This document shows, piece after piece, positions 1-64,000 of a stretch of DNA of 64,000 nucleotides. The stretch is from positions 124,001-188,000 of the forward strand of contig NZ_JAFIDC010000001.1 of the NCBI RefSeq assembly GCF_017052655.1, read 5' to 3'. The translations under genes and the position numbers were made by a program. The stretch's first letter is position 1; the number at the start of each line of letters is the position of its first letter. Below the pieces are notes generated by a model, which was not told the DNA's origin, did not search any database, and saw only the letters and a list, made by a program, of their open reading frames with translations. This stretch comes from Acholeplasma equirhinis (GTDB taxonomy: Bacteria > Bacillota_I > Bacilli_A > Acholeplasmatales > Acholeplasmataceae).

Positions 1-2460
1 TACAATCCAGCATCAGCAACTTATGATATTTTAGAAGAAGTTAAAACTGGTGTCGTTGGAACAACAGTTAAAATTATTCCAGCACCTAAACTAGGTTTCT
101 ACACAGAATTAGAAGTTTATGAAGGTGTGATTGAAGCGGATGGTTCACTTGTGATTGAAATCGTTTATGAAGAATTTACTGCAACATTTACATACAACTT
201 AGTTCTAAACGGTGGCAACATGTTCTATCCAAACCGTGAAGCAATGGTATTAGACTTCCTTGCAGACTACAACTTATTTGGTGGAACAAACTATACACCA
301 ACAACAATCCCACGTGATACATTTGGTACATCATCTACAAATATGCATACATTCTTCTTTGATGCAAGATTCCGTGATAAATGGTTATGGGTTGCTAAAT
401 ATTTAGGTGTTGTTGGTTCATCAACTAATAAACCTGCAGCTCAAAATATTGTTTCACGTGCATCTGCTGCAGCATTTGAAGCAGCAAATCGAGACTGGAA
501 ATATGCATGGAGTTATGAAGTACGTGGATTTATGGAAGGTCGTAAGTTCATAGAAAATGCTAACTGGCAATCATCAGACTACTCAATTCAAGAACTTAAG
601 AATGGTTTCTGGTCATATTTAATTAATGATCGTCAACAAACTGAGTTCTTATCAACAGAACCAACATTAGTCTTACCTACAAACGTATATTTAGAAAACT
701 ATGAATTCTTAGGTTGGTATGACAATCCAGGATTTAATGGTGAACCAATTACTGAAATTGCAGAATCTAAGACTTTATATGCTAAGTGGCAAGAAAAAGA
801 TCCAATAACTGCACTTGCAATCTCAAATGCAGAAACTGAAATGTTTAAAGGTGATACATTACTACTTGATGTCGTAATTACACCTGCAAACGCATTTAAT
901 AAACAATTAATCTTTACATCATCAAATGATAAAGTGTTAACAGTTGACGAAGATGGCTTAGTAACCGCAGTTAATGCTGGACAAGCTAAAATTACTGTAA
1001 CAAACCATAATGGTTCAGTTAAAGTTGAAATGAATGTTATTGTTTATCCAAAAGATAGCTTTACATTATCATTTAGCCAAGGCTTTACAGGAAACATTAA
1101 GATTGGTGATGAATTTACAATTACAGTCGTTCCATTTGGTAAAGATTCAGAATTAAGAATATTTACATTCGAAATCGAAGCAGATGGTATCTTAGAATTA
1201 ACAGAAGGAAACAATTTTAAAGCATTAACATCTGGTACAACACATATTGATATTTTTGAAGATGATGAATTAATCTTCACTTATACAGTACATGTACAAG
1301 AAGCATTAGACACAGAAGATCGTGTTGATGCCTTACTTGAATTACTTGCATCTGCAAATAATGCAGTGGTATCAGGACTAAATGTAATTACTTATTACAC
1401 TGCATCTCAAGAATGGTCAGATCCAAGATATGAATCAGTGAATGCATTCTTATTTGACAACTTAGTTATTGATAGAACATCATTCCCTGCTAACCCTGCA
1501 CAATTTAGTAATACATTAAAACCTTCAACTGAGTTTATCTTAGTGCATGATACTGCTAATCTTAACGGTGGTTTAATGACACACGGTGCATTCTTTGCAA
1601 CCCCTGCTAACAAAGTAGGTATCCACTATACAGTTGGTGATTATGGTGTCCTAGGCTCACTTCCAGATGCATATGTAGGTTGGCATGCTGGTGATGATTC
1701 ATCTTATACATTCACCTGGACATCAACAGGTATACTTGCAAATGGTAATACAAATCCAGTGATTGATATTTCTGTTGATGGATACTTTACATTCAATGGC
1801 ATTAAATCAACAATTACAGCACCAAGAGGTAACTCTAACCAAATCTTAGATAAGTCTTACTTTACAATGCAAGGACCAGTTTGGGATATCCAAAATGGTT
1901 ACTATGTCATGGCTCCTCATTACTTTGAAACATCACAGCAAGCACGTGGCGTTATTGGAGCAAGAGCCGGTAACAAAGTATCAACTGGTATCGAAATGAA
2001 CATCAATAAGAAAGCTGATATCGTTGATACGGTTCAAAGAACAGCTAAGTTAGTCGCATGGTTACTTGACTACAATAACTTAGGAATCAACAGAGTTATT
2101 CAACATAACACAATTACTGGTAAGGGGGATCCTTATACTCTAAACAATACAGTTTGGAACGGTACATGGTATTGGGAAAGATTTATGCAACATGTAGCAA
2201 TTGAACTTGAAGTACTTCAAAACTACTCTGATGCAACAATTGAATTCCAATCTAATTCACCACTTGTATCAAATACAGGTAGAGTGATCGTCTTCCCAGA
2301 AGAAACAACTGAAGTAGAATACACAATCACTGTAACAATTGATGGTGTATCTAAATCAATTACATTAACATCTATCGTTCCAGGTATTCAAACTTGGAAC
2401 CAAGAATATGGTTTCTTTAAACCAACTCAAGCTTGGGCTAAAGCAGACTATAGAAAATAA
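1..2460 (+). CDS. Large surface protein with InlB-type repeat, Ig-like (Big_2) domain and C-terminal N-acetylmuramoyl-L-alanine amidase domain (5' partial)
   Basis: The reading frame is open from base 1, so the start lies outside the window; 819 residues are visible. Order seen (window numbering): an unrecognised N-terminal part; about residues 221-265 an InlB/Listeria-Bacteroides type repeat (ENYEFLGWYDNPGF...LYAKW); about 269-345 a bacterial Ig-like Big_2 domain (TSSNDKVLTVDEDGLVTAVNAG); about 503-750 an Amidase_2-type domain with LVHDTA (His about 516), GWHAGD (His about 562) and a late IQHNT...KGDP (His about 702), spaced like the zinc ligands of that family. The family cleaves the amide bond between muramic acid and the stem peptide. 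In a cell without peptidoglycan it may act on other bacteria or be a binding domain; that is inference. No membrane anchor is visible at the C-terminus. A terminator follows. Confidence 0.8.
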   Translation, partial: YNPASATYDILEEVKTGVVGTTVKIIPAPKLGFYTELEVYEGVIEADGSLVIEIVYEEFTATFTYNLVLNGGNMFYPNREAMVLDFLADYNLFGGTNYTPTTIPRDTFGTSSTNMHTFFFDARFRDKWLWVAKYLGVVGSSTNKPAAQNIVSRASAAAFEAANRDWKYAWSYEVRGFMEGRKFIENANWQSSDYSIQELKNGFWSYLINDRQQTEFLSTEPTLVLPTNVYLENYEFLGWYDNPGFNGEPITEIAESKTLYAKWQEKDPITALAISNAETEMFKGDTLLLDVVITPANAFNKQLIFTSSNDKVLTVDEDGLVTAVNAGQAKITVTNHNGSVKVEMNVIVYPKDSFTLSFSQGFTGNIKIGDEFTITVVPFGKDSELRIFTFEIEADGILELTEGNNFKALTSGTTHIDIFEDDELIFTYTVHVQEALDTEDRVDALLELLASANNAVVSGLNVITYYTASQEWSDPRYESVNAFLFDNLVIDRTSFPANPAQFSNTLKPSTEFILVHDTANLNGGLMTHGAFFATPANKVGIHYTVGDYGVLGSLPDAYVGWHAGDDSSYTFTWTSTGILANGNTNPVIDISVDGYFTFNGIKSTITAPRGNSNQILDKSYFTMQGPVWDIQNGYYVMAPHYFETSQQARGVIGARAGNKVSTGIEMNINKKADIVDTVQRTAKLVAWLLDYNNLGINRVIQHNTITGKGDPYTLNNTVWNGTWYWERFMQHVAIELEVLQNYSDATIEFQSNSPLVSNTGRVIVFPEETTEVEYTITVTIDGVSKSITLTSIVPGIQTWNQEYGFFKPTQAWAKADYRK

Positions 2461-2471
2461 TATATAATGTC

Positions 2472-2509
2472 AAAAGAGAATGATCAGTGAAACTTGTCAT
2501 TCTCTTTTT
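2472..2509 (+). terminator. Rho-independent terminator after the amidase surface gene
   Basis: An inverted repeat AAAGAGAATGA / TCATTCTCTTT closes a stem followed by a run of T. It starts a dozen bases after the stop of the surface protein and separates it from the small accessory genes downstream. Confidence 0.85.
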
Positions 2510-2571
2510 AAATTAGAAACTAAATATGTTAAATTAGTATATAAATTGTGTATAATGTTTGAAATCGTATA

Positions 2572-2868
2572 ATGAATATGAATGAAACAATTAATAATAA
2601 CTTAATTCAAAAAAAAATCAAGGATTTTACAAAAAAGAATGATCTAGAGTCGCTAGCTAGAGTTAATTTAAATGATGTTTTAACTGTAGATAATGATGAA
2701 TTTGATAGAATGACAACGAATATAGCAAGTGAATTGTTAATACCAAGAAAATCATTAATGAAGATTTTGAAAAAATATGATGTTAACATAAGTGAGTTAT
2801 TAGATTTTTTTGCAGTGCCAAAAAACTTACTCAATGAATCATTGAGAAACGTTAAAGGCAAAAAATGA
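2572..2868 (+). CDS. Small protein resembling the C-terminal part of ImmA/IrrE-family proteins, lacking the HEXXH centre
   Basis: 98 residues. The segment EFDRMTTNIASELLIPRKSL near residue 43-62 followed by a predicted helix (ISELLDFFAVPKNLLNESL) resembles the region that follows the metallopeptidase helix in ImmA/IrrE proteins (typically E-x-x-A-N-x-F-A-A-x-L-L-M-P, then a 'V-S-x-x-A-L-x-x-R-L' helix). The HEXXH zinc motif that should come before it is absent, here and upstream, so it is either a remnant or an unrelated short protein. A -10 like TATAAT lies at 2551-2556, only about 15 bases before the ATG, so the message would be nearly leaderless; no Shine-Dalgarno is seen. The stop overlaps the next start (ATGA), suggesting co-translation. 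Family assignment is tentative. Confidence 0.5.
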   Translation: MNMNETINNNLIQKKIKDFTKKNDLESLARVNLNDVLTVDNDEFDRMTTNIASELLIPRKSLMKILKKYDVNISELLDFFAVPKNLLNESLRNVKGKK

Positions 2869-3197
2869 TGGATAGTAAATATACTGATAATACAGGACCG
2901 AGTATACCTGAATCACAAATTGGTTTGAAGTTAGATATTCACGAATATAAAAGAAAAATATTCAAAACAATATCTCATGATTTGAAGTTTATAAAGATAA
3001 ATAGATACATTTTCTTGTATCTATTTACTGGAATATTAATAACATTATTGATTATAGCTGTTTTGATTATAACTGGTAACATTCCAATTGGTGAAGATAT
3101 AGATATTGGCCATATATATACATTTCTATCGGGAATATTCGTTCAAATGATTGCACTTATGCTAATTGTATTTAAGTACTTGTTTGATCCAACTTGA
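2865..3197 (+). CDS. Small two-helix membrane protein, probably truncated by an in-frame TGA
   Basis: 110 residues with a soluble N-terminus and two strong hydrophobic segments (about residues 47-70, IFLYLFTGILITLLIIAVLI, and about 84-105, YTFLSGIFVQMIALMLIVF). The frame stays open after the TGA at 3195-3197 for another 31 codons up to TAG at 3291-3293, and the continuation (WEIMKHTVSLIVEEK if TGA were read through) looks like a natural cytoplasmic tail. Because UGA is a normal stop in this genome, the simplest reading is a recent nonsense mutation that removed the tail. It overlaps the upstream small gene by four bases. Function unknown; paired small membrane proteins beside an ImmA/IrrE-like gene can be stress or defence related, but nothing proves that here. 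Confidence 0.55.
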   Translation: MMDSKYTDNTGPSIPESQIGLKLDIHEYKRKIFKTISHDLKFIKINRYIFLYLFTGILITLLIIAVLIITGNIPIGEDIDIGHIYTFLSGIFVQMIALMLIVFKYLFDPT

Positions 3198-3315
3198 GAA
3201 ATTATGAAACATACGGTTAGTTTAATTGTAGAAGAAAAATTAAATAAAGATAATTCTGATTTTATTTCAAATAGTATTAGTTCAAACAGTTAGGAGTAAT
3301 ATAACGGCTATTTAT

Positions 3316-3582
3316 ATGGTGTCATATTATTTGCTTGACAATTCAAATGATTACGAAAATCTTTATGTGTACATAAAAAAATTTGATGCTTGGTGTCATT
3401 ATTTAGAGTCTGTTTGGTTAGTTAAATCGTCTAAATCAGCATCTCAAATTAGAGATGAGGCTATAAAATATATCAAAAACACTGATAAATTGTTTGTTAT
3501 TGAAGTTCAAAATCATTGGGCATCATTAAATATAAATAAACAAGGTGTTGAATGGTTAAAAAATATTGATTTTGAAAAGTGA
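3316..3582 (+). CDS. SinR-type / Cas2-fold small protein (stand-alone)
   Basis: 88 residues from the ATG. The pattern V-S-Y-Y-L...DYENLYVYIKKF-DAWCHYLESVWLVKS...ASQIRDEA...DKLFVIEV is that of the small ferredoxin-fold proteins annotated as SinR family or Cas2-like, which usually begin near M-x-x-Y-L-V-S-Y-D-L. No repeat-spacer array or other cas gene is nearby, so a CRISPR role is not supported. The family start is expected about five residues before the ATG at 3316; an AGGAG (3292-3296) sits four bases before an ATA codon at 3301, which is in frame and would give an N-terminus matching the family. So the true start may be a rare ATA (or a decayed ATG). A terminator follows. Confidence 0.65.
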   Translation: MVSYYLLDNSNDYENLYVYIKKFDAWCHYLESVWLVKSSKSASQIRDEAIKYIKNTDKLFVIEVQNHWASLNINKQGVEWLKNIDFEK

Positions 3583-3589
3583 AATTTTA

Positions 3590-3627
3590 TAACAAGAAGG
3601 TCTAACCGACTTTCTTGTTATTTTTTT
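3590..3627 (+). terminator. Rho-independent terminator after the Cas2-like gene
   Basis: Inverted repeat TAACAAGAAGGTC / GACTTTCTTGTTA (one G-T pair) followed by seven T. It closes the small accessory patch before uvrB. Confidence 0.9.
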
Positions 3628-3647
3628 GTATAAATGTTAAAATTGAT

Positions 3648-3667
3648 TAAATAAATATATTTATTTA
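3648..3667. repeat. 20-bp perfect palindrome in the uvrB promoter region
   Basis: The sequence TAAATAAATATATTTATTTA is a perfect dyad 27 bases before the uvrB start. It could be an operator for a repressor or simply a low-complexity AT palindrome; it does not match the known Firmicutes LexA box (CGAACNNNNGTTCG). Confidence 0.4.
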
Positions 3668-3693
3668 GAACTAGTAGAAATAGAGGTGATTAG

Positions 3694-5646
3694 ATGTTTA
3701 AACTTGTATCTAACTTTCAACCTTCAGGTGATCAACCTGAAGCCATAGAGAAGTTAATAAACAATTTTAATAAAGGTACCAATGAACAAATTTTACTTGG
3801 TGCGACAGGTACTGGTAAAACATTTACAATTGCCAATATTATTCAAAAATTGGGAAAGAAAACTTTAGTTCTAGCTCACAATAAAACATTAGCTGGTCAA
3901 CTTTATGGTGAGTTGAAAAGTTTATTTCCTGAAAATAGAGTAGAATACTTTATTTCTTACTATGACTATTATCAACCTGAAGCTTATGTACCATCTTCTG
4001 ATACCTATATTGAAAAAGATTCAAGTATTAATGATGAAATTGATGAATTAAGACATAGTGCTGTTGCCTCTCTCTTATCAAGAGAAGATGTGATTGTAGT
4101 TGCTTCTGTATCCTGTATCTATGGTATTGGAGATCCAGATGACTACAAAAATGCAACAATCTTCTTAAGAGTTGGTGATCAAATGGATCGAAACCAACTG
4201 TTAAATAAATTGATTTCACTTCAATATACAAGAAATGATATTGATTTCCACCGTGGAACATTTAGAGTGCGTGGTGATATTGTTGAAATCATTACATCAA
4301 ACCAAAGAGATGTTGGTATTCGAGTTGTCTTCTTTGGAGATGAAATTGAAGAAATCATACTATTTGATGCCTTAACAGGTGTTTCAAAGGAAAGACAAAC
4401 TTTCGTTTCTATCTTTCCTGCAACACTCTTTATGGCATCAAAAGATAAATTAAAAGAAAGTATTAGAAGAATTAAAAATGAACTTGCAGAACAAATTCAT
4501 TACTTTAATTCAAAAGGTCAATTACTAGAAGCTCAACGAATTGAAATGCGTACGAAGTACGATATTGAAATGTTAGAAGAAATTGGATTTACATCAGGTA
4601 TTGAAAACTATTCTAGACATTTAGCTTTAAGAGAAGCGGGTGAAACTCCTGCAACCTTAATGGATTTCTTTGGTGATGATTTCTTACTTGTTATTGATGA
4701 ATCTCACGTTACTGTACCTCAAATTAGAGGTATGTACTTTGGAGATAGATCAAGAAAAGAAAACCTAGTTAACTATGGATTCCGTTTACCTTCAGCTTTA
4801 GATAACAGACCGCTAAAGTTTGATGAATGGGAATCTAAGAAAGATAAAGTTATTTACTTATCTGCAACACCTGGTCCATATGAACTTGAAAAACAATTAC
4901 CTATCATTGAACAAATCATTAGACCTACATTCTTACTTGATCCAGAAATTGAAATTAGACCAACAACTGGTCAAATTGATGATTTATATTTTGAGATTAA
5001 AAAACGAATTGAAAACAATCAAAGAACACTTGTTACAACCTTAACAATTAGAATGTCAGAGGACTTAACTAATCACTTTAAAGAGTTAGGATTAAAGGTT
5101 GCATATCTTCATAGTGAAATTAAAGCACTTGAAAGAACGGCTATCTTACGCGATTTAAGACTAGGTAAGTATGATGTCTTAGTTGGTATTAACCTCTTAA
5201 GAGAAGGTCTTGACCTTCCTGAAGTAGGTTTGGTTGCAATCCTTGATGCAGATAAACAAGGTTTCTTAAGAAGTGAACGTGCTTTAATCCAAACAATTGG
5301 TCGTGCTGCAAGAAATGTTAATGGTCGAGTCATTATGTATGCGGATTCTGTAAGTGATTCAATGAAACTTGCAATTGATGAAACAAACCGTAGACGTTCA
5401 ATTCAAAAAGCATACAATGAAGAACATAATGTAGAACCAGTAACGATTGTTAAAGATATTAGAGATAACATCTCAATTAAGGGAGAGGTTATCAAAGAGG
5501 ATAAAGCTGGTAAACTTTCTAAGAAGGAAATAGAAAAAGAAATCAAACGATTAGAAGTATTAATGAAACAAGCGGCCAAAGATTTAGACTTTGAACGTGC
5601 AATGGAAATAAGAGACATACTATTTGAACTGAAAGCAGGAAATTAA
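3694..5646 (+). CDS. uvrB: UvrABC system protein B (excinuclease helicase subunit)
   Basis: 650 residues, normal family length. UvrB takes over damaged DNA from UvrA, verifies the lesion with its beta-hairpin and loads UvrC for incision in nucleotide excision repair, in the cytoplasm. Seen: Walker A GATGTGKT at residues 36-43; the [12 protein letters not shown] beta-hairpin region near residue 90; DESH Walker B; helicase motifs V-VI ([23 protein letters not shown]); and a C-terminal UVR domain ([13 protein letters not shown]) that contacts UvrC. The ATG has an AGAGGTGAT Shine-Dalgarno eight bases upstream. uvrA and uvrC are not in the window. The gene is followed after one base by pepF, so the two are probably co-transcribed though unrelated in function. 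Confidence 0.98.
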
Positions 5647-5647
5647 A

Positions 5648-7396
5648 ATGGGAACAAATTGGAATTTAAATGATTTATATAAAGGTTTTGATCAAGAATA
5701 TCAAAACGATTTAAAGAAACTATCAGATTTAGTTGATAGTTACGCAGCATTCTTAGAAGCAGGACCTAAGTCTGATAAAGACTATGTAGAAGGTGATATT
5801 AAATTTGATGAAGTACTAACTGTCTTAGTTAGAGGTTTAGCATCATTTGCAAGTCTTACACAATCTACTGATGTATCTAACAATGAAGCATTAGGTTATT
5901 TATCAAAGATTTCAGGTATCATGAGAAAGTTAACAGCACCATCTGTTAAATTCTCAAGATATTTAGCAACTGTTGATTTAGATAAACTTGCTAAAGAATC
6001 AGATAAAGTTAAACTGTATTTATCAAATTTAAAACGTGCTCAAAAAGATGCACAACATTTATTAACTGAAAAAGAAGAAGTTTTATATTCTAAGATGCAA
6101 GAGTTAGCATCAAGTTCATGGGGTCAAGTTCAACAACTTGCAACTGCTAACTTGACTGCTGAAGTTGCGGGTAAAGAATACACTTACTCAGACTTAAGAG
6201 CACTTGCATATGACTACAATCCAGCAATTCGTAAAGAAGCATATGAAAAAGAATTAAAAGCTTACGAATCAGTTGAAAACTTTGTTGCACTTGGTTTAAC
6301 AAATATCAAACGCGAAGTAAATACTATGGTTGAACTCCGAGGTTATAAATCTGCACTTGATAAAACACTTCAACAATCAAGAATGAGTGAAAAGACTTTA
6401 AATGCAATGATTGAAGCAATGAAGGATTATCGTCCACACTTTGCTAAATACCTAAGAGCTAAAGCAGAATACTTAGGTCATAAGAATGGTTTACCTTGGT
6501 ATGATTTATTTGCTCCGGTAGGTGAATTAACAAAGACTTATACTTATGAAGAAGCACAAGACTTAGTCTTAAATGCATTTGGTTCATATTCAGAAAAATT
6601 AGCAAGTTTTGCAAAACGTGCTTTTGACAATGATTGGATTGACGTTTTCCCTAAGAAGGGTAAACGTGGTGGTGCATTCTGTTCAAACCAACCTCAAATT
6701 GGTCAATCAAGATTTATGTTAAACTTCACAGGCTCATTAGATTCAGTTTCAACAATGGCACACGAATTAGGACATGGTTACCATGGTGATGTGATTAAGG
6801 CTAATGCGCCACTTCACTGGTCATATCCAATGCCACTTGCAGAAACTGCATCAATCTTCTGTGAAACCATTATGACACAATACTTACTCACTCAATTTAC
6901 TGATCCAAAAGATCGTCTTTCAATCTTAGAAACTGGTTTACAAGGCGATACTCAAGTTATTATTGATATTCTTTCAAGATTCTTATTTGAATCTAAAGTG
7001 TTTGAATCAGCAACTCGTCCAATTTCAAAACATGAAATGAAAGCTTGGATGATACAAGCTCAAAAAGAAGCTTATACTGATGGTTTAGATCACGATCAAT
7101 TACATCCATATATGTGGTTAGTAAAAGGTCACTATTATAGTGCTGGATTAAACTATTATAACTTCCCATATGCATTTGGTTTACTATTTGGTAAAGGTTT
7201 ATATGCACAATACTTAAAGAATAAAGAAAAATTCTTAAAGAACTACGATGATCTTTTAGCATTAACAACAAAAGAAGATGCAGAAACAGTAGCAGCTTCA
7301 ATGGGAATTGATATTACAGAGAAATCATTCTGGTTAGATTCACTTGAAATGATTAAAAAAGACATTGATGAAGTGGTAGAGTTGTTTAAATTATAA
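5648..7396 (+). CDS. pepF: Oligoendopeptidase F (M3 family zinc metallopeptidase)
   Basis: 582 residues. M3B peptidases of the PepF type cut peptides of roughly 7-17 residues in the cytoplasm and take part in peptide turnover and amino-acid supply. The zinc motif HELGH is at residues 372-376 (MAHELGHGYHGD), with the second glutamate ligand about 26 residues later in PLAETASIFCE. The N-terminal helical domain and the C-terminal GHYYSAGLNYYNFPYAFG stretch, which carries conserved substrate-binding His/Tyr residues, are present. It starts one base after the uvrB stop. The downstream polysaccharide operon has its own promoter. Oligopeptide use fits an organism with few biosynthetic pathways, but that is inference. 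Confidence 0.95.
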   Translation: MGTNWNLNDLYKGFDQEYQNDLKKLSDLVDSYAAFLEAGPKSDKDYVEGDIKFDEVLTVLVRGLASFASLTQSTDVSNNEALGYLSKISGIMRKLTAPSVKFSRYLATVDLDKLAKESDKVKLYLSNLKRAQKDAQHLLTEKEEVLYSKMQELASSSWGQVQQLATANLTAEVAGKEYTYSDLRALAYDYNPAIRKEAYEKELKAYESVENFVALGLTNIKREVNTMVELRGYKSALDKTLQQSRMSEKTLNAMIEAMKDYRPHFAKYLRAKAEYLGHKNGLPWYDLFAPVGELTKTYTYEEAQDLVLNAFGSYSEKLASFAKRAFDNDWIDVFPKKGKRGGAFCSNQPQIGQSRFMLNFTGSLDSVSTMAHELGHGYHGDVIKANAPLHWSYPMPLAETASIFCETIMTQYLLTQFTDPKDRLSILETGLQGDTQVIIDILSRFLFESKVFESATRPISKHEMKAWMIQAQKEAYTDGLDHDQLHPYMWLVKGHYYSAGLNYYNFPYAFGLLFGKGLYAQYLKNKEKFLKNYDDLLALTTKEDAETVAASMGIDITEKSFWLDSLEMIKKDIDEVVELFKL

Positions 7397-7408
7397 TTTA
7401 AAGCATTA

Positions 7409-7417
7409 TGCTATAAT
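7409..7417 (+). promoter_or_regulatory. Extended -10 promoter of the polysaccharide operon
   Basis: TG-C-TATAAT is an extended -10 element lying between pepF and cpsC; no good -35 is visible, which is usual for extended -10 promoters. Its TATAAT overlaps an in-frame ATG at 7416, which rules that ATG out as the cpsC start. Confidence 0.6.
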
Positions 7418-7457
7418 GAGTATAAGAAAGCATTTGCAATTTAAAGGAGACCTAAGT

Positions 7458-8192
7458 ATGGATTTTGAAAATCAAAATCAACAAGATTCAGGGATTAGTT
7501 TGGCTGATATTTTCAGAATCATCCGCTTAAACTGGATTCTTATTACTGCATTCACTTTAGTGATTACTATTGCTGTTGGTGTGTATGCCTATACACTCGT
7601 ACCAGATCAATATAAATCAACAAGTGAAGTGCTAGTCCAAGTACCAATCAATAGTGGGGATGATGGAGCAATCAACTATCTAGATACACAAAGATTAATT
7701 CAGACAGCATCTGAGTTTGTTAAGAGTGACAATATTGTTAACAAACTAAGAACATCTAATTTAATCACTAACCCTAAGCATATTGAAAAATTAGACAACA
7801 TGACAAACCGCCAAGTAAAAGCAGGTATTGCAGTTGCATCTACAACAACATCATTTATCATCAGAATCAGTTTCACATCAACAGATGCTGATTTTGCACA
7901 AGTGATGGCAGATGCAATTACACAAATTGTAATTTCAACTGATGTTGATATGTTTGAAGGTAAATTCGTTGAATTATCAGAAGCAGGGCAACCTGAAGAT
8001 GATTCACCAAACAAGATTCTATTTATCGCAGTGGGTGCTATCGGTGGTGCTATATTAGGTATTGCGATTGCCTTTATGAGATTACTCTTCAATAATGCCT
8101 ATATGACTAAAGAACAACTTGAAGCAGGAACTGGTATTCAAGTGATTGGTGTCATTCCAGAATTCGAATTTAAAGAGAGAAAAAGATCATGA
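7458..8192 (+). CDS. cpsC: Wzz/CpsC-family polysaccharide chain-length protein and kinase modulator
   Basis: 244 residues with two membrane helices: about residues 25-47 (WILITAFTLVITIAVGVYAY) and about 186-207 (ILFIAVGAIGGAILGIAIAF), enclosing an extracellular Wzz-type domain. In Firmicutes this protein sets chain length of exported polysaccharide and its C-terminal cytoplasmic tail activates the CpsD tyrosine kinase. The start at 7458 (MDFENQNQ) is chosen because AAAGGAGA precedes it at proper distance; an upstream in-frame ATG at 7416 lies inside the promoter. The stop overlaps the cpsD start (ATGA). The proline-rich motif typical of enterobacterial Wzz is not obvious, as expected of the Gram-positive type. 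Confidence 0.88.
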   Translation: MDFENQNQQDSGISLADIFRIIRLNWILITAFTLVITIAVGVYAYTLVPDQYKSTSEVLVQVPINSGDDGAINYLDTQRLIQTASEFVKSDNIVNKLRTSNLITNPKHIEKLDNMTNRQVKAGIAVASTTTSFIIRISFTSTDADFAQVMADAITQIVISTDVDMFEGKFVELSEAGQPEDDSPNKILFIAVGAIGGAILGIAIAFMRLLFNNAYMTKEQLEAGTGIQVIGVIPEFEFKERKRS

Positions 8193-8941
8193 AAAGAAGA
8201 AAATTATTTCAAAAAGAACGTGTAGCAGAATATGACTACATTGTTTCACGTGAACAACCTCTTTCATTTGTCGCAGAAGCATTCCAAAAAGCTTTAGTCA
8301 ATTTAGAGTATGTTAACGTGGATGGTAATTTCAAAGTTCTCCAATTCACATCAAGTTTAGCAGGTGCAGGTAAAACTACATTTGTTTCGAACCTTTCTTA
8401 TTTAATTGGTAAAAAAGGTAAAAGAGTTGTTTTAGTTGATCTAGACTTAAGAAAACCTAAAATTAACCGTATTTTTAAAGCACCAAATGAAAATGGTGTT
8501 ACCGATTATCTTGCAGGAAAAATCGAATATAAAGACTTAGTAAAATATTCTGAAAAATTAAATACGTATTATGTTGTTGCTGGTGAAAGAACAACAGCTG
8601 TTGTGAACATCTTAGAAGCTCAAAAGTTAAAGGACTTAGTTCAAAGACTTAGAGAAGAGTTTGATTATGTTATCTTAGATTCACCACCAGTTATTGCTGT
8701 ATCAGATGCTTTATATATTGCAAGACTAGCAGATGGTGTGATCTTCGTTGTTGCACAAAATGAAGCAAGAAAAGCAGTTATTAATGAAGCAATTTCAACA
8801 CTTAAACAAAATAATGTCAACATTATTGGAACAGTATTTACTCAAGTAGACATCAAAGAAAATGAATTATACTCATATACTTATGGTTATGGATATGGTT
8901 ATAATTCAAATAAAGAGGAAACACCTGAAGAAGGTGAATAA
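8189..8941 (+). CDS. cpsD: CpsD/CapB-type bacterial tyrosine kinase (BY-kinase)
   Basis: 250 residues. BY-kinases autophosphorylate on a C-terminal tyrosine cluster and control polysaccharide polymerisation and export with their membrane partner CpsC. Seen: Walker A SSLAGAGKTT near residue 55-63, Walker A' VVLVDLDLRKP, Walker B YVILDSPPV, and a tyrosine-rich tail (LYSYTYGYGYGY) just before the acidic C-terminus. The kinase and its membrane activator are separate proteins, the Gram-positive arrangement. It overlaps cpsC by four bases and is followed after two bases by the phosphatase gene, so the three form one regulatory module. Confidence 0.93.
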   Translation: MKRRKLFQKERVAEYDYIVSREQPLSFVAEAFQKALVNLEYVNVDGNFKVLQFTSSLAGAGKTTFVSNLSYLIGKKGKRVVLVDLDLRKPKINRIFKAPNENGVTDYLAGKIEYKDLVKYSEKLNTYYVVAGERTTAVVNILEAQKLKDLVQRLREEFDYVILDSPPVIAVSDALYIARLADGVIFVVAQNEARKAVINEAISTLKQNNVNIIGTVFTQVDIKENELYSYTYGYGYGYNSNKEETPEEGE

Positions 8942-8943
8942 TT

Positions 8944-9612
8944 ATGATTGATATGCACACACACATCCTACCAATGGTAGATGATGGTGCGAAAACATTT
9001 GAAGAAGCACTTGAAATGTTGAAAATGGAATTTGAACAAGGATTTAGACGTATTGTCTTAACACCACACGTCCAAAATAGAGTTCAAAAAGTTTCAAGTA
9101 AAGAATTAAACTCAAGATTTGAAAAATTTCAAGCTTATGTTGGGGAACATTTGCCTGAAATAAAACTCTACTTAGGGGCCGAAGTAAAATATGATGCATT
9201 AAAAACTGATGCACCATATGAACGCTATGTATTCCAAGGAACAAAATATCTTTTAATGGAATTTTCGGTTAAATCCCCTGAGCCTATTGTAGATTGTTTG
9301 TACGATTTAGTTGCTAAAGGATTTAAACCGATTTTAGCGCATGTCGAACGTTATGACTACTTAAAACTTGAAGACGTAATAAGAATCAGACAAGACGGAT
9401 CCTTAATACAAGTGAATGCTGGGGCAATTCTTGGAACTGATGGCTTTTCAATAAAACGTCGTGCGATGAAATATATCAATGAAGGTCTCGTTGATCTTAT
9501 CGCGAGTGATACCCATAATACAAAATCAAGAAAACCTAATGTCTTACCAGCACTTGAAAAAGTTGCGAAAAAATATAATTCAAATAAACTAAAGGAGTTT
9601 AGATATGAGTGA
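8944..9612 (+). CDS. cpsB: PHP-family tyrosine-protein phosphatase (CpsB/YwqE type)
   Basis: 222 residues. CpsB/YwqE proteins are manganese-dependent phosphatases of the PHP fold that dephosphorylate the CpsD kinase. The N-terminal metal motif DMHTHILPMVDDGAK is intact, followed by LTPHVQ, a central GAEVKYD, AHVERYDY and a C-terminal ASDTHN, all positions of metal ligands in the PHP family. It completes the kinase/phosphatase cycle with the two genes before it. The last eight bases overlap the start of the DegV gene. Confidence 0.92.
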   Translation: MIDMHTHILPMVDDGAKTFEEALEMLKMEFEQGFRRIVLTPHVQNRVQKVSSKELNSRFEKFQAYVGEHLPEIKLYLGAEVKYDALKTDAPYERYVFQGTKYLLMEFSVKSPEPIVDCLYDLVAKGFKPILAHVERYDYLKLEDVIRIRQDGSLIQVNAGAILGTDGFSIKRRAMKYINEGLVDLIASDTHNTKSRKPNVLPALEKVAKKYNSNKLKEFRYE

Positions 9613-10474
9613 ATTTGTAATCATAACTGATTCAACCACTGATTTACCTGATTCATTAGCTAAAAAGCATGAATTAGTCATTGTTCCACTTAAGTTTCAT
9701 ATTGGGGATAAAACTTATGTGAACTATCCAGATAACCGTGATCTTGCACCAAAAGATTTCTATGAACAAATGAAGAATGGTGCACAACCAACAACATCTC
9801 AAATTAATCCAGATGAATATGTTGAAGTTTTAACACCAATTCTAGAATCTGGAAAAGATGTCCTAATGTTAGTTTTCTCTTCAGCACTTTCTGGTACATT
9901 CAATTCAGCAAGAATTGCATCAGAAGAATTGAAAGAAAAATATCCTTCAAGAAAGATTCTTTTAGTAGATACTAAATCAGCATCTTTAGGTGAAGGTTTA
10001 CTTGTTACACTTGCTGCTAAGAAAAAAGCAGCTGGTGCATCAATTGAAGAAGTTAAAGCATACACAGAAGAAATGATTCCAAAAATTGCACACTGGTTCA
10101 CAGTGGATGATATTGGACATTTAGTGCGTGGTGGTAGACTTTCTAAAGCGGCTGGGTTCATTGCTAAGTTAGCATCAATCAAACCAATCCTTTCTGCAAA
10201 TAACGAAGGTAAATTAGTTGCACGTCATAAGGCAATTGGACGTAAACGTGCAATTAAAGCATTATTTGAAGAAATGGTTAAAACGGCTGAAGAAGGCCCA
10301 CAAATCGTTTACATCGGTCACGGTGACGATTTAGGAGCTGCAGAAGGTTTAGCAGAACAAATTAAAGCAGAATTCCAAGTTGAAGAACTCGTTATTACAG
10401 ATATCGGTCCAGTTATCGGTGCACATACAGGTGCTGGTGTCCTAGCTCTATTCTTTATTGGGAAAGAAAGATGA
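9605..10474 (+). CDS. DegV family fatty-acid-binding protein
   Basis: 289 residues, usual length for the family. DegV proteins bind long-chain fatty acids in a cleft and, as FakB, present them to the kinase FakA for phosphorylation. Seen: N-terminal IITDSTTDLP, the SALSGTFNSA loop, the central DDIGHLVRGGRLSKAAG motif and a C-terminal GPVIGAHTGAG, all diagnostic. No FakA is in the window. It starts eight bases inside cpsB with AAAGGAG as ribosome binding site, and its stop overlaps the next gene (ATGA), so it is carried in the polysaccharide operon although its link to polysaccharide is not evident. Confidence 0.93.
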   Translation: MSEFVIITDSTTDLPDSLAKKHELVIVPLKFHIGDKTYVNYPDNRDLAPKDFYEQMKNGAQPTTSQINPDEYVEVLTPILESGKDVLMLVFSSALSGTFNSARIASEELKEKYPSRKILLVDTKSASLGEGLLVTLAAKKKAAGASIEEVKAYTEEMIPKIAHWFTVDDIGHLVRGGRLSKAAGFIAKLASIKPILSANNEGKLVARHKAIGRKRAIKALFEEMVKTAEEGPQIVYIGHGDDLGAAEGLAEQIKAEFQVEELVITDIGPVIGAHTGAGVLALFFIGKER

Positions 10475-11190
10475 TTGACAAGGATTACCGATTAGCATTA
10501 CTTATTGATGCAGATAACATTTCTCCAAACTACTTAGATATCATCATCAGTGAAACTAATAAACACGGGAAAATCACCATAGCGAAAATCTATGGTGATT
10601 GGTCCCAAGAACGTTTAAAAACTTGGAAAGCAAAAGCTGAAAAATATAGTTTAACCTTTGTACAACAATACGCTAACTTGTCAAACAAAGGTAATGTTTC
10701 TGATTTCACACTTGTTATTGATGCCATGGACATTTTATATTCAAATAAAGTGAATGGATTTTGTATCGCCTCATCTGATTCAGACTTTACAAAACTCATC
10801 ATTCGTCTTAAAGAAGATAATATGTACTTGATAGGTATGGGTGAATCAAAAACACCAGAGGTTTTAGTAAACTCTTATGAAAGATTCTATTATATTGATA
10901 AAATCTTAGAAGAACTTCAACCTAAAAAATCTAAGAGTGATCAAAGTTCAAACTCTTTAATCACTAAGATTGAAATTATTCTCAAGGAATTAAAGAAAAT
11001 TATTGATGATAATTTAGAAGATGATGGATGGGCTTACTGGTCTTTAGTAGCAAACCAACTAAGAAAGAAATATCCAGGATTTGACCCAATTAACTATGGT
11101 TCTAAATTAAAAGCACTAAATTTCTTTAAAACATTCCCTGAATTTGAAATTAAAAACGAAGATAAAGTTGCATATATAAGAGTAAAATAA
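10471..11190 (+). CDS. NYN (LabA-like PIN) domain ribonuclease-type protein with OST-HTH/LOTUS domain
   Basis: 239 residues. The N-terminal half is a NYN domain of the LabA type: ALLIDADNISP near residue 10, KGNVSDFTLVIDAMD near 72 and CIASSDSDFTKLI near 100 supply the acidic residues of a PIN-like metal site, suggesting ribonuclease activity. The C-terminal part (about residues 165-239: DDGWAYWSLVANQLRKKYP...YIRVK) is an OST-HTH/LOTUS RNA-binding domain. This two-domain architecture is known in many bacteria but its substrate is not. It overlaps degV by four bases and is ended by a strong terminator, so it is the last gene of the first polysaccharide transcript. Confidence 0.88.
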   Translation: MIDKDYRLALLIDADNISPNYLDIIISETNKHGKITIAKIYGDWSQERLKTWKAKAEKYSLTFVQQYANLSNKGNVSDFTLVIDAMDILYSNKVNGFCIASSDSDFTKLIIRLKEDNMYLIGMGESKTPEVLVNSYERFYYIDKILEELQPKKSKSDQSSNSLITKIEIILKELKKIIDDNLEDDGWAYWSLVANQLRKKYPGFDPINYGSKLKALNFFKTFPEFEIKNEDKVAYIRVK

Positions 11191-11194
11191 ATTG

Positions 11195-11229
11195 AATCCT
11201 AGACATGAATTGTGTCTAGGATTTTTTTT
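11195..11229 (+). terminator. Rho-independent terminator after the NYN gene
   Basis: AATCCTAGACA / TGTCTAGGATT stem with a seven-base loop and a run of T. It splits the polysaccharide locus into a regulatory operon (cpsCDB-degV-NYN) and a biosynthetic operon. Confidence 0.92.
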
Positions 11230-11298
11230 ATTCTTTATTCATAGGCTATCAAACCATTAACATATAATGTTATAATTGTTATGAGGTAAGTACAATCT

Positions 11299-12135
11299 AT
11301 GATTGAATTTTCAGTTTTAATGGGAGTCTACATAAAAGATAGACCAAAATGGGTATCTGAAGCACTTGATAGTATGTTAAATCAGACTGTTAAACCGTCT
11401 GAAATTTTAATCGTACAAGATGGACCAATTACTAAAGAGTTAGAAGAAACGATTGAGAAATACATAAATGAAAATTCAATTGTTAAACTAATTAAATTTG
11501 AACAAAACCGTGGTGTTGGTGCAACGATGCAAGATGCTGTTCCACTTGCAAAATATGACTATATTGCAAGAATGGATTCAGATGATATCTCAGTTAAAGA
11601 ACGTTTTGAAAAAGAAATTAAATTTTTAGAAGAAAATCCAGATTATGATGGCGTAGGTTCTGTTGTTATTGAATTTGAAGATGGAAAAAATCCATTTGAA
11701 TCGACAATCTTTAGAAACTTACCAGAAACAAATGAGGAAATCATTAAATGGTCTAAAGGTAGATGTCCACTCCAACAGTCAACAGTTATGCTAAAAAAAG
11801 AAGCAATTTTAAAAGCTGGTGGTTATCGTGAGTTTTATTTAGTTGAAGACTATGACTTATTTATTCGAATGATTTCAAATGGTTCAAAGTTCTATAACTT
11901 CCAAGAACCATTGACCTACATGAGAATTAATAAAGACTTCTTTAACCGTCGTGGTGGTTTAAAGTATTATAAATCTATCCACAAGTTTAAAAAATATATG
12001 TATCAATCTGGGCATATTACTTATATGCAATATCTTAAGACAAACACTGCATCATTAATCGTTTGTCTCATGCCGGGTTTCTTAAGAACATACATTTATA
12101 AAAAATTGTTAAGAAAAAAGAAGAAGGGTAATTAA
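11299..12135 (+). CDS. Family 2 glycosyltransferase
   Basis: 278 residues. GT2 enzymes transfer a sugar from a nucleotide donor to a lipid-linked acceptor at the inner face of the membrane. The GT-A fold is seen from SVLMGVYIKDRP at the N-terminus, LNQTVKPSEILIVQDGP, and the DxD-type motif ARMDSDD near residue 93, then GGYREFYLVEDYDLFIR containing the usual ED acceptor-side motif. It resembles the short CpsI/amylovoran-type enzymes. Two TATAAT sequences lie at 11263-11276 as possible -10 elements of the biosynthetic operon. The stop overlaps the next start by one base (TAATG). Confidence 0.88.
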   Translation: MIEFSVLMGVYIKDRPKWVSEALDSMLNQTVKPSEILIVQDGPITKELEETIEKYINENSIVKLIKFEQNRGVGATMQDAVPLAKYDYIARMDSDDISVKERFEKEIKFLEENPDYDGVGSVVIEFEDGKNPFESTIFRNLPETNEEIIKWSKGRCPLQQSTVMLKKEAILKAGGYREFYLVEDYDLFIRMISNGSKFYNFQEPLTYMRINKDFFNRRGGLKYYKSIHKFKKYMYQSGHITYMQYLKTNTASLIVCLMPGFLRTYIYKKLLRKKKKGN

Positions 12136-12911
12136 TGAATATAAAAGTATTTATTGCATCCCATAAACTTTATCCAAATGTAGAAAAATATATTGATGAC
12201 AGTTATCAATTTATTCAAACAGGAAAACATGGTAAGCCTGAAATTCCTAATTTTTTAAGTGATGATGGAAAAGACTTAATTTCAGAAAAGAATCCAAATT
12301 ATTCTGAATTAACAGCACTTTATTATATTTGGAAGAAAACTTCTTATGATGTTGTTGGTCTCATTCATTATAGAAGATTATTTAGCAACAAAAGATTCTC
12401 AATTTTTTCATATCAAGGATTAAAGAAGGAAAAAATTGAAACTATTTTATCTTCATATGATGCAATCTTGCCACTGCGTCCTCGCTTAAGAGTTAATATG
12501 AGAACAAATTATCAAAGAAACCATTTTATTAAGGATTTAGACCTTACAAGAGAGATTGTTTCTAATATGTTCCCTGATTACTTAGAAAGTTTTGATCAGT
12601 TCTTAAATTCTAATAGACCATATCTTTATAATATGTTTATTATGAAAAAAGAGCTTTTAAATCAATACTGTGAATTTCTCTTTCCTATTCTTTTTGAACT
12701 TGAGAAACAAGTTGATTTAAAAGCTTATGATGATTATCAAAAAAGATTGTTTGGGTTTATCTCTGAAAGACTCTTTAATGTTTGGGTTTTAAAGGAAAAC
12801 ATTAAAGTCAAAGAAGTACCAGTGATTGAAATCGAAAGAAAACCATATATTGAGTTTATTAAAGGTATTGCACGTAAAATCTTTGGTGCAAATGGAGATG
12901 TCAAAAGATGA
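12135..12911 (+). CDS. DUF4422-type capsular glycosyltransferase
   Basis: 258 residues. The pattern KVFIASHKLYP at the start, then NYSELTALYYIWKK...VVGLIHYRRLF, and a C-terminal SERLFNVWV is characteristic of the DUF4422 family found in capsule and exopolysaccharide loci, thought to be glycosyltransferases. Sugar specificity cannot be read from the sequence; members often sit next to UDP-galactopyranose mutase genes, as here (two genes away), so a galactofuranosyl role is possible but unproven. It overlaps both neighbours by one and four bases. Confidence 0.82.
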   Translation: MNIKVFIASHKLYPNVEKYIDDSYQFIQTGKHGKPEIPNFLSDDGKDLISEKNPNYSELTALYYIWKKTSYDVVGLIHYRRLFSNKRFSIFSYQGLKKEKIETILSSYDAILPLRPRLRVNMRTNYQRNHFIKDLDLTREIVSNMFPDYLESFDQFLNSNRPYLYNMFIMKKELLNQYCEFLFPILFELEKQVDLKAYDDYQKRLFGFISERLFNVWVLKENIKVKEVPVIEIERKPYIEFIKGIARKIFGANGDVKR

Positions 12912-14017
12912 AGAAAATTAAATTGCTTCACATTTTAACAGAACTTCAATTAACAAATGGCATAACTTCTTATGTCATGAATCATTATCAAAGACTTGAT
13001 CATGATAAATTTCAAGTTGATTTTTTAATTGTGAAAACAGCTGATCAAAAGTATATTGATATGATTGAAAAACATCAGGACAGAATCATTCAAGCTCCAA
13101 GACTTTCAATGAAAAACTATGCTAAGTTTGTTAAACATGCAAAAACTTTATTTACAGAAAACAATTACGATATTGTGCATTCACATGAATTTAATTGGGG
13201 GATGCCTTATTTAGTAGAAGCTAAGAAAAAAGGCATTGCGGTGCGAATTTTCCATGCACATGCAACTCAAAGTAGTCCAAGTTTAGTTAAAAAGATTAGA
13301 AATGCACTTTTAATCCCAAAGACTATTCATGCAGCAACAGATCTTTGGAGTTGTAGTGAAGTTGCAGGAAAATTCTTTTTTAAAGATAAACCTTTTTATT
13401 TATCGCATAATGCGATTGATTATGAAAGATTTTTATTTAATCAAGAATACAGAGATGATATTAGAAGTATATTAAACTTAGAAAAAGATATTAAATTGAT
13501 TGGATTTTTTGGTCGATTCGAAGCACAAAAAAATCCAATGCAAACTTTAGATGTATTTAAAGAACTACTTATTTTAAGAAAAGATGTACATCTTTTAATG
13601 GTTGGTGGTGGTTCATTAGAACCAAAACTATTAGAGTTTATTAGTGAAAACAATATGGATCAATTTGTTACAATGTTTTCACCGAGAAGAGATATTTATA
13701 AGTTCTATTCAGCAATTGATTTATTTATGTTACCGTCTCTTTATGAAGGGCTACCAGTTGTTGGAGTAGAAGCACTCTTTAGTAATTTAAAACAAGTTTA
13801 TTCAACTAATATTACAAGAGAACTTAATTTAATTGATTCAATTACTTACTTACCACTCGATTTATCAGTTGATATGTGGGCAAGAAAGGTTAGTCAATTA
13901 TTGGATCAAAAATCAGAAAGAGTTTTAAAATCATCCGATAAGTTAAATATCTACAAAATTGATTATCAAGCTAAGATGGTTGAAGAGAAATATCTTTCAT
14001 TTTTCAAAGGAGCATAA
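12908..14017 (+). CDS. Family 1/4 glycosyltransferase (GT-B fold, EpsF-like)
   Basis: 369 residues. Seen: N-terminal KLLHILTELQLTNGITSYVMNHY, the acceptor-domain DIVHSHEFNWG, the linker IGFFGRFEAQKNP, and the donor-binding FMLPSLYEGLPVVGVEA (E-x7-E motif, here ...YEGLPVVGVE) near residue 275-290. This is a retaining GT-B enzyme of the kind that adds sugars to exopolysaccharide repeat units at the cytoplasmic membrane face. It overlaps the preceding gene by four bases and is two bases before glf. Confidence 0.88.
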   Translation: MKKIKLLHILTELQLTNGITSYVMNHYQRLDHDKFQVDFLIVKTADQKYIDMIEKHQDRIIQAPRLSMKNYAKFVKHAKTLFTENNYDIVHSHEFNWGMPYLVEAKKKGIAVRIFHAHATQSSPSLVKKIRNALLIPKTIHAATDLWSCSEVAGKFFFKDKPFYLSHNAIDYERFLFNQEYRDDIRSILNLEKDIKLIGFFGRFEAQKNPMQTLDVFKELLILRKDVHLLMVGGGSLEPKLLEFISENNMDQFVTMFSPRRDIYKFYSAIDLFMLPSLYEGLPVVGVEALFSNLKQVYSTNITRELNLIDSITYLPLDLSVDMWARKVSQLLDQKSERVLKSSDKLNIYKIDYQAKMVEEKYLSFFKGA

Positions 14018-14019
14018 TT

Positions 14020-15126
14020 ATGTATGATTATTTAGTTGTCGGAGCAGGTATCTTTGGTTCAGTCTTTGCCTATGAAGCAAAGAAACGAGGAAAGAAAGTA
14101 CTTGTTATTGATAAGAGGGACCATATTGGTGGCAATATGTACACCAAAGATATTGAAGGGATTAATGTGCATATGTATGGTGCACATATTTTCCATACTT
14201 CAAATAAAACAATTTGGGAATATATAAATCAATTTACAGAGTTTAATAACTACATAAATAGCCCAGTTGCCAATTATAAAGGTGAACTTTATAATCTACC
14301 TTTCAACATGAATACTTTTTATCAAATGTGGGGTGTCAAAACGCCACAAGAAGCCAAAGATATGATTGAACGACAAAGAGAAAAATACTTTGTTGAACGT
14401 CCTAAAAACTTAGAAGAACAAGCGATTAATTTAGTTGGTTTAGATATCTATCAAAAACTCATTAAAGGGTATACAGAAAAACAATGGGGTAGAGATTGTA
14501 AAGACTTACCAGCCTTTATTATTAGAAGATTACCAGTTCGTTTTACATTTGATAATAACTACTTTAATGATACTTATCAAGGTATTCCTGTTGGTGGTTA
14601 TACACCAATCTTTGAAAAGTTACTAGAAGGCATTGAAGTTAAATTAGGCGTTGATTATTTCAAAGAAAAAGAAGCTTTAGATAAATTAGCATCTAAAGTT
14701 TTATATACTGGACCAATTGACCAATTCTATCAGTATGAATTTGGTGTTTTAGGTTATAGAAGTTTGCGTTTTGAACACGAAATCTTGGATATGGAAAACT
14801 ATCAAGGTAATGCAGTTATTAACTATACAGATAGAGAAACACCATATACAAGAATCATTGAACATAAACATTTTGAATTTGGTAAACAATCAAAGACAGT
14901 GATTACAAGAGAATACCCAGATCAATTTAGTTTAGGTAAAGAAATGTATTACCCAATCAATGATGAAGCTAATAATGAAATCTATAAGATGTATAAAGAA
15001 AAAGCAGATAGTGAAACTAAATATTTATTTGGTGGACGTCTAGCTGAATATAAATATTATGATATGCATGCAGTCATTGCATCTGCTTTATCCATGGTGA
15101 AGAAAGAATTTTATGAAGAAAGCTAG
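14020..15126 (+). CDS. glf: UDP-galactopyranose mutase
   Basis: 368 residues, normal length. This flavoenzyme interconverts UDP-galactopyranose and UDP-galactofuranose, so the locus should make a galactofuranose-containing glycan. Seen: FAD-binding VVGAGIFGSVFAYEA at residue 6, VIDKRDHIGGNMYT, the MYGAHIFHT active-site loop, a K-x-x-G-x-x-x-x-Q-x-G-R-D stretch (IKGYTEKQWGRD) that includes the substrate-binding region, and the C-terminal GGRLAEYKYYDMHAVI. It overlaps the flippase gene by 14 bases. Confidence 0.97.
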   Translation: MYDYLVVGAGIFGSVFAYEAKKRGKKVLVIDKRDHIGGNMYTKDIEGINVHMYGAHIFHTSNKTIWEYINQFTEFNNYINSPVANYKGELYNLPFNMNTFYQMWGVKTPQEAKDMIERQREKYFVERPKNLEEQAINLVGLDIYQKLIKGYTEKQWGRDCKDLPAFIIRRLPVRFTFDNNYFNDTYQGIPVGGYTPIFEKLLEGIEVKLGVDYFKEKEALDKLASKVLYTGPIDQFYQYEFGVLGYRSLRFEHEILDMENYQGNAVINYTDRETPYTRIIEHKHFEFGKQSKTVITREYPDQFSLGKEMYYPINDEANNEIYKMYKEKADSETKYLFGGRLAEYKYYDMHAVIASALSMVKKEFYEES

Positions 15127-16600
15127 TTTGTCAAAAAACTATTTATATAATTTAATCTATCAAGTACTCGCTGTCATTATTCCAATTATTCTAATTCCTT
15201 ATTTATCAAGAGTCTTAGAACCAAGTGGGAATGGACAATACGCGTTTACTTATTCCATTACAACCTATTTTAGTTATTTTGCCTTACTAGGTGTACAACT
15301 TTATGGCACAAAGATGATTTCGATCAATCAAGATGATCCATATCGTTTGAAAAAAACGTTTTGGGAGATCTTAGCACTTAAAGGGATGACATCAGCGATT
15401 GCGATTGTACTTTTTTATGGTGTATTACAATTCATACTTCCAAATCCATTATTCTTAATTCAAGGTATTTGGTTATTTGCGAATTTAATTGATGTGACCT
15501 GGTACTATACCGGTAGTGAAAGATTTAAATCAATTGTCATTAGAAATTCACTCATTAAACTGTTATCTCTTGCTGCAATCTTAATCTTTGTTAAAACGAT
15601 TAATGATGTATGGATTTATGCAATCATCTTAGGTGGTGCAGAGTTAACAGGTCAACTCATTTTATGGTTTTCAATGAGAAAAGAAGCGGTCTTGAAAAAT
15701 ATTGGTGAGATAAAAAAAGATTTTAATCCATACCAACATTTAAAAGGGACATTAGTTTTATTCTTACCACAAGTGATTATTCTTTTATATACATCACTCA
15801 ATGTCACCATGATTGGTGCCATGACAAATGATGTCCAAACAGGGTATTACGATCAAACCTCTAAAATTATTAATACACTTTGTGTGATTGCAACATCACT
15901 TGCAACAGTGATGATTCCAAGGATTAGTAAATTAAATGAAGATGGTCAATCAATTGAAATCGAAAATATGCTGAATAAAAGTATTGGTATTACAACATAT
16001 TTAGCATATCCTATGATGGTAGGATTATTCCTTGTTGCACCGATATTTGTTCCACTTTTCTTAGGTGATCTTTATATAGATGCGATACCTGTTTTAAAAC
16101 TGTATGCAATTAAGATTGGACTTGTTGTATTTTCTAATATTATTGGTGTACAGTATATGATTCCAACCAATAAAAATAAAGCATTTATTTTATCGGTATC
16201 AGCAGGTGCAGTCATTACTTTAGGTTTAAATCTATTCCTTATTCCTTTATATGGTGCACTTGGTGCAGTGATAGTATCACTCATTGCAGAACTTTTAGTT
16301 GTCGCATATCAAATATGGTTAGTTAGAAAAGATATGCCTTTTATCAAATTTATTGCAAGAACTTATAAAGGTTTAATAGCTAGTGTAGTCATGGCAATCT
16401 ACATCATCTTTGCAGGTAATGTAGTTTATCTTGGAACTGGTATGATCGTTGAATCATTTATCCAGAATCAAACGATTGTTACAGGACTTGCACTTGCAAT
16501 GCTAATTGGTACATCTATGATTGTTTACTTTGTAACAAACTTAATTTTAAGAACTGAAATCCAAACTGAAATTTTAAGAAAAATATTTAAAAGGGCATAA
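15113..16600 (+). CDS. wzx: Wzx-type polysaccharide flippase (MOP superfamily)
   Basis: 495 residues with about 12-14 hydrophobic helices. It begins with LSKNYLYNLIYQVLAVIIPIILIPYLSRVLEPSGNGQY, the classical N-terminus of oligosaccharide flippases, which move lipid-linked repeat units across the membrane. Later TGYYDQTSKI and a PIFVPLFLGDLY segment are also typical. No Wzy polymerase is found in the window, so either it lies elsewhere or the repeat units are not polymerised by that route. Confidence 0.92.
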   Translation: MKKASLSKNYLYNLIYQVLAVIIPIILIPYLSRVLEPSGNGQYAFTYSITTYFSYFALLGVQLYGTKMISINQDDPYRLKKTFWEILALKGMTSAIAIVLFYGVLQFILPNPLFLIQGIWLFANLIDVTWYYTGSERFKSIVIRNSLIKLLSLAAILIFVKTINDVWIYAIILGGAELTGQLILWFSMRKEAVLKNIGEIKKDFNPYQHLKGTLVLFLPQVIILLYTSLNVTMIGAMTNDVQTGYYDQTSKIINTLCVIATSLATVMIPRISKLNEDGQSIEIENMLNKSIGITTYLAYPMMVGLFLVAPIFVPLFLGDLYIDAIPVLKLYAIKIGLVVFSNIIGVQYMIPTNKNKAFILSVSAGAVITLGLNLFLIPLYGALGAVIVSLIAELLVVAYQIWLVRKDMPFIKFIARTYKGLIASVVMAIYIIFAGNVVYLGTGMIVESFIQNQTIVTGLALAMLIGTSMIVYFVTNLILRTEIQTEILRKIFKRA

Positions 16601-16602
16601 CA

Positions 16603-17559
16603 ATGAGAGAATTCCTTAAACGATTTAAATTTATCAGAGATATCTACTACAAACATAAAGAACGCAAGTTTGAAAACTTAAAAAAGAAAAGATCAACAAC
16701 ACCGCATACTTTTATTAATCGAAGTAAAAGTAATGAAAAACTGCTTGTAATTTTAGCAGGGTATAAAGATCGTCTTTTTGATTTAGTCTTTGAACGTGTT
16801 AAAGCATTTTTACCTAAAGATATTGATGTATGTATCGTATCTTCTGGCAAATACCATGAAGGGTTAGCAAAAAGAGCAGAAGTTGAAGGTTATTCATATC
16901 TTTCAACCAAAAGAAATCATATTGGACTTGCATTAAATGTTGCCATTAATCGATTTGAAAAAGCTAAATACATTTACAAAATCGATGAAGATATCTTTTT
17001 AACTAAAGGATTCTTTGAAACTTTATTTGATACATATCAAAAAGTATTAAAAGAAGGTGACTTTACACCAGGTATTGTTGCACCACTGATTCCAATTAAC
17101 GGTTATACACACTTAGAGATTCTAAAAAAGCTTAAACTTGTAGATACCTACACTAAAAAGTTCGAATTGCCTAAATATGCATCAATGCCATACAGAATGA
17201 TTGAAAACAACGATCAAGTTGCAAGATTCTTCTGGGGAGAAGGTGGGTATGTACCTAAACTTGATAAATTAAATGAGATTTTTAAAAAAGATCAATTTAA
17301 AGTCTCTGGTGCACCACACAAATTCTCAATCGGTGCTATTCTTTTCACCAAAGATTTATGGAATGATATGGGTAGGTTTTCAGTTCAAAGAGGTAATGGT
17401 TTAGGGATCGATGAAATTGATCTAAATAAGTATTGTTATTTAGAATCACTACCAGTAGTTGTTTCACATAACCAAGTTGTTGGACATTTCTCATTTGGTA
17501 AACAAACAAAATCAATGTTTGAATATTTAGATAAACATCCTGAAATGTTTAAATTATAA
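16603..17559 (+). CDS. Putative glycosyltransferase (GT-A like, unassigned)
   Basis: 318 residues. A basic N-terminus (about 40 residues rich in K/R) is followed by LLVILAGYKDRLFDLVFERV, VCIVSSGKYH, and AKYIYKIDEDIFLTKGFFE, where D-E-D near residue 125 looks like the metal-binding DxD of a GT-A enzyme. The C-terminal half (GIDEIDLNKYCYLESLPVVV, VGHFSFGKQTKSMFEYLDKHPE) is like capsule-locus proteins of unknown specificity. Its place as last gene of the biosynthetic operon, two bases after wzx and before a terminator, supports a role in the same glycan. The exact family is not recognised. Confidence 0.68.
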   Translation: MREFLKRFKFIRDIYYKHKERKFENLKKKRSTTPHTFINRSKSNEKLLVILAGYKDRLFDLVFERVKAFLPKDIDVCIVSSGKYHEGLAKRAEVEGYSYLSTKRNHIGLALNVAINRFEKAKYIYKIDEDIFLTKGFFETLFDTYQKVLKEGDFTPGIVAPLIPINGYTHLEILKKLKLVDTYTKKFELPKYASMPYRMIENNDQVARFFWGEGGYVPKLDKLNEIFKKDQFKVSGAPHKFSIGAILFTKDLWNDMGRFSVQRGNGLGIDEIDLNKYCYLESLPVVVSHNQVVGHFSFGKQTKSMFEYLDKHPEMFKL

Positions 17560-17581
17560 GACAATTTCACACAATAAAATA

Positions 17582-17617
17582 ACGATTAGAGCCCTTAATA
17601 AGGCTCTTTTTTATCGT
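17582..17617 (+). terminator. Rho-independent terminator of the polysaccharide biosynthetic operon
   Basis: AGAGCC / GGCTCT core stem (17588-17607) with T run, inside a longer imperfect pairing ACGAT...ATCGT. Confidence 0.85.
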
Positions 17618-17625
17618 GAAAATCA

Positions 17626-17640
17626 ATAAAACGTTTTCAT
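17626..17640 (-). promoter_or_regulatory. Possible cre (CcpA) site upstream of nox
   Basis: Read on the minus strand, ATGAAAACGTTTTAT matches the cre consensus WTGNAANCGNWNNCW at all fixed positions but one (A instead of C at position 14). It lies just before the nox -35. Whether the organism has CcpA cannot be told from the window. Confidence 0.4.
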
Positions 17641-17651
17641 AAGCAAGTCGA

Positions 17652-17679
17652 TTGTTTATATTTAAAAATGATATAAAAT
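17652..17679 (+). promoter_or_regulatory. Probable nox promoter
   Basis: TTGTTT (17652-17657) and TAAAAT (17674-17679) with a 16-base spacer. The leader that follows is about 75 bases and contains a short GATG-GAAA-CATC hairpin (17693-17704). Confidence 0.5.
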
Positions 17680-17727
17680 AAAGTCGCGATTTCGATGGAA
17701 ACATCAATTTTATAAAAAACAAATTAT

Positions 17728-17748
17728 ATCCACAACTTTTTTGTGGAT
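17728..17748 (+). promoter_or_regulatory. Perfect stem-loop directly before the nox ribosome binding site
   Basis: ATCCACAA - CTTTT - TTGTGGAT is a perfect 8-bp inverted repeat that abuts the GGGAGG Shine-Dalgarno (17748-17753). It could stabilise the messenger, affect translation or bind a repressor. It is not the Rex consensus (TTGTGN..CACAA), whose half-sites run the other way. Confidence 0.55.
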
Positions 17749-17761
17749 GGGAGGCATATGT

Positions 17762-19108
17762 ATGAAAGTCGTAGTTATCGGTTGTACACACGCAGGAACT
17801 GCTGCAGTAAAAAATATCTTAGCGCAAGATAAAAACATTACAGTTAATGTATATGAAAAAAATGACAACGTATCATTCTTATCATGTGGTATTGCATTAT
17901 ATGTTGGTGGCGTTGTTAAAGATGTTGATGGGTTATTTTATTCTTCACCAGATGAATTAAAGAAGTTAGGTGCTAACGTCTTCATGGAACATGAAGTGTT
18001 ATCAATTAATTATGAAGAAAAAACAATGTCTGTTAGAAACTTAGTTACAGAAGAAGTATTCTCAGATTCATTTGATAAATTAGTATTAGCGACTGGTTCA
18101 TGGCCAATCGTTCCAAATATCGAAGGTATCCGTTCAGAGAACGTGCTTTTATCTAAGAACTTCAATCAAGCAAATGAAATCATTGAAAAATCAAAATCAG
18201 CTAACAAAATCGTTGTTGTTGGTGCAGGTTATATCGGTGTTGAACTTGCTGAAGCATTTGAATTAATGGGCAAAGAAGTTGTCTTAGTTGATGGTGAAAC
18301 AAGAATTATGCCTAAATACTTAGACCCTGAATTTACAAACCTTGCAGAAAAAGCATTTACAGATCATGGTATTAAATTAGCACTTGGTCAAAAAGTTAAA
18401 GGCTTTGTCACAGAAGGTAATAAAGTGACTGCAATCATGACAGATAAAGAAACTTTTGAAACTGATTTAGTTATTATGTGTATCGGATTCCGTCCTAACC
18501 AAAAATTATATGAAGGTGTGTTAAAAACATCTCCAAATGGTGCTTTAGTCGTAAATGAATATATGCAAACATCAAATCCAGATGTTTATGCATGTGGTGA
18601 CTGTGTTAACATTTTCTACAATCCAACTCAAGAAGTAAGATACATTCCACTTGCAACAAATGCAGTTAGAATGGGTACACTTGTTGGTTTAAACATCATT
18701 AAGAATTCAATCAAATATCGTGGTACTCAAGGTACATCAGGTATTAAAATTTATGACTTATCAATTTCTTCAACAGGTTTAACAGAAGGTGTTGCCAAAG
18801 ATATGGGTATTAACTATGGCACTGTTTTATTACACGATACTAACCGTCCTGAATTCATGCCTGAATATGATGAAGTTTTACTTAAACTCGTTTATGATAA
18901 GACAACAAGAAAGGTTTTAGGTGGTCAAATCTTATCTAAATACGATTTAACAGATAAGATGAATACATTATCAATCGTAATCCAAAATCAAATGACTATT
19001 GATGATTTAGCATTCGTTGATTTCTTCTTCCAACCACACTTCAACAAACCTTGGAACTTATTAAATATCGCTGCATTAAGAGCACTTGCTCAAGAAGGCG
19101 TAAACTAA
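17762..19108 (+). CDS. nox: NADH oxidase, flavin-dependent, probably water-forming
   Basis: 448 residues. Nox enzymes reoxidise NADH with oxygen through FAD and a single redox cysteine, giving water. Seen: VVVIGCTHAGTAA FAD motif at residue 3; SFLSCGIALY with the catalytic cysteine at residue 42; GAGYIGVELAEAFELMG NAD-binding motif; and YACGDCVNIF for FAD. The C-terminal dimerisation domain ends with DFFFQPHFNKPWNLLN. The start at 17762 (MKVVVIGC) follows GGGAGG at ideal distance; an ATG 21 bases upstream lies inside the hairpin and is rejected. The family also holds CoA-disulfide reductases with the same cysteine, so substrate is not certain. It is transcribed alone, between two terminators. 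Confidence 0.92.
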   Translation: MKVVVIGCTHAGTAAVKNILAQDKNITVNVYEKNDNVSFLSCGIALYVGGVVKDVDGLFYSSPDELKKLGANVFMEHEVLSINYEEKTMSVRNLVTEEVFSDSFDKLVLATGSWPIVPNIEGIRSENVLLSKNFNQANEIIEKSKSANKIVVVGAGYIGVELAEAFELMGKEVVLVDGETRIMPKYLDPEFTNLAEKAFTDHGIKLALGQKVKGFVTEGNKVTAIMTDKETFETDLVIMCIGFRPNQKLYEGVLKTSPNGALVVNEYMQTSNPDVYACGDCVNIFYNPTQEVRYIPLATNAVRMGTLVGLNIIKNSIKYRGTQGTSGIKIYDLSISSTGLTEGVAKDMGINYGTVLLHDTNRPEFMPEYDEVLLKLVYDKTTRKVLGGQILSKYDLTDKMNTLSIVIQNQMTIDDLAFVDFFFQPHFNKPWNLLNIAALRALAQEGVN

Positions 19109-19118
19109 AAATTAACTT

Positions 19119-19144
19119 AAAGGTCATTTTTATGACCTTTTTTT
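19119..19144 (+). terminator. Rho-independent terminator after nox
   Basis: AAAGGTCAT / ATGACCTTT stem with a four-T loop and a T run, ten bases after the stop. Confidence 0.92.
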
Positions 19145-19283
19145 AATCCTATTTTAAATCTCATTACATGTTATAATTACTATTAAATCCGATTGCCTAT
19201 TAAAATTTAGTGCAATTCAGATTAAAATGTAGCATAATAAGAATAGGGAACCTTTGTGGTTATAAAAGGAAAAAGAGAAAGCT

Positions 19284-21656
19284 ATGTATAGTGAAACAAA
19301 GAAACATGTGAGAAGACTAGCAATTATTTTTGGAGTGTTATTACTCTCTTTTTATGTTTTTTATATGTTCTTATTAGATACAACTTTTAGACGTGAAGCG
19401 AATGAAATGGCTCACTATAACCATCAGTTAAAATCAGATACATTTGAACACTTACTAGAAACTTTATATGAAGCATACCAAGAAGATCAGCTTGCTTGGG
19501 ATACGAAGTCGTACACAACTGAACTTAATCAAACAATTCCATTTAATAAATATACAATTTCAAAACTTTCAACTTTATTCTCAGATGAAACAGATGACCA
19601 AGTCGTATTAGCAATTAAAAAGGCTAATCAAAATGAGGTTGCATATAAACTGATGTCACAAGTGCTTTTAGATCAAGGCCTTACGATTAATCAAAGTGAT
19701 TATATTGTTGCATCAACTGGATATATCTTATATGCACTAGATTCAAATCTTTTAGGTTTAAATTTCTTTACCTCACAACTATATCCACTCGATCACTATT
19801 CAGAACTGGATAGTTTAATTGGTAAAAATGAGTCAGCGTACTTTGACTATGTAACATTCGATGATCGCTTTATCTTATCGTTTGATAAAATTGAAGGTCA
19901 ACTTTTATTTATTTCAATCCAACATCAAGCAGATTACCTAGCACCATATCGTCCATTAATTTGGAGTTATTTTGCATTATGTTCCATTTCATTGATTGCC
20001 TTTTTAGTCTTTTCACTTGTTGGTCTTAAGTTTAGATATGATGACGAAAGATTATATGAGAAGCATAAAGATGAACTACCTCAAAATGTCTTAATTTTAG
20101 ATGTTGGTGGACTTGGTCAAATTCGTATGGCAAATCCTAAGTTCTATGAATTAACCGGAATGAAACAAGTTAAGATGATAGAAGATGTGACTAAAGATAA
20201 GGTTTTAATACGTGAACAACTTAAATCTCAAAAATCATTCTTCTTAGGTCTTGAAACAAAAGAAGGTTTAAAAGATTATCGATTTGTAGTTGTTAAGAAG
20301 AAACGCGGGTATTTACTGATTGGTGAGAACGTAGAAAATGTTACATCATTTGAAGGTAAATACAGAAATCTTGCTCTATTCAATCAATTAACACATTTAC
20401 CAAATGAAATGAATCTAAAAGAAATTTTAGATGAAATTGATCGTAAGAAAAAATATTCAATTATTTACTTTGCAGTAGAAGATATTGATAATATTCAAAA
20501 TACGATTGGTCGAGAATATAGTAAACAATTCATTCAAAAATTAAAGGATTTATTCTTATCTGTAGTTATTAAAGATGATATGACACTATTCCATGTTCAT
20601 GATCAACGCTTTGCAATACTGTATCAAAATATCTTGAACTATGATTCAGTTGACTCTTGGGTTCAAGTGACAATCGATAAAATAAATAATTCAGTTTTAC
20701 TTCAAGATTTACCATTTAAAGTTGCCCTAAAAGCGGGTATCATTCACAATGTTGGTAAAGTTATTTCAATGGAATCTAGTCATATTTTAGAAATCATGGA
20801 AATCACCATTGAACGTGTACTCCGTTCAACGGTTTACCATCAAGTAACTTATAATGAAAAATTCTTAGAGTATGTATCCAAGAACCAACAAATGGAAATG
20901 GATTTACAATTAGGGATTGCAAATGATGAATTTGAAATGTTCATGCAACCGCAATACGATATTGAAATTAATAAAACTGTTGGATTTGAGTTACTACTTC
21001 GTTGGAATAATCCTAAATACTTAAAAGATTCACCTGCAAGTTATATTAAGATTGCTGAAAAATCAAATATGATTATTGAATTAGGTAGACTCATCACTGA
21101 AAAAGTATTTGCTATTGCTGAAAGTTTTAATAAAACAGATTTAGAATTCTCATTTAATATTTCACCAAGACAACTTGTACAACCTGGATTTATTCAAGAA
21201 CTTATTGATTTAACGAATAAATACAAGGTTGATCCAAACAAGATTGCAATTGAATTAACTGAAACAATCCTAGTTGTTTCATTTGAACTCATTATTGAAA
21301 AGTTTAAAGCATTAAAACAAATCGGGTTTAAGATTCATTTAGATGACTTTGGTACCGGTTATTCATCGCTTTCATATTTAAAGACTTTACCAGTTGATGT
21401 GATTAAGATTGATAAGAAGTTTATTGATGAGGTAGAAACATCCTTTACATCACGTCAAATCTTAAAAACTTTAACAAGTTTAGGTAAAAACTTAAAACTT
21501 GGTGTTATATTTGAAGGTGTAGAAACAGATAAACAAGTTGAAATTATTAGAAAAGAAGGTGGCACAATCATCCAAGGGTTCGTGGTTGCAAGACCAATGC
21601 CTGTTAAAGATGCTCGTGACTTCTTAAAGAAAAAGAAAGTTGAGTTTGAAAGCTAA
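19284..21656 (+). CDS. Membrane sensor protein with degenerate GGDEF and apparently active EAL (c-di-GMP phosphodiesterase)
   Basis: 790 residues. Layout: membrane helix about 10-30; an extracytoplasmic sensor region about 31-228; second helix about 231-255; a PAS-like stretch (LPQNVLILDVGGLGQIRMANPKFYELTG); a GGDEF-type domain starting at FNQLTHLPNE whose signature is HDQRF near residue 439 instead of GGDEF; then an EAL domain. EAL residues present: E of FELLLRW (about 568), N of NISPRQL, E of ELTE, both D of DDFGTGYSS (about 687), K of VIKIDKKF, E of EGVET and Q of IIQGF. So cyclase activity is unlikely and phosphodiesterase activity likely (inference). It starts 140 bases after a terminator, with AAAGGAAAAAGAGAAAG upstream, and is two bases before the next EAL gene. 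Confidence 0.92.
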   Translation: MYSETKKHVRRLAIIFGVLLLSFYVFYMFLLDTTFRREANEMAHYNHQLKSDTFEHLLETLYEAYQEDQLAWDTKSYTTELNQTIPFNKYTISKLSTLFSDETDDQVVLAIKKANQNEVAYKLMSQVLLDQGLTINQSDYIVASTGYILYALDSNLLGLNFFTSQLYPLDHYSELDSLIGKNESAYFDYVTFDDRFILSFDKIEGQLLFISIQHQADYLAPYRPLIWSYFALCSISLIAFLVFSLVGLKFRYDDERLYEKHKDELPQNVLILDVGGLGQIRMANPKFYELTGMKQVKMIEDVTKDKVLIREQLKSQKSFFLGLETKEGLKDYRFVVVKKKRGYLLIGENVENVTSFEGKYRNLALFNQLTHLPNEMNLKEILDEIDRKKKYSIIYFAVEDIDNIQNTIGREYSKQFIQKLKDLFLSVVIKDDMTLFHVHDQRFAILYQNILNYDSVDSWVQVTIDKINNSVLLQDLPFKVALKAGIIHNVGKVISMESSHILEIMEITIERVLRSTVYHQVTYNEKFLEYVSKNQQMEMDLQLGIANDEFEMFMQPQYDIEINKTVGFELLLRWNNPKYLKDSPASYIKIAEKSNMIIELGRLITEKVFAIAESFNKTDLEFSFNISPRQLVQPGFIQELIDLTNKYKVDPNKIAIELTETILVVSFELIIEKFKALKQIGFKIHLDDFGTGYSSLSYLKTLPVDVIKIDKKFIDEVETSFTSRQILKTLTSLGKNLKLGVIFEGVETDKQVEIIRKEGGTIIQGFVVARPMPVKDARDFLKKKKVEFES

Positions 21657-21658
21657 TT

Positions 21659-23044
21659 ATGGAAATATTCTTAACGATATTAGTCACTTTAATCTTAATC
21701 GGACTCATCATTGGATTATACTTTGTTTTAAAACATGAATTACGTAAATATCGCGATGAAAAATTGTTAGTCTCTGATGAGGTTGTACCTTTATCAACAT
21801 TAACAAATCTTGTTGATCGTATGATTAAACGTAATACAAAAAAAGCAAAGCCTTTTACTTTAATGTTAATTGACTTAGATCAGTATCAAGATATTGTAGA
21901 TGCTTTTAATGAAGAAGAAGAGCGTCTTATTATGCAATATGTTTCAAATCATATTAAAACTGCATTACCTGAAGAATCCGTTATTTCTCAAGGTGTTAAA
22001 CCTGATCAATTCTATATATTTATTCCAGATAGTTTTGATCATTCGAATATATTAAATTTAGCAAAACATATTAAAAGAGAATCTCAACGTAAGGTGAGTA
22101 TTTTAGATGGTGTTGAAATTAAAAAGACTGTTTCTATTGGGATTGCAACATTCCCACTGCATGGTAATACGAAAGACTTATTATTCCAAGCATTAGATAT
22201 TGCGATGTACATCGTTAAGAAAAACGGTGGAAATGGTATTAAGTATTACAGTGAAGAACTTTCACAAGGTAAAGAATATCTCGATTTATATCATGAAATC
22301 AGAGAAGCGATTGAGAAAGAAGAATTTATTTATTTCTACCAACCAATCGTTTCAACATCAGATACAAAAGATATTTATGGTGTTGAAGCATTACTGCGTT
22401 GGCAACATCCAAAAAGAGGCTTACTTGCACCACAATCATTCATTGGGCTTGCTGAACAGTCAGGAGAACTGGATGCAATTGGTATTTGGGGTGTTGAACA
22501 AGCATTACTCTTATTAACAGACCTTTCACAGTTATATCATATGCATAATTTGGTTGTTAATATTAACGTATCACCGCGTCAGATTCTAAATGAAGAAACT
22601 TTTACAATCTTCCAAAGACTGATTCTAAAACATCGTGCAAAACCTGAGATGGTTGCAATTGAAATTCCAGATTTCTCTACATATAAAAATAATGAAACAT
22701 TTATGAGAAACTTAATTAAGATCAAAACACTTGGTTTCCAAATTGCAATTGACCTATCAACAACAGATTATGATGTTTTAGATTTAGTTGAAAGATTTAA
22801 GATTGATATGATTAAGCTTAATCGTGATTTCTTTAAATTAGAAGAAAATTATAATAAACGTAAGTACATTCAAATGTTAATAGATTTTGTAAAGGCAAAA
22901 GAGTTAAAACTGGTTGCGGAAGGTGTCGAAACAGAGGCACAACTCCAAGAATTGTATACTAAAGGTGTGGGTTACGCACAAGGGTATTTCATTGCTAAAC
23001 CTCTCGACCAAACTCAATTATCGGCTTTCTTAACACAAAAATAG
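21659..23044 (+). CDS. Membrane-anchored GGDEF-EAL protein with both active sites degenerate
   Basis: 461 residues. One N-terminal helix (about 2-24), then a GGDEF-type domain (TLMLIDLDQYQDIVDAFNEEE; signature replaced by KPDQF near residue 114) and an EAL domain (VEALLRW near 243, NINVSPRQ, MIKLNRDF, AEGVETEAQ, YAQGYF). In the EAL domain ELTE is EIPD and the key DDFGTG is IDLSTTD, so the second metal-binding aspartate is gone; hydrolysis of c-di-GMP is therefore doubtful and a binding or scaffold role with the upstream active partner is more likely (inference). It is translationally next to that gene (two-base gap) and lies 70 bases before a c-di-GMP riboswitch. Confidence 0.9.
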   Translation: MEIFLTILVTLILIGLIIGLYFVLKHELRKYRDEKLLVSDEVVPLSTLTNLVDRMIKRNTKKAKPFTLMLIDLDQYQDIVDAFNEEEERLIMQYVSNHIKTALPEESVISQGVKPDQFYIFIPDSFDHSNILNLAKHIKRESQRKVSILDGVEIKKTVSIGIATFPLHGNTKDLLFQALDIAMYIVKKNGGNGIKYYSEELSQGKEYLDLYHEIREAIEKEEFIYFYQPIVSTSDTKDIYGVEALLRWQHPKRGLLAPQSFIGLAEQSGELDAIGIWGVEQALLLLTDLSQLYHMHNLVVNINVSPRQILNEETFTIFQRLILKHRAKPEMVAIEIPDFSTYKNNETFMRNLIKIKTLGFQIAIDLSTTDYDVLDLVERFKIDMIKLNRDFFKLEENYNKRKYIQMLIDFVKAKELKLVAEGVETEAQLQELYTKGVGYAQGYFIAKPLDQTQLSAFLTQK

Positions 23045-23072
23045 ACATTGTAAATATTCATAATCATTTCTA

Positions 23073-23100
23073 TTGACTATTAAAAAAAGTTTGGTAAAAT
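23073..23100 (+). promoter_or_regulatory. Promoter of the c-di-GMP-controlled surface operon
   Basis: TTGACT (23073-23078) and TAAAAT (23095-23100) with 16 bases between and a TG one base before the -10. Transcription would begin just before the riboswitch at 23117. Confidence 0.75.
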
Positions 23101-23116
23101 AGCAGTATACGAAAAA

Positions 23117-23179
23117 GGCAAAACTAGAGAAATCTAGCGACGCAAAACTATAGGACCTGTCAAATGGTAGCCAGTTGCC
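23117..23179 (+). ncRNA. Cyclic di-GMP-I (GEMM-I) riboswitch aptamer, first copy
   Basis: All hallmark parts are visible: P1 strands GGCAA (23117-23121) and UUGCC (23175-23179); P2 hairpin CUAGA-GAAA-UCUAG (23124-23137) with a GNRA tetraloop; the conserved GACGCAAAACU linker and the P3 arm CUAUAGGACC...GGUAG with the receptor-like side that docks the tetraloop; then the conserved GCCAG. The aptamer binds c-di-GMP between the helices. Its P1 3' strand is also the 5' arm of a terminator, so ligand binding should prevent termination (an ON switch); that direction is inferred from the overlap. Confidence 0.94.
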
Positions 23180-23213
23180 AACTAATTATGTGGCAATTGG
23201 CTTTTTATTTTTT
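23169..23213 (+). terminator. Riboswitch expression platform: intrinsic terminator
   Basis: AGCCAGTTGCCA (23169-23180) pairs with TGGCAATTGGCT (23191-23202, one G-T pair), followed by a T-rich tract. The 5' arm includes the aptamer's P1 3' strand, so aptamer and terminator are mutually exclusive. Confidence 0.93.
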
Positions 23214-23226
23214 CAAGGAGAAAACC

Positions 23227-23970
23227 ATGGCGTTAAGTAAAGTATGGGGCATTGGAAAAACAGTAAGAAATGCCACTAAATTCTCCAAGTTAATATTCCT
23301 ATTCATACCGTTATTTGGATTCTTATCTGTAACGATGGGTGTTGTATCATTCTATGGACAATACACAGGGGACATGTCGGTAGTCGTTGATCAATTCAGT
23401 GATTCCTCAATTAGAATCGCAGAAGATCCGTCATTCGACAATGCAAGAACAGTTCTAAGATATCCAGGTATGAATTTTGTTAACCAAGCATCTTATGAAG
23501 GTATCATGGCTTTCCATTACAATAATGTTTTGAAAACCAATGGCTATTATCTTCCAGATGTAAGGGATAACGATCGAGAAGTGGTTGCATTCACATTCTA
23601 CTTAAAAAACATGAATGAGGCAGCTACAATCAATAGGGTCAATTATAAGATTGTCTTTGCAGAGAAAACAAGACACATTGAAGAACACTTAAGAATCATG
23701 GTGGTTATCGATGGTGTTGCCGATGTCTACGAATATCAATCTTATCGAATCGAAGGTGTTCAATCACTCTCATTTGCAAGCCAAGACGTTGCAGTTGATG
23801 GTAATATCTATCAATTACAAGCACAATCAGTTGTCAAAGTCTCAGTCTTCATTTGGATTGATGGTTACCTAGAAGATTATTTAAAGAGTATTGGTAAGTA
23901 CACCGAACAAGATTTAATCGCTGGCAGACTAAAACTTCAAATGCTCTTCTCAATTAATGATGAGGCGTAA
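23227..23970 (+). CDS. Membrane-anchored surface-operon protein of unknown family (first gene under the riboswitch)
   Basis: 247 residues. A basic N-terminus and one long hydrophobic segment (about 19-45, LIFLFIPLFGFLSVTMGVVSF) precede an extracytoplasmic domain. Unlike the other secreted proteins of the operon it lacks V-Y-A-W-F, so it may stay membrane-anchored. Its C-terminus has VSVFIWIDGYLEDYLKSI...LKLQMLF, parallel to the I-S-x-W-x-E-G-W-D...AIL segment in the next two proteins, so the three look homologous at that end. The start at 23227 follows CAAGGAG; an in-frame ATG at 23164 lies inside the riboswitch and is rejected. A basal or anchoring subunit of a fibre is possible, by analogy only. 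Confidence 0.75.
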   Translation: MALSKVWGIGKTVRNATKFSKLIFLFIPLFGFLSVTMGVVSFYGQYTGDMSVVVDQFSDSSIRIAEDPSFDNARTVLRYPGMNFVNQASYEGIMAFHYNNVLKTNGYYLPDVRDNDREVVAFTFYLKNMNEAATINRVNYKIVFAEKTRHIEEHLRIMVVIDGVADVYEYQSYRIEGVQSLSFASQDVAVDGNIYQLQAQSVVKVSVFIWIDGYLEDYLKSIGKYTEQDLIAGRLKLQMLFSINDEA

Positions 23971-23972
23971 AT

Positions 23973-24911
23973 ATGTTAAAGAAAATCTATTCTGTACTGT
24001 TTGCACTGACATTAATTGCGATCACATTGACAACCTCAGTCTATGCGTGGTTTGCAACATCAAAAACTGCACTTGTAGATGGGATTGAATTAGGGGTAGG
24101 AGAAGATGACGACTTATGGTTAAGCTTAGATGGTATTAACTATCATAAAAGCATAACAAATGAGATGTTAGTTGAGTATGTTGGAACACAACGAAAACTT
24201 GCAAGTATTACCTCACAAAATGGAAAAGATTTCTTCTTAGGTCCGGTATTACTTGAAACAAGAGCAATTCCTAAGGTAGACTATCTCTCATTTGATGTCT
24301 ACTTCAAAGTTGTTACCAATAATCCAAATGTGGATGCACATCATAAATATGTCTATCTTGCAGATCGCACGAAACCGACATATGAACTTGCATCAAATGC
24401 TCCAGGAACCTTTGTTACATCAAGGGGAAAGAACTGGATTAATCCACTGGGATTTGATGATGGTGACATATATGTCACACCAGGCGAAAATCGCTTGTAT
24501 TACGCCCACAATGCTGTTAGAATAGCATCATATAATGAAGCAGAAAACTTATCCTTCATCTATGATGTCTCTGAAAATGAAGCACGTGGATTTGGTAAAC
24601 CATTCGGTGCAATTGACTTCTACTATAGAATGTTAGGTGTCAGAATGGAACCACCAGAAGCACCACAAAACATGATTTACAAGTTAACTGAATTTTCTAA
24701 ACTTCAAAATGATATTGCAATTGATAAAACAAGTTTAGTATCTGAGGTAAGTTTAGTAAATGAAGTTGAAGGTATTTATGAATACCGAGGTCGAACTAAA
24801 ATCTCAATCTGGTTAGAAGGTTGGGATGCTGATTGTTACGATGCAATCTTAGATGATCCGATGTGGATTCAATTAAGATTCAAAGCAGCAAGATTTGATG
24901 ATTCATTATAG
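23973..24911 (+). CDS. Secreted protein with SipW-type signal sequence (TasA/camelysin-like)
   Basis: 312 residues. The N-terminus KKIYSVLFALTLIAITLTTSVYAWFATS has the form of signal sequences cut by SipW-type peptidases (hydrophobic core, then (V/T)YA(W/Y)F). After it comes an extracellular beta-rich domain ending in KISIWLEGWDADCYDAILDD...IQLRFKA, a motif shared with the next gene. In Bacillus such proteins (TasA, camelysin) form matrix fibres. Homology here rests on the signal type and genomic partners, not on clear overall similarity. It starts two bases after the previous stop; GAGG inside that gene could be its ribosome binding site. Confidence 0.78.
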   Translation: MLKKIYSVLFALTLIAITLTTSVYAWFATSKTALVDGIELGVGEDDDLWLSLDGINYHKSITNEMLVEYVGTQRKLASITSQNGKDFFLGPVLLETRAIPKVDYLSFDVYFKVVTNNPNVDAHHKYVYLADRTKPTYELASNAPGTFVTSRGKNWINPLGFDDGDIYVTPGENRLYYAHNAVRIASYNEAENLSFIYDVSENEARGFGKPFGAIDFYYRMLGVRMEPPEAPQNMIYKLTEFSKLQNDIAIDKTSLVSEVSLVNEVEGIYEYRGRTKISIWLEGWDADCYDAILDDPMWIQLRFKAARFDDSL

Positions 24912-24989
24912 GTTATAAAAGGTTAAAAGCCGAATAACAAGAAAACTAAAATATAAATAAAAAAATATATCTCGAGGAGAGGAACAAAT

Positions 24990-25895
24990 ATGAAAGGTTT
25001 AACAACAAAATTTGCTTTATCAGTACTATCATTAGTACTAACAGGCGTTGCGCTATCAGTTGGCGTATATGCATGGTTTACAATTAACAACACTGCTTCA
25101 GTTGATCAATTCCAAGCTGAAGTACAAACAGGGGAAGGTTTCTATGTATCTACTAATGGTACTGCATGGAAAAATACCATTACTAATGCTGACTTAGCTG
25201 CTGCGTTATCAAGTGTTACATTCGAAGCAATCACTACAACAAATGGTTATACAATGGAAAAATTAGATGGTGCACCTGCATCTGCTACATCATTCATCAA
25301 ATTTGATTTATTCTTTGTAGGTTCAACTACTTTAAGTGATATTACATTAACATCAATTTCAATCGCTTCACCTGCTGCAACTTCATGGATTCCAGGTCAA
25401 GCTGTTGCTGGTACAAGATCTGCTTCAGATGCAAATGCTGTAATTACTGAATATGCTTCTAATGCTGCACGTGTAAGTATTATTGACTTAGGCGATGTTG
25501 CAACTGTTACTATCTTCGAACAAGAAGATGGTGTTGATGGTAACTCACTAGGTATGGGTGCTTGGGGTAACAACGAAGCTGTATTATTCTATAACGCTAT
25601 TAATACAACAGGTATAATTTCACAAGGAGTTTTTGAAGCTGCTGAAGCTTTATACCCTACAACAATTGAAACAACAAATGTTCCAGTTGATGTTGCGACA
25701 TTATACGAACAAGAAGACGCTGCATGGTTTGAGGATTTAACAGTAGGTTCTGCAATTACTGGTACAATCGGTGAAGATTTTAAAGTAGGTAAGATTTCAG
25801 TTAGAGTTTGGGTTGAAGGTTGGGATCAAGAAGCATTCAACGCAATCTTATCTGGTACAATTCAAGTAAGCTTAAGCTTCGCTGGTACAGTTTAA
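24990..25895 (+). CDS. Secreted, probable major subunit with SipW-type signal sequence (TasA-like)
   Basis: 301 residues. Signal sequence ...LSLVLTGVALSVGVYAWFTINNTAS followed by an Ala/Thr/Ser/Val-rich, low-charge domain (many AAT, TSIT, ATVT blocks) and the shared C-terminal KISVRVWVEGWDQEAFNAILSGTIQVSLSF. Composition, the strongest ribosome binding site of the operon (CGAGGAGAGG), a 78-base own leader, and a stem-loop immediately after the gene all suggest the most abundant, structural subunit (inference). It should be exported by Sec and cut by one of the two SipW-like peptidases encoded downstream. Polymerisation into fibres is a prediction. Confidence 0.8.
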   Translation: MKGLTTKFALSVLSLVLTGVALSVGVYAWFTINNTASVDQFQAEVQTGEGFYVSTNGTAWKNTITNADLAAALSSVTFEAITTTNGYTMEKLDGAPASATSFIKFDLFFVGSTTLSDITLTSISIASPAATSWIPGQAVAGTRSASDANAVITEYASNAARVSIIDLGDVATVTIFEQEDGVDGNSLGMGAWGNNEAVLFYNAINTTGIISQGVFEAAEALYPTTIETTNVPVDVATLYEQEDAAWFEDLTVGSAITGTIGEDFKVGKISVRVWVEGWDQEAFNAILSGTIQVSLSFAGTV

Positions 25896-25910
25896 TTTTT
25901 GACAAATTGA

Positions 25911-25958
25911 TAAGACTAGAAACCTTGTAAATTTTACAGGGTTTCTTTCATAGTCTTA
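25911..25958 (+). promoter_or_regulatory. Long stem-loop after the major subunit gene (partial terminator or mRNA stabiliser)
   Basis: Nested inverted repeats TAAGACTA...TAGTCTTA, AAACC...GGTTT and TGTAAA...TTTACA form a long hairpin with only a weak T tract. Its place between a probable abundant subunit and the processing genes fits attenuation or 3' stabilisation giving unequal expression. A TATAAT at 25974-25979 could also restart transcription. Confidence 0.65.
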
Positions 25959-26005
25959 TAGCATTTTAGAACATATAATATATATATTATAAATCGGAGC
26001 AAAAC

Positions 26006-26704
26006 ATGGCAAAATCAAATAACAAACTCAATAAAACATTAAGCATTATCGGGAATTCAATATTTTATTTACTCTTACTCGTTTTGCTCCTTTTCTCAAT
26101 AACTAATATTAGCGTACAGTCTCAAAAAGATATACCTAATTTATTTGGAAAAGGATTCGTTTCAATTCTATCCAGTTCGATGGATGGGACTGAACCCGAT
26201 TCATTCCCTAAAGGTTCACTTGCATTTATCGATGTCTTAGATGAAAAAGGTAAAGCATCAGTCAACCCGGGTGACATTGTTGTATTCTTTGACCCAACAC
26301 TTAAAATTCATATTATCCACCGTGTTGTTCATGTAAGTGGTGACATCATTACAACACAAGGTGATGTGAATGCTGAACTTTACGGCGGATTTAAAGGTGA
26401 TAATTATAATCCTGACATGCAATTGGAAAGTTTTAATCGTAGTGAAATCATTGGACGATATACAGGATCAATTGCGGGATTAGGCGATACAATCCAATCA
26501 TTAAGATCATCAGATGGATTCTTACTGTGGATTGTCTTACCACTCTTAATCCTATTCGCTTTCGAAATCGTTGTACTAGTTAGAACAATTCTAAAACATA
26601 ACAAAGCTAAACTTGAACAAAAGCATGAACAAGAAAAAGAATTATTAAAACAACAATTATTAGAAGAATTAAAAAAGCAACAAGCTGAAGCAAATCAAAA
26701 ATAA
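26006..26704 (+). CDS. SipW-like (ER-type) signal peptidase I, first copy
   Basis: 232 residues. N-terminal helix (about 15-35), then the catalytic serine in SILSSSMDGTEP (about residue 57) and a histidine in IHIIHRVVH (about 102) where bacterial-type enzymes have lysine; this Ser-His dyad is the mark of the SipW/ER type. GDVNAE and GRYTGSIAGLG are further family blocks. A second helix near the C-terminus (LLWIVLPLLILFAFEIVVLV) and a Lys/Glu/Gln coiled tail follow. The enzyme would cleave the V-Y-A-W-F signal sequences of the neighbouring secreted proteins at the outer membrane face. CGGAGC precedes the ATG. Confidence 0.92.
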   Translation: MAKSNNKLNKTLSIIGNSIFYLLLLVLLLFSITNISVQSQKDIPNLFGKGFVSILSSSMDGTEPDSFPKGSLAFIDVLDEKGKASVNPGDIVVFFDPTLKIHIIHRVVHVSGDIITTQGDVNAELYGGFKGDNYNPDMQLESFNRSEIIGRYTGSIAGLGDTIQSLRSSDGFLLWIVLPLLILFAFEIVVLVRTILKHNKAKLEQKHEQEKELLKQQLLEELKKQQAEANQK

Positions 26705-26728
26705 CTAATCTAAGTGAGGCATTAATTC

Positions 26729-28282
26729 ATGAGTGAATTTGCAACCTGGTATATAGAGTTCATACAAACGTTATTCGAACATATTGGTGAAATCATTGCA
26801 AACTTCTTTGCAGCGATTGTCCAAATTTTCTGGTCAACCCCAATTAGCTATGTTGACTCTTTTGCAGTAGCCTCAGTTAACTTTACTTTATTTGACTGGA
26901 TCATCGGAACATTTATCTTAATGGTTAACTTTGTCTTTGTTGTATCACTTGCGTATTTCTTATATGTTATTGCAAGAAGATACATTAGATTTGTTAAAAG
27001 AGAAGTTTCCAAAGATGATTTATTAATGGAGATTGCAGATTTAAATCAAAAACTTATCGATTTAACAGATGAAAAGAATGCAATTCTTACCCTTAAATCA
27101 AGCGACTTAGGTATGCCAATGAATAGACGTTCTGTTCAAGGTACATTAAATAAACTTGCCGAAGAGGAAGAAGAACAAAAAGAAAATCAAGATCAAGGTC
27201 GATTCACAAAACTTATTTCAGTTGACCAAACATATCACTTTAGTGTCTTACAAACAAACATGACAGATAGTGATATGATTGGATTAAATCAATTAGTTGA
27301 TAGATTCATTAAATTTGCAGCATCACAATTAAAATTATTTTACAATCCAAAAATTGTATCAACCTTCTTCGCAGGTATGGCATCATCTAAGACATTAATC
27401 TTAGAAGGTATCTCTGGTACCGGTAAAACATCCTTACCATATGCGATGGGTAAATTCTTCAATAATGATACATCAATTATTTCAGTTCAACCGTCATGGC
27501 GAGATCGTTCAGAAATGATTGGTTACCTTAATGAATTTACCAAGAAGTTTAATGAAACAGACTTCTTAAAATCAATCTACGAAGCAACATATCGAACAGA
27601 TTTAAACTTTATTGTCTTAGATGAAATGAACTTAGCACGTGTTGAATATTACTTTGCAGATTTCTTATCCGTACTTGAAATGCCAAATCCTCAAGAATGG
27701 TTAATTGATATTACACCAGATACAATTCCTGGTGACCCAATTCACCTTCATGAAGGTAAACTCTTGTTACCACAAAATATTTGGTTCGTAGGTACAGCAA
27801 ACCGAGATGACTCAACGTTTGCGATTACCGATAAAGTGTATGACCGTGCTGCATCAATCGAGTTATCAATTAAAGCAGATTACATTGATGCACCATTTAC
27901 TGAATCCATTCACATGACATATGACTATATCGAAGGATTATTTAAACAAGCTTGGAAAGATTATCCAATCTCACAAAAATCCCTAGAGAACTTAGCTAAA
28001 TTGGATAAATTCATAGCGGAAAACTTCCAAATTACATTTGGTAACCGTATCATGAAACAAATCCAAAGTTTCGTTCCTGTCTTTATTGCATGTGGTCAAT
28101 CAGAAATTGATGGTTTAGACTATATTGTTACTAGAAAAGTTTTAAGAAAGTTTGAATTCTTAAACTTACCATTCCTAAGAAAAGAATTAGATGATTTACT
28201 TGCAATAATTGAAAAACTCTTCGGTAAGGGTTCATTCCCTGAAGCGAGAGCAATGATTGAAAACTACAAAAAACAAACATAA
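26729..28282 (+). CDS. Membrane-anchored McrB-like AAA+ ATPase
   Basis: 517 residues. An amphipathic N-terminus, a membrane helix about 54-83 (FDWIIGTFILMVNFVFVVSLAYFLYVIA) and a short coiled coil (about 93-115) precede a AAA+ domain of the McrB/GTPase-subclade kind: Walker A GISGTGKT near residue 227-234, VQPSWRDRSEMIGYLN, Walker B FIVLDEMNLARVEYYFADFL near 296, and sensor VGTANRDDSTF near 353. McrB itself is a GTP-driven translocase of restriction systems and is not membrane-bound; here no DNA-binding domain or McrC nuclease is seen, so a role in assembling or remodelling the surface structure is more likely (inference). GTP or ATP use cannot be told. It lies between a SipW-like peptidase and its DUF2357-like partner. 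Confidence 0.85.
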   Translation: MSEFATWYIEFIQTLFEHIGEIIANFFAAIVQIFWSTPISYVDSFAVASVNFTLFDWIIGTFILMVNFVFVVSLAYFLYVIARRYIRFVKREVSKDDLLMEIADLNQKLIDLTDEKNAILTLKSSDLGMPMNRRSVQGTLNKLAEEEEEQKENQDQGRFTKLISVDQTYHFSVLQTNMTDSDMIGLNQLVDRFIKFAASQLKLFYNPKIVSTFFAGMASSKTLILEGISGTGKTSLPYAMGKFFNNDTSIISVQPSWRDRSEMIGYLNEFTKKFNETDFLKSIYEATYRTDLNFIVLDEMNLARVEYYFADFLSVLEMPNPQEWLIDITPDTIPGDPIHLHEGKLLLPQNIWFVGTANRDDSTFAITDKVYDRAASIELSIKADYIDAPFTESIHMTYDYIEGLFKQAWKDYPISQKSLENLAKLDKFIAENFQITFGNRIMKQIQSFVPVFIACGQSEIDGLDYIVTRKVLRKFEFLNLPFLRKELDDLLAIIEKLFGKGSFPEARAMIENYKKQT

Positions 28283-28293
28283 GGTGAAAGCAT

Positions 28294-30075
28294 TTGAAAC
28301 AGAGTTACGATTTAGATTTATTCTATAACATGTTAATATCGTATCTTGATGAATTAGAGACCGACACAGATTTTCCTGCTTACTTTTATCAAGGACTTTA
28401 TGATGGACAGAATAAACTAAAGAGTTTAACCATTCATGAGACTAAAAAGTTTGATGATTATTGGATCTCTGCGATTGAAGCGTATTACCCATCAATTGAA
28501 AAAATTGCTAGAAATTATAAATCAGCATTAAAAGTTGAAGAAGAAGTTGTGATCATTGAAAAAGCTAGAAAGACAAACTCAAGAACAGTTCGTCACTTAG
28601 CAGCAAATTCACAATTCTTAAAAGAAACAGAAAATGATAAAAATCAAAAGGAACTTAAGCCTACTAAACTCTTAGTTCAACAAGCAGATATTGAATATGG
28701 AATTTATGAAAATAGATTTGTTGCAACTTTGATTACTAGATTATCAAAATTCGTTTCAGACCGTGTCAAAATCTTAAAAGAAGATATTAACACTAAAAAG
28801 TATCACCAAGTCGATAATAATGTTGAAATTAAACTAGACAACTCAGTATACAAGATTAATATTGCACTTGAAGAAATTGAAACAATTGAAGAAGGGGATG
28901 TTCAAGATCAAAATAGACTCATCCTTCGACATGCAGAAGACTTAAACAAAAGAATCACAAGTTTGACAAATTCTGTCTTCATGAAGACTTTGAAAAGCTA
29001 TAAACCGGTTAAAGCACCAATTGTTAAAACACAAATTATTTTAAAGAATGTTGACTACAAAAACTGTTATATGTTATGGCAATATCTTGACCAATATAAT
29101 AGTTTAGGTTATGAACTGATAAGAGATGAGAAACAAAAAAGATTCTCTGAAGCATACCGCAAGCATTTAAATCAAAATTCATTATTCAGCTTTGCAACAT
29201 TAATGTTCCATGACAAGTTTAGAGAAAGCAATGCTAAACTTGACATGAGACGATTTAAAATTAAAAAAGCTGAAGCGATTAAGATTAATCCAGGAGACTT
29301 AGTCACTGATCCAAAAGAATACGAACTCGAAGATACGAAGATAAATGAGTACTACTTAAACAAAAACAAGCAAATCTTCAAAAAAATCATCGATGGTTAC
29401 ATGGAAACAGAAGACAAGTATGAAATAGCGCTTAAAAAGGCTTTAAAAGACACGATTGAAATTACAAACAGTCTGTATAAATCATACTTTGAAGTTGATG
29501 CGGATGAGGATGTCTTCGCTAGACTCATCCAACATACGGACCCTAAAGAAGATTTAGCATCTGCTGACCAAAAGTTCAAGATTGCACAACTTGTACGTGA
29601 AATTAAAGAACAAGATTTAAAACAAGCAATTGCACTTGAAAAGAAATGGTATCAAGCAGTTCTAAAATATCAAAAAGATTTCTTCAAATGGGTACAAGAA
29701 GAAAATGCTGACTTCTTAAAGAAAGAAGCAGATAAGGTTAAAAAGACTCACAATCTATATCTAAAACTTGAACGTAAGAAGATGTTAGAAGACTTAAGAC
29801 TTCAAGTTGCTAAAGATAATGAAACGTTAACAGCATTAAAGAATAAATATCGTGATGCATATAAGAAAGAATCAGCAAGAATTGCTGAACAACAAAGACT
29901 TAAAGCTGAACGTGAACGTGAGCGTCTAAGAAAACAAAGAGATGCTGCGAAAGCTAAACTTGATAAACAAAAACAACGTGAACAAACTAAACAAGCTGCG
30001 TTTGTTAAGAAACAAAAAGAGAAGATTCGTACTTCTCATCAAAAAGCAATGGAGCAATTAAAAAAAGGTAAATGA
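28294..30075 (+). CDS. DUF2357-like partner of the AAA+ protein, with long charged coiled-coil tail
   Basis: 593 residues. The stretch PTKLLVQQADIEYGIYENRFVATLITRLSKFV (about 128-160) resembles the family that accompanies McrB-like ATPases (pattern R-P-x-x-L-L-V...Y-D-T-x-E-N-R-F-V-x-x-L-L). The PD-(D/E)xK nuclease part usual for McrC/DUF2357 proteins is not recognisable. Residues about 475-593 are an almost uninterrupted, highly charged helix (KAERERERLRKQRDAAKAKL), without membrane segments, so it is cytoplasmic. The start is a TTG preceded by AAGGTGA. The stop overlaps the second SipW-like gene (ATGA). It probably works with the AAA+ ATPase; function otherwise unknown. Confidence 0.7.
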   Translation: MKQSYDLDLFYNMLISYLDELETDTDFPAYFYQGLYDGQNKLKSLTIHETKKFDDYWISAIEAYYPSIEKIARNYKSALKVEEEVVIIEKARKTNSRTVRHLAANSQFLKETENDKNQKELKPTKLLVQQADIEYGIYENRFVATLITRLSKFVSDRVKILKEDINTKKYHQVDNNVEIKLDNSVYKINIALEEIETIEEGDVQDQNRLILRHAEDLNKRITSLTNSVFMKTLKSYKPVKAPIVKTQIILKNVDYKNCYMLWQYLDQYNSLGYELIRDEKQKRFSEAYRKHLNQNSLFSFATLMFHDKFRESNAKLDMRRFKIKKAEAIKINPGDLVTDPKEYELEDTKINEYYLNKNKQIFKKIIDGYMETEDKYEIALKKALKDTIEITNSLYKSYFEVDADEDVFARLIQHTDPKEDLASADQKFKIAQLVREIKEQDLKQAIALEKKWYQAVLKYQKDFFKWVQEENADFLKKEADKVKKTHNLYLKLERKKMLEDLRLQVAKDNETLTALKNKYRDAYKKESARIAEQQRLKAERERERLRKQRDAAKAKLDKQKQREQTKQAAFVKKQKEKIRTSHQKAMEQLKKGK

Positions 30076-30683
30076 AAAAGACCATAAACATCCTAAGTAC
30101 CATCTTAGTGACATTGATCTTAATCTTCACCATACTATTTATCGCAATATCCGCAATGAGTTTTATATCAAGAAAACCTGTTGCAGTATTCGGATATAGT
30201 TATGGGGTCGTCGAAACTAATTCGATGTATCCAATGATTGTTCCAGGTGATTTTGTTTTAATTCAAAAACAATCATTTAGTGAGTATAACACTGGTGATG
30301 TGATTGCATATACTTCAGTTGAAAATGTAACAATCATCCACCAAATCATCGCGAAGGTTAGTTATGGTGTTGAAACAAAAGGTATTAACAATTCAAATTC
30401 AGATTTAGGAAAAGAAGGATTCATCACAGAAGATCGAATCTTAGGTAAAGTTGTTAACTATGGCGGTCATGAAATTGGTGCTATCTTAATTAATAACAGA
30501 GTCACTTTAATTACAATCAGTGTCATAATCATTGGAACTGGATTTGTTATTCAACTCATTAGTTTAGTTAAACAAATGATTGATAAACAAAAAGTTCAAA
30601 ATGAAATTGATATAGATGCACTTAAAAAAGAAATTGAAAAAGAATTAGAAGAACAAAAAGAAACAGACAAAAACATAGATTAA
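30072..30683 (+). CDS. SipW-like (ER-type) signal peptidase I, second copy
   Basis: 203 residues. N-terminal helix (about 5-30), catalytic serine in VVETNSMYPMIVPGDFVLI (about residue 50), histidine in NVTIIHQIIAKV (about 89) replacing the lysine of the bacterial type, then TKGINNSNSD and EDRILGKVVNYGG, and a second helix (VTLITISVIIIGTGFVIQLI) with an acidic/basic tail. It is clearly divergent from the copy at 26006, so the two may serve different substrates: the proteins before and after the internal riboswitch. The coding region ends two bases before that riboswitch. Confidence 0.92.
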   Translation: MKKTINILSTILVTLILIFTILFIAISAMSFISRKPVAVFGYSYGVVETNSMYPMIVPGDFVLIQKQSFSEYNTGDVIAYTSVENVTIIHQIIAKVSYGVETKGINNSNSDLGKEGFITEDRILGKVVNYGGHEIGAILINNRVTLITISVIIIGTGFVIQLISLVKQMIDKQKVQNEIDIDALKKEIEKELEEQKETDKNID

Positions 30684-30685
30684 AA

Positions 30686-30752
30686 GGCAAACTTAGGGTA
30701 ACTTAAGGACGCAAAGCTATAGGGTCTTAATACAAAAAGACAGCCAGTTGCA
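30686..30752 (+). ncRNA. Cyclic di-GMP-I (GEMM-I) riboswitch aptamer, second copy, inside the operon
   Basis: P1 strands GGCAA (30686-30690) and UUGC (30748-30751); P2 hairpin CUUAGG-GUAA-CUUAAG (30692-30707) with GNRA loop; conserved GGACGCAAAGCU; P3 arm GUCUU/AAGAC and GCU/AGC; then the conserved GCCAG. It fits the GEMM-I consensus better than the first copy in the GACGCAAAGC core. No terminator follows: the Shine-Dalgarno AAAGGA (30758-30763) and ATG (30772) come directly after, so control of translation is more likely than termination (inference). It separates the second signal peptidase from two further secreted proteins. Confidence 0.93.
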
Positions 30753-30771
30753 TCAGTAAAGGAAAACATTC

Positions 30772-31386
30772 ATGAAAATGATTAGAAAGACATTGATCTT
30801 AATCTTATTCGTAATGATTTCAGTTGCTTCGATGGTAACTGGTGTTTTTGCTTGGTTTATTGGTTCACCTGGTGGTTTTGTAGAACCAATTAGTGGTGAT
30901 CTAGAAACTGATATGACAATTGATATCCAAATTGACCAATCAGAAATCTTCTTAGGTGATAGAGTTCGTGATTTAGTTTATATTACAGATGAAGATTTTC
31001 AAACTGTTGGTTTTGACTTCTATGGCTACGGAGCAATCCTAGCAGTAAATCTTCAAAATTCTGGTGATCAAGCGATGAATGCTAAACTTGGGTTATATGC
31101 TCAATCTGCTCCAGATTATGGAATTTATGCTGGTGTTAATTCAGGATTCAAATATTTAGTTGTAGATAGCCCGTTTAGTGTAACACCGCTCATGTGGGGA
31201 TTCCAACAAACATCTAATATGTTTGATGCAATGAATGCTCATAATGCAAATGGTGTATTAGTACCTGCGAATTCATCAAGTACAGCGTATATCATTATCT
31301 GGGGTTACTATGATGGTTTACCAAGTGGGCAAAAAGATATTTATCATGCAGTCGTATATAGAATGAGAATGACATTATTTGGTTAA
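30772..31386 (+). CDS. Small secreted protein with SipW-type signal sequence, downstream of the second riboswitch
   Basis: 204 residues. Signal sequence TLILILFVMISVASMVTGVFAWFIGSPGG followed by a compact beta-rich domain (YGAILAVNLQNSGDQAMNAKLGLYA...NSSSTAYIIIWGYYDGLPSG). The L-x-N-x-G-D-x-A-M-N-A segment is like the Ig-like domain of camelysin/TasA proteins, where strands follow N-x-G-(D/S). A minor or tip subunit of the same surface structure is plausible. It has AAAGGA as ribosome binding site just behind the riboswitch and is 13 bases before the repeat protein. Confidence 0.75.
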   Translation: MKMIRKTLILILFVMISVASMVTGVFAWFIGSPGGFVEPISGDLETDMTIDIQIDQSEIFLGDRVRDLVYITDEDFQTVGFDFYGYGAILAVNLQNSGDQAMNAKLGLYAQSAPDYGIYAGVNSGFKYLVVDSPFSVTPLMWGFQQTSNMFDAMNAHNANGVLVPANSSSTAYIIIWGYYDGLPSGQKDIYHAVVYRMRMTLFG

Positions 31387-31399
31387 AAGAGGTTAATTT

Positions 31400-33625
31400 A
31401 TGTTTAGAAAATTAGGCATACTAATTTTATCACTAATACTCACCTTATCCACAGCGATAGGTGTTTATGCTTGGATGACTAAACCAACAGCAGGTATTGA
31501 CCTTAATGTGAGAACATCAGAATTGTTTTCTGCAAGTTCAGAAATTAAAATTGGTAATACGTCTATCAACTCGTTACACAGTTACTATAATGCTGCCGAT
31601 TATACAATTAATATTTCAGCTGCAAACATTACTGCAAATACAACATCTGGAGTCATGCCGATTACTATAGCAGTAGCAATTGACGCATATAAAAACATAA
31701 AAGTTAGAATTAAAATAGTTGAATATTGGACAAACAACTCAAATGTTTCAATTACAAGACCGAACGTATTCACATGGAATTATCACTCAAGTTACAATGA
31801 TGGTGTTGATTCTGAAGGCTATTTTTATTACAGTGAAATGATTGTGAAGGATACATCAGATATCGTGAATGTGATTGATTCTGCGAATGTGAATACAACA
31901 AATATTCCTGCAGGTTCTACTGTTCGTCTTTCTGTAATTGTTTCTGCACTTCAAGGTAATAGAGAAGATATTTGGGAAAATGAAAACCATAAAATAAAAT
32001 CATTTACTTTAGGACAAAATGCCAATAACCAAACCGTAAATGTCATCTTTAATGGTGTTGCAAATTCAGTTTACGGTCGTGGTGTTTATCTTGAGTTCAA
32101 AAACGTATCGAATAAGATTGGATTCCTTTGGCATAGTAGAGGTGGTATTACAAGACAATTAAGCCTACCTCAAGGAACTTATAATGTTTCAATTAATTTA
32201 GTTAATCACCTAGATTTCACAGTAACCAGAAATGGTAATGTGATTACAGTAAATATTCAATATGGTGATCCAGGAGAATGGGGATATGAAGACGTATTAT
32301 TTGCACCATCTATGATTGCCGTATGGGAAACAGGCGTGACATATCCTTCAGGTGCGATTGTATATTATCGTGATGAAGACGGTAATGGCGTAAACGCAGG
32401 ATACTATTCTGCAATTCAAAGTAACACGAATTCTCATCCAGACTCAGCAGCTTGGAACTGGAGAAAAATTTCACCATTCTACCAATCAGGTACGGTATAT
32501 CCTCCTGGTACGATTGTATTCTATCAAGGGGCATTTTATATTTCAAAAGCAACTAATAGTGTCGCTCCAACAGAATTATGGGCATGGGAAAGACTTGATA
32601 GAGCGTTTAATGGTGGTAAAACCTACAAATTATACGATATTGTATTCCATAAGTATGGTGAAGAAACACGTTGGTTTATGGCAACAGGCAATGTGTCAAC
32701 CGGCCAAACTGAGCCAAGAGATTATCAAGCATTCCGTCAATTAGGATTTAATTATTCTGCATTTAATAAACAAAAATATAGAGCAGGCGAATATGTAAAA
32801 CATAATGATGCCTTCTATGTAGCAAATATTGATAATACTTATGCAGACCCAGCAGCAAATACGACTCAAGTATGGAGAAAACTTGGCCTTGTATGGGGAA
32901 GTAATCAAGTCAGTTATCCTCAAAATACAATTGTTTCTTACAATAATAACTACTATATAGCGACTTCAACCATTTCACAATGGGGTTCAACACCAGGTAG
33001 TGGTAGTTGGCAACTCATTACACATAGAGGTGATTGGTTAAATACAACAACAAACTATAATAGATATCAATCAGTAATATATGGTGGAAATAGATATTTC
33101 TGGAATCAAACAGGTAGTGCACCAGTTGGACAAGCACCAGATGTAACAGTTGGTTGGTGGTTGATTGGTGAAGCATGGCATTATAAAAATACATATGCAC
33201 AACATGCATTAGTATTCCATAATGGAGACTATTGGGCTTTAAGATCTGGAACATCAACAAACCAAGAACCAGGTGTTTCTGGTGCTTGGCAATTATTATC
33301 AGATTTTTGGGCATTAACAGGTACATATTTTAATAACCAATATACACGTAGTGTGATCAATTACAACGGTTCATATTTTATGTGGACAGGAGCAAATAAT
33401 TCGAACTCAACAACAGCTCCAGGAACTGCAATAAATGGTTGGAAAGAACTAACTGAAGTTTGGAAATGGTATAACAACTATGATGTTGGCGAAAAAGTTA
33501 TTTATGATGGTGCATTCTGGGAAGCATTGAAAGTTCCATATGAAAATGGTGAAGCAATAGTTCCAGGAAGTGATTTCACATACTGGAAAGAGTATCCAAT
33601 TATTTGGGACCCTAATAGAACTTAA
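31400..33625 (+). CDS. Large secreted repeat protein with about nine tandem aromatic-rich (carbohydrate-binding-like) modules
   Basis: 741 residues. Signal sequence ILILSLILTLSTAIGVYAWMTKP (SipW type with W-M instead of W-F), an N-terminal beta-rich region to about residue 300, then about nine repeats of roughly 48 residues from residue 308 to the end. Each follows the pattern W-x(4-6)-Y-x(3)-(G/x)-x-(I/V)-V-x-Y/H-x(1-3)-G-x-(F/Y)-Y/W-x-A...P...W-(R/Q/K)-x-(L/I), close to the small CBM5/12-type chitin/cellulose-binding modules with exposed Trp/Tyr. A role as adhesin to glycans is inferred. No membrane anchor is seen. It is the last gene of the operon, before a strong bidirectional terminator. 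Confidence 0.8.
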   Translation: MFRKLGILILSLILTLSTAIGVYAWMTKPTAGIDLNVRTSELFSASSEIKIGNTSINSLHSYYNAADYTINISAANITANTTSGVMPITIAVAIDAYKNIKVRIKIVEYWTNNSNVSITRPNVFTWNYHSSYNDGVDSEGYFYYSEMIVKDTSDIVNVIDSANVNTTNIPAGSTVRLSVIVSALQGNREDIWENENHKIKSFTLGQNANNQTVNVIFNGVANSVYGRGVYLEFKNVSNKIGFLWHSRGGITRQLSLPQGTYNVSINLVNHLDFTVTRNGNVITVNIQYGDPGEWGYEDVLFAPSMIAVWETGVTYPSGAIVYYRDEDGNGVNAGYYSAIQSNTNSHPDSAAWNWRKISPFYQSGTVYPPGTIVFYQGAFYISKATNSVAPTELWAWERLDRAFNGGKTYKLYDIVFHKYGEETRWFMATGNVSTGQTEPRDYQAFRQLGFNYSAFNKQKYRAGEYVKHNDAFYVANIDNTYADPAANTTQVWRKLGLVWGSNQVSYPQNTIVSYNNNYYIATSTISQWGSTPGSGSWQLITHRGDWLNTTTNYNRYQSVIYGGNRYFWNQTGSAPVGQAPDVTVGWWLIGEAWHYKNTYAQHALVFHNGDYWALRSGTSTNQEPGVSGAWQLLSDFWALTGTYFNNQYTRSVINYNGSYFMWTGANNSNSTTAPGTAINGWKELTEVWKWYNNYDVGEKVIYDGAFWEALKVPYENGEAIVPGSDFTYWKEYPIIWDPNRT

Positions 33626-33631
33626 TATGAA

Positions 33632-33664
33632 AAAGGTACAACGCAAGTTGTACCTTTATTTTTT
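33632..33664. terminator. Bidirectional terminator between the surface operon and mscS
   Basis: AAAGGTACAAC - GCAA - GTTGTACCTTT stem with A and T tracts on the two sides; serves the convergent genes on both strands. Confidence 0.92.
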
Positions 33665-33667
33665 AAA

Positions 33668-34477
33668 TTAAGATTCTCTAGATTTGTTTAAGAACATTAG
33701 AATATCGCGTTTAAGTTCACGTTCTAATGCAGTTTGTTTATTATTTTGTGTTTTAAATGATACACGTAAAGTTAAACTGTTAATCGCATTATCAACAACA
33801 CCGATAAATTTAGGTGCTTCAGTAACGAATGGTTTATTTTGATAACCTTCTAAGAGTTCAACAAATGCTTCACTATAGAAGATAGAAAGATCTGTATAAG
33901 GAGATACTTGAAACTCTACAACACCTACTGAGTCATCCATACTAAATTGTGTTATGACTCTAATGTCACCATTATTAATCAATCTCACTTCATTTTTCCA
34001 GTTCATCAATTTAGTTTTTCTAATACCAACTTCAAGAACTGTACCTTTAAAGTCACCAATTTGGATGACATCACCAACGTTAAATGATTGTTCAAAAATA
34101 ATGAAGAAACCTGATATTAAGTCTTTGATTAATTCTTGAGCACCAAAACCAACTGCAAACCCTAAGATACCTGCAGATGCAAGCACAGGTGCTAAATCAA
34201 TACCAAGTTCAAGTAAGATCATCATCACAATCACAAACCAAAATGCATACTTAGTTAATGATACAACAAGTGCAGCAATTGTTTTTTGACGTTTAACAAG
34301 TACTTTCTTGTTTGAACGTTTAAGTTTATAAAGGATAAACTTAGATATAAAATGTGCAATGTATGCAATGAGTACCCATGCTGTGATCATAAGTAGTTTA
34401 ACGAATAGGTCAGCAACTGCTGCATCACCTATAATTGAATTTAACCAATCTTGTAGAAAAGTTCTTAATAGATCCAT
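33668..34477 (-). CDS. mscS: Small-conductance mechanosensitive channel (MscS family)
   Basis: 269 residues. MscS channels open under membrane tension to release solutes during osmotic down-shock, vital for wall-less cells. Three membrane helices are seen; the pore-lining third helix and following region read VLASAGILGFAVGFGAQELIKDLISGFFIIFEQSFNVGDVIQIGDFKGTV, the family signature. A cytoplasmic vestibule domain follows. The start at 34477 (MDLLRTFL) is chosen for GAGGTG at 34485-34490; an upstream in-frame ATG would run into the metQ gene. Its ribosome binding site lies in the stem of the metQ terminator. Confidence 0.95.
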   Translation of the reverse strand: MDLLRTFLQDWLNSIIGDAAVADLFVKLLMITAWVLIAYIAHFISKFILYKLKRSNKKVLVKRQKTIAALVVSLTKYAFWFVIVMMILLELGIDLAPVLASAGILGFAVGFGAQELIKDLISGFFIIFEQSFNVGDVIQIGDFKGTVLEVGIRKTKLMNWKNEVRLINNGDIRVITQFSMDDSVGVVEFQVSPYTDLSIFYSEAFVELLEGYQNKPFVTEAPKFIGVVDNAINSLTLRVSFKTQNNKQTALERELKRDILMFLNKSRES

Positions 34478-34522
34478 AAAAAAACACCTCATATGTAGGA
34501 TACCACAAATAAGGTGTTTTTT
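34478..34522 (-). terminator. Terminator of the metNIQ operon, overlapping the mscS ribosome binding site
   Basis: On the minus strand AAAAAACACCT...AGGTGTTTTTT forms a 7-11 bp stem with T tract; the 3' arm contains the GAGGTG Shine-Dalgarno of mscS and ends at its ATG. Confidence 0.8.
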
Positions 34523-34527
34523 GAATA

Positions 34528-35343
34528 TTATTCGAATGCTGGAATTGCAGCCCAACCGTAGTTGTCAAGAATCCATTGTTTAACTTTTGGACTTGTTAGG
34601 TGTTCAATAAACTTAACGATTCTTGGGTCTTGTCTGTTATCTTCACGTGTAACAAATGAAATTGCATAAGTAGCAGTTAATTCATTTAATGGTTCTTTAA
34701 ATAAGAATTCAGAATCATCACCAAGATCGATTGCAGTTTTTGCATAGCTTGGATACATAACAGCTAATCTGCGTCCTGCATCATTGTATGCATGAGCTGT
34801 TAATAACAATGATTTTAATTCAAATTTTAAGTTTTTAGGATTAGATTCAATATCATCTAATGTAGCAGTAACGGTTTTACCTTCTTTTAAAGTGATTAAA
34901 CCAGCACTTTGTAAAAGTAAGAGTGCACGAGGAAGGTTTACAACATCCTCAGGAAGATAAACTGTTTCACCATCTTCAACATTTATATTATTTTCACTAT
35001 CAACTTCATATACAGCACTATATAAAGAGAAGATAGAGTGATAAACAGGTTGTGCAACTACTAAATTAGCGTTGTTTGCATTATTGAAGAATTGCATAAA
35101 GTATTGATGTTGAATCAAGTTACCATCAATTTCTTTATTGTTTAACGGTGTATTTAATAGATTATAGTCCATATTTACCATTTCAACTTTAATTCCATCT
35201 GCTAAAAGATCAGCCTCAATTAACTCAACAATTTGTGGCATTGGATAGAAGTTGACACCAATTTTTAGTGTGTCAGCACCTTGTTGACATCCAGATAATG
35301 CCCAGATTGATAATAAACTAACGAATATCCATAATTTTTTCAT
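34528..35343 (-). CDS. metQ: MetQ/NlpA-family substrate-binding lipoprotein
   Basis: 271 residues. Lipoprotein signal with lipobox LSGC (cysteine at residue 19), then TLKIGVNFYPMPQIVELIEADLLADGIKVEMVNMDYNLLNTPLNNKEIDGNLIQHQYFM, the classical beginning of methionine-binding MetQ/NlpA proteins (usually D-G-N-x-F-Q-H). It captures methionine or a related amino acid outside the membrane and delivers it to the MetI permease. It is the last of three genes in order ATPase, permease, binding protein, transcribed toward mscS. Confidence 0.9.
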   Translation of the reverse strand: MKKLWIFVSLLSIWALSGCQQGADTLKIGVNFYPMPQIVELIEADLLADGIKVEMVNMDYNLLNTPLNNKEIDGNLIQHQYFMQFFNNANNANLVVAQPVYHSIFSLYSAVYEVDSENNINVEDGETVYLPEDVVNLPRALLLLQSAGLITLKEGKTVTATLDDIESNPKNLKFELKSLLLTAHAYNDAGRRLAVMYPSYAKTAIDLGDDSEFLFKEPLNELTATYAISFVTREDNRQDPRIVKFIEHLTSPKVKQWILDNYGWAAIPAFE

Positions 35344-35346
35344 TTC

Positions 35347-36027
35347 TTAATTCCTTTTCTTTTTGTCGAGGTAACGTGCAAGCATGCTACCTAAAATTTG
35401 GATGATTTGTACCATAATAATCATAATAATTGTAGATACCCACATAATTTCTTGTCCATTAGGTGTGTAATAACCGAGTTGGATAGCAGTATATCCAAGA
35501 CCACCACCACCTACAATGAAGACAACTGTTGAATAGGCAAGTAAACTAATTAAAGAAGTCGTATACCCTAAAATTAATCCTGCTTTAGCTTCAACATAAA
35601 TGAAATGTCTAAATAATTGGAATTGGTTTGCACCTAAAGATTTAGATAAATCATAAATTTGTGGATTGATATCGGCAATTGCTTGTTCAACTTGTCTTGA
35701 AACCGTCGCAAACCCGATAATCGATAATGAAATGATTGAAGGAATGAATCCAATTGAGGTTCCAAACATTCTAAAACTAATTGGAACAATAATTACCATT
35801 AATAATATGAAAGGAATTGATCTAATGACGCTCACTAACACTGATAGTGTATATGCAACCCATTTCTTTTCATGAGGTCGATTCTTACCATAAAGTGCAA
35901 GAATAAATCCTGTGATTGTACCAAGAACGAGTGAAATGATACCACTTACTAAAAGTAATACTATTGTGTCAATTGTTGCATCTATGACTCTTTGTGTGTC
36001 AACTGGGGATAATAATAGATTAAACAT
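35347..36027 (-). CDS. metI: MetI-type ABC transporter permease
   Basis: 226 residues with about five membrane helices. N-terminal TQRVIDATIDTIVLLLVSGIISLVLGTITGF and the central SVIRSIPFILLMVIIVPISFRMFGTSIGF match MetI permeases; the EAA-type loop with AIADINPQIYDLSKSLGANQFQLFRHF contacts the ATPase. The start at 36027 (MFNLLLSP) follows GGGGTGAT and overlaps the ATPase gene by eight bases; the longer frame to 36054 has no better signal. With the neighbours it forms a complete D-/L-methionine-type importer. Confidence 0.92.
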   Translation of the reverse strand: MFNLLLSPVDTQRVIDATIDTIVLLLVSGIISLVLGTITGFILALYGKNRPHEKKWVAYTLSVLVSVIRSIPFILLMVIIVPISFRMFGTSIGFIPSIISLSIIGFATVSRQVEQAIADINPQIYDLSKSLGANQFQLFRHFIYVEAKAGLILGYTTSLISLLAYSTVVFIVGGGGLGYTAIQLGYYTPNGQEIMWVSTIIMIIMVQIIQILGSMLARYLDKKKRN

Positions 36028-36757
36028 TAGAATCACCCCAAATCTTCTTTTCATAATTGAATTCTAAGTTATTGGCCTTTTTGATTTCTTCTAGGCGTTT
36101 AATCTTTCCACCTTCAAGAAGAAGTACCCGATCACAAATGAACTTAACCATTTCAATTTGGTGAGATACAAAAATGATTGTTGGTTTAAACTCATCGTGA
36201 ACATTTTTGATGAGTTTTAGAATTTCGTATGCCGTTTCTTCATCTAAAGATGAAGTCGGCTCATCACAAAATAAAATCTTAGGTTCAGTAATCAGTGCTC
36301 TTGCAATACTTACTCTTTGAGCTTCACCGCCAGATAAAGTTATCGGATAACTATCTTTTTTTGACTCAAGTCCAACAAATTTTAAAAGTTCAGCTGCTTT
36401 TTCAAGTCTTTCTTTTTTAGGAACACCAAGTAACTTTAAAGGTAATGCTACATTTTCTAAAGTAGAAAGGTTATAAAGTAAAGAGAAATTTTGATAAATA
36501 TAAGAAGTTTCTCTGATTAATGACTTTATACGTTTATGATCTTTGAAGTTTACTTTTTCATCGAAGAAACTTATTTCACCAAAATCAGGCTTTGATTGAA
36601 GTGACAAAATCTTTAATAATGTTGATTTACCAACACCACTTTTACCAACGATTCCAAAGATTTCTCCGGGCTTAACATAAAAAGATACATCCGCTAGGGC
36701 ATGTAGGGTCTCTTTTTTTGATATGAAAGTTTTCGTGATACCTTCTAGTTTAATCAT
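36020..36757 (-). CDS. metN: MetN-type ABC transporter ATPase, short form without the C-terminal regulatory domain
   Basis: 245 residues. Walker A GKSGVGKSTLLK near residue 38, Q-loop YQNFSLL, signature TLSGGEAQRVSIARAL, Walker B ILFCDEPTSSLD and H-loop VSHQ are complete. Typical MetN proteins are about 340 residues because of a C-terminal NIL/ACT-like domain that binds methionine and shuts the transporter when the cell is full; here the protein ends soon after the nucleotide-binding domain, so that trans-inhibition should be missing. A TATAAT-like -10 lies at 36791-36796 on the minus strand. No SAM riboswitch or T-box is seen in the short leader. Confidence 0.88.
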   Translation of the reverse strand: MIKLEGITKTFISKKETLHALADVSFYVKPGEIFGIVGKSGVGKSTLLKILSLQSKPDFGEISFFDEKVNFKDHKRIKSLIRETSYIYQNFSLLYNLSTLENVALPLKLLGVPKKERLEKAAELLKFVGLESKKDSYPITLSGGEAQRVSIARALITEPKILFCDEPTSSLDEETAYEILKLIKNVHDEFKPTIIFVSHQIEMVKFICDRVLLLEGGKIKRLEEIKKANNLEFNYEKKIWGDSNV

Positions 36758-36790
36758 GTGTTCCTCTAATCATTTTCAAAGTTCTAATAT

Positions 36791-36796
36791 ATTATA
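36791..36796 (-). promoter_or_regulatory. Candidate -10 element of metNIQ
   Basis: TATAAT on the minus strand about 35 bases before metN; no convincing -35. Confidence 0.4.
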
Positions 36797-36853
36797 CGCA
36801 AAATTAATTGAAATGAAATAATTATTGCATAGTTACCAAAATTATTGACAAAC

Positions 36854-36880
36854 AAAAAAGACTAGTGTGCTAGTCTTTTT
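36854..36880 (-). terminator. Terminator after the aldo/keto reductase gene
   Basis: AAAAGACTAG - four-base loop - CTAGTCTTTT stem with flanking A/T runs, four bases beyond the stop of the reductase; symmetrical enough to act on both strands. Confidence 0.9.
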
Positions 36881-36884
36881 AGAA

Positions 36885-37877
36885 CTACTTTAAAGCTTCC
36901 TCAATTGCTTGCAATTCTTCATTTGTAAAAGTTAAATTTTCTAATGTCTTTAAATTTTCATGTAATTGCGTAATCTTAGATGTTGATATTAGAGTTGATG
37001 TCATTCTTTCATCTCTTAAGCACCATGCAAGTGCCATTTGTGCAATGGATTGACTACGACTTTTTGCGATAACATCTAACTTCATAAGTTTAGCTCTTGC
37101 TTCATCTGTTATGTTCTTTTCACTAAACCACATGGAATCTGGGTTTTTAGCTCTGCTATCTACTGGAATATCATTAATATACTTATTTGTTAATAAACCT
37201 TGTTGAAGTGCAGAATAACAAATAGTACCTCCACCAATTTCGTTTTGAGTTTGAAGAAGGTTATCATGCTCCAACCAACGATTTAACATCGAATAACTTG
37301 GTTGAGTGATGACATAAGGTACATTCATTTCATCTAACATTTGATGTGCTCTTTTTAATTGTTCTGAGTTATAGTTTGATAAACCAACATATAAAGCTTT
37401 ACCAGATAAGACAATATCACGAAGTGCAATCATTGTTTCTTTCATATCAGTTTCATGATCAAATCTGTGATGATAGAAGATATCAACATAAGGAATGCCC
37501 ATTCTCTCAAGTGATTGATTTAAAGAAGAAATTAAATATTTTCTTGAACCACCATCTTGATAAGGACCATCCCACATACGATATCCAGCTTTAGTAGAAA
37601 TGATAATTTCATCTCGATAAGGCATTAAAGCCTCTTTTAAAATCTTACCAAAAACAATTTCAGCATGTCCTGGTGGCGGACCGTAGTTGTTTGCTAGATC
37701 AAAATGGGTAATACCATGATCAAAAGCAGTTAGAATCATCTCTTTGCAGGTTTCGTAATCATTCTTTTCACCGAAGTTCTGCCATAAACCGAAAGATAAA
37801 ACTGGTAATTTTAAACCAGATTTACCTAATTTACGATAGATCATTTTATTGTAGCGATCTTTATTTGCTTGATACAT
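36885..37877 (-). CDS. Aldo/keto reductase (YghZ / glyceraldehyde-3-phosphate reductase-like)
   Basis: 330 residues. NADPH-dependent reductase of the AKR fold. Seen: MIYRKLGKSGLKLPVLSFGLWQNFG, the catalytic tetrad region FDLANNYGPPPGHAE (Asp and Tyr), ISTKAGY (Lys) and IFYHHRFD (His), and C-terminal ALAWCLRDERMTSTLISTSK for cofactor binding. The A-N-N-Y-G-P-P-P-G sequence is that of the YghZ/Kv-beta-like subgroup, which reduces L-glyceraldehyde 3-phosphate and methylglyoxal in Escherichia coli. It is monocistronic; a TATAAT-type -10 lies around 37896-37905 on the minus strand. Alternative starts at MIYRKLG (residue 12) are possible. Confidence 0.9.
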   Translation of the reverse strand: MYQANKDRYNKMIYRKLGKSGLKLPVLSFGLWQNFGEKNDYETCKEMILTAFDHGITHFDLANNYGPPPGHAEIVFGKILKEALMPYRDEIIISTKAGYRMWDGPYQDGGSRKYLISSLNQSLERMGIPYVDIFYHHRFDHETDMKETMIALRDIVLSGKALYVGLSNYNSEQLKRAHQMLDEMNVPYVITQPSYSMLNRWLEHDNLLQTQNEIGGGTICYSALQQGLLTNKYINDIPVDSRAKNPDSMWFSEKNITDEARAKLMKLDVIAKSRSQSIAQMALAWCLRDERMTSTLISTSKITQLHENLKTLENLTFTNEELQAIEEALK

Positions 37878-37915
37878 ATTGTTACCTCCATCCTTATTAT
37901 ATTATATATAGAAAG

Positions 37916-37951
37916 AAAAACCTCGCTTAAGTCTTCCTTAATCGAGGTTTA
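37916..37951 (-). terminator. Terminator after pepT
   Basis: On the minus strand AACCTCGATTAAG...CTTAAGCGAGGTTTTTC makes a stem with a T tract right after the pepT stop. Confidence 0.85.
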
Positions 37952-37958
37952 TTTAATG

Positions 37959-39173
37959 TTATTCAGCAATTAATTTAACAATATTTGTATAAATTTCAAC
38001 AGCTTTTTCCATTTGATTGATACTTGCAAATTCTAATCTACCATGGAAATGAAATGCACCAGTACCTAAGTTAGGTGTTGGTAAACCACCATAAGTAAGT
38101 CTTGCACCATCTGTACCACCACGGATTGCTTCAAATTTAGGTTCAACACCTGCTTGTTTAGTTGCTTTTACAGCATAATCGATAATGTGTGGATGTTGTT
38201 TGATAATTTCATACATATTTAAGTATGAATCATGAATATCAGTTTTCACAGCTTCATATCCATATTTTTTATTCATATACTCAGTGATATCAAAGAAAGT
38301 CTTAATTTGATTTCTGAAAAGTGTCATATCGTGGTTACGAATAATATATTTAGTTACAGTTTGTTCAACTGAACCATTGAAATTAGTTAAGTGATTAAAT
38401 CCTTCATAACCTTCAGTGATTGCTGGGTCTAAGAATTTAGGTAACATTGAATGGAACTCAATTGCTAAATGTTGAGAGTTAATCATTTTATTTTTAGCAT
38501 TACCTGGATGGATAGAAATACCATTGAATGTTAATTTAGCTGCAGCAGCATTAAAGTTTTCATATTCAATACCACCAACCTCACTACCATCAGCAGTATA
38601 GGCGAAGTCAGCTTTAAACCAATCATAGTTGAAATGATCAGCACCACGACCGATTTCTTCATCTGGTGTGAAGCAAATATAAATATCACCATGTTTAATA
38701 TCTTTGCTTTCAGTTAGTCTTTCAACTAATTCCATAATTTCAGCAACACCTGCTTTATCATCAGCACCAAGTAACGTATTACCATCGGTAACAATGATAT
38801 CTTCACCGATGACTCTTTTTAACGATGGGTATTGATTTGGTTCCATACTAAATTCATTATTCAGTTTAATTAGTGATCCATCGTATTTCTCAATAATTCT
38901 TGGATTGACACCTTTACCTGGTGCATCAGGAGAAGTATCAACGTGTGCAATGAATCCAACTGCTGGAACTTTCTTATCTATATTAGAAGGTATGCGCGCG
39001 TACGTGTAACCTAAATCATCTAAAAATGCTTCAAGCCCCATACCTTTTAATTCCTCTAAAAGTACTCTTGATAAGTCTTTTTGTTTCTCTGTAGAAGGTA
39101 CAGAAGATGAATCATGATTAGATTGTGTATCTATTTTTACGTATTTAATAAAGCGTTTTGTTAATCTTGTCAT
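37959..39173 (-). CDS. pepT: Peptidase T (tripeptide aminopeptidase, M20B family)
   Basis: 404 residues. PepT removes the N-terminal residue from tripeptides using two zinc ions in the cytoplasm. Metal and catalytic positions are visible: GFIAHVDTSPDAPG (His, Asp), LLGADDKAG (bridging Asp), FTPDEEIGRGADHF (catalytic and ligand Glu) and the C-terminal GGTDGARLTYGGLPTPNLGTGAFHFHGRLEF (His). The start at 39173 (MTRLTKRF) follows GAGGT at 39182-39186; a longer in-frame extension upstream has no ribosome site. It fits with pepF in a peptide-scavenging lifestyle. Confidence 0.96.
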   Translation of the reverse strand: MTRLTKRFIKYVKIDTQSNHDSSSVPSTEKQKDLSRVLLEELKGMGLEAFLDDLGYTYARIPSNIDKKVPAVGFIAHVDTSPDAPGKGVNPRIIEKYDGSLIKLNNEFSMEPNQYPSLKRVIGEDIIVTDGNTLLGADDKAGVAEIMELVERLTESKDIKHGDIYICFTPDEEIGRGADHFNYDWFKADFAYTADGSEVGGIEYENFNAAAAKLTFNGISIHPGNAKNKMINSQHLAIEFHSMLPKFLDPAITEGYEGFNHLTNFNGSVEQTVTKYIIRNHDMTLFRNQIKTFFDITEYMNKKYGYEAVKTDIHDSYLNMYEIIKQHPHIIDYAVKATKQAGVEPKFEAIRGGTDGARLTYGGLPTPNLGTGAFHFHGRLEFASINQMEKAVEIYTNIVKLIAE

Positions 39174-39285
39174 GAATTTTACCTCGTTTCTTGTTAATAT
39201 TATACAATTTTTAGTCCAAATATTCAAAAAATTAAGTTCGAAATTAATTTTTTTAATTTTTTTGTTAATTTTTTATGCAAACCTA

Positions 39286-39314
39286 TTGACATTAATAAAT
39301 AAAATGAATAAAAT
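39286..39314 (+). promoter_or_regulatory. Strong promoter of the DUF2089/SHOCT operon
   Basis: Perfect TTGACA (39286-39291), 17-base spacer and TAAAAT (39309-39314), inside an AT-rich divergent intergenic region with pepT. Confidence 0.85.
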
Positions 39315-39354
39315 TAATGTGTAAATTAAAAATGTTAAGGAATTTACAGGAAAA

Positions 39355-39699
39355 ATGAAGAAAAATAAAATCTTGAATAAAGTTTATAAAAACAAAATGA
39401 ATATAGAACAAGCTTATTCAGAATTGTATGAGCCGAAACCTATTAAATATCCTAAAGCACATTTTGTTAAAGTTAGAGTTTATATCGAAGGAAAGAGGGG
39501 AATAAATATGTTATTAGCAATTTTACTAGCTTTACCAATTCCAATTTGGATTGTAAAGAAAATACTAGATCGCAAAATGAAAACTACTGAGGGGTTAGAC
39601 CAAACACAACTTAATGAATTACAATCATTAATTGAAGTAAGAGGTATTAGCCTTGGGGTATCAGATCAAAATACACATTTCACAGTAAAAACAATTTAA
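39355..39699 (+). CDS. Small membrane protein with SHOCT-like N-terminus
   Basis: 114 residues. The start NKMNIEQAYSELYEPKPIKYPKAHFVKVRVYIEG resembles the short helical SHOCT-like motif (x-I-x-x-A-x-x-x-L) found in the two following genes, then a hydrophobic helix at about 51-68 (INMLLAILLALPIPIWIV) and a polar tail. Function is unknown. It is the first gene after a perfect promoter and eleven bases before the DUF2089 gene, so it probably belongs to the same stress or envelope-sensing operon. Confidence 0.7.
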   Translation: MKKNKILNKVYKNKMNIEQAYSELYEPKPIKYPKAHFVKVRVYIEGKRGINMLLAILLALPIPIWIVKKILDRKMKTTEGLDQTQLNELQSLIEVRGISLGVSDQNTHFTVKTI

Positions 39700-39709
39700 G
39701 GAGAATCTA

Positions 39710-40168
39710 ATGAAAAAATTAAATCCAGTTATCACGACTTGCCCAGTATGTGAACATGACTTACACATTACACATTTAGAATGTGAACATTGTAACACTA
39801 AAATCTCAGGAGAGTTTAACTTCTCAAAGTTTAATTACTTAGATCAAGAAACACTCCTATTCATTGAACTGTTTGTAAAAAACAGAGGAAACATTAAAGC
39901 GGTAGAAAAAGAAATGAATGTTTCATATCCAACCGTTAAACGTCATCTAGAAGAAGCAATAGTTGCTTTAGGCTATAAAGTTGATGAAGATGATGAAGAC
40001 GAAGAAGAAGACATTGTAGAACTAAAAAAAAGTAAACTCGCAGAAGCTCAATCTAGAATAGCTGAAGCAAAAGCAAAAAAATTAGAAATTCTAGACAAAA
40101 TTAAAGGCGGACAACTCAAGGTTGAAGACGCCATTGAACAAATCAAAAAACTAAAGGAGAACAAATAA
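39710..40168 (+). CDS. DUF2089 family protein (zinc ribbon plus HTH, SHOCT-like tail)
   Basis: 152 residues. N-terminal zinc ribbon CPVCEHDL...CEHC (four cysteines, residues about 11-30), a helix-turn-helix segment KNRGNIKAVEKEMNVSYPTVKRHLEEAIVALGY, an acidic stretch DEDDEDEEEDI, and a C-terminal LDKIKGGQLKVEDAIEQIKKL that is like the SHOCT-type motif of the next gene. DUF2089 proteins are thought to be transcription regulators that act with YvlB-type partners; DNA target unknown. GGAGA precedes the start. Confidence 0.9.
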   Translation: MKKLNPVITTCPVCEHDLHITHLECEHCNTKISGEFNFSKFNYLDQETLLFIELFVKNRGNIKAVEKEMNVSYPTVKRHLEEAIVALGYKVDEDDEDEEEDIVELKKSKLAEAQSRIAEAKAKKLEILDKIKGGQLKVEDAIEQIKKLKENK

Positions 40169-40169
40169 T

Positions 40170-40568
40170 ATGTCAGATACTTTAAAAGAAGAAAGATTAG
40201 CAATCTTAGAATTATTAAAAGAGGGTAAAATCAACCCAGATCAAGCAGAAGCTTTACTTTCTGCATTAGGTTCAAGCGAACCAAAACAAGCACCAACACC
40301 ACCAACTCCACCAAGAGAATCAGGTAAAGACCAAGCTTTCAAAATGTTAAGAATTAATGTTGAAGGTAATGGTGGTGAAAAAGTTAAAGTAAATATTCCA
40401 CTAGAATTTGCAAAAGTTCTTAAAAAAGGAAAATTCGGTAACTTTAACTTAGATGAATTTGACATTGACATCGACGAGATCTTAAACATGGTACAACTTG
40501 GAGCAGCCGGTGAAATTGTTTCAGTTGACAGTGAAGATGGCGAAAAAGTCAGAATCGTTATTGAATAA
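40170..40568 (+). CDS. SHOCT-like / YvlB N-terminal-type protein
   Basis: 132 residues. The N-terminus ERLAILELLKEGKINPDQAEALLSALG is the helical oligomerisation motif seen at the start of YvlB/LiaX-type proteins, followed by a Pro-rich linker (TPPTPPRE) and a small alpha/beta domain (LRINVEGNGGEKVKVNIPLEFAKVLKKG...IDEILNMVQLGAAGEIVSVDSEDGEKVRIVIE). In other Firmicutes such proteins report or answer envelope stress. It begins one base after the DUF2089 stop with AAAGGAG, so the two surely act together. Confidence 0.82.
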   Translation: MSDTLKEERLAILELLKEGKINPDQAEALLSALGSSEPKQAPTPPTPPRESGKDQAFKMLRINVEGNGGEKVKVNIPLEFAKVLKKGKFGNFNLDEFDIDIDEILNMVQLGAAGEIVSVDSEDGEKVRIVIE

Positions 40569-40576
40569 CAATTAAA

Positions 40577-40596
40577 AGAGAGCCTTCTGGCTCTCT
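40577..40596 (+). promoter_or_regulatory. Stem-loop between the SHOCT operon and the ABC exporters
   Basis: AGAGAGCC - TTCT - GGCTCTCT is a perfect 8-bp hairpin with no T tract. It would pause rather than end transcription, so the four exporter genes may be partly co-transcribed with the regulators. Confidence 0.6.
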
Positions 40597-40624
40597 CTAC
40601 TAATTAATTAAATAGGAGAGAAGT

Positions 40625-42460
40625 ATGGAGCAAACCGCTAAAAAGAAGCAGGGTTTTTTAAGAACGCTTATAAGACAGTTCAAAGAATTTAAAAGACTCG
40701 ACAAAAAAATTGTATATCTTTATATGTTCTTAGGCATCATCTCAACAGCTATCATCAATCTATCAGGCATATATTTAACTAAACTGATCATTGATGGCTT
40801 AACAGATTATGCACCAAATGAATTGTATTATTTCATTGCAACTTTAATATCTACATTAATTGTATTTATGTTCTTTAGAAGATGGTGTGATGCAAAAACA
40901 GAAGTTATCTTCATTGATGTTAGAATCAGACAATACTTAGCATTTAATAAAAAGTTTATGGAAGTAGATTATCCTAATATGGAAGATCCAAATTTCCAAA
41001 ATAAAGTTCAAACATCACTCACATCATTAGGTGGTGACGGTGATGGTTTCCAAAGAACCTACACATTAACTTATCGTATGCTTGGTCTTCTAACAACTGT
41101 AATTGCAACAGCAGTAGTCGTTGGACTATTTAACTGGTTGCTAATCCTTGCATGTTTATTTACAGCAGTAGTTTCTACTTATGCAGTTTACTTAATGGCA
41201 AAATTTGATTATAAACAAAGAGATGAATTAAGTGAGAAGTTTAGACAAGAAGCTTACTTCTACAACACAACCTATGATTTCACATTTGGTAAAGATATTA
41301 GACTTTATCAATTACAAGATACTTTAGAAAAAGAACATTCAAAATCAGTTAAATCCTTAACTAACTCGATTAAGAAACTTGCAAAGTTCGATTTTAAAGC
41401 ATCCTTATTAGAACTTATTCCATTATTATTACAAGATATTTTAGCTTATGCACTGGTCTTATGGTCATATTTCGAAGGACAACTTACCATTGCTGAATTA
41501 TCTATGTATTTAGTTGCAGTTGGAACACTTTCAACATATCTACGTCAACTTGGTAAAGGTATCTCTGATATTAGAGCAGGTATCAGATATGTTGTTGACT
41601 ACTATAACTTTATGGATGATCAATCATTTATTAATTATGAAGGTTTATTAGAACCATTAACTGAAACCTTTGATATTGAATTTAGAAATGTTTCATTTAA
41701 ATATCCAAATACTGAAAATTGGATCATTAGAAACTTATCTATGAAGATTGAAAAAGGTGAAAAACTTGCTATCGTTGGAGCAAATGGAGCAGGTAAAACA
41801 ACACTTGTTAAATTAATTTGTGGTCTCTTCAAACCAACCGAAGGACAAATCTTGATTAATGGTGTTGATGCAACTAAATTTAACAAAGCTAAGTTCCAAG
41901 AAATGTTCTCAGTTGTCTTCCAAGATATTCACGTATATGCAGCATCAGTGATGGAAAACGTGATTGGTATGCAAGATGACGAAACAGCTAGAGAACGTGC
42001 GAAGATGGCTTTAGAAGCCGTTGGATTAAAAAACAAAATTGAAAGTTTACCAAACCAATATGATCATCAAATCCTAAAGGTTATTGATCCTGAAGGTGTT
42101 GATTTCTCAGGTGGCGAACGTCAAAAATTAGTAATCGCAAGAGCACTATTCAAGAATGGACCTGTAGTCATTCTAGATGAACCAACTGCTGCACTTGATG
42201 CATTAGCAGAAGCTAAAATTTATGAAGAATTTAATGCTCTTGCAGGAAACAAAACTTCAATTTATGTTTCACATCGTTTATCATCAACTAAATTCTGTGA
42301 TCACATTGCATTATTTGATGGTCAATCATTAAAAGAATATGGTACCCATGATGAGTTGATGGCACAAAAGGGGATTTATCACAATATGTTTGTAACACAA
42401 GGTAAGTATTATCAGCCAAGTGTAGGAGGAGAAGAAGGATATGTTCAAAACGTTAGCTAA
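40625..42460 (+). CDS. ABC exporter half-transporter (pair 1, first subunit)
   Basis: 611 residues: membrane domain of six helices (about 30-330) fused to a nucleotide-binding domain. Walker A GANGAGKTT near residue 389, Q-loop VVFQDIHVYA, signature DFSGGERQKL, Walker B VVILDEPTAALD with the catalytic Glu, and H-loop YVSHRLS are complete. The VFQDIHVYAASV and DPLAEAE/DALAEAK style places it in the same subfamily as the next gene, with which it overlaps by 20 bases; they probably form a heterodimer. Such exporters move lipids, peptides or drugs outwards; substrate unknown. AGGAGAG precedes the start. Confidence 0.9.
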   Translation: MEQTAKKKQGFLRTLIRQFKEFKRLDKKIVYLYMFLGIISTAIINLSGIYLTKLIIDGLTDYAPNELYYFIATLISTLIVFMFFRRWCDAKTEVIFIDVRIRQYLAFNKKFMEVDYPNMEDPNFQNKVQTSLTSLGGDGDGFQRTYTLTYRMLGLLTTVIATAVVVGLFNWLLILACLFTAVVSTYAVYLMAKFDYKQRDELSEKFRQEAYFYNTTYDFTFGKDIRLYQLQDTLEKEHSKSVKSLTNSIKKLAKFDFKASLLELIPLLLQDILAYALVLWSYFEGQLTIAELSMYLVAVGTLSTYLRQLGKGISDIRAGIRYVVDYYNFMDDQSFINYEGLLEPLTETFDIEFRNVSFKYPNTENWIIRNLSMKIEKGEKLAIVGANGAGKTTLVKLICGLFKPTEGQILINGVDATKFNKAKFQEMFSVVFQDIHVYAASVMENVIGMQDDETARERAKMALEAVGLKNKIESLPNQYDHQILKVIDPEGVDFSGGERQKLVIARALFKNGPVVILDEPTAALDALAEAKIYEEFNALAGNKTSIYVSHRLSSTKFCDHIALFDGQSLKEYGTHDELMAQKGIYHNMFVTQGKYYQPSVGGEEGYVQNVS

Positions 42461-44195
42461 ATTCATCGTATTAACATTTAAGAAGAAACCTTCATTCTAC
42501 TTCTTATCTGTCTTACAAGCATTAATTGGAGCAGCTAGACTCTATATCGGTGTCTATGCTGTTAAATGGGTGATTGACTTAGTAGCAACCAGCCAATTTG
42601 AAGAAGTATTTAGATTCTCACTTATTGTCGTTGCAATTCAATTTGCAATGACTATAGTAACAAAAGTTTTAGATCAAGTGATCCGTGTAACAACATTTAA
42701 TTTAAGATATTTACTTAATCAACATGTCACTGCACGCATCATGAAATTTGAATATGAAAAACTGGAGGATCCATTCTATCTAGATTTAAGAGAACGTGCA
42801 AAGTTTGCAATTGATAACCAAGGTGTTATTTACCAACTTTTAAACTATGTTACAATCTTTATTTCAAGTTTCATTTCAATTGCAACACTTGGTTTAGTCT
42901 TATTTATGTTTGACGCATGGATGATCGTAGCACTACTTGTAGCACTTATCCTACACATCGTGATTTACAATATGTCAAACTCATTCCAAATCACATTAAC
43001 TGAAACAATGATGCCAATCAATCGTAAAGCTGGATATTATTTAAACTCATTATTAAATGTTGAAAATCAAAAAGATTTCCGCTTTACAAATATGAACAAA
43101 TTGATTCACCATAAGACATCTGGCTTTATTAATGAAACAACAAGCCATATTAGTAAGATTTCTTTAGGTATGAGTAAATATGAATTTGCATCAGATGTTG
43201 TCAACAATGTACTCATGGGATTCACTTATATTTATATTGCAATGAAAGCCGTGGCTAAGTTAATTCCAATTTCTGATTTCATATTATATACAGGAACTAC
43301 AATTCAACTCAGTGAACAACTTGCAACTGTTGTTGGAAATGTAGCTAATTTAAAACGTAATGTTGAATGGATTAAGCCATACTTCACATTACTTGCAGTA
43401 CCACTACAAGATGAGCTTCATACCGGGAAGCTACCACTCTCCGCAATTGATACCATTGAATTTGATAATGTGTCATTCAAATATCCAAAAACTGAACAAA
43501 TGATTTTAAAACATATTAGTTTTAAAGTTAATCGTGGTGAAAAAATCTCAGTTGTTGGATTAAATGGCGCAGGTAAGACAACTTTAGTTAAATTACTCTC
43601 CAGATTTTATCAACCAACAGAAGGCCAAATCTTAATCAATGGTATCAATATTAATGCGTATGAATATAACAGTTATGTTCAAAAAATGGCTGCTGTATTC
43701 CAAGACTTCAAAATATTCTCATATTCAATTGCTAAGAATATTACCGGTAATGATCAAGACCTTGAAGGGGCACTCGATGCAGCGAACAAAGTCTCTCTCT
43801 CTAAAAAACTCGCTTCGCTTAAAGATGGCATCCATTCTAACTACGGTAAGAGTTTATACCAAGATGGTATTGAACTCTCCGGTGGTGAGGGTCAAAAAAT
43901 AGCAATTGCCCGTGCACTCTACAAGAATTCAGACTTAATTATTCTAGATGAACCAACTGCAGCACTTGATCCTTTAGCAGAAGCAGAAATTTATGAACAC
44001 TTCAATGATTTAGTCAAAGAAAAAACTGCACTTTATATTTCACACCGCATGAGTTCATCTGTTTTTTGTGATAAAGTTCTTGTTATTAACAATGGTGAAA
44101 TCGAAGATTATGATAAACACACAAACTTAATGAAAAAGACAAACTCACTCTATTACGAATTATTTACAACTCAAGCAAAAAATTATCAATCATAA
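42441..44195 (+). CDS. ABC exporter half-transporter (pair 1, second subunit)
   Basis: 584 residues, same layout as its partner: six-helix membrane domain then Walker A GLNGAGKTT, Q-loop VFQDFKIFSYSI, signature ELSGGEGQKIAIARAL, Walker B LIILDEPTAALD and H-loop YISHRMSS. Both catalytic sites of pair 1 look intact, unlike pair 2. The start lies inside the preceding gene, after GGAGGAGAAGG, which couples their translation. Confidence 0.9.
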   Translation: MFKTLAKFIVLTFKKKPSFYFLSVLQALIGAARLYIGVYAVKWVIDLVATSQFEEVFRFSLIVVAIQFAMTIVTKVLDQVIRVTTFNLRYLLNQHVTARIMKFEYEKLEDPFYLDLRERAKFAIDNQGVIYQLLNYVTIFISSFISIATLGLVLFMFDAWMIVALLVALILHIVIYNMSNSFQITLTETMMPINRKAGYYLNSLLNVENQKDFRFTNMNKLIHHKTSGFINETTSHISKISLGMSKYEFASDVVNNVLMGFTYIYIAMKAVAKLIPISDFILYTGTTIQLSEQLATVVGNVANLKRNVEWIKPYFTLLAVPLQDELHTGKLPLSAIDTIEFDNVSFKYPKTEQMILKHISFKVNRGEKISVVGLNGAGKTTLVKLLSRFYQPTEGQILINGININAYEYNSYVQKMAAVFQDFKIFSYSIAKNITGNDQDLEGALDAANKVSLSKKLASLKDGIHSNYGKSLYQDGIELSGGEGQKIAIARALYKNSDLIILDEPTAALDPLAEAEIYEHFNDLVKEKTALYISHRMSSSVFCDKVLVINNGEIEDYDKHTNLMKKTNSLYYELFTTQAKNYQS

Positions 44196-44256
44196 TCAGT
44201 CTAATTTTAATAAAAAAATTAGTTGAATTTGATACAATGGTAACGAGGAGTTTATT

Positions 44257-46017
44257 ATGATATTTCTAAAGCATTTCAGGCATTACTACATTAAATATGG
44301 ACTGCAACTCTTGCTTGGTATCGTATTCTTAGTTTTATTAGATTATTACCAACTTGAGATACCTCGACTTATCAATGTCATCATTACAGGTGTTGATGAA
44401 GGTGAATTCACCCAAATTGAACACATATTCGGCATATTAGGTACAATGATAACAATTATCGTGTTTATGACGCTAGGGAGATTTCTCTGGCGTTATCTCT
44501 TGTTTGGTACAAGCCGAAAAATTGAGACAGATATAAGAGAACATATGTTCAAGCACGCAACCGAATTATCTCAAGATTTTTATTCTCGTGAGAAAATCGG
44601 TGGGTTAATGAGTTACTTCATTAACGATTTAGGGGCGGTCAGAGAATTATACGGATACGGATTCCTAACCTTAATTGACGGATTGGTCTTAGGTGGGTTC
44701 GTTTTAGCTAGAATGTTTTCACTTAATTGGGTGATGACACTCTATGCATTTATACCAATTGCATTAATGGGAGTCTTAGTGTTCTTCTTAGAACTAAAGA
44801 TGGAAAAGAAGTTTAAACTTCGCCAAGAAGCATTTGAAAACATGAGTGATTTTGCACAAGAATCATTCACAGGTATTACAGTTATTAAAGCTTATGTAAA
44901 AGAGATGTACGAAGCAATTACATTTAGTAAGAAGAGTAAAGATGTCAAAGACAGATCAATGGCACATATGCGCTATGCAGTCTTTGTTAACATCATCATT
45001 GATGTCATGATCACCCTTGTTGTATTATCCATCCTAGTTTATGGATCAATACTTGTTGCACAAGGCTTTTCAACACCAGGTGATTTAACAGAGTATATTT
45101 CTTATTTCTTTACACTCCTTTGGCCAGTGTTTGCAATCTCATGGTTTATGAACTTAAATGGACAAGCACAAGCATCAGCTAAACGTATTCACAAATTTTT
45201 AGAATCTAAAGTTGATATTACAAATGATAAAGATGCAATTATCGATGTTGAACTTGATGGTTCAATTTCAGTTAAAAACTTAACATTCACTTATAAAGAT
45301 GCAGAAAAACCAGCACTTGAAAATATTAGTTTTGATGTTAAAGCAGGTGAAATGGTTGGAATCCTAGGTAAAACTGGATCTGGTAAATCAACACTTGTTG
45401 AGTTATTCTTAAGAGTTTATAACACAGATAAAGATATGATTTATTTTAGTGGACATGATATTAATCATCTTCACGTAAAAACGCTTAGAGATGCGATTGG
45501 TTATGTACCACAAGATAACTTCTTATATTCAGATACGATTAAAAATAATATTGGTTTCTCATTTAAAGAACCAATTGATCAAAAGTATTTAGAAGAAGTT
45601 GCGAAACTTTCAGACGTTCATGACAATATCATGGAATTCCAAGATAAATATGAAACGATCTTAGGTGAACGTGGTGTGACTGTCTCTGGTGGTCAAAAGC
45701 AAAGAATCTCAATTGCAAGAGCACTTGCTAAAGATCCTAAGATTTTAATACTGGATGACTCGGTTTCTGCTGTTGATACTAAAACTGAAGAAGCAATCAT
45801 TTCTAATCTACGTAAAGTTAGACGTGGTAAAACAACTCTAATGATTGCACATCGTATTTCAACAGTTAAAAAGTTAGATAAAATTATTCTTCTAGAAAAC
45901 GGTAAAATGATTGGATTTGGAAGTCATAAAGAACTTTTAAAGAACAATACGGTTTATCAAGATATGGTCAAACTCCAAGAACTGGAAGCATTAGTAGGGG
46001 AGGGAGAAAATGCGTGA
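44257..46017 (+). CDS. ABC exporter half-transporter (pair 2, BmrC/YheI-like)
   Basis: 586 residues. Membrane domain, Walker A GKTGSGKSTL near residue 370, Q-loop YVPQDNFLYSDTI, canonical signature TVSGGQKQRISIARAL, but Walker B ILILDDSVSAVD with Asp in place of the catalytic Glu. This is the degenerate-site subunit of heterodimeric multidrug exporters such as BmrCD/YheIH and LmrCD. A 60-base gap with an AT-rich hairpin (CTAATTTT/AAAATTAG) precedes it, so it may have its own promoter. It overlaps the next subunit by eight bases. Confidence 0.92.
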   Translation: MIFLKHFRHYYIKYGLQLLLGIVFLVLLDYYQLEIPRLINVIITGVDEGEFTQIEHIFGILGTMITIIVFMTLGRFLWRYLLFGTSRKIETDIREHMFKHATELSQDFYSREKIGGLMSYFINDLGAVRELYGYGFLTLIDGLVLGGFVLARMFSLNWVMTLYAFIPIALMGVLVFFLELKMEKKFKLRQEAFENMSDFAQESFTGITVIKAYVKEMYEAITFSKKSKDVKDRSMAHMRYAVFVNIIIDVMITLVVLSILVYGSILVAQGFSTPGDLTEYISYFFTLLWPVFAISWFMNLNGQAQASAKRIHKFLESKVDITNDKDAIIDVELDGSISVKNLTFTYKDAEKPALENISFDVKAGEMVGILGKTGSGKSTLVELFLRVYNTDKDMIYFSGHDINHLHVKTLRDAIGYVPQDNFLYSDTIKNNIGFSFKEPIDQKYLEEVAKLSDVHDNIMEFQDKYETILGERGVTVSGGQKQRISIARALAKDPKILILDDSVSAVDTKTEEAIISNLRKVRRGKTTLMIAHRISTVKKLDKIILLENGKMIGFGSHKELLKNNTVYQDMVKLQELEALVGEGENA

Positions 46018-47806
46018 TTTTAATGAGTCTACACAAGCTAGACAAGATTCACATTTAATTAGACGTCTCCTTTCATACTTAAGACCTTATAGTTGGAAGT
46101 TTGTTGGTGCATTCTTAATGATGATCCTAACAACCTTCTCAAATATGGTCTTACCACTTGCATCAGGTTTATCCGTTGATTTAATGGTTAGAGAAGATGT
46201 GACATTTGAAACTAAAATGATTGCAGTTGCAATCGGTGCAGGCATTTTACTCTTAATGATGGTGTTATCTGTTTTCGTTGGATTCTTCCAAAATATGATG
46301 TTACAAGAAATTGGACAAACAGTGACACACGATTTAAGACTTCAAGTATTTAAACATATTGAAAATTTATCAATTGGTCAAATTAATCAATTACCTGTTG
46401 GTAAATTAGTTACCCGTGCAACAAACGATCCAGGTAACATCTCAGACATGTTCACAAATTCAATTGTGAACTTAATTCGAAGCATTTTAATGATTGTAAT
46501 TATTGCAACAATATTATTTGTGATTAACTGGCGTATGGCTTTAATTACGATGGTAACTGTTCCATTCATTGTGATTTCTTCAGTACTCTTTAGAAAATAT
46601 TCAAGAAAAGCATATCGACAAGTAAGAAACAATGTCTCTGAAGTGAATGGTTTCTTATCTGAAAACTTATCTGGTATGAAAATCACCCAAGTCTTTAATC
46701 AAGAAGAAAAGAAGTTAAATCAATTTAAAGAAATCAACGACAAATTAGAAAAGAGCTATATCAAAGAAATTATTGTATTCTCTGTCTATCGCCCATTAAT
46801 TTGGATGCTTGCAATGGTTGCAACCTTACTTTCGATTTACTATGGTATCTCATCTGTATTTGAAGGGTCATTATCCATTGGTATGTTCATTTCATTCTAT
46901 GTATATGTTGGACAGTTCTTTGATCCAATTCAAAACATTGCAGATCAATTCAACTCACTTCAAAATGGATTTGCAAGTGCTGAAAAAATCTTTGATGTAT
47001 TAGATACTGCTCCTGACATTGTAGATGAAGAAGATGCCATTGAACTTGAAGATTTCAAAGGACAAATCGAATTTAAAGATGTTTGGTTCCAATATATTCC
47101 TGATGAATGGGTATTAAAAGGTATCTCATTTAAAGTTGAACCAGATGAAACAGTTGCTTTTGTTGGTGCAACAGGTTCAGGCAAAACAACTATCTTGCAA
47201 CTTATTGTTAGAAACTATGATATTCAACAAGGTGAAATCTTAATTGATGGTATCAACATTAAACGAATTAAACGCTCGAGTTTAAGAAGTTTTGTAGGAC
47301 AAATGTTACAAGATGTCTTCTTATTTAGTGGTACTATTCGAGATAACATCACACTTCATGATGAATCTATTAGTGAAGAAAAAGTTATTGAAGCTTCAAA
47401 CTATGTTGGACTTGACCATGTACTCAAAAAATTACCAGATGGACTAGACCATATGGTCAGAGAACGTGGAAATAATTTCTCAAGTGGAGAAAGACAACTG
47501 ATTTCATTTGCAAGAGCAGTCGTCTATGAACCAAGATTAATGATCTTAGATGAAGCAACAGCGAATATCGATTCAGAGACAGAGAGCATTATTCAACAGT
47601 CTCTAACTAAGATGATGAACATTTCAACGATGTTAATCGTTGCACATCGCTTATCGACAATTCAACATAGTGATAAAATTATCGTAATGAGCAAAGGTGA
47701 GATCAAAGAATCTGGTACTCATCAACAATTGTTAAAACAAAAAGGTTTATATTATAACCTTTATCAGTTACAATATGACAAACAGGAGGTAGAATCAAAT
47801 GCTTAG
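46010..47806 (+). CDS. ABC exporter half-transporter (pair 2, BmrD/YheH-like)
   Basis: 598 residues. Walker A GATGSGKTT, Q-loop QMLQDVFLFSGTI, non-canonical signature NFSSGERQLISFARAV, Walker B LMILDEATANIDSETE with the catalytic Glu, H-loop VAHRLS. This is the matching half of the preceding gene: together they give one canonical and one degenerate ATP site, the BmrCD arrangement. Likely multidrug or lipid export. Its end overlaps the start of tldD by eight bases, so the transporter and the TldDE protease are in one operon. Confidence 0.92.
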   Translation: MRDFNESTQARQDSHLIRRLLSYLRPYSWKFVGAFLMMILTTFSNMVLPLASGLSVDLMVREDVTFETKMIAVAIGAGILLLMMVLSVFVGFFQNMMLQEIGQTVTHDLRLQVFKHIENLSIGQINQLPVGKLVTRATNDPGNISDMFTNSIVNLIRSILMIVIIATILFVINWRMALITMVTVPFIVISSVLFRKYSRKAYRQVRNNVSEVNGFLSENLSGMKITQVFNQEEKKLNQFKEINDKLEKSYIKEIIVFSVYRPLIWMLAMVATLLSIYYGISSVFEGSLSIGMFISFYVYVGQFFDPIQNIADQFNSLQNGFASAEKIFDVLDTAPDIVDEEDAIELEDFKGQIEFKDVWFQYIPDEWVLKGISFKVEPDETVAFVGATGSGKTTILQLIVRNYDIQQGEILIDGINIKRIKRSSLRSFVGQMLQDVFLFSGTIRDNITLHDESISEEKVIEASNYVGLDHVLKKLPDGLDHMVRERGNNFSSGERQLISFARAVVYEPRLMILDEATANIDSETESIIQQSLTKMMNISTMLIVAHRLSTIQHSDKIIVMSKGEIKESGTHQQLLKQKGLYYNLYQLQYDKQEVESNA

Positions 47807-49190
47807 TAAATCAGAATTACAAGAGTTACTGCAACTCGGTTTAGAAACTGGTGCAGATTTCTCTGAAATCTTCCTAGAAGATACATACACAGGCAATATT
47901 CGTGTCAACAACGGTGATGTCATCGGTGTTGGAATGGGTAATGTCCATGGTGTTGGTGTACGTCTTTTACAAGGAATCGACGAAGTCTATGGATATTCAA
48001 ACGATACTTCATATGAATCCGTTAAAAAATTAATGTTAAACTTAAGAGGTTCATTTAATGGTGCAGCTAATAAAGCTCTTCCACTTGGTGAAAAGAAACC
48101 TTATAAGTATACAGTTAAAATCCCTCATGGGGCATTAACACCATCAGAAAAGAGTGCTAAACTTGTTGAGCTTTCAAATTTAATGAAATCTCAAAACGAA
48201 AAAATCGTTCAAGCGGGTACAACTTTAATTGAATGGGAACAAAAAGTTTTAATCGCTAACTCAAAAGGTATTTACCAAGATGATGTTAGAACATACACAA
48301 GAGTTGTGATGTCAGCAGTTGCACAAGATGGTCCATTAATGCAAGATGCTTATGAAGCACCAGGGCGAAACATGGGCTTTGAAATTTTTGATGAAATTGA
48401 TTTTAAACAATTAGCACTTGAAGTTGCTGAATCTGTAATGACATATCTTTATGCAGATAACATGGAACCACAAGAAATGCCAGTTGTTTTACACAACGGT
48501 TTTGGTGGGGTTATCTTCCACGAAGCAGTTGGTCACCCACTTGAAACATCAGCAGTTTCTAAAGGCTTATCACCATTTGCTGGTAAGTTAGGTGAAAAAG
48601 TCGCATCAGAGCTTGTTACAGCGTATGATGATGGTGATGAAGAAGGTCAATGGGGTCGTTCTACATTCGATGATGAAGGTAACAAGACTCAAAAGAATTT
48701 ATTAATTGAAAAAGGTATCCTAAAAGGTTACTTATCAGATGAAAGAAACGGTAAGAGAATGGGCTATCATTCAACTGGTTCAGGTCGTCGTCAAAACTAC
48801 AAATATGCACCAACAGCACGTATGAATACAACTTATATCGATAATGGTACTGACAATTGGGAAGATATCATTAAAGATACTAAGTATGGTCTATTTGCTA
48901 AAAAACTTGGTGGTGGTACAGTTAACCCAGCAACCGGTGAATTTAACTTCGCAGTTAATGAAGGTTATATGATCGAAGATGGTAAAATTACAAAACCAGT
49001 ACGTGGTGCAATGTTAATTGGTCACGGTGCTGAAGTTATTAAATTAATTGACCGTGTTGCAAATAACAAGACTTATGGTCAAGGTATGTGTGGAGCAGGT
49101 TCAGGTTCAATCCCAACTGACGTTGGACAACCAACCATCCGTGTATCTAAAATGCTCGTAGGTGGTCAAGGAGGTAAACGTAATGTTTAA
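47799..49190 (+). CDS. tldD: TldD metalloprotease subunit
   Basis: 463 residues. TldD carries the zinc site of the heterodimeric TldD-TldE protease, which degrades unfolded peptides and matures some modified peptides such as microcin B17. Motif FHEAVGHPLETSAV (HExxxH near residue 241) is intact, with further GRRQNYKYAPTARMNTTY and GMCGAGSGSIPTDVGQPTIRV blocks. It begins inside the previous exporter gene after ACAGGAGG and overlaps tldE by eight bases. Confidence 0.96.
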   Translation: MLSKSELQELLQLGLETGADFSEIFLEDTYTGNIRVNNGDVIGVGMGNVHGVGVRLLQGIDEVYGYSNDTSYESVKKLMLNLRGSFNGAANKALPLGEKKPYKYTVKIPHGALTPSEKSAKLVELSNLMKSQNEKIVQAGTTLIEWEQKVLIANSKGIYQDDVRTYTRVVMSAVAQDGPLMQDAYEAPGRNMGFEIFDEIDFKQLALEVAESVMTYLYADNMEPQEMPVVLHNGFGGVIFHEAVGHPLETSAVSKGLSPFAGKLGEKVASELVTAYDDGDEEGQWGRSTFDDEGNKTQKNLLIEKGILKGYLSDERNGKRMGYHSTGSGRRQNYKYAPTARMNTTYIDNGTDNWEDIIKDTKYGLFAKKLGGGTVNPATGEFNFAVNEGYMIEDGKITKPVRGAMLIGHGAEVIKLIDRVANNKTYGQGMCGAGSGSIPTDVGQPTIRVSKMLVGGQGGKRNV

Positions 49191-50496
49191 ATCATGGATT
49201 GAATTAGGACTTAAAAAAGGATTTTCAGATGTTGAAGTTTATTCAACAAGAAATAAATCTTTATCAATTGAACTTTATGAAGGTAAAGTTGAATCATTTA
49301 CAAACAGTGATGTAACAACTGCTCGTATTAAAGGTATTTATGACGGTAAAATGGTTGCAGCATCTGTTGAAAACTTATCAACTGAAGCAGTTGAACTCGT
49401 ATTTGATCGTTTAATTCAAAATGCTAAAGCAGTTACTGTTAAAGAACCTGCAATTATCTTTGAAGGATCAAAATCATATCCTCATGTTGAAGAAAACAAG
49501 TTTGACTTTGATACAGTACCTGTTGAAAAGAAAATTGCATATCTTCAAGCACTTGAAAAAGAAGTTAAGAAAAACAAATTAGTTAAACAAGTTGAAGTTT
49601 CACAATATTCAGAATCATTTGGTGAAACTACAATTGTTAACTCTAAAGGCTTAAATCTTACAAAACGTCATAACTTTGCTTATGCACTTGCTTATGCAAT
49701 CTTTGAACAAGATGGTGACATCAAAACTGGTTATGATATCAAAATTATCAAATCATTTGATGAATTAGATCCAGTTAAAGAAGCAGAAGCAACAATCCAA
49801 GAAGGTTTAAGAAAACTTGGTGGTAAATCACTTAAAACTGCTCAATATGATGTTGTCTTCTCTAGCAAACGTTTCTCTGATATGTTATCTGTTTACTCAG
49901 GTTTATTCTCAGGTGAAGCTGCATATCGTAAGACAACAGCATTAAAAGACAAGAAGGGTGAAATGATTGCATCTCCAAATGTTACAATTTGGGACAATTC
50001 ATTACATGAATTATCACCATTTAAAAATTCATTTGATGATGAAGGTGTAGCAGCAAATCCTAAGAAGGTTGTTGATGCTGGCCGTTTCACTGGTTTCTTA
50101 CACTCATTAAGAACTGCAGCGTTATTTAATGAAGAACCAACTGGTAATGCATTTGGTGGTGGTATCGCTCCAGCTGGACTTTACTTAGAACCAGGTGAGT
50201 TATCATTTGATGAAGTTTTAGCTCCAATTGCTGATGGCTTCTATGTAACTGAACTTGTTGGTCTTCATGCTGGTGTAAATACAACATCAGGTGACTTCTC
50301 ACTACAAGCTGGTGGGGTTGCAATCAAAGATGGTAAGTTAGACCATGCAGTTAAGATGGTTGTCTTATCAGGTAACTGGTTCAATCTTTTAAACAACGTT
50401 GAACGTATCGGTTCAGATCTTCAATTCCAAACATCAGGTTATGGTTCTCCAACTGTCTACGTTGGTAAACTCACAGTATCTGGTGAAGAAAAATAA
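49183..50496 (+). CDS. tldE: TldE/PmbA protease subunit
   Basis: 437 residues. TldE lacks the zinc motif and helps form the closed chamber with TldD. Seen: LSIELYEGKVESFTNSD, SKGLNLTKRHNFAYALAYAIF, DDEGVAANPKKVVDAGRFTGFLHSLRTA and a C-terminal GGVAIKDGKLDHAVKMVVLSGNWFNLLNNVERIGSDL, all typical. The start at 49183 (MFKSWIEL) follows AAGGAGG; an in-frame ATG 21 bases upstream is rejected. A strong terminator ends the operon. Confidence 0.95.
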   Translation: MFKSWIELGLKKGFSDVEVYSTRNKSLSIELYEGKVESFTNSDVTTARIKGIYDGKMVAASVENLSTEAVELVFDRLIQNAKAVTVKEPAIIFEGSKSYPHVEENKFDFDTVPVEKKIAYLQALEKEVKKNKLVKQVEVSQYSESFGETTIVNSKGLNLTKRHNFAYALAYAIFEQDGDIKTGYDIKIIKSFDELDPVKEAEATIQEGLRKLGGKSLKTAQYDVVFSSKRFSDMLSVYSGLFSGEAAYRKTTALKDKKGEMIASPNVTIWDNSLHELSPFKNSFDDEGVAANPKKVVDAGRFTGFLHSLRTAALFNEEPTGNAFGGGIAPAGLYLEPGELSFDEVLAPIADGFYVTELVGLHAGVNTTSGDFSLQAGGVAIKDGKLDHAVKMVVLSGNWFNLLNNVERIGSDLQFQTSGYGSPTVYVGKLTVSGEEK

Positions 50497-50507
50497 TTTA
50501 TAAACTT

Positions 50508-50542
50508 AGCCATATATAGTTAAACTATGTATGGCTTTTTTA
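50508..50542 (+). terminator. Rho-independent terminator after tldE
   Basis: AGCCATATATAGTT...ACTATGTATGGCT stem followed by seven T. Confidence 0.92.
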
Positions 50543-50570
50543 TTTAACCTTTGGCGTTGCGTGGTAAAAT
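50543..50570 (+). promoter_or_regulatory. Probable promoter of the Trk operon
   Basis: TTTAAC (50543-50548) and TG-G-TAAAAT (50565-50570) with a 16-base spacer; the extended -10 is the same as that before the first riboswitch. Confidence 0.6.
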
Positions 50571-50603
50571 AGATATAGTTACAAAGTAAACATGGAGAAA
50601 AAG

Positions 50604-51017
50604 ATGAGAAATAAAACAATGGTTATTGGCTCTGGTAGACTTGGTTCAAACATTGCATCACATCTAGCAGAACAAGGAAACTTAGTTGATATTATCGATA
50701 AAGATCAAACTGCATTTAGAAAGTTGCCAGATGATTTTTCTGGAAACATTATTCTAGGTGATGCAACAGAGATGGAAGTTCTTGAAGCAGTTAATCCTGA
50801 AAATGTTGAAAGAGTCGTCATCGTCACAGGTAATGATAATGTGAATATTTATATTGCACATTTAGCTTTAAACTTTTTTGATATACCAAAAATTTACATT
50901 CGACTTTTTGATACATCCAAGGGTAAATTAATTGAAAATACGAGAATTCAAGTAATCTATCCATTTAACTTGTCAATTGAAGCATTTATGAAACTAGAGG
51001 CAGGTGACAAGAAATGA
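50604..51017 (+). CDS. TrkA-N domain potassium-uptake regulator (short form)
   Basis: 137 residues, a single Rossmann-type RCK domain: VIGSGRLGSNIASHLAEQGNLVDIIDKD at the N-terminus, then IILGDATEMEVLEAVNPENVERVVIVTGNDNVNIYIA. Such cytoplasmic proteins bind NAD(H) or ATP/ADP and gate the membrane subunit TrkH. The C-terminal TrkA-C domain is missing. The start at 50604 (MRNKTMVIG) is chosen because GGAG lies six bases upstream; the ATG at 50592 has no ribosome site. It overlaps the next trkA gene by four bases. Confidence 0.9.
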   Translation: MRNKTMVIGSGRLGSNIASHLAEQGNLVDIIDKDQTAFRKLPDDFSGNIILGDATEMEVLEAVNPENVERVVIVTGNDNVNIYIAHLALNFFDIPKIYIRLFDTSKGKLIENTRIQVIYPFNLSIEAFMKLEAGDKK

Positions 51018-51679
51018 AGATAATCATCGTCGGTGGTAAAAACGAAGCAGATTACATGATTGGCATGTTCTTAAAAGAAAAACATTCAGTATTAGTCATC
51101 AATGATGATGAAGATGCTGCAAAATATATTACAGATCATCATAGAATTCCTGTTTTAGTCGGTGATCCTACGAAAAGTTATGTTTTTGAAGATGCAAATG
51201 CTTATGATTATGATGTTATTGTTGCGTTATCTGAAAATGACATTGATAACTATATTACGTGTATGGTTGCTAAAAATCTTTTCAATGTTAAAAAAGCAAT
51301 TTGCCGTGTCCTCAACCCTAAACGAGTTGATATCTTTAAAAAATTAGGTATTCATACAGCAATTTCTTCCATCTATATGTTAGGACAAATCATCAAAGAA
51401 GAAGCCAATGTAAAAGCAATGTTTAAAACCCTTACTATGGAAGATGAAAAAATTGCCATTACTGAGATTGAAGTGATTGAATCATACCATCTACATAATA
51501 AACAAATTATGCATATTAATTTACCACCTAGAATTAACATTTCGTGTATTTTACGTGGTAATCAAACAATTATTCCAAATGGTCGTACGACAATTCATGT
51601 TGGTGACAAATTATTAATTGTTTCAGCAGCAGAAGACCAAAAATCAATATTTACAATGTTAAATGAGAAGAAACAATGA
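51014..51679 (+). CDS. trkA: Trk potassium-uptake regulator TrkA (RCK_N plus RCK_C)
   Basis: 221 residues: a TrkA-N domain (IIVGGKNEADYMIGMFLKEKHSVLVINDDED...VLVGDPT) and a TrkA-C domain (about 140-221: EKIAITEIEVIESYHLHNKQIMHINLP...NGRTTIHVGDKLLIVSAAED). With the short RCK protein before it, it would build the gating ring under TrkH, mixed from two kinds of subunit. The nucleotide-binding glycine loop (G-G-K-N-E-A) is less canonical than in the first protein. ATGA overlaps on both sides. Confidence 0.92.
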   Translation: MKIIIVGGKNEADYMIGMFLKEKHSVLVINDDEDAAKYITDHHRIPVLVGDPTKSYVFEDANAYDYDVIVALSENDIDNYITCMVAKNLFNVKKAICRVLNPKRVDIFKKLGIHTAISSIYMLGQIIKEEANVKAMFKTLTMEDEKIAITEIEVIESYHLHNKQIMHINLPPRINISCILRGNQTIIPNGRTTIHVGDKLLIVSAAEDQKSIFTMLNEKKQ

Positions 51680-53151
51680 CAGAAGAAATAAAAACCATAA
51701 AAGGTTTTAGACTTTTACTCGGCTATTTAGGTATTTTTATTTCACTTGCGGGCTTAATTCAATTACTTGCACTTTTTGGTCTTGTCTTTAACCCAGAAGA
51801 ATCTCAATATCTTTGGCATTTCTTAATTCCTGGTATTTCATCAATCATTATTGGGCTACTATTAAGTTTATTAATTAGAAAAAAACATCTTGCAAAACTC
51901 GAGCGTTTTGAAGATGCTGTGTTCCTTGTCACAATGTGGATTGTTGTTATCTTTGCATCAAGTATACCTTTTATGATGTATGGTGCCAATTTTACACAAT
52001 CAGTTTTTGAAACAACCGCAGGATTTACAACGACCGGTGTATCACTATTTGATGCGGATACCCTACCTAGAATCTTTGTCTTATATCGAAGTTTCTTAAT
52101 GCTATTTGGTGGTGTTGGATTAGTCTTAGTCATTACATCAACAATTTCAGATAGATATGGATTAAGACTTTATAATGCAGAAGGTCATACAGACAACCTA
52201 ATTAGTAATGTTGCAAAATCTGCAAGACTCATCTTAGGTATTTATATTGGATATGTCTTAGTAGGAACGATTTTGTTTATGATTTTTGGTATGACATTGT
52301 TTGACGCTATCAATTATTCAATTACATCTGTTTCGACCGGTGGATTTGCACCACACAAAGCATCATTAGGTTATTACAATAATATTGGTATTGAAATTGT
52401 TGCAATGGTCTTAATGATTTTAGGGTCAACAAACTTTTTAATTCATACCTTCATCATTACTGGAAAATTTAAAAAAGCATTTAAACATGCTGAATGGATA
52501 GTCCTGGGTATTGCTTTTTTAGCAGGTGTTTCCATTATAACAATGAATCTAATGTTAAGTTTAGATTGGGATTTCTTATATAGCTTAAGAGTTGCATCCT
52601 TCCAATTTATTTCTGGAATTACAACAACAGGCCTTCAGATTGTTCCAAGTATCAATGCATTCCCACCACTTTCAATTGGTATTATTATTTTAATTATGAT
52701 TATCGGTGGACAGGCAGGTTCAACAACAGGTGCGATGAAGCAAGGTAGAGTTGCATTGGCATTAAAGAGTAGTTATTGGTATATCCGAGATAAGATGAGT
52801 GGCAGAAGAACTGTTCGTTCAAACTTTATTTTAAGATTTGGTAATTATGAAAAAGTAACAGATGTTGAAATACGACATAACTATGCATTCATTGTGCTTT
52901 ATATGATCTTTCTATTTTTAGGTAGTTATATCTTTATGGCACACGGATACGGATTTGAAGATTCATTATTTGAATTTGCATCACTTTTAGGATCTGTTGG
53001 TTATTCAACAGGTATTGTCTCATTATCGGCACCAGCAGTTGTATTATGGACCGGAACAATAGGAATGTTTGTTGGTAGACTTGAAATAACAGTTATATCA
53101 ATTGCCTTAATTAAGATTTTTTTAAATCTTACGCGAAAGAATATTTTATAA
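51676..53151 (+). CDS. trkH: Trk/Ktr-type potassium transporter membrane subunit
   Basis: 491 residues with about ten membrane helices and four pore loops. The selectivity-filter repeats are visible: TTAGFTTTGVSLF, SVSTGGFAPH, GITTTGLQI and SVGYSTGIVS, each with the key glycine. TrkH/KtrB moves K+ (with Na+ or H+) inward. A link to the downstream V-ATPase is attractive, since sodium-type V-ATPases in enterococci serve together with KtrII (NtpJ, a TrkH homologue) in the same operon; here trkH lies immediately before the V-ATPase genes rather than at their end. That functional link is inference. Confidence 0.94.
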   Translation: MTEEIKTIKGFRLLLGYLGIFISLAGLIQLLALFGLVFNPEESQYLWHFLIPGISSIIIGLLLSLLIRKKHLAKLERFEDAVFLVTMWIVVIFASSIPFMMYGANFTQSVFETTAGFTTTGVSLFDADTLPRIFVLYRSFLMLFGGVGLVLVITSTISDRYGLRLYNAEGHTDNLISNVAKSARLILGIYIGYVLVGTILFMIFGMTLFDAINYSITSVSTGGFAPHKASLGYYNNIGIEIVAMVLMILGSTNFLIHTFIITGKFKKAFKHAEWIVLGIAFLAGVSIITMNLMLSLDWDFLYSLRVASFQFISGITTTGLQIVPSINAFPPLSIGIIILIMIIGGQAGSTTGAMKQGRVALALKSSYWYIRDKMSGRRTVRSNFILRFGNYEKVTDVEIRHNYAFIVLYMIFLFLGSYIFMAHGYGFEDSLFEFASLLGSVGYSTGIVSLSAPAVVLWTGTIGMFVGRLEITVISIALIKIFLNLTRKNIL

Positions 53152-53196
53152 ATAAAGACGTAATTGAATAAAATTATAGTTAATAAAATTTATTTA

Positions 53197-53211
53197 ATGA
53201 AAACGCATGCA
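53197..53211 (+). promoter_or_regulatory. Perfect cre-consensus match upstream of the V-ATPase operon
   Basis: ATGAAAACGCATGCA fits WTGNAANCGNWNNCW at every position. It lies just upstream of the probable -35, the place from which CcpA usually activates in Bacillus. Binding depends on whether this organism has CcpA. Confidence 0.55.
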
Positions 53212-53217
53212 AAACGC

Positions 53218-53246
53218 TTATGAAAAAAGAAATTTCATGATACAAT
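53218..53246 (+). promoter_or_regulatory. Probable V-ATPase operon promoter
   Basis: TTATGA (53218-53223), 17-base spacer, TG-A-TACAAT extended -10 (TACAAT 53241-53246). Confidence 0.55.
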
Positions 53247-53259
53247 AACACATGAAATT
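53231..53259. repeat. 9-bp perfect dyad straddling the V-ATPase -10
   Basis: AATTTCATG (53231-53239) and CATGAAATT (53251-53259) are perfect inverted repeats separated by 11 bases that contain TACAAT. The spacing of about two helical turns between centres is typical for a dimeric repressor. Confidence 0.5.
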
Positions 53260-53356
53260 ACGTTACATATTAAACCAACTTGATCATAAGCGAAAGTCAT
53301 CACTTGACATGCGTATATTACATGCCATGGTTTTCTATGTCGTTAGGACGTTTTAA
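53252..53356 (+). CDS. Possible 34-residue leader peptide before the V-ATPase genes
   Basis: An ATG at the expected transcription start opens a frame of 34 basic, partly hydrophobic residues (begins MKLRYILNQLDHKRKSS, ends VFYVVRTF) ending 28 bases before ntpF. There is no ribosome binding site, so it would be leaderless; it may be chance. It falls in the 233-base gap between trkH and ntpF, where nothing else except the promoter and dyad is seen. Confidence 0.25.
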   Translation: MKLRYILNQLDHKRKSSLDMRILHAMVFYVVRTF

Positions 53357-53384
53357 AGAAAAATTTTAAAGAAGGAGTGTTTAG

Positions 53385-53693
53385 ATGAAAACATTAGAAA
53401 AGATCTATCAAGCTGAACAAGAAGCTTTAAAACTTAAAGATGATGCAGCTAAAAAAGTAGAAGCTCTTTTAAAAGAAACTAAAGCACAAATTGAAGCTTT
53501 AGAAAAAACATATCAAGAACAACTTGATCGTGCTTCATCTGATTTAAAGAAAAAGTTTGAATCAGAAAAAGCTAAACTTGAAAAAGATTTCGAACAAAAT
53601 TTAGCAAAAGTTCGTCAATCATTTAAAGAAAAAGCAGATTCAATTGAGAAGACTTATAAAGATAAACTCGTTAAAGAGGTTATTTCTGCATGA
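53385..53693 (+). CDS. ntpF: V-type ATPase subunit G/H (peripheral stalk, NtpF-like)
   Basis: 102 residues, almost wholly a charged coiled coil (AKKVEALLKETKAQIEALEKTYQEQLDRASSDLKKKFESEKAKLEKDFE) as expected for the stalk subunit that pairs with subunit E. AGAAGGAGTG precedes the ATG. It is the first gene of the nine-gene ATPase operon and overlaps the next gene (ATGA). Assigned by composition and position. Confidence 0.8.
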   Translation: MKTLEKIYQAEQEALKLKDDAAKKVEALLKETKAQIEALEKTYQEQLDRASSDLKKKFESEKAKLEKDFEQNLAKVRQSFKEKADSIEKTYKDKLVKEVISA

Positions 53694-56398
53694 TTATTCC
53701 TGTAAAAAAGGCACAGCTTTTCGTATTTAACAATCAAAAAGAAGCCACATTAAAGCTGTTACAAAGACATGCCTTTTTTATGCTGACAGAGAATCATCAA
53801 AAACCCAATGTAGAAAATCAAAGAATAAAGGATGCAGAACGTGTTATTGAACTCTTAAAACCACATGTTAAGAAGAGTTTTGGATCTGATTTTATTGAAA
53901 TTGATCAATCAAGTTTTGATGAAATAGATGAAAATGTTCTCTCAAGAATTCCATTGATACTTTCAATTGGAGACAAAATTGATGCCATCAACGAAAAGAT
54001 GAATCAAGTTAAAGCCAAAATGAGTCTCATTAAACCATACCTTAATTTAGATATACCAAATCAAGATATCAAGAAAATAAAAACGATTGATACAATCTTT
54101 GGATCGGTAGATCATAAAAATGGTGAAGAATTCATTCAAACACTTGAACGCTTTGGCAGTCAGTATGAAGTCTTTGATACAGTCGATAAGCAAACATATT
54201 TTGTGGTTGCAACACTTAAACAAAGATTCTTCTTAAATGAATTAAAATTATCAGGTTTAAATAATGAACTACCACAAGGTACAGATTTACTTCAAAAACT
54301 AGATAATTTAAATTCAAAAATTCAAAAATTTGAAGAACAAAAGAAGCAAGCACTCCAAATCATTAATCAACTTGCTAAGAAGAAAGTTGATTCAAAAGAA
54401 ATGACTGTGAATGAATCAACAATTCACAACGTCTTAGCACTTGCTAACGAAAGACAAAGTTTAAGAAATGATATTGCAGCTTTCAAACAAGAAATCAGTC
54501 AGTTAAAACCTTTTGAAAGTTTAACCTTAAGTCTTAAGAAACTAGATACTTCAGAACTCTTAGAAACGAAGTTTGCTAAGGTTAGATTAAAATCTAAAGG
54601 TTATAACAATCTAAAATCTAAAGCAGGGTTAAGTTTAACAAACTTTAGTGAATCTAAAACACACGCATATGTTGGATTAACTTACTTAAAAGATTTAAGA
54701 GACCAAGTTTTAGAAGGCTTAACTGATATTGAATTTATTGAATTAGAGAAAGTAGATTTAATTCCAACAGAGTTAATTAAACAAAAGGAAAGTTCAATCC
54801 AAAATGCAGAAGCTAGACTTGAAGAGATTTTAACAGCATTAAATCAATTTAGAGCATATGCCGATGAAATCAGTAAAGTTACTTCAATGCATAATGTGTT
54901 AAAACAAGAAATCCTTGAAATCATTTCAATGATGAGTCATGAAGAAATATTTAAAGCATTTAAGTTTAAATTAATGGATTTACTCCAATTAGGTTATATT
55001 AAACTTTATGTTGAAAATGTAACAGAAGATTCATTGGTAGTTAAAACGGTATTATCTCAAACTGATTTATTGAGAATAATCTTAGGTGATTATCGATTTA
55101 ATCAAATTGAAATGCCAAACTATGCTCAAAAAAATCAACTGATTTATCAAGCATACTTAAATGATTCAGATCAATTAGCAGAAGAAAAAGCTAAACTTGA
55201 ATTAGAACTTGCTAATGAATCTGAAAATATTGCACAGTATAAGATTCTTTATGACCAACTTGTGAATAAACATAATTTAAACCAAATTAGTTATGCACAA
55301 ACAACTTATACTGAATACTTAGAAGGTTGGATTATTGAATCTAAGGTTGATGCATTAAAGAAATCACTTGATCAGGCTGAAATTATTTATGAGCTTGATT
55401 TAGTTGAACCAGAAGAAGGTGAAGTTGTTCCAACAGCATTCAAGAACAATAAACTGGTTCAACCATTTGAATCGATTACAAATACCTTTTCACCACCAGC
55501 TTCAAATGAGGTTGACCCTAACCCTTCAATGAGTGTCTGGTACTGGATTATCTTCGGTCTAATGATGGGAGATATTGGGTATGGACTAATTATGATGATT
55601 GGTTGCTTCCTATTCTTGAAGTTGTTAAAACCTAAAGGTGGCACAAAATCACTGTTAACTGTCTTTGGATTCTCAGGGTTATCAACTGTCGTTGCAGGTA
55701 TACTCTATGGTTCGTTCTTCGGATATGAAATCGGCATTCTACCACCTGAGTATACATTGAGTCTCATGGAAAAACCACTTGAAATGTTAATCTTCTGTCT
55801 TGCTTTAGGAGTATTACATATCATAACTGGTTTAGTTCTTAAATGTATTAATCTCGTAAGAGATGGTGACATCTTAGGCATGTTAGGTGATGGTCTATCG
55901 TGGATCTTAGTCTTACTTGGTATTGGCATTGCAGTGATTCCAGGTATACCTTATGGTATGACAATTGGTGTTGTTGTTGCCTTAACTGGTGCCGCACTAG
56001 TTGTACTCTTTACAGCACATGCAAAGAAGAACGTTATCACAAGAACACTCTTTGGTATTATAGGACTTTATAATGCAACCTCATTCTTAGGGGATATCCT
56101 ATCATACTCAAGAATCTTAGCACTTGCATTATCTGGTGCAGTGATCGGTTCAACAATGAACTTACTTGCTGAAATGATGTTCCCAATGGGCTTTATGGGT
56201 TATATCTTTGCAGGTTTAATTTACATTGGTGGACATATCTTCAACTTAGCGATGAACTTGCTATCCGCATACGTTCACGCTGGCCGTCTTCAATATTTAG
56301 AATTCTTCGGTAAATTCTATAACGGTGGCGGTATCTTATTCAACCCGTATCAACTAAATTTAAAATATGTATATTCCATTAAAAATAAAGAAAACTAA
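53690..56398 (+). CDS. ntpI: V-type ATPase subunit I (a-subunit) with enlarged soluble arm
   Basis: 902 residues, about 240 more than the Enterococcus protein. The membrane half (from about residue 614: YWIIFGLMMGDIGYGLIMMIG... to SYSRILALALSGAVIGSTMN, LIYIGGHIFNLAMNLLSAYVHAGRLQYLEFFGKFYNGGG) has the usual eight helices; R of SYSRILAL is the essential arginine of ion transfer. The soluble part of some 610 residues, normally about 320, holds two distal-lobe segments (IKPYLNLDIPNQDI...FGSV near 110-140 and LKPFESLTLSLKKLD...FAKVRLK near 270-310) each followed by a coiled coil, which suggests an internal duplication. It is the stator connecting stalks to the membrane rotor. Confidence 0.93.
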   Translation: MIIPVKKAQLFVFNNQKEATLKLLQRHAFFMLTENHQKPNVENQRIKDAERVIELLKPHVKKSFGSDFIEIDQSSFDEIDENVLSRIPLILSIGDKIDAINEKMNQVKAKMSLIKPYLNLDIPNQDIKKIKTIDTIFGSVDHKNGEEFIQTLERFGSQYEVFDTVDKQTYFVVATLKQRFFLNELKLSGLNNELPQGTDLLQKLDNLNSKIQKFEEQKKQALQIINQLAKKKVDSKEMTVNESTIHNVLALANERQSLRNDIAAFKQEISQLKPFESLTLSLKKLDTSELLETKFAKVRLKSKGYNNLKSKAGLSLTNFSESKTHAYVGLTYLKDLRDQVLEGLTDIEFIELEKVDLIPTELIKQKESSIQNAEARLEEILTALNQFRAYADEISKVTSMHNVLKQEILEIISMMSHEEIFKAFKFKLMDLLQLGYIKLYVENVTEDSLVVKTVLSQTDLLRIILGDYRFNQIEMPNYAQKNQLIYQAYLNDSDQLAEEKAKLELELANESENIAQYKILYDQLVNKHNLNQISYAQTTYTEYLEGWIIESKVDALKKSLDQAEIIYELDLVEPEEGEVVPTAFKNNKLVQPFESITNTFSPPASNEVDPNPSMSVWYWIIFGLMMGDIGYGLIMMIGCFLFLKLLKPKGGTKSLLTVFGFSGLSTVVAGILYGSFFGYEIGILPPEYTLSLMEKPLEMLIFCLALGVLHIITGLVLKCINLVRDGDILGMLGDGLSWILVLLGIGIAVIPGIPYGMTIGVVVALTGAALVVLFTAHAKKNVITRTLFGIIGLYNATSFLGDILSYSRILALALSGAVIGSTMNLLAEMMFPMGFMGYIFAGLIYIGGHIFNLAMNLLSAYVHAGRLQYLEFFGKFYNGGGILFNPYQLNLKYVYSIKNKEN

Positions 56399-56417
56399 TT
56401 TATAGGAGGAAAAATAA

Positions 56418-56948
56418 ATGGAAATTTTATCACTTATTCTTGAAGATGGTCAATCTGTAATTGATGCAGGTATGGGCCTAACTTACGCTTTAATCGGTAT
56501 TGGTTTAGCAGCAATTTTAGCTGGATTCGGATCTATTTTAGGGGTTATGATTGCAGGTAAAGCATCTGCCGGTGTTTTATCAGAAAAACCTGAATTATTC
56601 GGTAAAGTATTCGTCTTACAAGCATTACCTGGTACACAAGGTATGTATGGTTTCATCGTTGCAATTCTTTTAATGTTAAAGTTAGATTTATTATCAGGTA
56701 ACCTTCCAATGAATTTATCAGATGAACAAGGTTTACTCTATATTGCTGCAGCATTACCTATTGCAATTGTTGGTTTATTATCAGGTATTTACCAAGGTGT
56801 AGTTGCAAGAGCATCAATTCTTATGACTGCAAAACAACCTGAAGGTTCAACTAAAGGTATCATGATGACTGTCTTAGTCGAAACTTATGCCATCTTAGCT
56901 CTATTAGTCTCTATCTTAATGTATATTGGCTTACCAACAGGAGCGTAA
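56418..56948 (+). CDS. ntpK: V-type ATPase subunit K (rotor ring proteolipid)
   Basis: 176 residues with four helices, a fused pair of c-type hairpins. The Na+ ligand set known from E. hirae NtpK (L61, T64, Q65, Q110, E139) is matched by ALPGTQG, GIYQG and VLVETYA, so sodium coupling is likely. AGGAGG precedes the start. It lies 19 bases after ntpI. Confidence 0.95.
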   Translation: MEILSLILEDGQSVIDAGMGLTYALIGIGLAAILAGFGSILGVMIAGKASAGVLSEKPELFGKVFVLQALPGTQGMYGFIVAILLMLKLDLLSGNLPMNLSDEQGLLYIAAALPIAIVGLLSGIYQGVVARASILMTAKQPEGSTKGIMMTVLVETYAILALLVSILMYIGLPTGA

Positions 56949-56956
56949 GACAAATC

Positions 56957-57559
56957 ATGAGTCAGACGATTGAACAAATTATTTTAGATCAAGCTGAAAA
57001 AGAGACTAAGAAGTTAATCGCTGATGCAAACCAAAATAAGAAAAATCAATTAGAACAAGTAGAATCTCAATTAAAACTTAAGAATGAAAAAATTCTAAAT
57101 GATTTAGAAAATGAATATGACCTCGCTTTAGGTTTGCTTAATGCGACGCATGAACGCGATTTAAAATTAGAGCTTGAAAAAGCAAAACATGAACACATTT
57201 TAGGTTTATTCCAAAATGTATTAAACCAATTAAAGGCATTAAAGGGTAAAGACCTTTTAGAGTTTGTAGCTACTCAAATTAAAAAAGAAACAGTCTCTGG
57301 TGATGAAATCATTAAAGTTTCTAAACAAGACTACACTTTATACAAAGCAGCATTATCAACTGGATCTGGTGATTTAGTTGAAGCTGATTTATTAAATAAA
57401 ATCTTAAAAACTAATTTCAAGTTATCAAATCAACCTCTTGATATCGAATCAGGTTTCGTTTTAGAAGGTCCTGTCTTCGATTTAAACTTCAGTTTTGAAT
57501 CAATGGTTGCAGATCTTGAAAAACGTTACGAAAAAGAGATTTACGAAAGGCTAGGATAA
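56957..57559 (+). CDS. ntpE: V-type ATPase subunit E (peripheral stalk)
   Basis: 200 residues: N-terminal coiled coil (about 1-85: QAEKETKKLIADANQNKKNQLEQVESQLK) and a C-terminal alpha/beta head (VEADLLNKILKTNFKLSNQPLDIESGFVLEGPVFDLNFSFESMV). Subunit E joins catalytic AB hexamer and subunit I through a stalk with the G/H subunit. Position between K and C agrees with the enterococcal order. Confidence 0.88.
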   Translation: MSQTIEQIILDQAEKETKKLIADANQNKKNQLEQVESQLKLKNEKILNDLENEYDLALGLLNATHERDLKLELEKAKHEHILGLFQNVLNQLKALKGKDLLEFVATQIKKETVSGDEIIKVSKQDYTLYKAALSTGSGDLVEADLLNKILKTNFKLSNQPLDIESGFVLEGPVFDLNFSFESMVADLEKRYEKEIYERLG

Positions 57560-57560
57560 T

Positions 57561-58463
57561 ATGTCTGATTTAGGATATATCAATGGTGTCATTAAGTCTA
57601 AGTCAACTGAACTTTTAGATTTAAAACAAGTTGATCAACTCAATAATTTATCCAAAGACATGCTCATTAATACGCTTCAAAGTATGCAAATCTTTAAAAA
57701 AGAGTTAACAAACGATGAAGCCTTCATGAAAGATGAAATTGAGTTAAAAGCTTTTTTAATGACGCTTTATCCTGCGAATCATCTAATATTCCAATTGTTC
57801 TATTTAAGTGACGACCATCGTGTTTTATCAAATGTTATTAAAGAGAAGTTACTTGGACTTGATGTAGAATTAGATAATCGGCTTGCGAATATCAAATCAA
57901 GTGATGTTTTAGAGGGGTTATCAAATAATAAAGATCTTAAACAATTATTTGAATCTTTAAAAATCAAATCAAGTAAAGAAATTTCTGATGCAACATTTAA
58001 ATATTTACATGGTGAAATAAGAAACAAAGTAAAAAAAGCAAATGATGATGCATTAACTTTATACTTTAAAAAGTTCACTGATAAAGAAAATCTCATGTTA
58101 TACATGAGAGCAAGAGTCTTTAAACTTAGTTTAGATACATTCTATCCTTATTTCTTAGAAGGTGGCGATATCAAAGTTTCATTCTTTAACGAACTTGATA
58201 AGATAGATTTAAAAGACGCATATGCAGAACTAAGAAAGTTTTATAAGGTTGAAAACTTTAAGAGCCAGGGTAAACTTGGAAGTCATGACTTCTTAGCGCT
58301 CTTAAATATCGATTTAGGACAAGATTTATTAGACATCATTGAAAGTTTAACTTATAACTTAGATGGTTATTCACCATCTATTGAATACATCTTAAGAAGA
58401 CGACAGATTATGCAGTCAATTAAGGAAATTTATTATAAAAAGGAGCGTGAAGTAAATGTTTGA
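57561..58463 (+). CDS. ntpC: V-type ATPase subunit C (rotor cap, d-type)
   Basis: 300 residues, mostly helical, without membrane segments. It starts with YINGVIKSKSTELLDLKQVDQLNNLS and has the DGYSPSIEYILRRRQIMQSIKEIYYKKE tail which is typical of the family (P-x-x-x-x-Y-x-x-x-x-E-x-x-x-x-R). It is the cup that sits on the K ring and holds the central shaft. It overlaps ntpG by eight bases. Confidence 0.88.
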   Translation: MSDLGYINGVIKSKSTELLDLKQVDQLNNLSKDMLINTLQSMQIFKKELTNDEAFMKDEIELKAFLMTLYPANHLIFQLFYLSDDHRVLSNVIKEKLLGLDVELDNRLANIKSSDVLEGLSNNKDLKQLFESLKIKSSKEISDATFKYLHGEIRNKVKKANDDALTLYFKKFTDKENLMLYMRARVFKLSLDTFYPYFLEGGDIKVSFFNELDKIDLKDAYAELRKFYKVENFKSQGKLGSHDFLALLNIDLGQDLLDIIESLTYNLDGYSPSIEYILRRRQIMQSIKEIYYKKEREVNV

Positions 58464-58758
58464 TATGATGGCATTTTCCACCAATCTAGCTTTTACCTCC
58501 TTAAATAGTGTAGGTGTTAAAGTATTTCATGACACAAAAGATAACTTAGAACGTCATATGCTCGAAGCACTTCAAACTGATGTTAAAATCATCATTTACG
58601 ACTATGAAATGGAAGATTTCGTTCAAACACTTATCGAAAAATATGATGACAAAATGTATCCCATCTTCTTGAAATTACCAGTTGGTGGCAAACATGAAGA
58701 TACATTGAAAGAATTGAAGACCATGATTGAAAAATCAATTGGTATTTCAATTATTTAA
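58456..58758 (+). CDS. ntpG: V-type ATPase subunit F (central shaft, NtpG)
   Basis: 100 residues with a small alpha/beta fold: [35 protein letters not shown] and a final [32 protein letters not shown]. This shaft subunit binds subunit D and regulates rotation. The N-terminal segment is weaker than the family norm, but size and position leave little doubt. Confidence 0.85.
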
Positions 58759-58771
58759 AGGAGAAACTTAT

Positions 58772-60529
58772 ATGGAAAAACACGGAATAATTACAAAAGT
58801 TTCAGGACCACTGATTGTAGCAAAAGGGATGGCTTCCGTCCAAGTTTATGACGTTGTTAGAGTTTCTGAAAAGCGATTAATTGGTGAAGTTCTTGAACTT
58901 CGTGGTGATTTAGCAAGTATTCAGGTTTATGAAGAAACTGCTGGTATTGGACCAGGAGAACCTGTATATTTCACAAATGAACCACTTTCAGTTGAACTTG
59001 GGCCTGGCTTACTTGAAGGTATCTTCGATGGTATTGAACGTCCACTCGATAAAATCTTTGATCAAGCTGGTGCACAAATTCCACTTGGTATTGACTTACC
59101 TCGTTTAAATCGTGAAAAGATTTGGAAATTTGAAGCAACTAAAAAAGCTGGTGACAAAGTATCTGGAGGTACAGTCGTTGGTACAGTTCGTGAGAATGAA
59201 ACTGTTCTACACAAAATCATGGTACCACCAACTTTAAATGGTACATTAAAATCAATTCAAAGTTTAGAAGGCAATGTTGATGCAGTTATCGCAGTCTTAG
59301 TTGATGATAAAGGTATCGAACATAACCTTACAATGAAACAAAACTGGCCAGTAAGAAGAAAACGTCCTTACACTAGAAAATTACCTCCAACACAACCAAT
59401 GGTAACAGGTCAAAGAGTTATTGATACACTCTTCCCGATTGCAATTGGTGGTATTGCTGCGATCCCTGGACCATTCGGTTCAGGTAAAACAGTCGTTCAA
59501 CATCAACTTGCTAAATGGGCTGATGCTGACATTATTGTTTATATCGGTTGTGGTGAACGTGGTAATGAAATGACTGACGTTTTACTAGAATTCCCAGAAC
59601 TTCAAGACCCAAGAACTGGTTCTTCATTAATGAAGCGTACTGTTTTAATCGCAAACACTTCAAACATGCCTGTTGCTGCACGTGAAGCATCAATTTATAC
59701 AGGTATTACAATTGCGGAATATTTCCGTGATATGGGTTATAAAGTTGCGATTATGGCTGACTCAACATCTCGTTGGGCAGAAGCATTACGTGAAATGTCT
59801 TCACGTTTAGAAGAAATTCCAGGTGAAGAAGGTTATCCTGCTTACTTAGGTTCAAGAATTTCAGAATTCTATGAAAGAGCTGGTATGGTTGAAACACTTG
59901 GTAAAGAAATCGGTGCAATCACTGCGATTGGTGCAGTTTCACCTCCAGGTGGTGACACCTCAGAACCAGTATCACAAGCAACACTTCGTATTGTAAAAGT
60001 CTTCTGGGGATTATCTGCATCTCTTGCATATCGTCGTCACTTCCCAGCGATTGACTGGTTAAAGAGTTATTCTCTTTATTATGATGACATGCTTAAATTC
60101 TTTGATAAGACTGTAAACCCAGGTTGGAGTAAACAAGTTCATTATGTGAATGCACTCCTTCAAGAAGAAGCACAATTAAATGAAATCGTTCGTTTAGTTG
60201 GGGTCGATGCATTATCTGCAGATGACAGATTAAAATTATTAACTGCTCAACTTGTTCGTGAAGACTATCTTCACCAAAACGCATTTGACTCAGTTGATAC
60301 ATATGCATCACCAAAGAAACAATACTTACTTTTAAGTGCAATTGTTGAATTCAACCGTCTTGCACAAAAAGCATTACAAGAAAATAAAGCGTATAAAGAT
60401 ATCGAAAACTTACCTGTAAGAGAACGTATCGGTCGCTTCAAATATGTTGAAGAAAGTAAAGTGGAACAAGAAATTTCAGGCATTATGACTGAGATGCAAG
60501 ATCAATTTGACCACTTAGAAAGGGCGTAA
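58772..60529 (+). CDS. ntpA: V-type ATPase catalytic subunit A
   Basis: 585 residues. Catalytic subunit that hydrolyses ATP. Walker [10 protein letters not shown] near residue 232, the bulge domain typical of A subunits ([14 protein letters not shown]), [15 protein letters not shown] with the catalytic Glu, and [35 protein letters not shown]. The start at 58772 (MEKHGIITK) follows AAAGGAGA; the in-frame ATG at 58727 lies within ntpG and is rejected. Confidence 0.97.
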
Positions 60530-60533
60530 AGTT

Positions 60534-61925
60534 ATGGCAATTAAAGAATATAAAACAGTATCTGAAGTTGTTGGACCTTTAGTCCTTGTCAAAAAGACTG
60601 AAAATGTTAAATATGATGAATTAGTTGAAATCAAACTCATGAATAATGAGAAAAGATTTGGTCGTGTACTTGAAATTGATAATGATGTTGCCCTAGTACA
60701 ATTATTTGAATCAAGCCAAGGTTTAAAGATTGACGATGCGAAAGCAGTCTTCTTAGGACATGGTCTAGAACTTGATTTATCACCACAAATCTTAGGACGC
60801 GTCTTTGATGGTATGGGTCGTCCAATCGATGGTAAAGGTAAAATCGTATCTTACCAAAGAGCAGATATTAATGGTTCACCATTAAATCCGGTTGCACGTG
60901 ACTATCCGAATGAATTTATTCAAACAGGTGTTTCTGCTATCGATGGTTTAAATACATTAGTTCGTGGTCAAAAGTTACCAATCTTCTCAGGATCAGGTCT
61001 ACCACACAATAAACTTGCAGCTCAAATTGCAAGAAATGCTAAAGTATTATCTAAAGATGATAAATTCGCGGTTGTATTTGCCGCTATCGGTATTACATTT
61101 GAAGAATCTAACTTCTTCATTGAATCATTTAAAGAAAGTGGTGCAATTGATCGTACTGTCATGTTTGTAAATCTTGCAAATGACCCTGCAATTGAACGTA
61201 TTGCAACACCTCGTATGGCAATTACTGCTGCTGAATATTTAGCTTACGAACTTGATATGCACGTGCTTGTTATCTTAACAGATATTACAAACTATGCAGA
61301 ATCATTACGTGAAATCTCAGCTGCAAGAAAAGAAGTTCCAGGTCGTCGTGGTTATCCTGGTTACATGTATACTGACTTAGCATCATTATATGAACGTGCG
61401 GGTCGTGTTAAGGGTAAAAAGGGTTCAATTACACAACTTCCAATTCTTACCATGCCAGAAGATGATAAAACACACCCAATTCCAGACTTAACTGGATATA
61501 TTACTGAAGGACAAGTTATCTTGTCTCGTTCATTACATAATAAGAATGTCACACCTCCAATCGATGTTTTACCTTCACTTTCACGTCTTAAAGACAAAGG
61601 TATTGGTAAAAACAAGACAAGAAGTGACCATGCAGACGTTTTAAACCAATTATTCGCAAACTATGCACGTGGTAAAGAAGCCAAAGAGCTTGCAACAGTT
61701 CTTGGTGAATCTGCATTATCTGACATTGATAAACTTTATGCAAAATTTGCAGACCGTTTTGAGAATGAATATATCTCACAAGGTTTTGAATCAAATAGAG
61801 AAATTATCAGTGGTACATTAGAACTTGGTTGGGATTTATTAAGAATCTTACCAAGATCTGAATTAAAACGTGTATCTACAAAACACTTGGACGAATACTA
61901 CGCACCTAAACCTAAAGAGGATTAA
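60534..61925 (+). CDS. ntpB: V-type ATPase subunit B (non-catalytic)
   Basis: 463 residues. Begins [67 protein letters not shown] (no Walker A lysine in the right place, as in B subunits), [34 protein letters not shown] and the arginine-finger region [11 protein letters not shown] are present. With ntpA it forms the A3B3 head. Confidence 0.97.
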
Positions 61926-61927
61926 AA

Positions 61928-62566
61928 ATGGCAGACATTATCAATGCGACGAGAATGGAGCTTACGCGTCTTAAAAATCAATTAGTAACTACCCGTAAAG
62001 GACACAAGTTATTAAAAGATAAACAAGATGAAATGATGCGTAAATTCTTAGCTCAAATTGAATCATATAAACAACTTAGAACTAAAGTTGAACAACGTTT
62101 CTTACAAGTTGTTGATGATTTTTCATATGCCAAATCATTCCATACAAAAGAAGAACTAAAAGATAAGTTTATGATTCCATCTACTGAAGCTAAACTTCAA
62201 GTTGGTACCGTATCAGTGATGAGTGTTCCTGTTCCTGAAATCAAAATTGAAAGTTTAAGTGATTTTGAACTAACCTATGGTTTCCTTGGGACAAACCCAA
62301 TCCTAGATCAAATTGTATTAAACTTATCTGACTTACTTCCTGATTTGATTCTACTCGCAGCATCTGATAAGAAAAATCGTATTCTAATTAAAGAAATTGA
62401 AAAAACTAAACGTCGTGTAAACGCGATTGAACATATTTTAATTCCTGAAATTGAAGAAAACATTAAAACTGTTAAGATGAAAATTTCTGATGCTGAACGT
62501 AGTAATACAGTGCGTGTCATGAAGTCTAAAGATTTAATCATTAAAAAAAACTTAAAGAAACAGTAA
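61928..62566 (+). CDS. ntpD: V-type ATPase subunit D (central shaft)
   Basis: 212 residues: long N- and C-terminal coiled coil helices (INATRMELTRLKNQLVTTRKGHKLLKDKQDEMMRKF and IEKTKRRVNAIEHILIPEIEENIKTVKMKISDAERSNTVRVMKSKDLI). The T-R-x-x-L...G-x-x-L-L-K-x-K-x-D segment is diagnostic. It is the rotor shaft and the last gene of the operon. Confidence 0.96.
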   Translation: MADIINATRMELTRLKNQLVTTRKGHKLLKDKQDEMMRKFLAQIESYKQLRTKVEQRFLQVVDDFSYAKSFHTKEELKDKFMIPSTEAKLQVGTVSVMSVPVPEIKIESLSDFELTYGFLGTNPILDQIVLNLSDLLPDLILLAASDKKNRILIKEIEKTKRRVNAIEHILIPEIEENIKTVKMKISDAERSNTVRVMKSKDLIIKKNLKKQ

Positions 62567-62572
62567 AAAATT

Positions 62573-62598
62573 AAGGTGAGCAAATGCTCACCTTTTTT
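62573..62598. terminator. Bidirectional terminator between the V-ATPase operon and the ABC-2 genes
   Basis: AAGGTGAGCA - AA - TGCTCACCTT stem with T run; the minus-strand permease stop lies inside it. Confidence 0.9.
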
Positions 62599-63412
62599 AT
62601 ATACTTAAATCACGTTTATTAAATAAGTGGAAAGTTAAGAATGTTAGAAGTATTGTCATTACAATAAGCACACCATTGAAAATAAAACTTAATGGATCAT
62701 AGGTAATAATATAATCTGTATTAAATAGTGAGAATGGTGTGAAATATTTGAAGACTTCATAATCCCCACCTAAATTACCGATCATTTGTAGGAAGAAGAA
62801 GAATACAGGTACACCAACTGAGAGTCCAAATGAAAGTTTACCTTCAAAGATACTTGATGCAAAGACATTAAATGAACCTAATGCAAACATCAATAATAAA
62901 TAAGAGAAGTTTAAATATAGGAGTTTCAATGGGTCAACATAATCTGGATATTGAATCATTCCACCTAATGTGACAACTAGAAACATAATAAGTGCTAATA
63001 AAAATTGAAATGTACCTAAGACTTTAATTTGTGTAAACAAAATTTGAGTTCTTGAATGCGGTGTTGAATGTAAATAGACAAAACTACCTTTATCTAAATA
63101 TTTGAAAATTAGTTTATTAGAAAGTAGAATTGCGAATATGAGGCCAAATAAGAGGAATAACATACCATATAAATAACCTGAAATAAATAATTGGTAATTT
63201 GTAAAATCCGCAATATTAAATCCAATTAAATCCATCATTTCAGGATAGGTTTCAATAATGAAATCTAACCATCCAGCTTCTGCAGGATCTGGATTAAATA
63301 ATGTAACAACAATAAATCCATACATTAAAATTAATCCAACAAAAATACCAAATAACATTGCTTGAGATTTTAATTCTTTTTTAAAGAGTGGCCAAATCAC
63401 ATTAATCACCAT
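62597..63412 (-). CDS. ABC-2 type transporter permease
   Basis: 271 residues with about six membrane helices; N-terminal WPLFKKELKSQAMLFGIFVGLILMYGFIVV and the central TPHSRTQILFTQIKVLGTFQFLLALIMFL are typical for ABC-2 permeases that export drugs, lipids or peptides. It overlaps its ATPase gene by eleven bases. Substrate unknown. Confidence 0.85.
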   Translation of the reverse strand: MVINVIWPLFKKELKSQAMLFGIFVGLILMYGFIVVTLFNPDPAEAGWLDFIIETYPEMMDLIGFNIADFTNYQLFISGYLYGMLFLLFGLIFAILLSNKLIFKYLDKGSFVYLHSTPHSRTQILFTQIKVLGTFQFLLALIMFLVVTLGGMIQYPDYVDPLKLLYLNFSYLLLMFALGSFNVFASSIFEGKLSFGLSVGVPVFFFFLQMIGNLGGDYEVFKYFTPFSLFNTDYIITYDPLSFIFNGVLIVMTILLTFLTFHLFNKRDLSI

Positions 63413-64000
63413 AATATTGCATAAAGATTTCTTCTAGAATCATATCTTTTCTTGCAATATCCCTTACATCATATTGAGTTAAATTTTTTAATAATGTATT
63501 CAAATCATGATCTAAATTATAGATACAACTTAATTCAGTTTTAATTGTAACTTGATGGTCTTTTGAAAAAGAAGTTAAATCTTTAGAGTTTCCAAATGTA
63601 ATTTCATACGCTTTTAGACGTTGTTGTTTCAAATCACTAATTGGTTTATCTGTTATGATTTTTCCGGTTTTAATCATAATGACTCGCGTACAGGTTTTTT
63701 CAACTTCTTCAAAGATATGACTGGATAAGAAAATCGTTGCACCATTTTTCTTATGCTCTAAAATTAAATCAATTAAGGATTGTTGCATGAGTGGATCGAG
63801 TCCTGATGAAGGTTCATCTAAAATTAATATTTCAGGTTTCGTAAAGAATGCAAGCACGATGCCTAATTTTTGTTTCATTCCTTTACTCATCTTTTTAATG
63901 GGTTGTTTAGGTTCTAAACTAAATCGCTTAAGTAGGCTGTCTGCATAGGATAAATCATGAATGTTTTTCATATCTGCAATTAACTTTATCAGTTGATAAC
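63402..64000 (-). CDS. ABC transporter ATPase of ABC-2 type (5' partial)
   Basis: The frame continues upstream of the first in-frame ATG (63971) to the window edge (…YQLIKLIADMKNIHDLSYADSLL), so the N-terminus with Walker A lies outside. Visible: signature KKMSKGMKQKLGIVLAFF, Walker B ILILDEPSSGLDPLMQQ, H-loop FLSSHIFEEVEKTCTRVIMIKTGKI, and a C-terminal domain of about 80 residues. It pairs with the permease that follows. The S-K-G-M-K-Q-K signature places it with the drug/bacteriocin-export subfamily. Confidence 0.9.
   Translation of the reverse strand, partial: YQLIKLIADMKNIHDLSYADSLLKRFSLEPKQPIKKMSKGMKQKLGIVLAFFTKPEILILDEPSSGLDPLMQQSLIDLILEHKKNGATIFLSSHIFEEVEKTCTRVIMIKTGKIITDKPISDLKQQRLKAYEITFGNSKDLTSFSKDHQVTIKTELSCIYNLDHDLNTLLKNLTQYDVRDIARKDMILEEIFMQYYGD

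Follow-up and report, generated by a model that had tools for sequence, protein, structure and literature searches.

What are a McrB-like AAA+ ATPase and its DUF2357 partner doing in the middle of a probably c-di-GMP-controlled set of exported proteins and signal peptidases? The block in question occupies positions 19284-33625 of the window, by which we mean the whole 64,000-nucleotide stretch of Acholeplasma equirhinis DNA analyzed here, from a genome of 1.45 Mb. Every gene is on the + strand, several gene gaps are only a few bases or are overlaps, and terminator-like hairpins stand at both edges (19119-19140 and 33632-33657), the closing one being an 11-pair hairpin on both strands with a T tail. 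Rfam, Pfam, and NCBIfam searches of the window located every part named in the original prediction at its coordinates. We read the locus as a c-di-GMP-activated, SipW-processed surface-fiber system in which an AAA+ platform would act in assembly or gating, and give this reading a probability of roughly two in three. Its regulatory and fiber parts are well supported, the exported proteins would form the fibers, and co-occurrence is the one tie between the AAA+/DUF2357 pair and the fiber subunits.

Adjacency of the AAA+, DUF2357, and SipW-type genes had been expected to be conserved, and it holds in relatives, exported proteins included. A search of 60 relatives found DUF2357 homologues in 36/61 genomes, and 26 of the relatives' loci share a single gene order, designated type A: EAL1-EAL2-ANC-TASa-TASb-SIP1-AAA-DUF2357-SIP2, followed by exported proteins/adhesin. 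In a second arrangement, type B, a giant surface protein of ~2000 amino acids (e.g., in L060 and L066) comes first, then a GGDEF-EAL protein that is weak or degenerate, the AAA+ protein, and the DUF2357 protein, and the peptidases are absent; the one surface protein tested has 13 repeats of the cadherin-like family PF12733. A tree built from 101 AAA+ sequences places type B as a single clade (SH-aLRT 98) nested inside type A, and L060 was assigned to it by gene content and tree position, despite a weak SIP match. Scanning named genomes, we recovered the type A order in records of Acholeplasma, Peloplasma, Paracholeplasma, Anaeroplasma, Izemoplasma, Erysipelotrichaceae, Clostridia, and Christensenellaceae, with several clostridial loci including the EAL pair; single taxon labels may be wrong, because the records include many metagenome-assembled genomes. 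A lack of any conserved neighborhood, which would count against the prediction, was looked for, and the block, in many cases together with the EAL pair, instead recurs from Acholeplasmatales to Christensenellaceae. The idea that the system is special to wall-less cells did not survive, such a restriction being ruled out by the Clostridia and Christensenellaceae records. The AAA+ is the most conserved part, with 78-80% identity to the nearest four relatives and ~48-61% beyond; the exported proteins share ~25-40% identity beyond the genus.

The block opens with two genes predicted to encode c-di-GMP turnover proteins. Both proteins do have EAL and GGDEF domains, but only EAL1 has the catalytic residues. 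EAL1 (19284..21656; Pfam EAL, 2.6e-58) combines a transmembrane (TM) sensor, a degenerate GGDEF domain, and a predicted catalytic EAL domain that holds the active-site set E/N/E/DD/K/E/Q, with DDFG present in 36/36 homologues. EAL2 (21659..23044; Pfam EAL, 2.4e-53), likewise a TM protein with a degenerate GGDEF domain, lacks the loop-6 DD, the second Asp being gone in 33/36 homologues. Because the catalytic set is kept in the one and the DD lost in the other, EAL1 is probably a phosphodiesterase and EAL2, a putative pseudo-phosphodiesterase, is probably a receptor or scaffold; the motif loss rules out EAL2 as a second active phosphodiesterase. With 10 GGDEF matches in the genome, synthesis of c-di-GMP in this organism is plausible.

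Both of the expected GEMM-I riboswitches are present on the + strand, and their covariance-model scores exceed the Rfam gathering scores. Riboswitch 1 (23107..23182) matches the c-di-GMP-I family RF01051 at 63.5 bits (gathering score, 35). Directly 5' of it lies a possible promoter (23073..23100, + strand; TTGACT-16-TAAAAT, with TG before the -10), a consensus match of a kind no commoner here than in shuffled sequences. The 3' end of the aptamer is also the 5' arm, AGCCAGTTGCCA, of a terminator (23170..23214, + strand) that reads AGCCAGTTGCCA...TGGCAATTGGCT and then TTTTATTTT. When the 5' arm of a terminator overlaps the aptamer, ligand binding prevents termination, which is the standard platform of an ON switch. 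Since the terminator competes with the aptamer before ANC, c-di-GMP should turn the operon on. Riboswitch 2 (30677..30756) belongs to the c-di-GMP-I (GGC) family RF03167, which it matches at 60.2 bits (gathering score, 59). In the window it has no terminator and no clear expression platform, and an ATG follows 16 nucleotides downstream; in Acholeplasma species, too, this element is without a terminator and stands 12-17 nucleotides ahead of the ATG. Given these two features, it probably acts on translation, raising or lowering it.

Control of the locus by c-di-GMP riboswitches is conserved. The relatives search gave 97 RF01051 matches, with 34/61 genomes positive, and a riboswitch is present in 22/26 type A loci versus 0/14 type B loci; the type A loci without one (L047, L051, L057, and L069) are all cut by contig ends. 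Excluding the window's locus, type A loci contain 48 riboswitches, which stand alone or in tandem arrays of up to four, and always either before ANC or where SIP2 adjoins the exported gene that follows it. A covariance model made from the relatives' riboswitches and run on 80 named loci found full-length copies in 43/80, with 62/73 copies at the same two junctions, clostridial ones included. An intrinsic terminator overlapping the aptamer accompanies 31/33 riboswitches before ANC, 12/17 at the second junction, and 67/73 in the named-locus set, versus 3.3, 0.7, and 8.7 expected, respectively (dinucleotide shuffles for the first of these sets). The longest array, at L056:3354-3805, has four tandem c-di-GMP-I riboswitches before ANC, each with a terminator-like partner, and L053 and L064 have three.

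Within the A. equirhinis genome, all five riboswitches stand before SipW-type or similar small exported proteins: two are in the window, and the others have their genes at L151:5872 and 6487, at L151:17963 and 18574 (where there is also a short peptidase-like gene, at L151:19250), and at L150:7148-7639. Outside type A loci, own genome included, 22/42 riboswitches precede a SipW-like signal versus 42/227 control open reading frames (ORFs), an enrichment that is only modest because the motif is loose. No paper on such riboswitches in Acholeplasma turned up in our literature search.

All five of the predicted exported or anchored proteins were found. ANC (23227..23970; TM 22-40), whose start was set at 23227 because a longer listed ORF (start 23164) begins within riboswitch 1, is a membrane-anchored exported protein and the operon's first gene product; its orthologues come first in the block at 20 relatives' loci, and it may be an anchor or initiator. 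The remaining four carry SipW-type signals: TASa (23973..24911; VYAWF), with an invariant AW and a C-terminal W-x-EGWD in its alignment, TASb (24990..25895; VYAWF), TASc (30772..31386; VFAWF), of TasA-like size, and CBMP (31400..33625; VYAWM), a repeat protein and putative adhesin. A SipW-like motif behind a hydrophobic segment occurs in 20/21 sequences for TASa, 26/27 for TASb, 12/12 for TASc, and 6/6 for CBMP, against the background of 42/227 control ORFs. The two Ser-His signal peptidases also proved to be there. SIP1 (26006..26704; NF046067, 1e-15) and SIP2 (30072..30683; TIGR02228, 61.8 bits, cutoff 51.85) are both above the TIGR02228 cutoff and score as archaeal/SipW-type peptidases, and Ser and His are conserved in 86/88 and 71/71 sequences, respectively.

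The AAA+ protein (26729..28282) has the Walker A motif GISGTGKT and a GTAN-x-DDS motif in which N358-x-D360 is invariant in 27/27 homologues; the NxxD GTPase motif is absent from it. TM helices lie before residue 82 in the window protein and before residue 100 in 37/37 full-length homologues. After the TM region a charged heptad-like stretch is visible in the alignment, and the FtsB Pfam model gave no match to the protein. Its profile matches Escherichia coli McrB (6hz4; E, 0.0015), so that the membrane-anchored McrB-like ATPase of the original prediction is borne out. The DUF2357-like protein is there as well (28294..30075; PF09823, 3.6e-10), with a K/E-rich C terminus. Pfam detects the domain in 15/27 of its homologues, and over 40 homologues the C-terminal 150 amino acids are ~51% K/R/E/Q and no TM segment was found. 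Its likeness to the McrC N-domain is drawn from Pfam, as comparison with PDB sequences yielded only coiled-helix lookalikes (apolipoproteins, E of 0.05 and up). We also observed related AAA+ genes paired ~2 kb apart (G020:C1:908517-912910, G047:C20, G201:C1, G236:C18, and G308:C2 and C4) and separate AAA+ subfamilies of ~610 and ~900 amino acids.

The original prediction knew of no described system in which such parts are joined, but the link between signal peptidases and a McrBC-like pair has been published under the name CoCoPALM. A single paragraph of Bell et al. (eLife 2024, PMC11090510) names this clade, defers it to a later publication, and gives as its features an NxD McrB-like AAA+ with an FtsB-like TM and coiled-coil fusion, association with the signal-peptidase family, and a coiled coil on the McrC homologue. 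The AAA+/DUF2357 pair fits CoCoPALM in these respects: it has an NxD AAA+ with an N-terminal TM region, a DUF2357 partner, and adjacent signal-peptidase-family proteins, with SIP1 on one side and SIP2 on the other both in the window and in the majority of type A loci. To what that paragraph describes, this locus adds likely substrates, c-di-GMP riboswitches, the EAL pair, and a distribution.

Whether the exported proteins are fiber subunits depends on how their predicted folds are read. The fiber or TasA-like part of the original prediction stood insofar as TASb and TASc have pilin- and TasA-like predicted folds, but the matches are weak and the family models are silent: no TasA/camelysin family match was found for TASa, TASb, and TASc in NCBIfam or for TASa and TASb in Pfam, and the TASb and TASc profiles have no PDB relative by sequence. 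AlphaFold2 models reach pLDDT values of ~76 (75.6 for TASb and 76.5 for TASc). For TASc, Foldseek ranks TasA (5of1; E, 2.4e-3) first among 350,542 chains, and on realignment TasA has a VIA Z of 5.4, tied with unrelated beta-sandwiches and toxin domains. The VIA realignment list of TASb is led by FimA (Z, 5.8), CfaB (5.1), and the TasA fiber (5.0), with CooA, archaeal threads, and CanA among the further matches. We treat these fold claims as weak, since the structure-search Z values are under 6; that the matches converge on donor-strand subunits is suggestive without amounting to proof. Such scores would also suit monomeric surface or matrix proteins, for instance carbohydrate binders, that merely use SipW-type export. 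CBMP is similar to a protein of the same genome with seven CBM_5_12 repeats (blastp, 5e-12), its own Pfam CBM_5_12 match being only 0.25, and repeats of this CBM5/12 type in the homologue point the same way. However, what TASb matches are mostly polymerizing donor-strand subunits, and several paralogous TAS subunits within one operon recall pili, so we rate monomers as unlikely, if a serious alternative. Fiber formation by the TAS proteins, suggested by their signals and predicted folds, is the reading that we prefer, with ANC as the putative anchor and CBMP as the putative adhesin.

The pair itself could have a quite different role, as its McrB/McrC ancestry suggests: an anti-phage module, acting by type IV restriction or abortive infection, that is co-expressed with the fibers and, for example, guards fibers used as phage receptors. 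PADLOC assigns the AAA+ to the phage-defense candidate family PDC-M26A (8.5e-40), for which reason we keep defense as a rival, and the sister clade, CoCoNuT, is predicted to be a defense system (PMC11090510). Yet Pfam searches of the two proteins and their neighbors detected no nuclease, HEPN, or methylase domain, nor did they detect a nuclease domain in any of the 27 DUF2357 homologues, whereas CoCoNuTs without an active McrC nuclease are, in that paper's account of them, always encoded beside a HEPN or other nuclease (PMC11090510). Moreover, the pair is membrane anchored, its place between two signal peptidases is kept across a broad range of taxa, and what the peptidase-less type B has in their stead is a giant surface protein with a degenerate EAL protein. 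Defense is in our view improbable, and the chance insertion of an ordinary restriction system, the case posed against the original prediction, is ruled out by an order conserved across families together with the missing nuclease domains. A little less probable again is a c-di-GMP- or stress-responsive machine for membrane remodeling or shape that shares only its signal with the fiber genes. The TM region of all 37 AAA+ homologues would suit such a machine, as would the FtsB-like TM and coiled-coil architecture described for CoCoPALM (PMC11090510), but in almost all type A loci the two genes lie inside the fiber operon, flanked by peptidases, and the system is also found in records of walled lineages.

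Under the fiber-system reading, EAL1 would hydrolyze c-di-GMP and so keep the locus off, and EAL2, which would not hydrolyze it, may serve as a receptor. At high c-di-GMP, riboswitch 1 would fold and reclaim the terminator's 5' arm, letting RNA polymerase enter ANC-TASa-TASb-SIP1-AAA-DUF2357-SIP2; riboswitch 2 would control TASc and the repeat adhesin CBMP separately, probably at translation. The signals and folds lead us to predict that SIP1 and SIP2 cut at the Y/F-A-W signals and that the three TAS proteins polymerize on ANC by donor-strand exchange of the TasA/pilin type, with CBMP being adhesive. At the membrane, the anchored AAA+ ring may drive or gate the release and assembly of subunits, with its McrC-like partner stimulating it, and the pair would not cut nucleic acid.

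To our knowledge, SipW/TasA fibers have been described without an energy-coupled machine. As in tapA-sipW-tasA of Bacillus subtilis and sipW-bsaA of Clostridium perfringens, a dedicated SipW-type peptidase accompanies exported subunits, which in those systems are beta-rich and form extracellular polymers (PMC9674648, PMC7395162), TasA assembling through donor-strand exchange (PMC9674648). Those operons are under SinR or BsaRS control rather than c-di-GMP riboswitches, and the passages of the two papers that describe them report no AAA+/DUF2357 pair (PMC9674648, PMC7395162). Unlike those fiber subunits, the TAS proteins escape the TasA/camelysin family models. The riboswitches resemble GEMM-I elements generally in passing the gathering scores and in their ON-type terminator overlap, and go beyond the usual in numbering up to five copies over two junctions of one fiber operon and in forming a riboswitch regulon of exported proteins here. 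With McrBC and CoCoNuT the pair shares a McrB-like AAA+ and a McrC-like DUF2357 partner, NxD being common to CoCoNuTs; it differs in its membrane anchor, in the lack of any nuclease or methylase found, and in sitting inside a secretion operon.

Taken more broadly, and with somewhat more doubt than confidence, we propose that Bacillota and Mycoplasmatota have a new class of fiber-biogenesis machine: a membrane-anchored McrB-like AAA+ ring with a McrC-like activator would power or gate the assembly of SipW-processed donor-strand fibers, and c-di-GMP would switch all of it on through single or tandem riboswitches. The locus provides CoCoPALM, uncharacterized and known by name only, with a regulator, with likely substrates, and with a function that can be put to the test. 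If the proposal is true, the AAA+ of a restriction enzyme has been repurposed for secretion or assembly, and c-di-GMP signaling is aimed at surface fibers in wall-less bacteria. The question is directly testable, since Acholeplasma species can be cultured.

Other surface-related genes were noted in this genome. A capsule/exopolysaccharide-type cluster occupies window positions 7416-17559, its end lying ~1.7 kb upstream of the fiber locus; it includes Wzz, a CpsD-like ATPase, CpsB/CapC, glycosyltransferases, and UDP-galactopyranose-mutase-like and flippase-like proteins. At L151:4075-8382 there is a second riboswitch-controlled pair, consisting of a small exported protein and a 631-amino-acid protein with seven CBM5/12 stretches, and a GGDEF protein is encoded divergently upstream. 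A third riboswitch locus, at L151:17890-19819, encodes two small exported proteins (SFSYW and SYAYW) and a short signal-peptidase-like protein, and resembles a minimal sipW-tasA operon.
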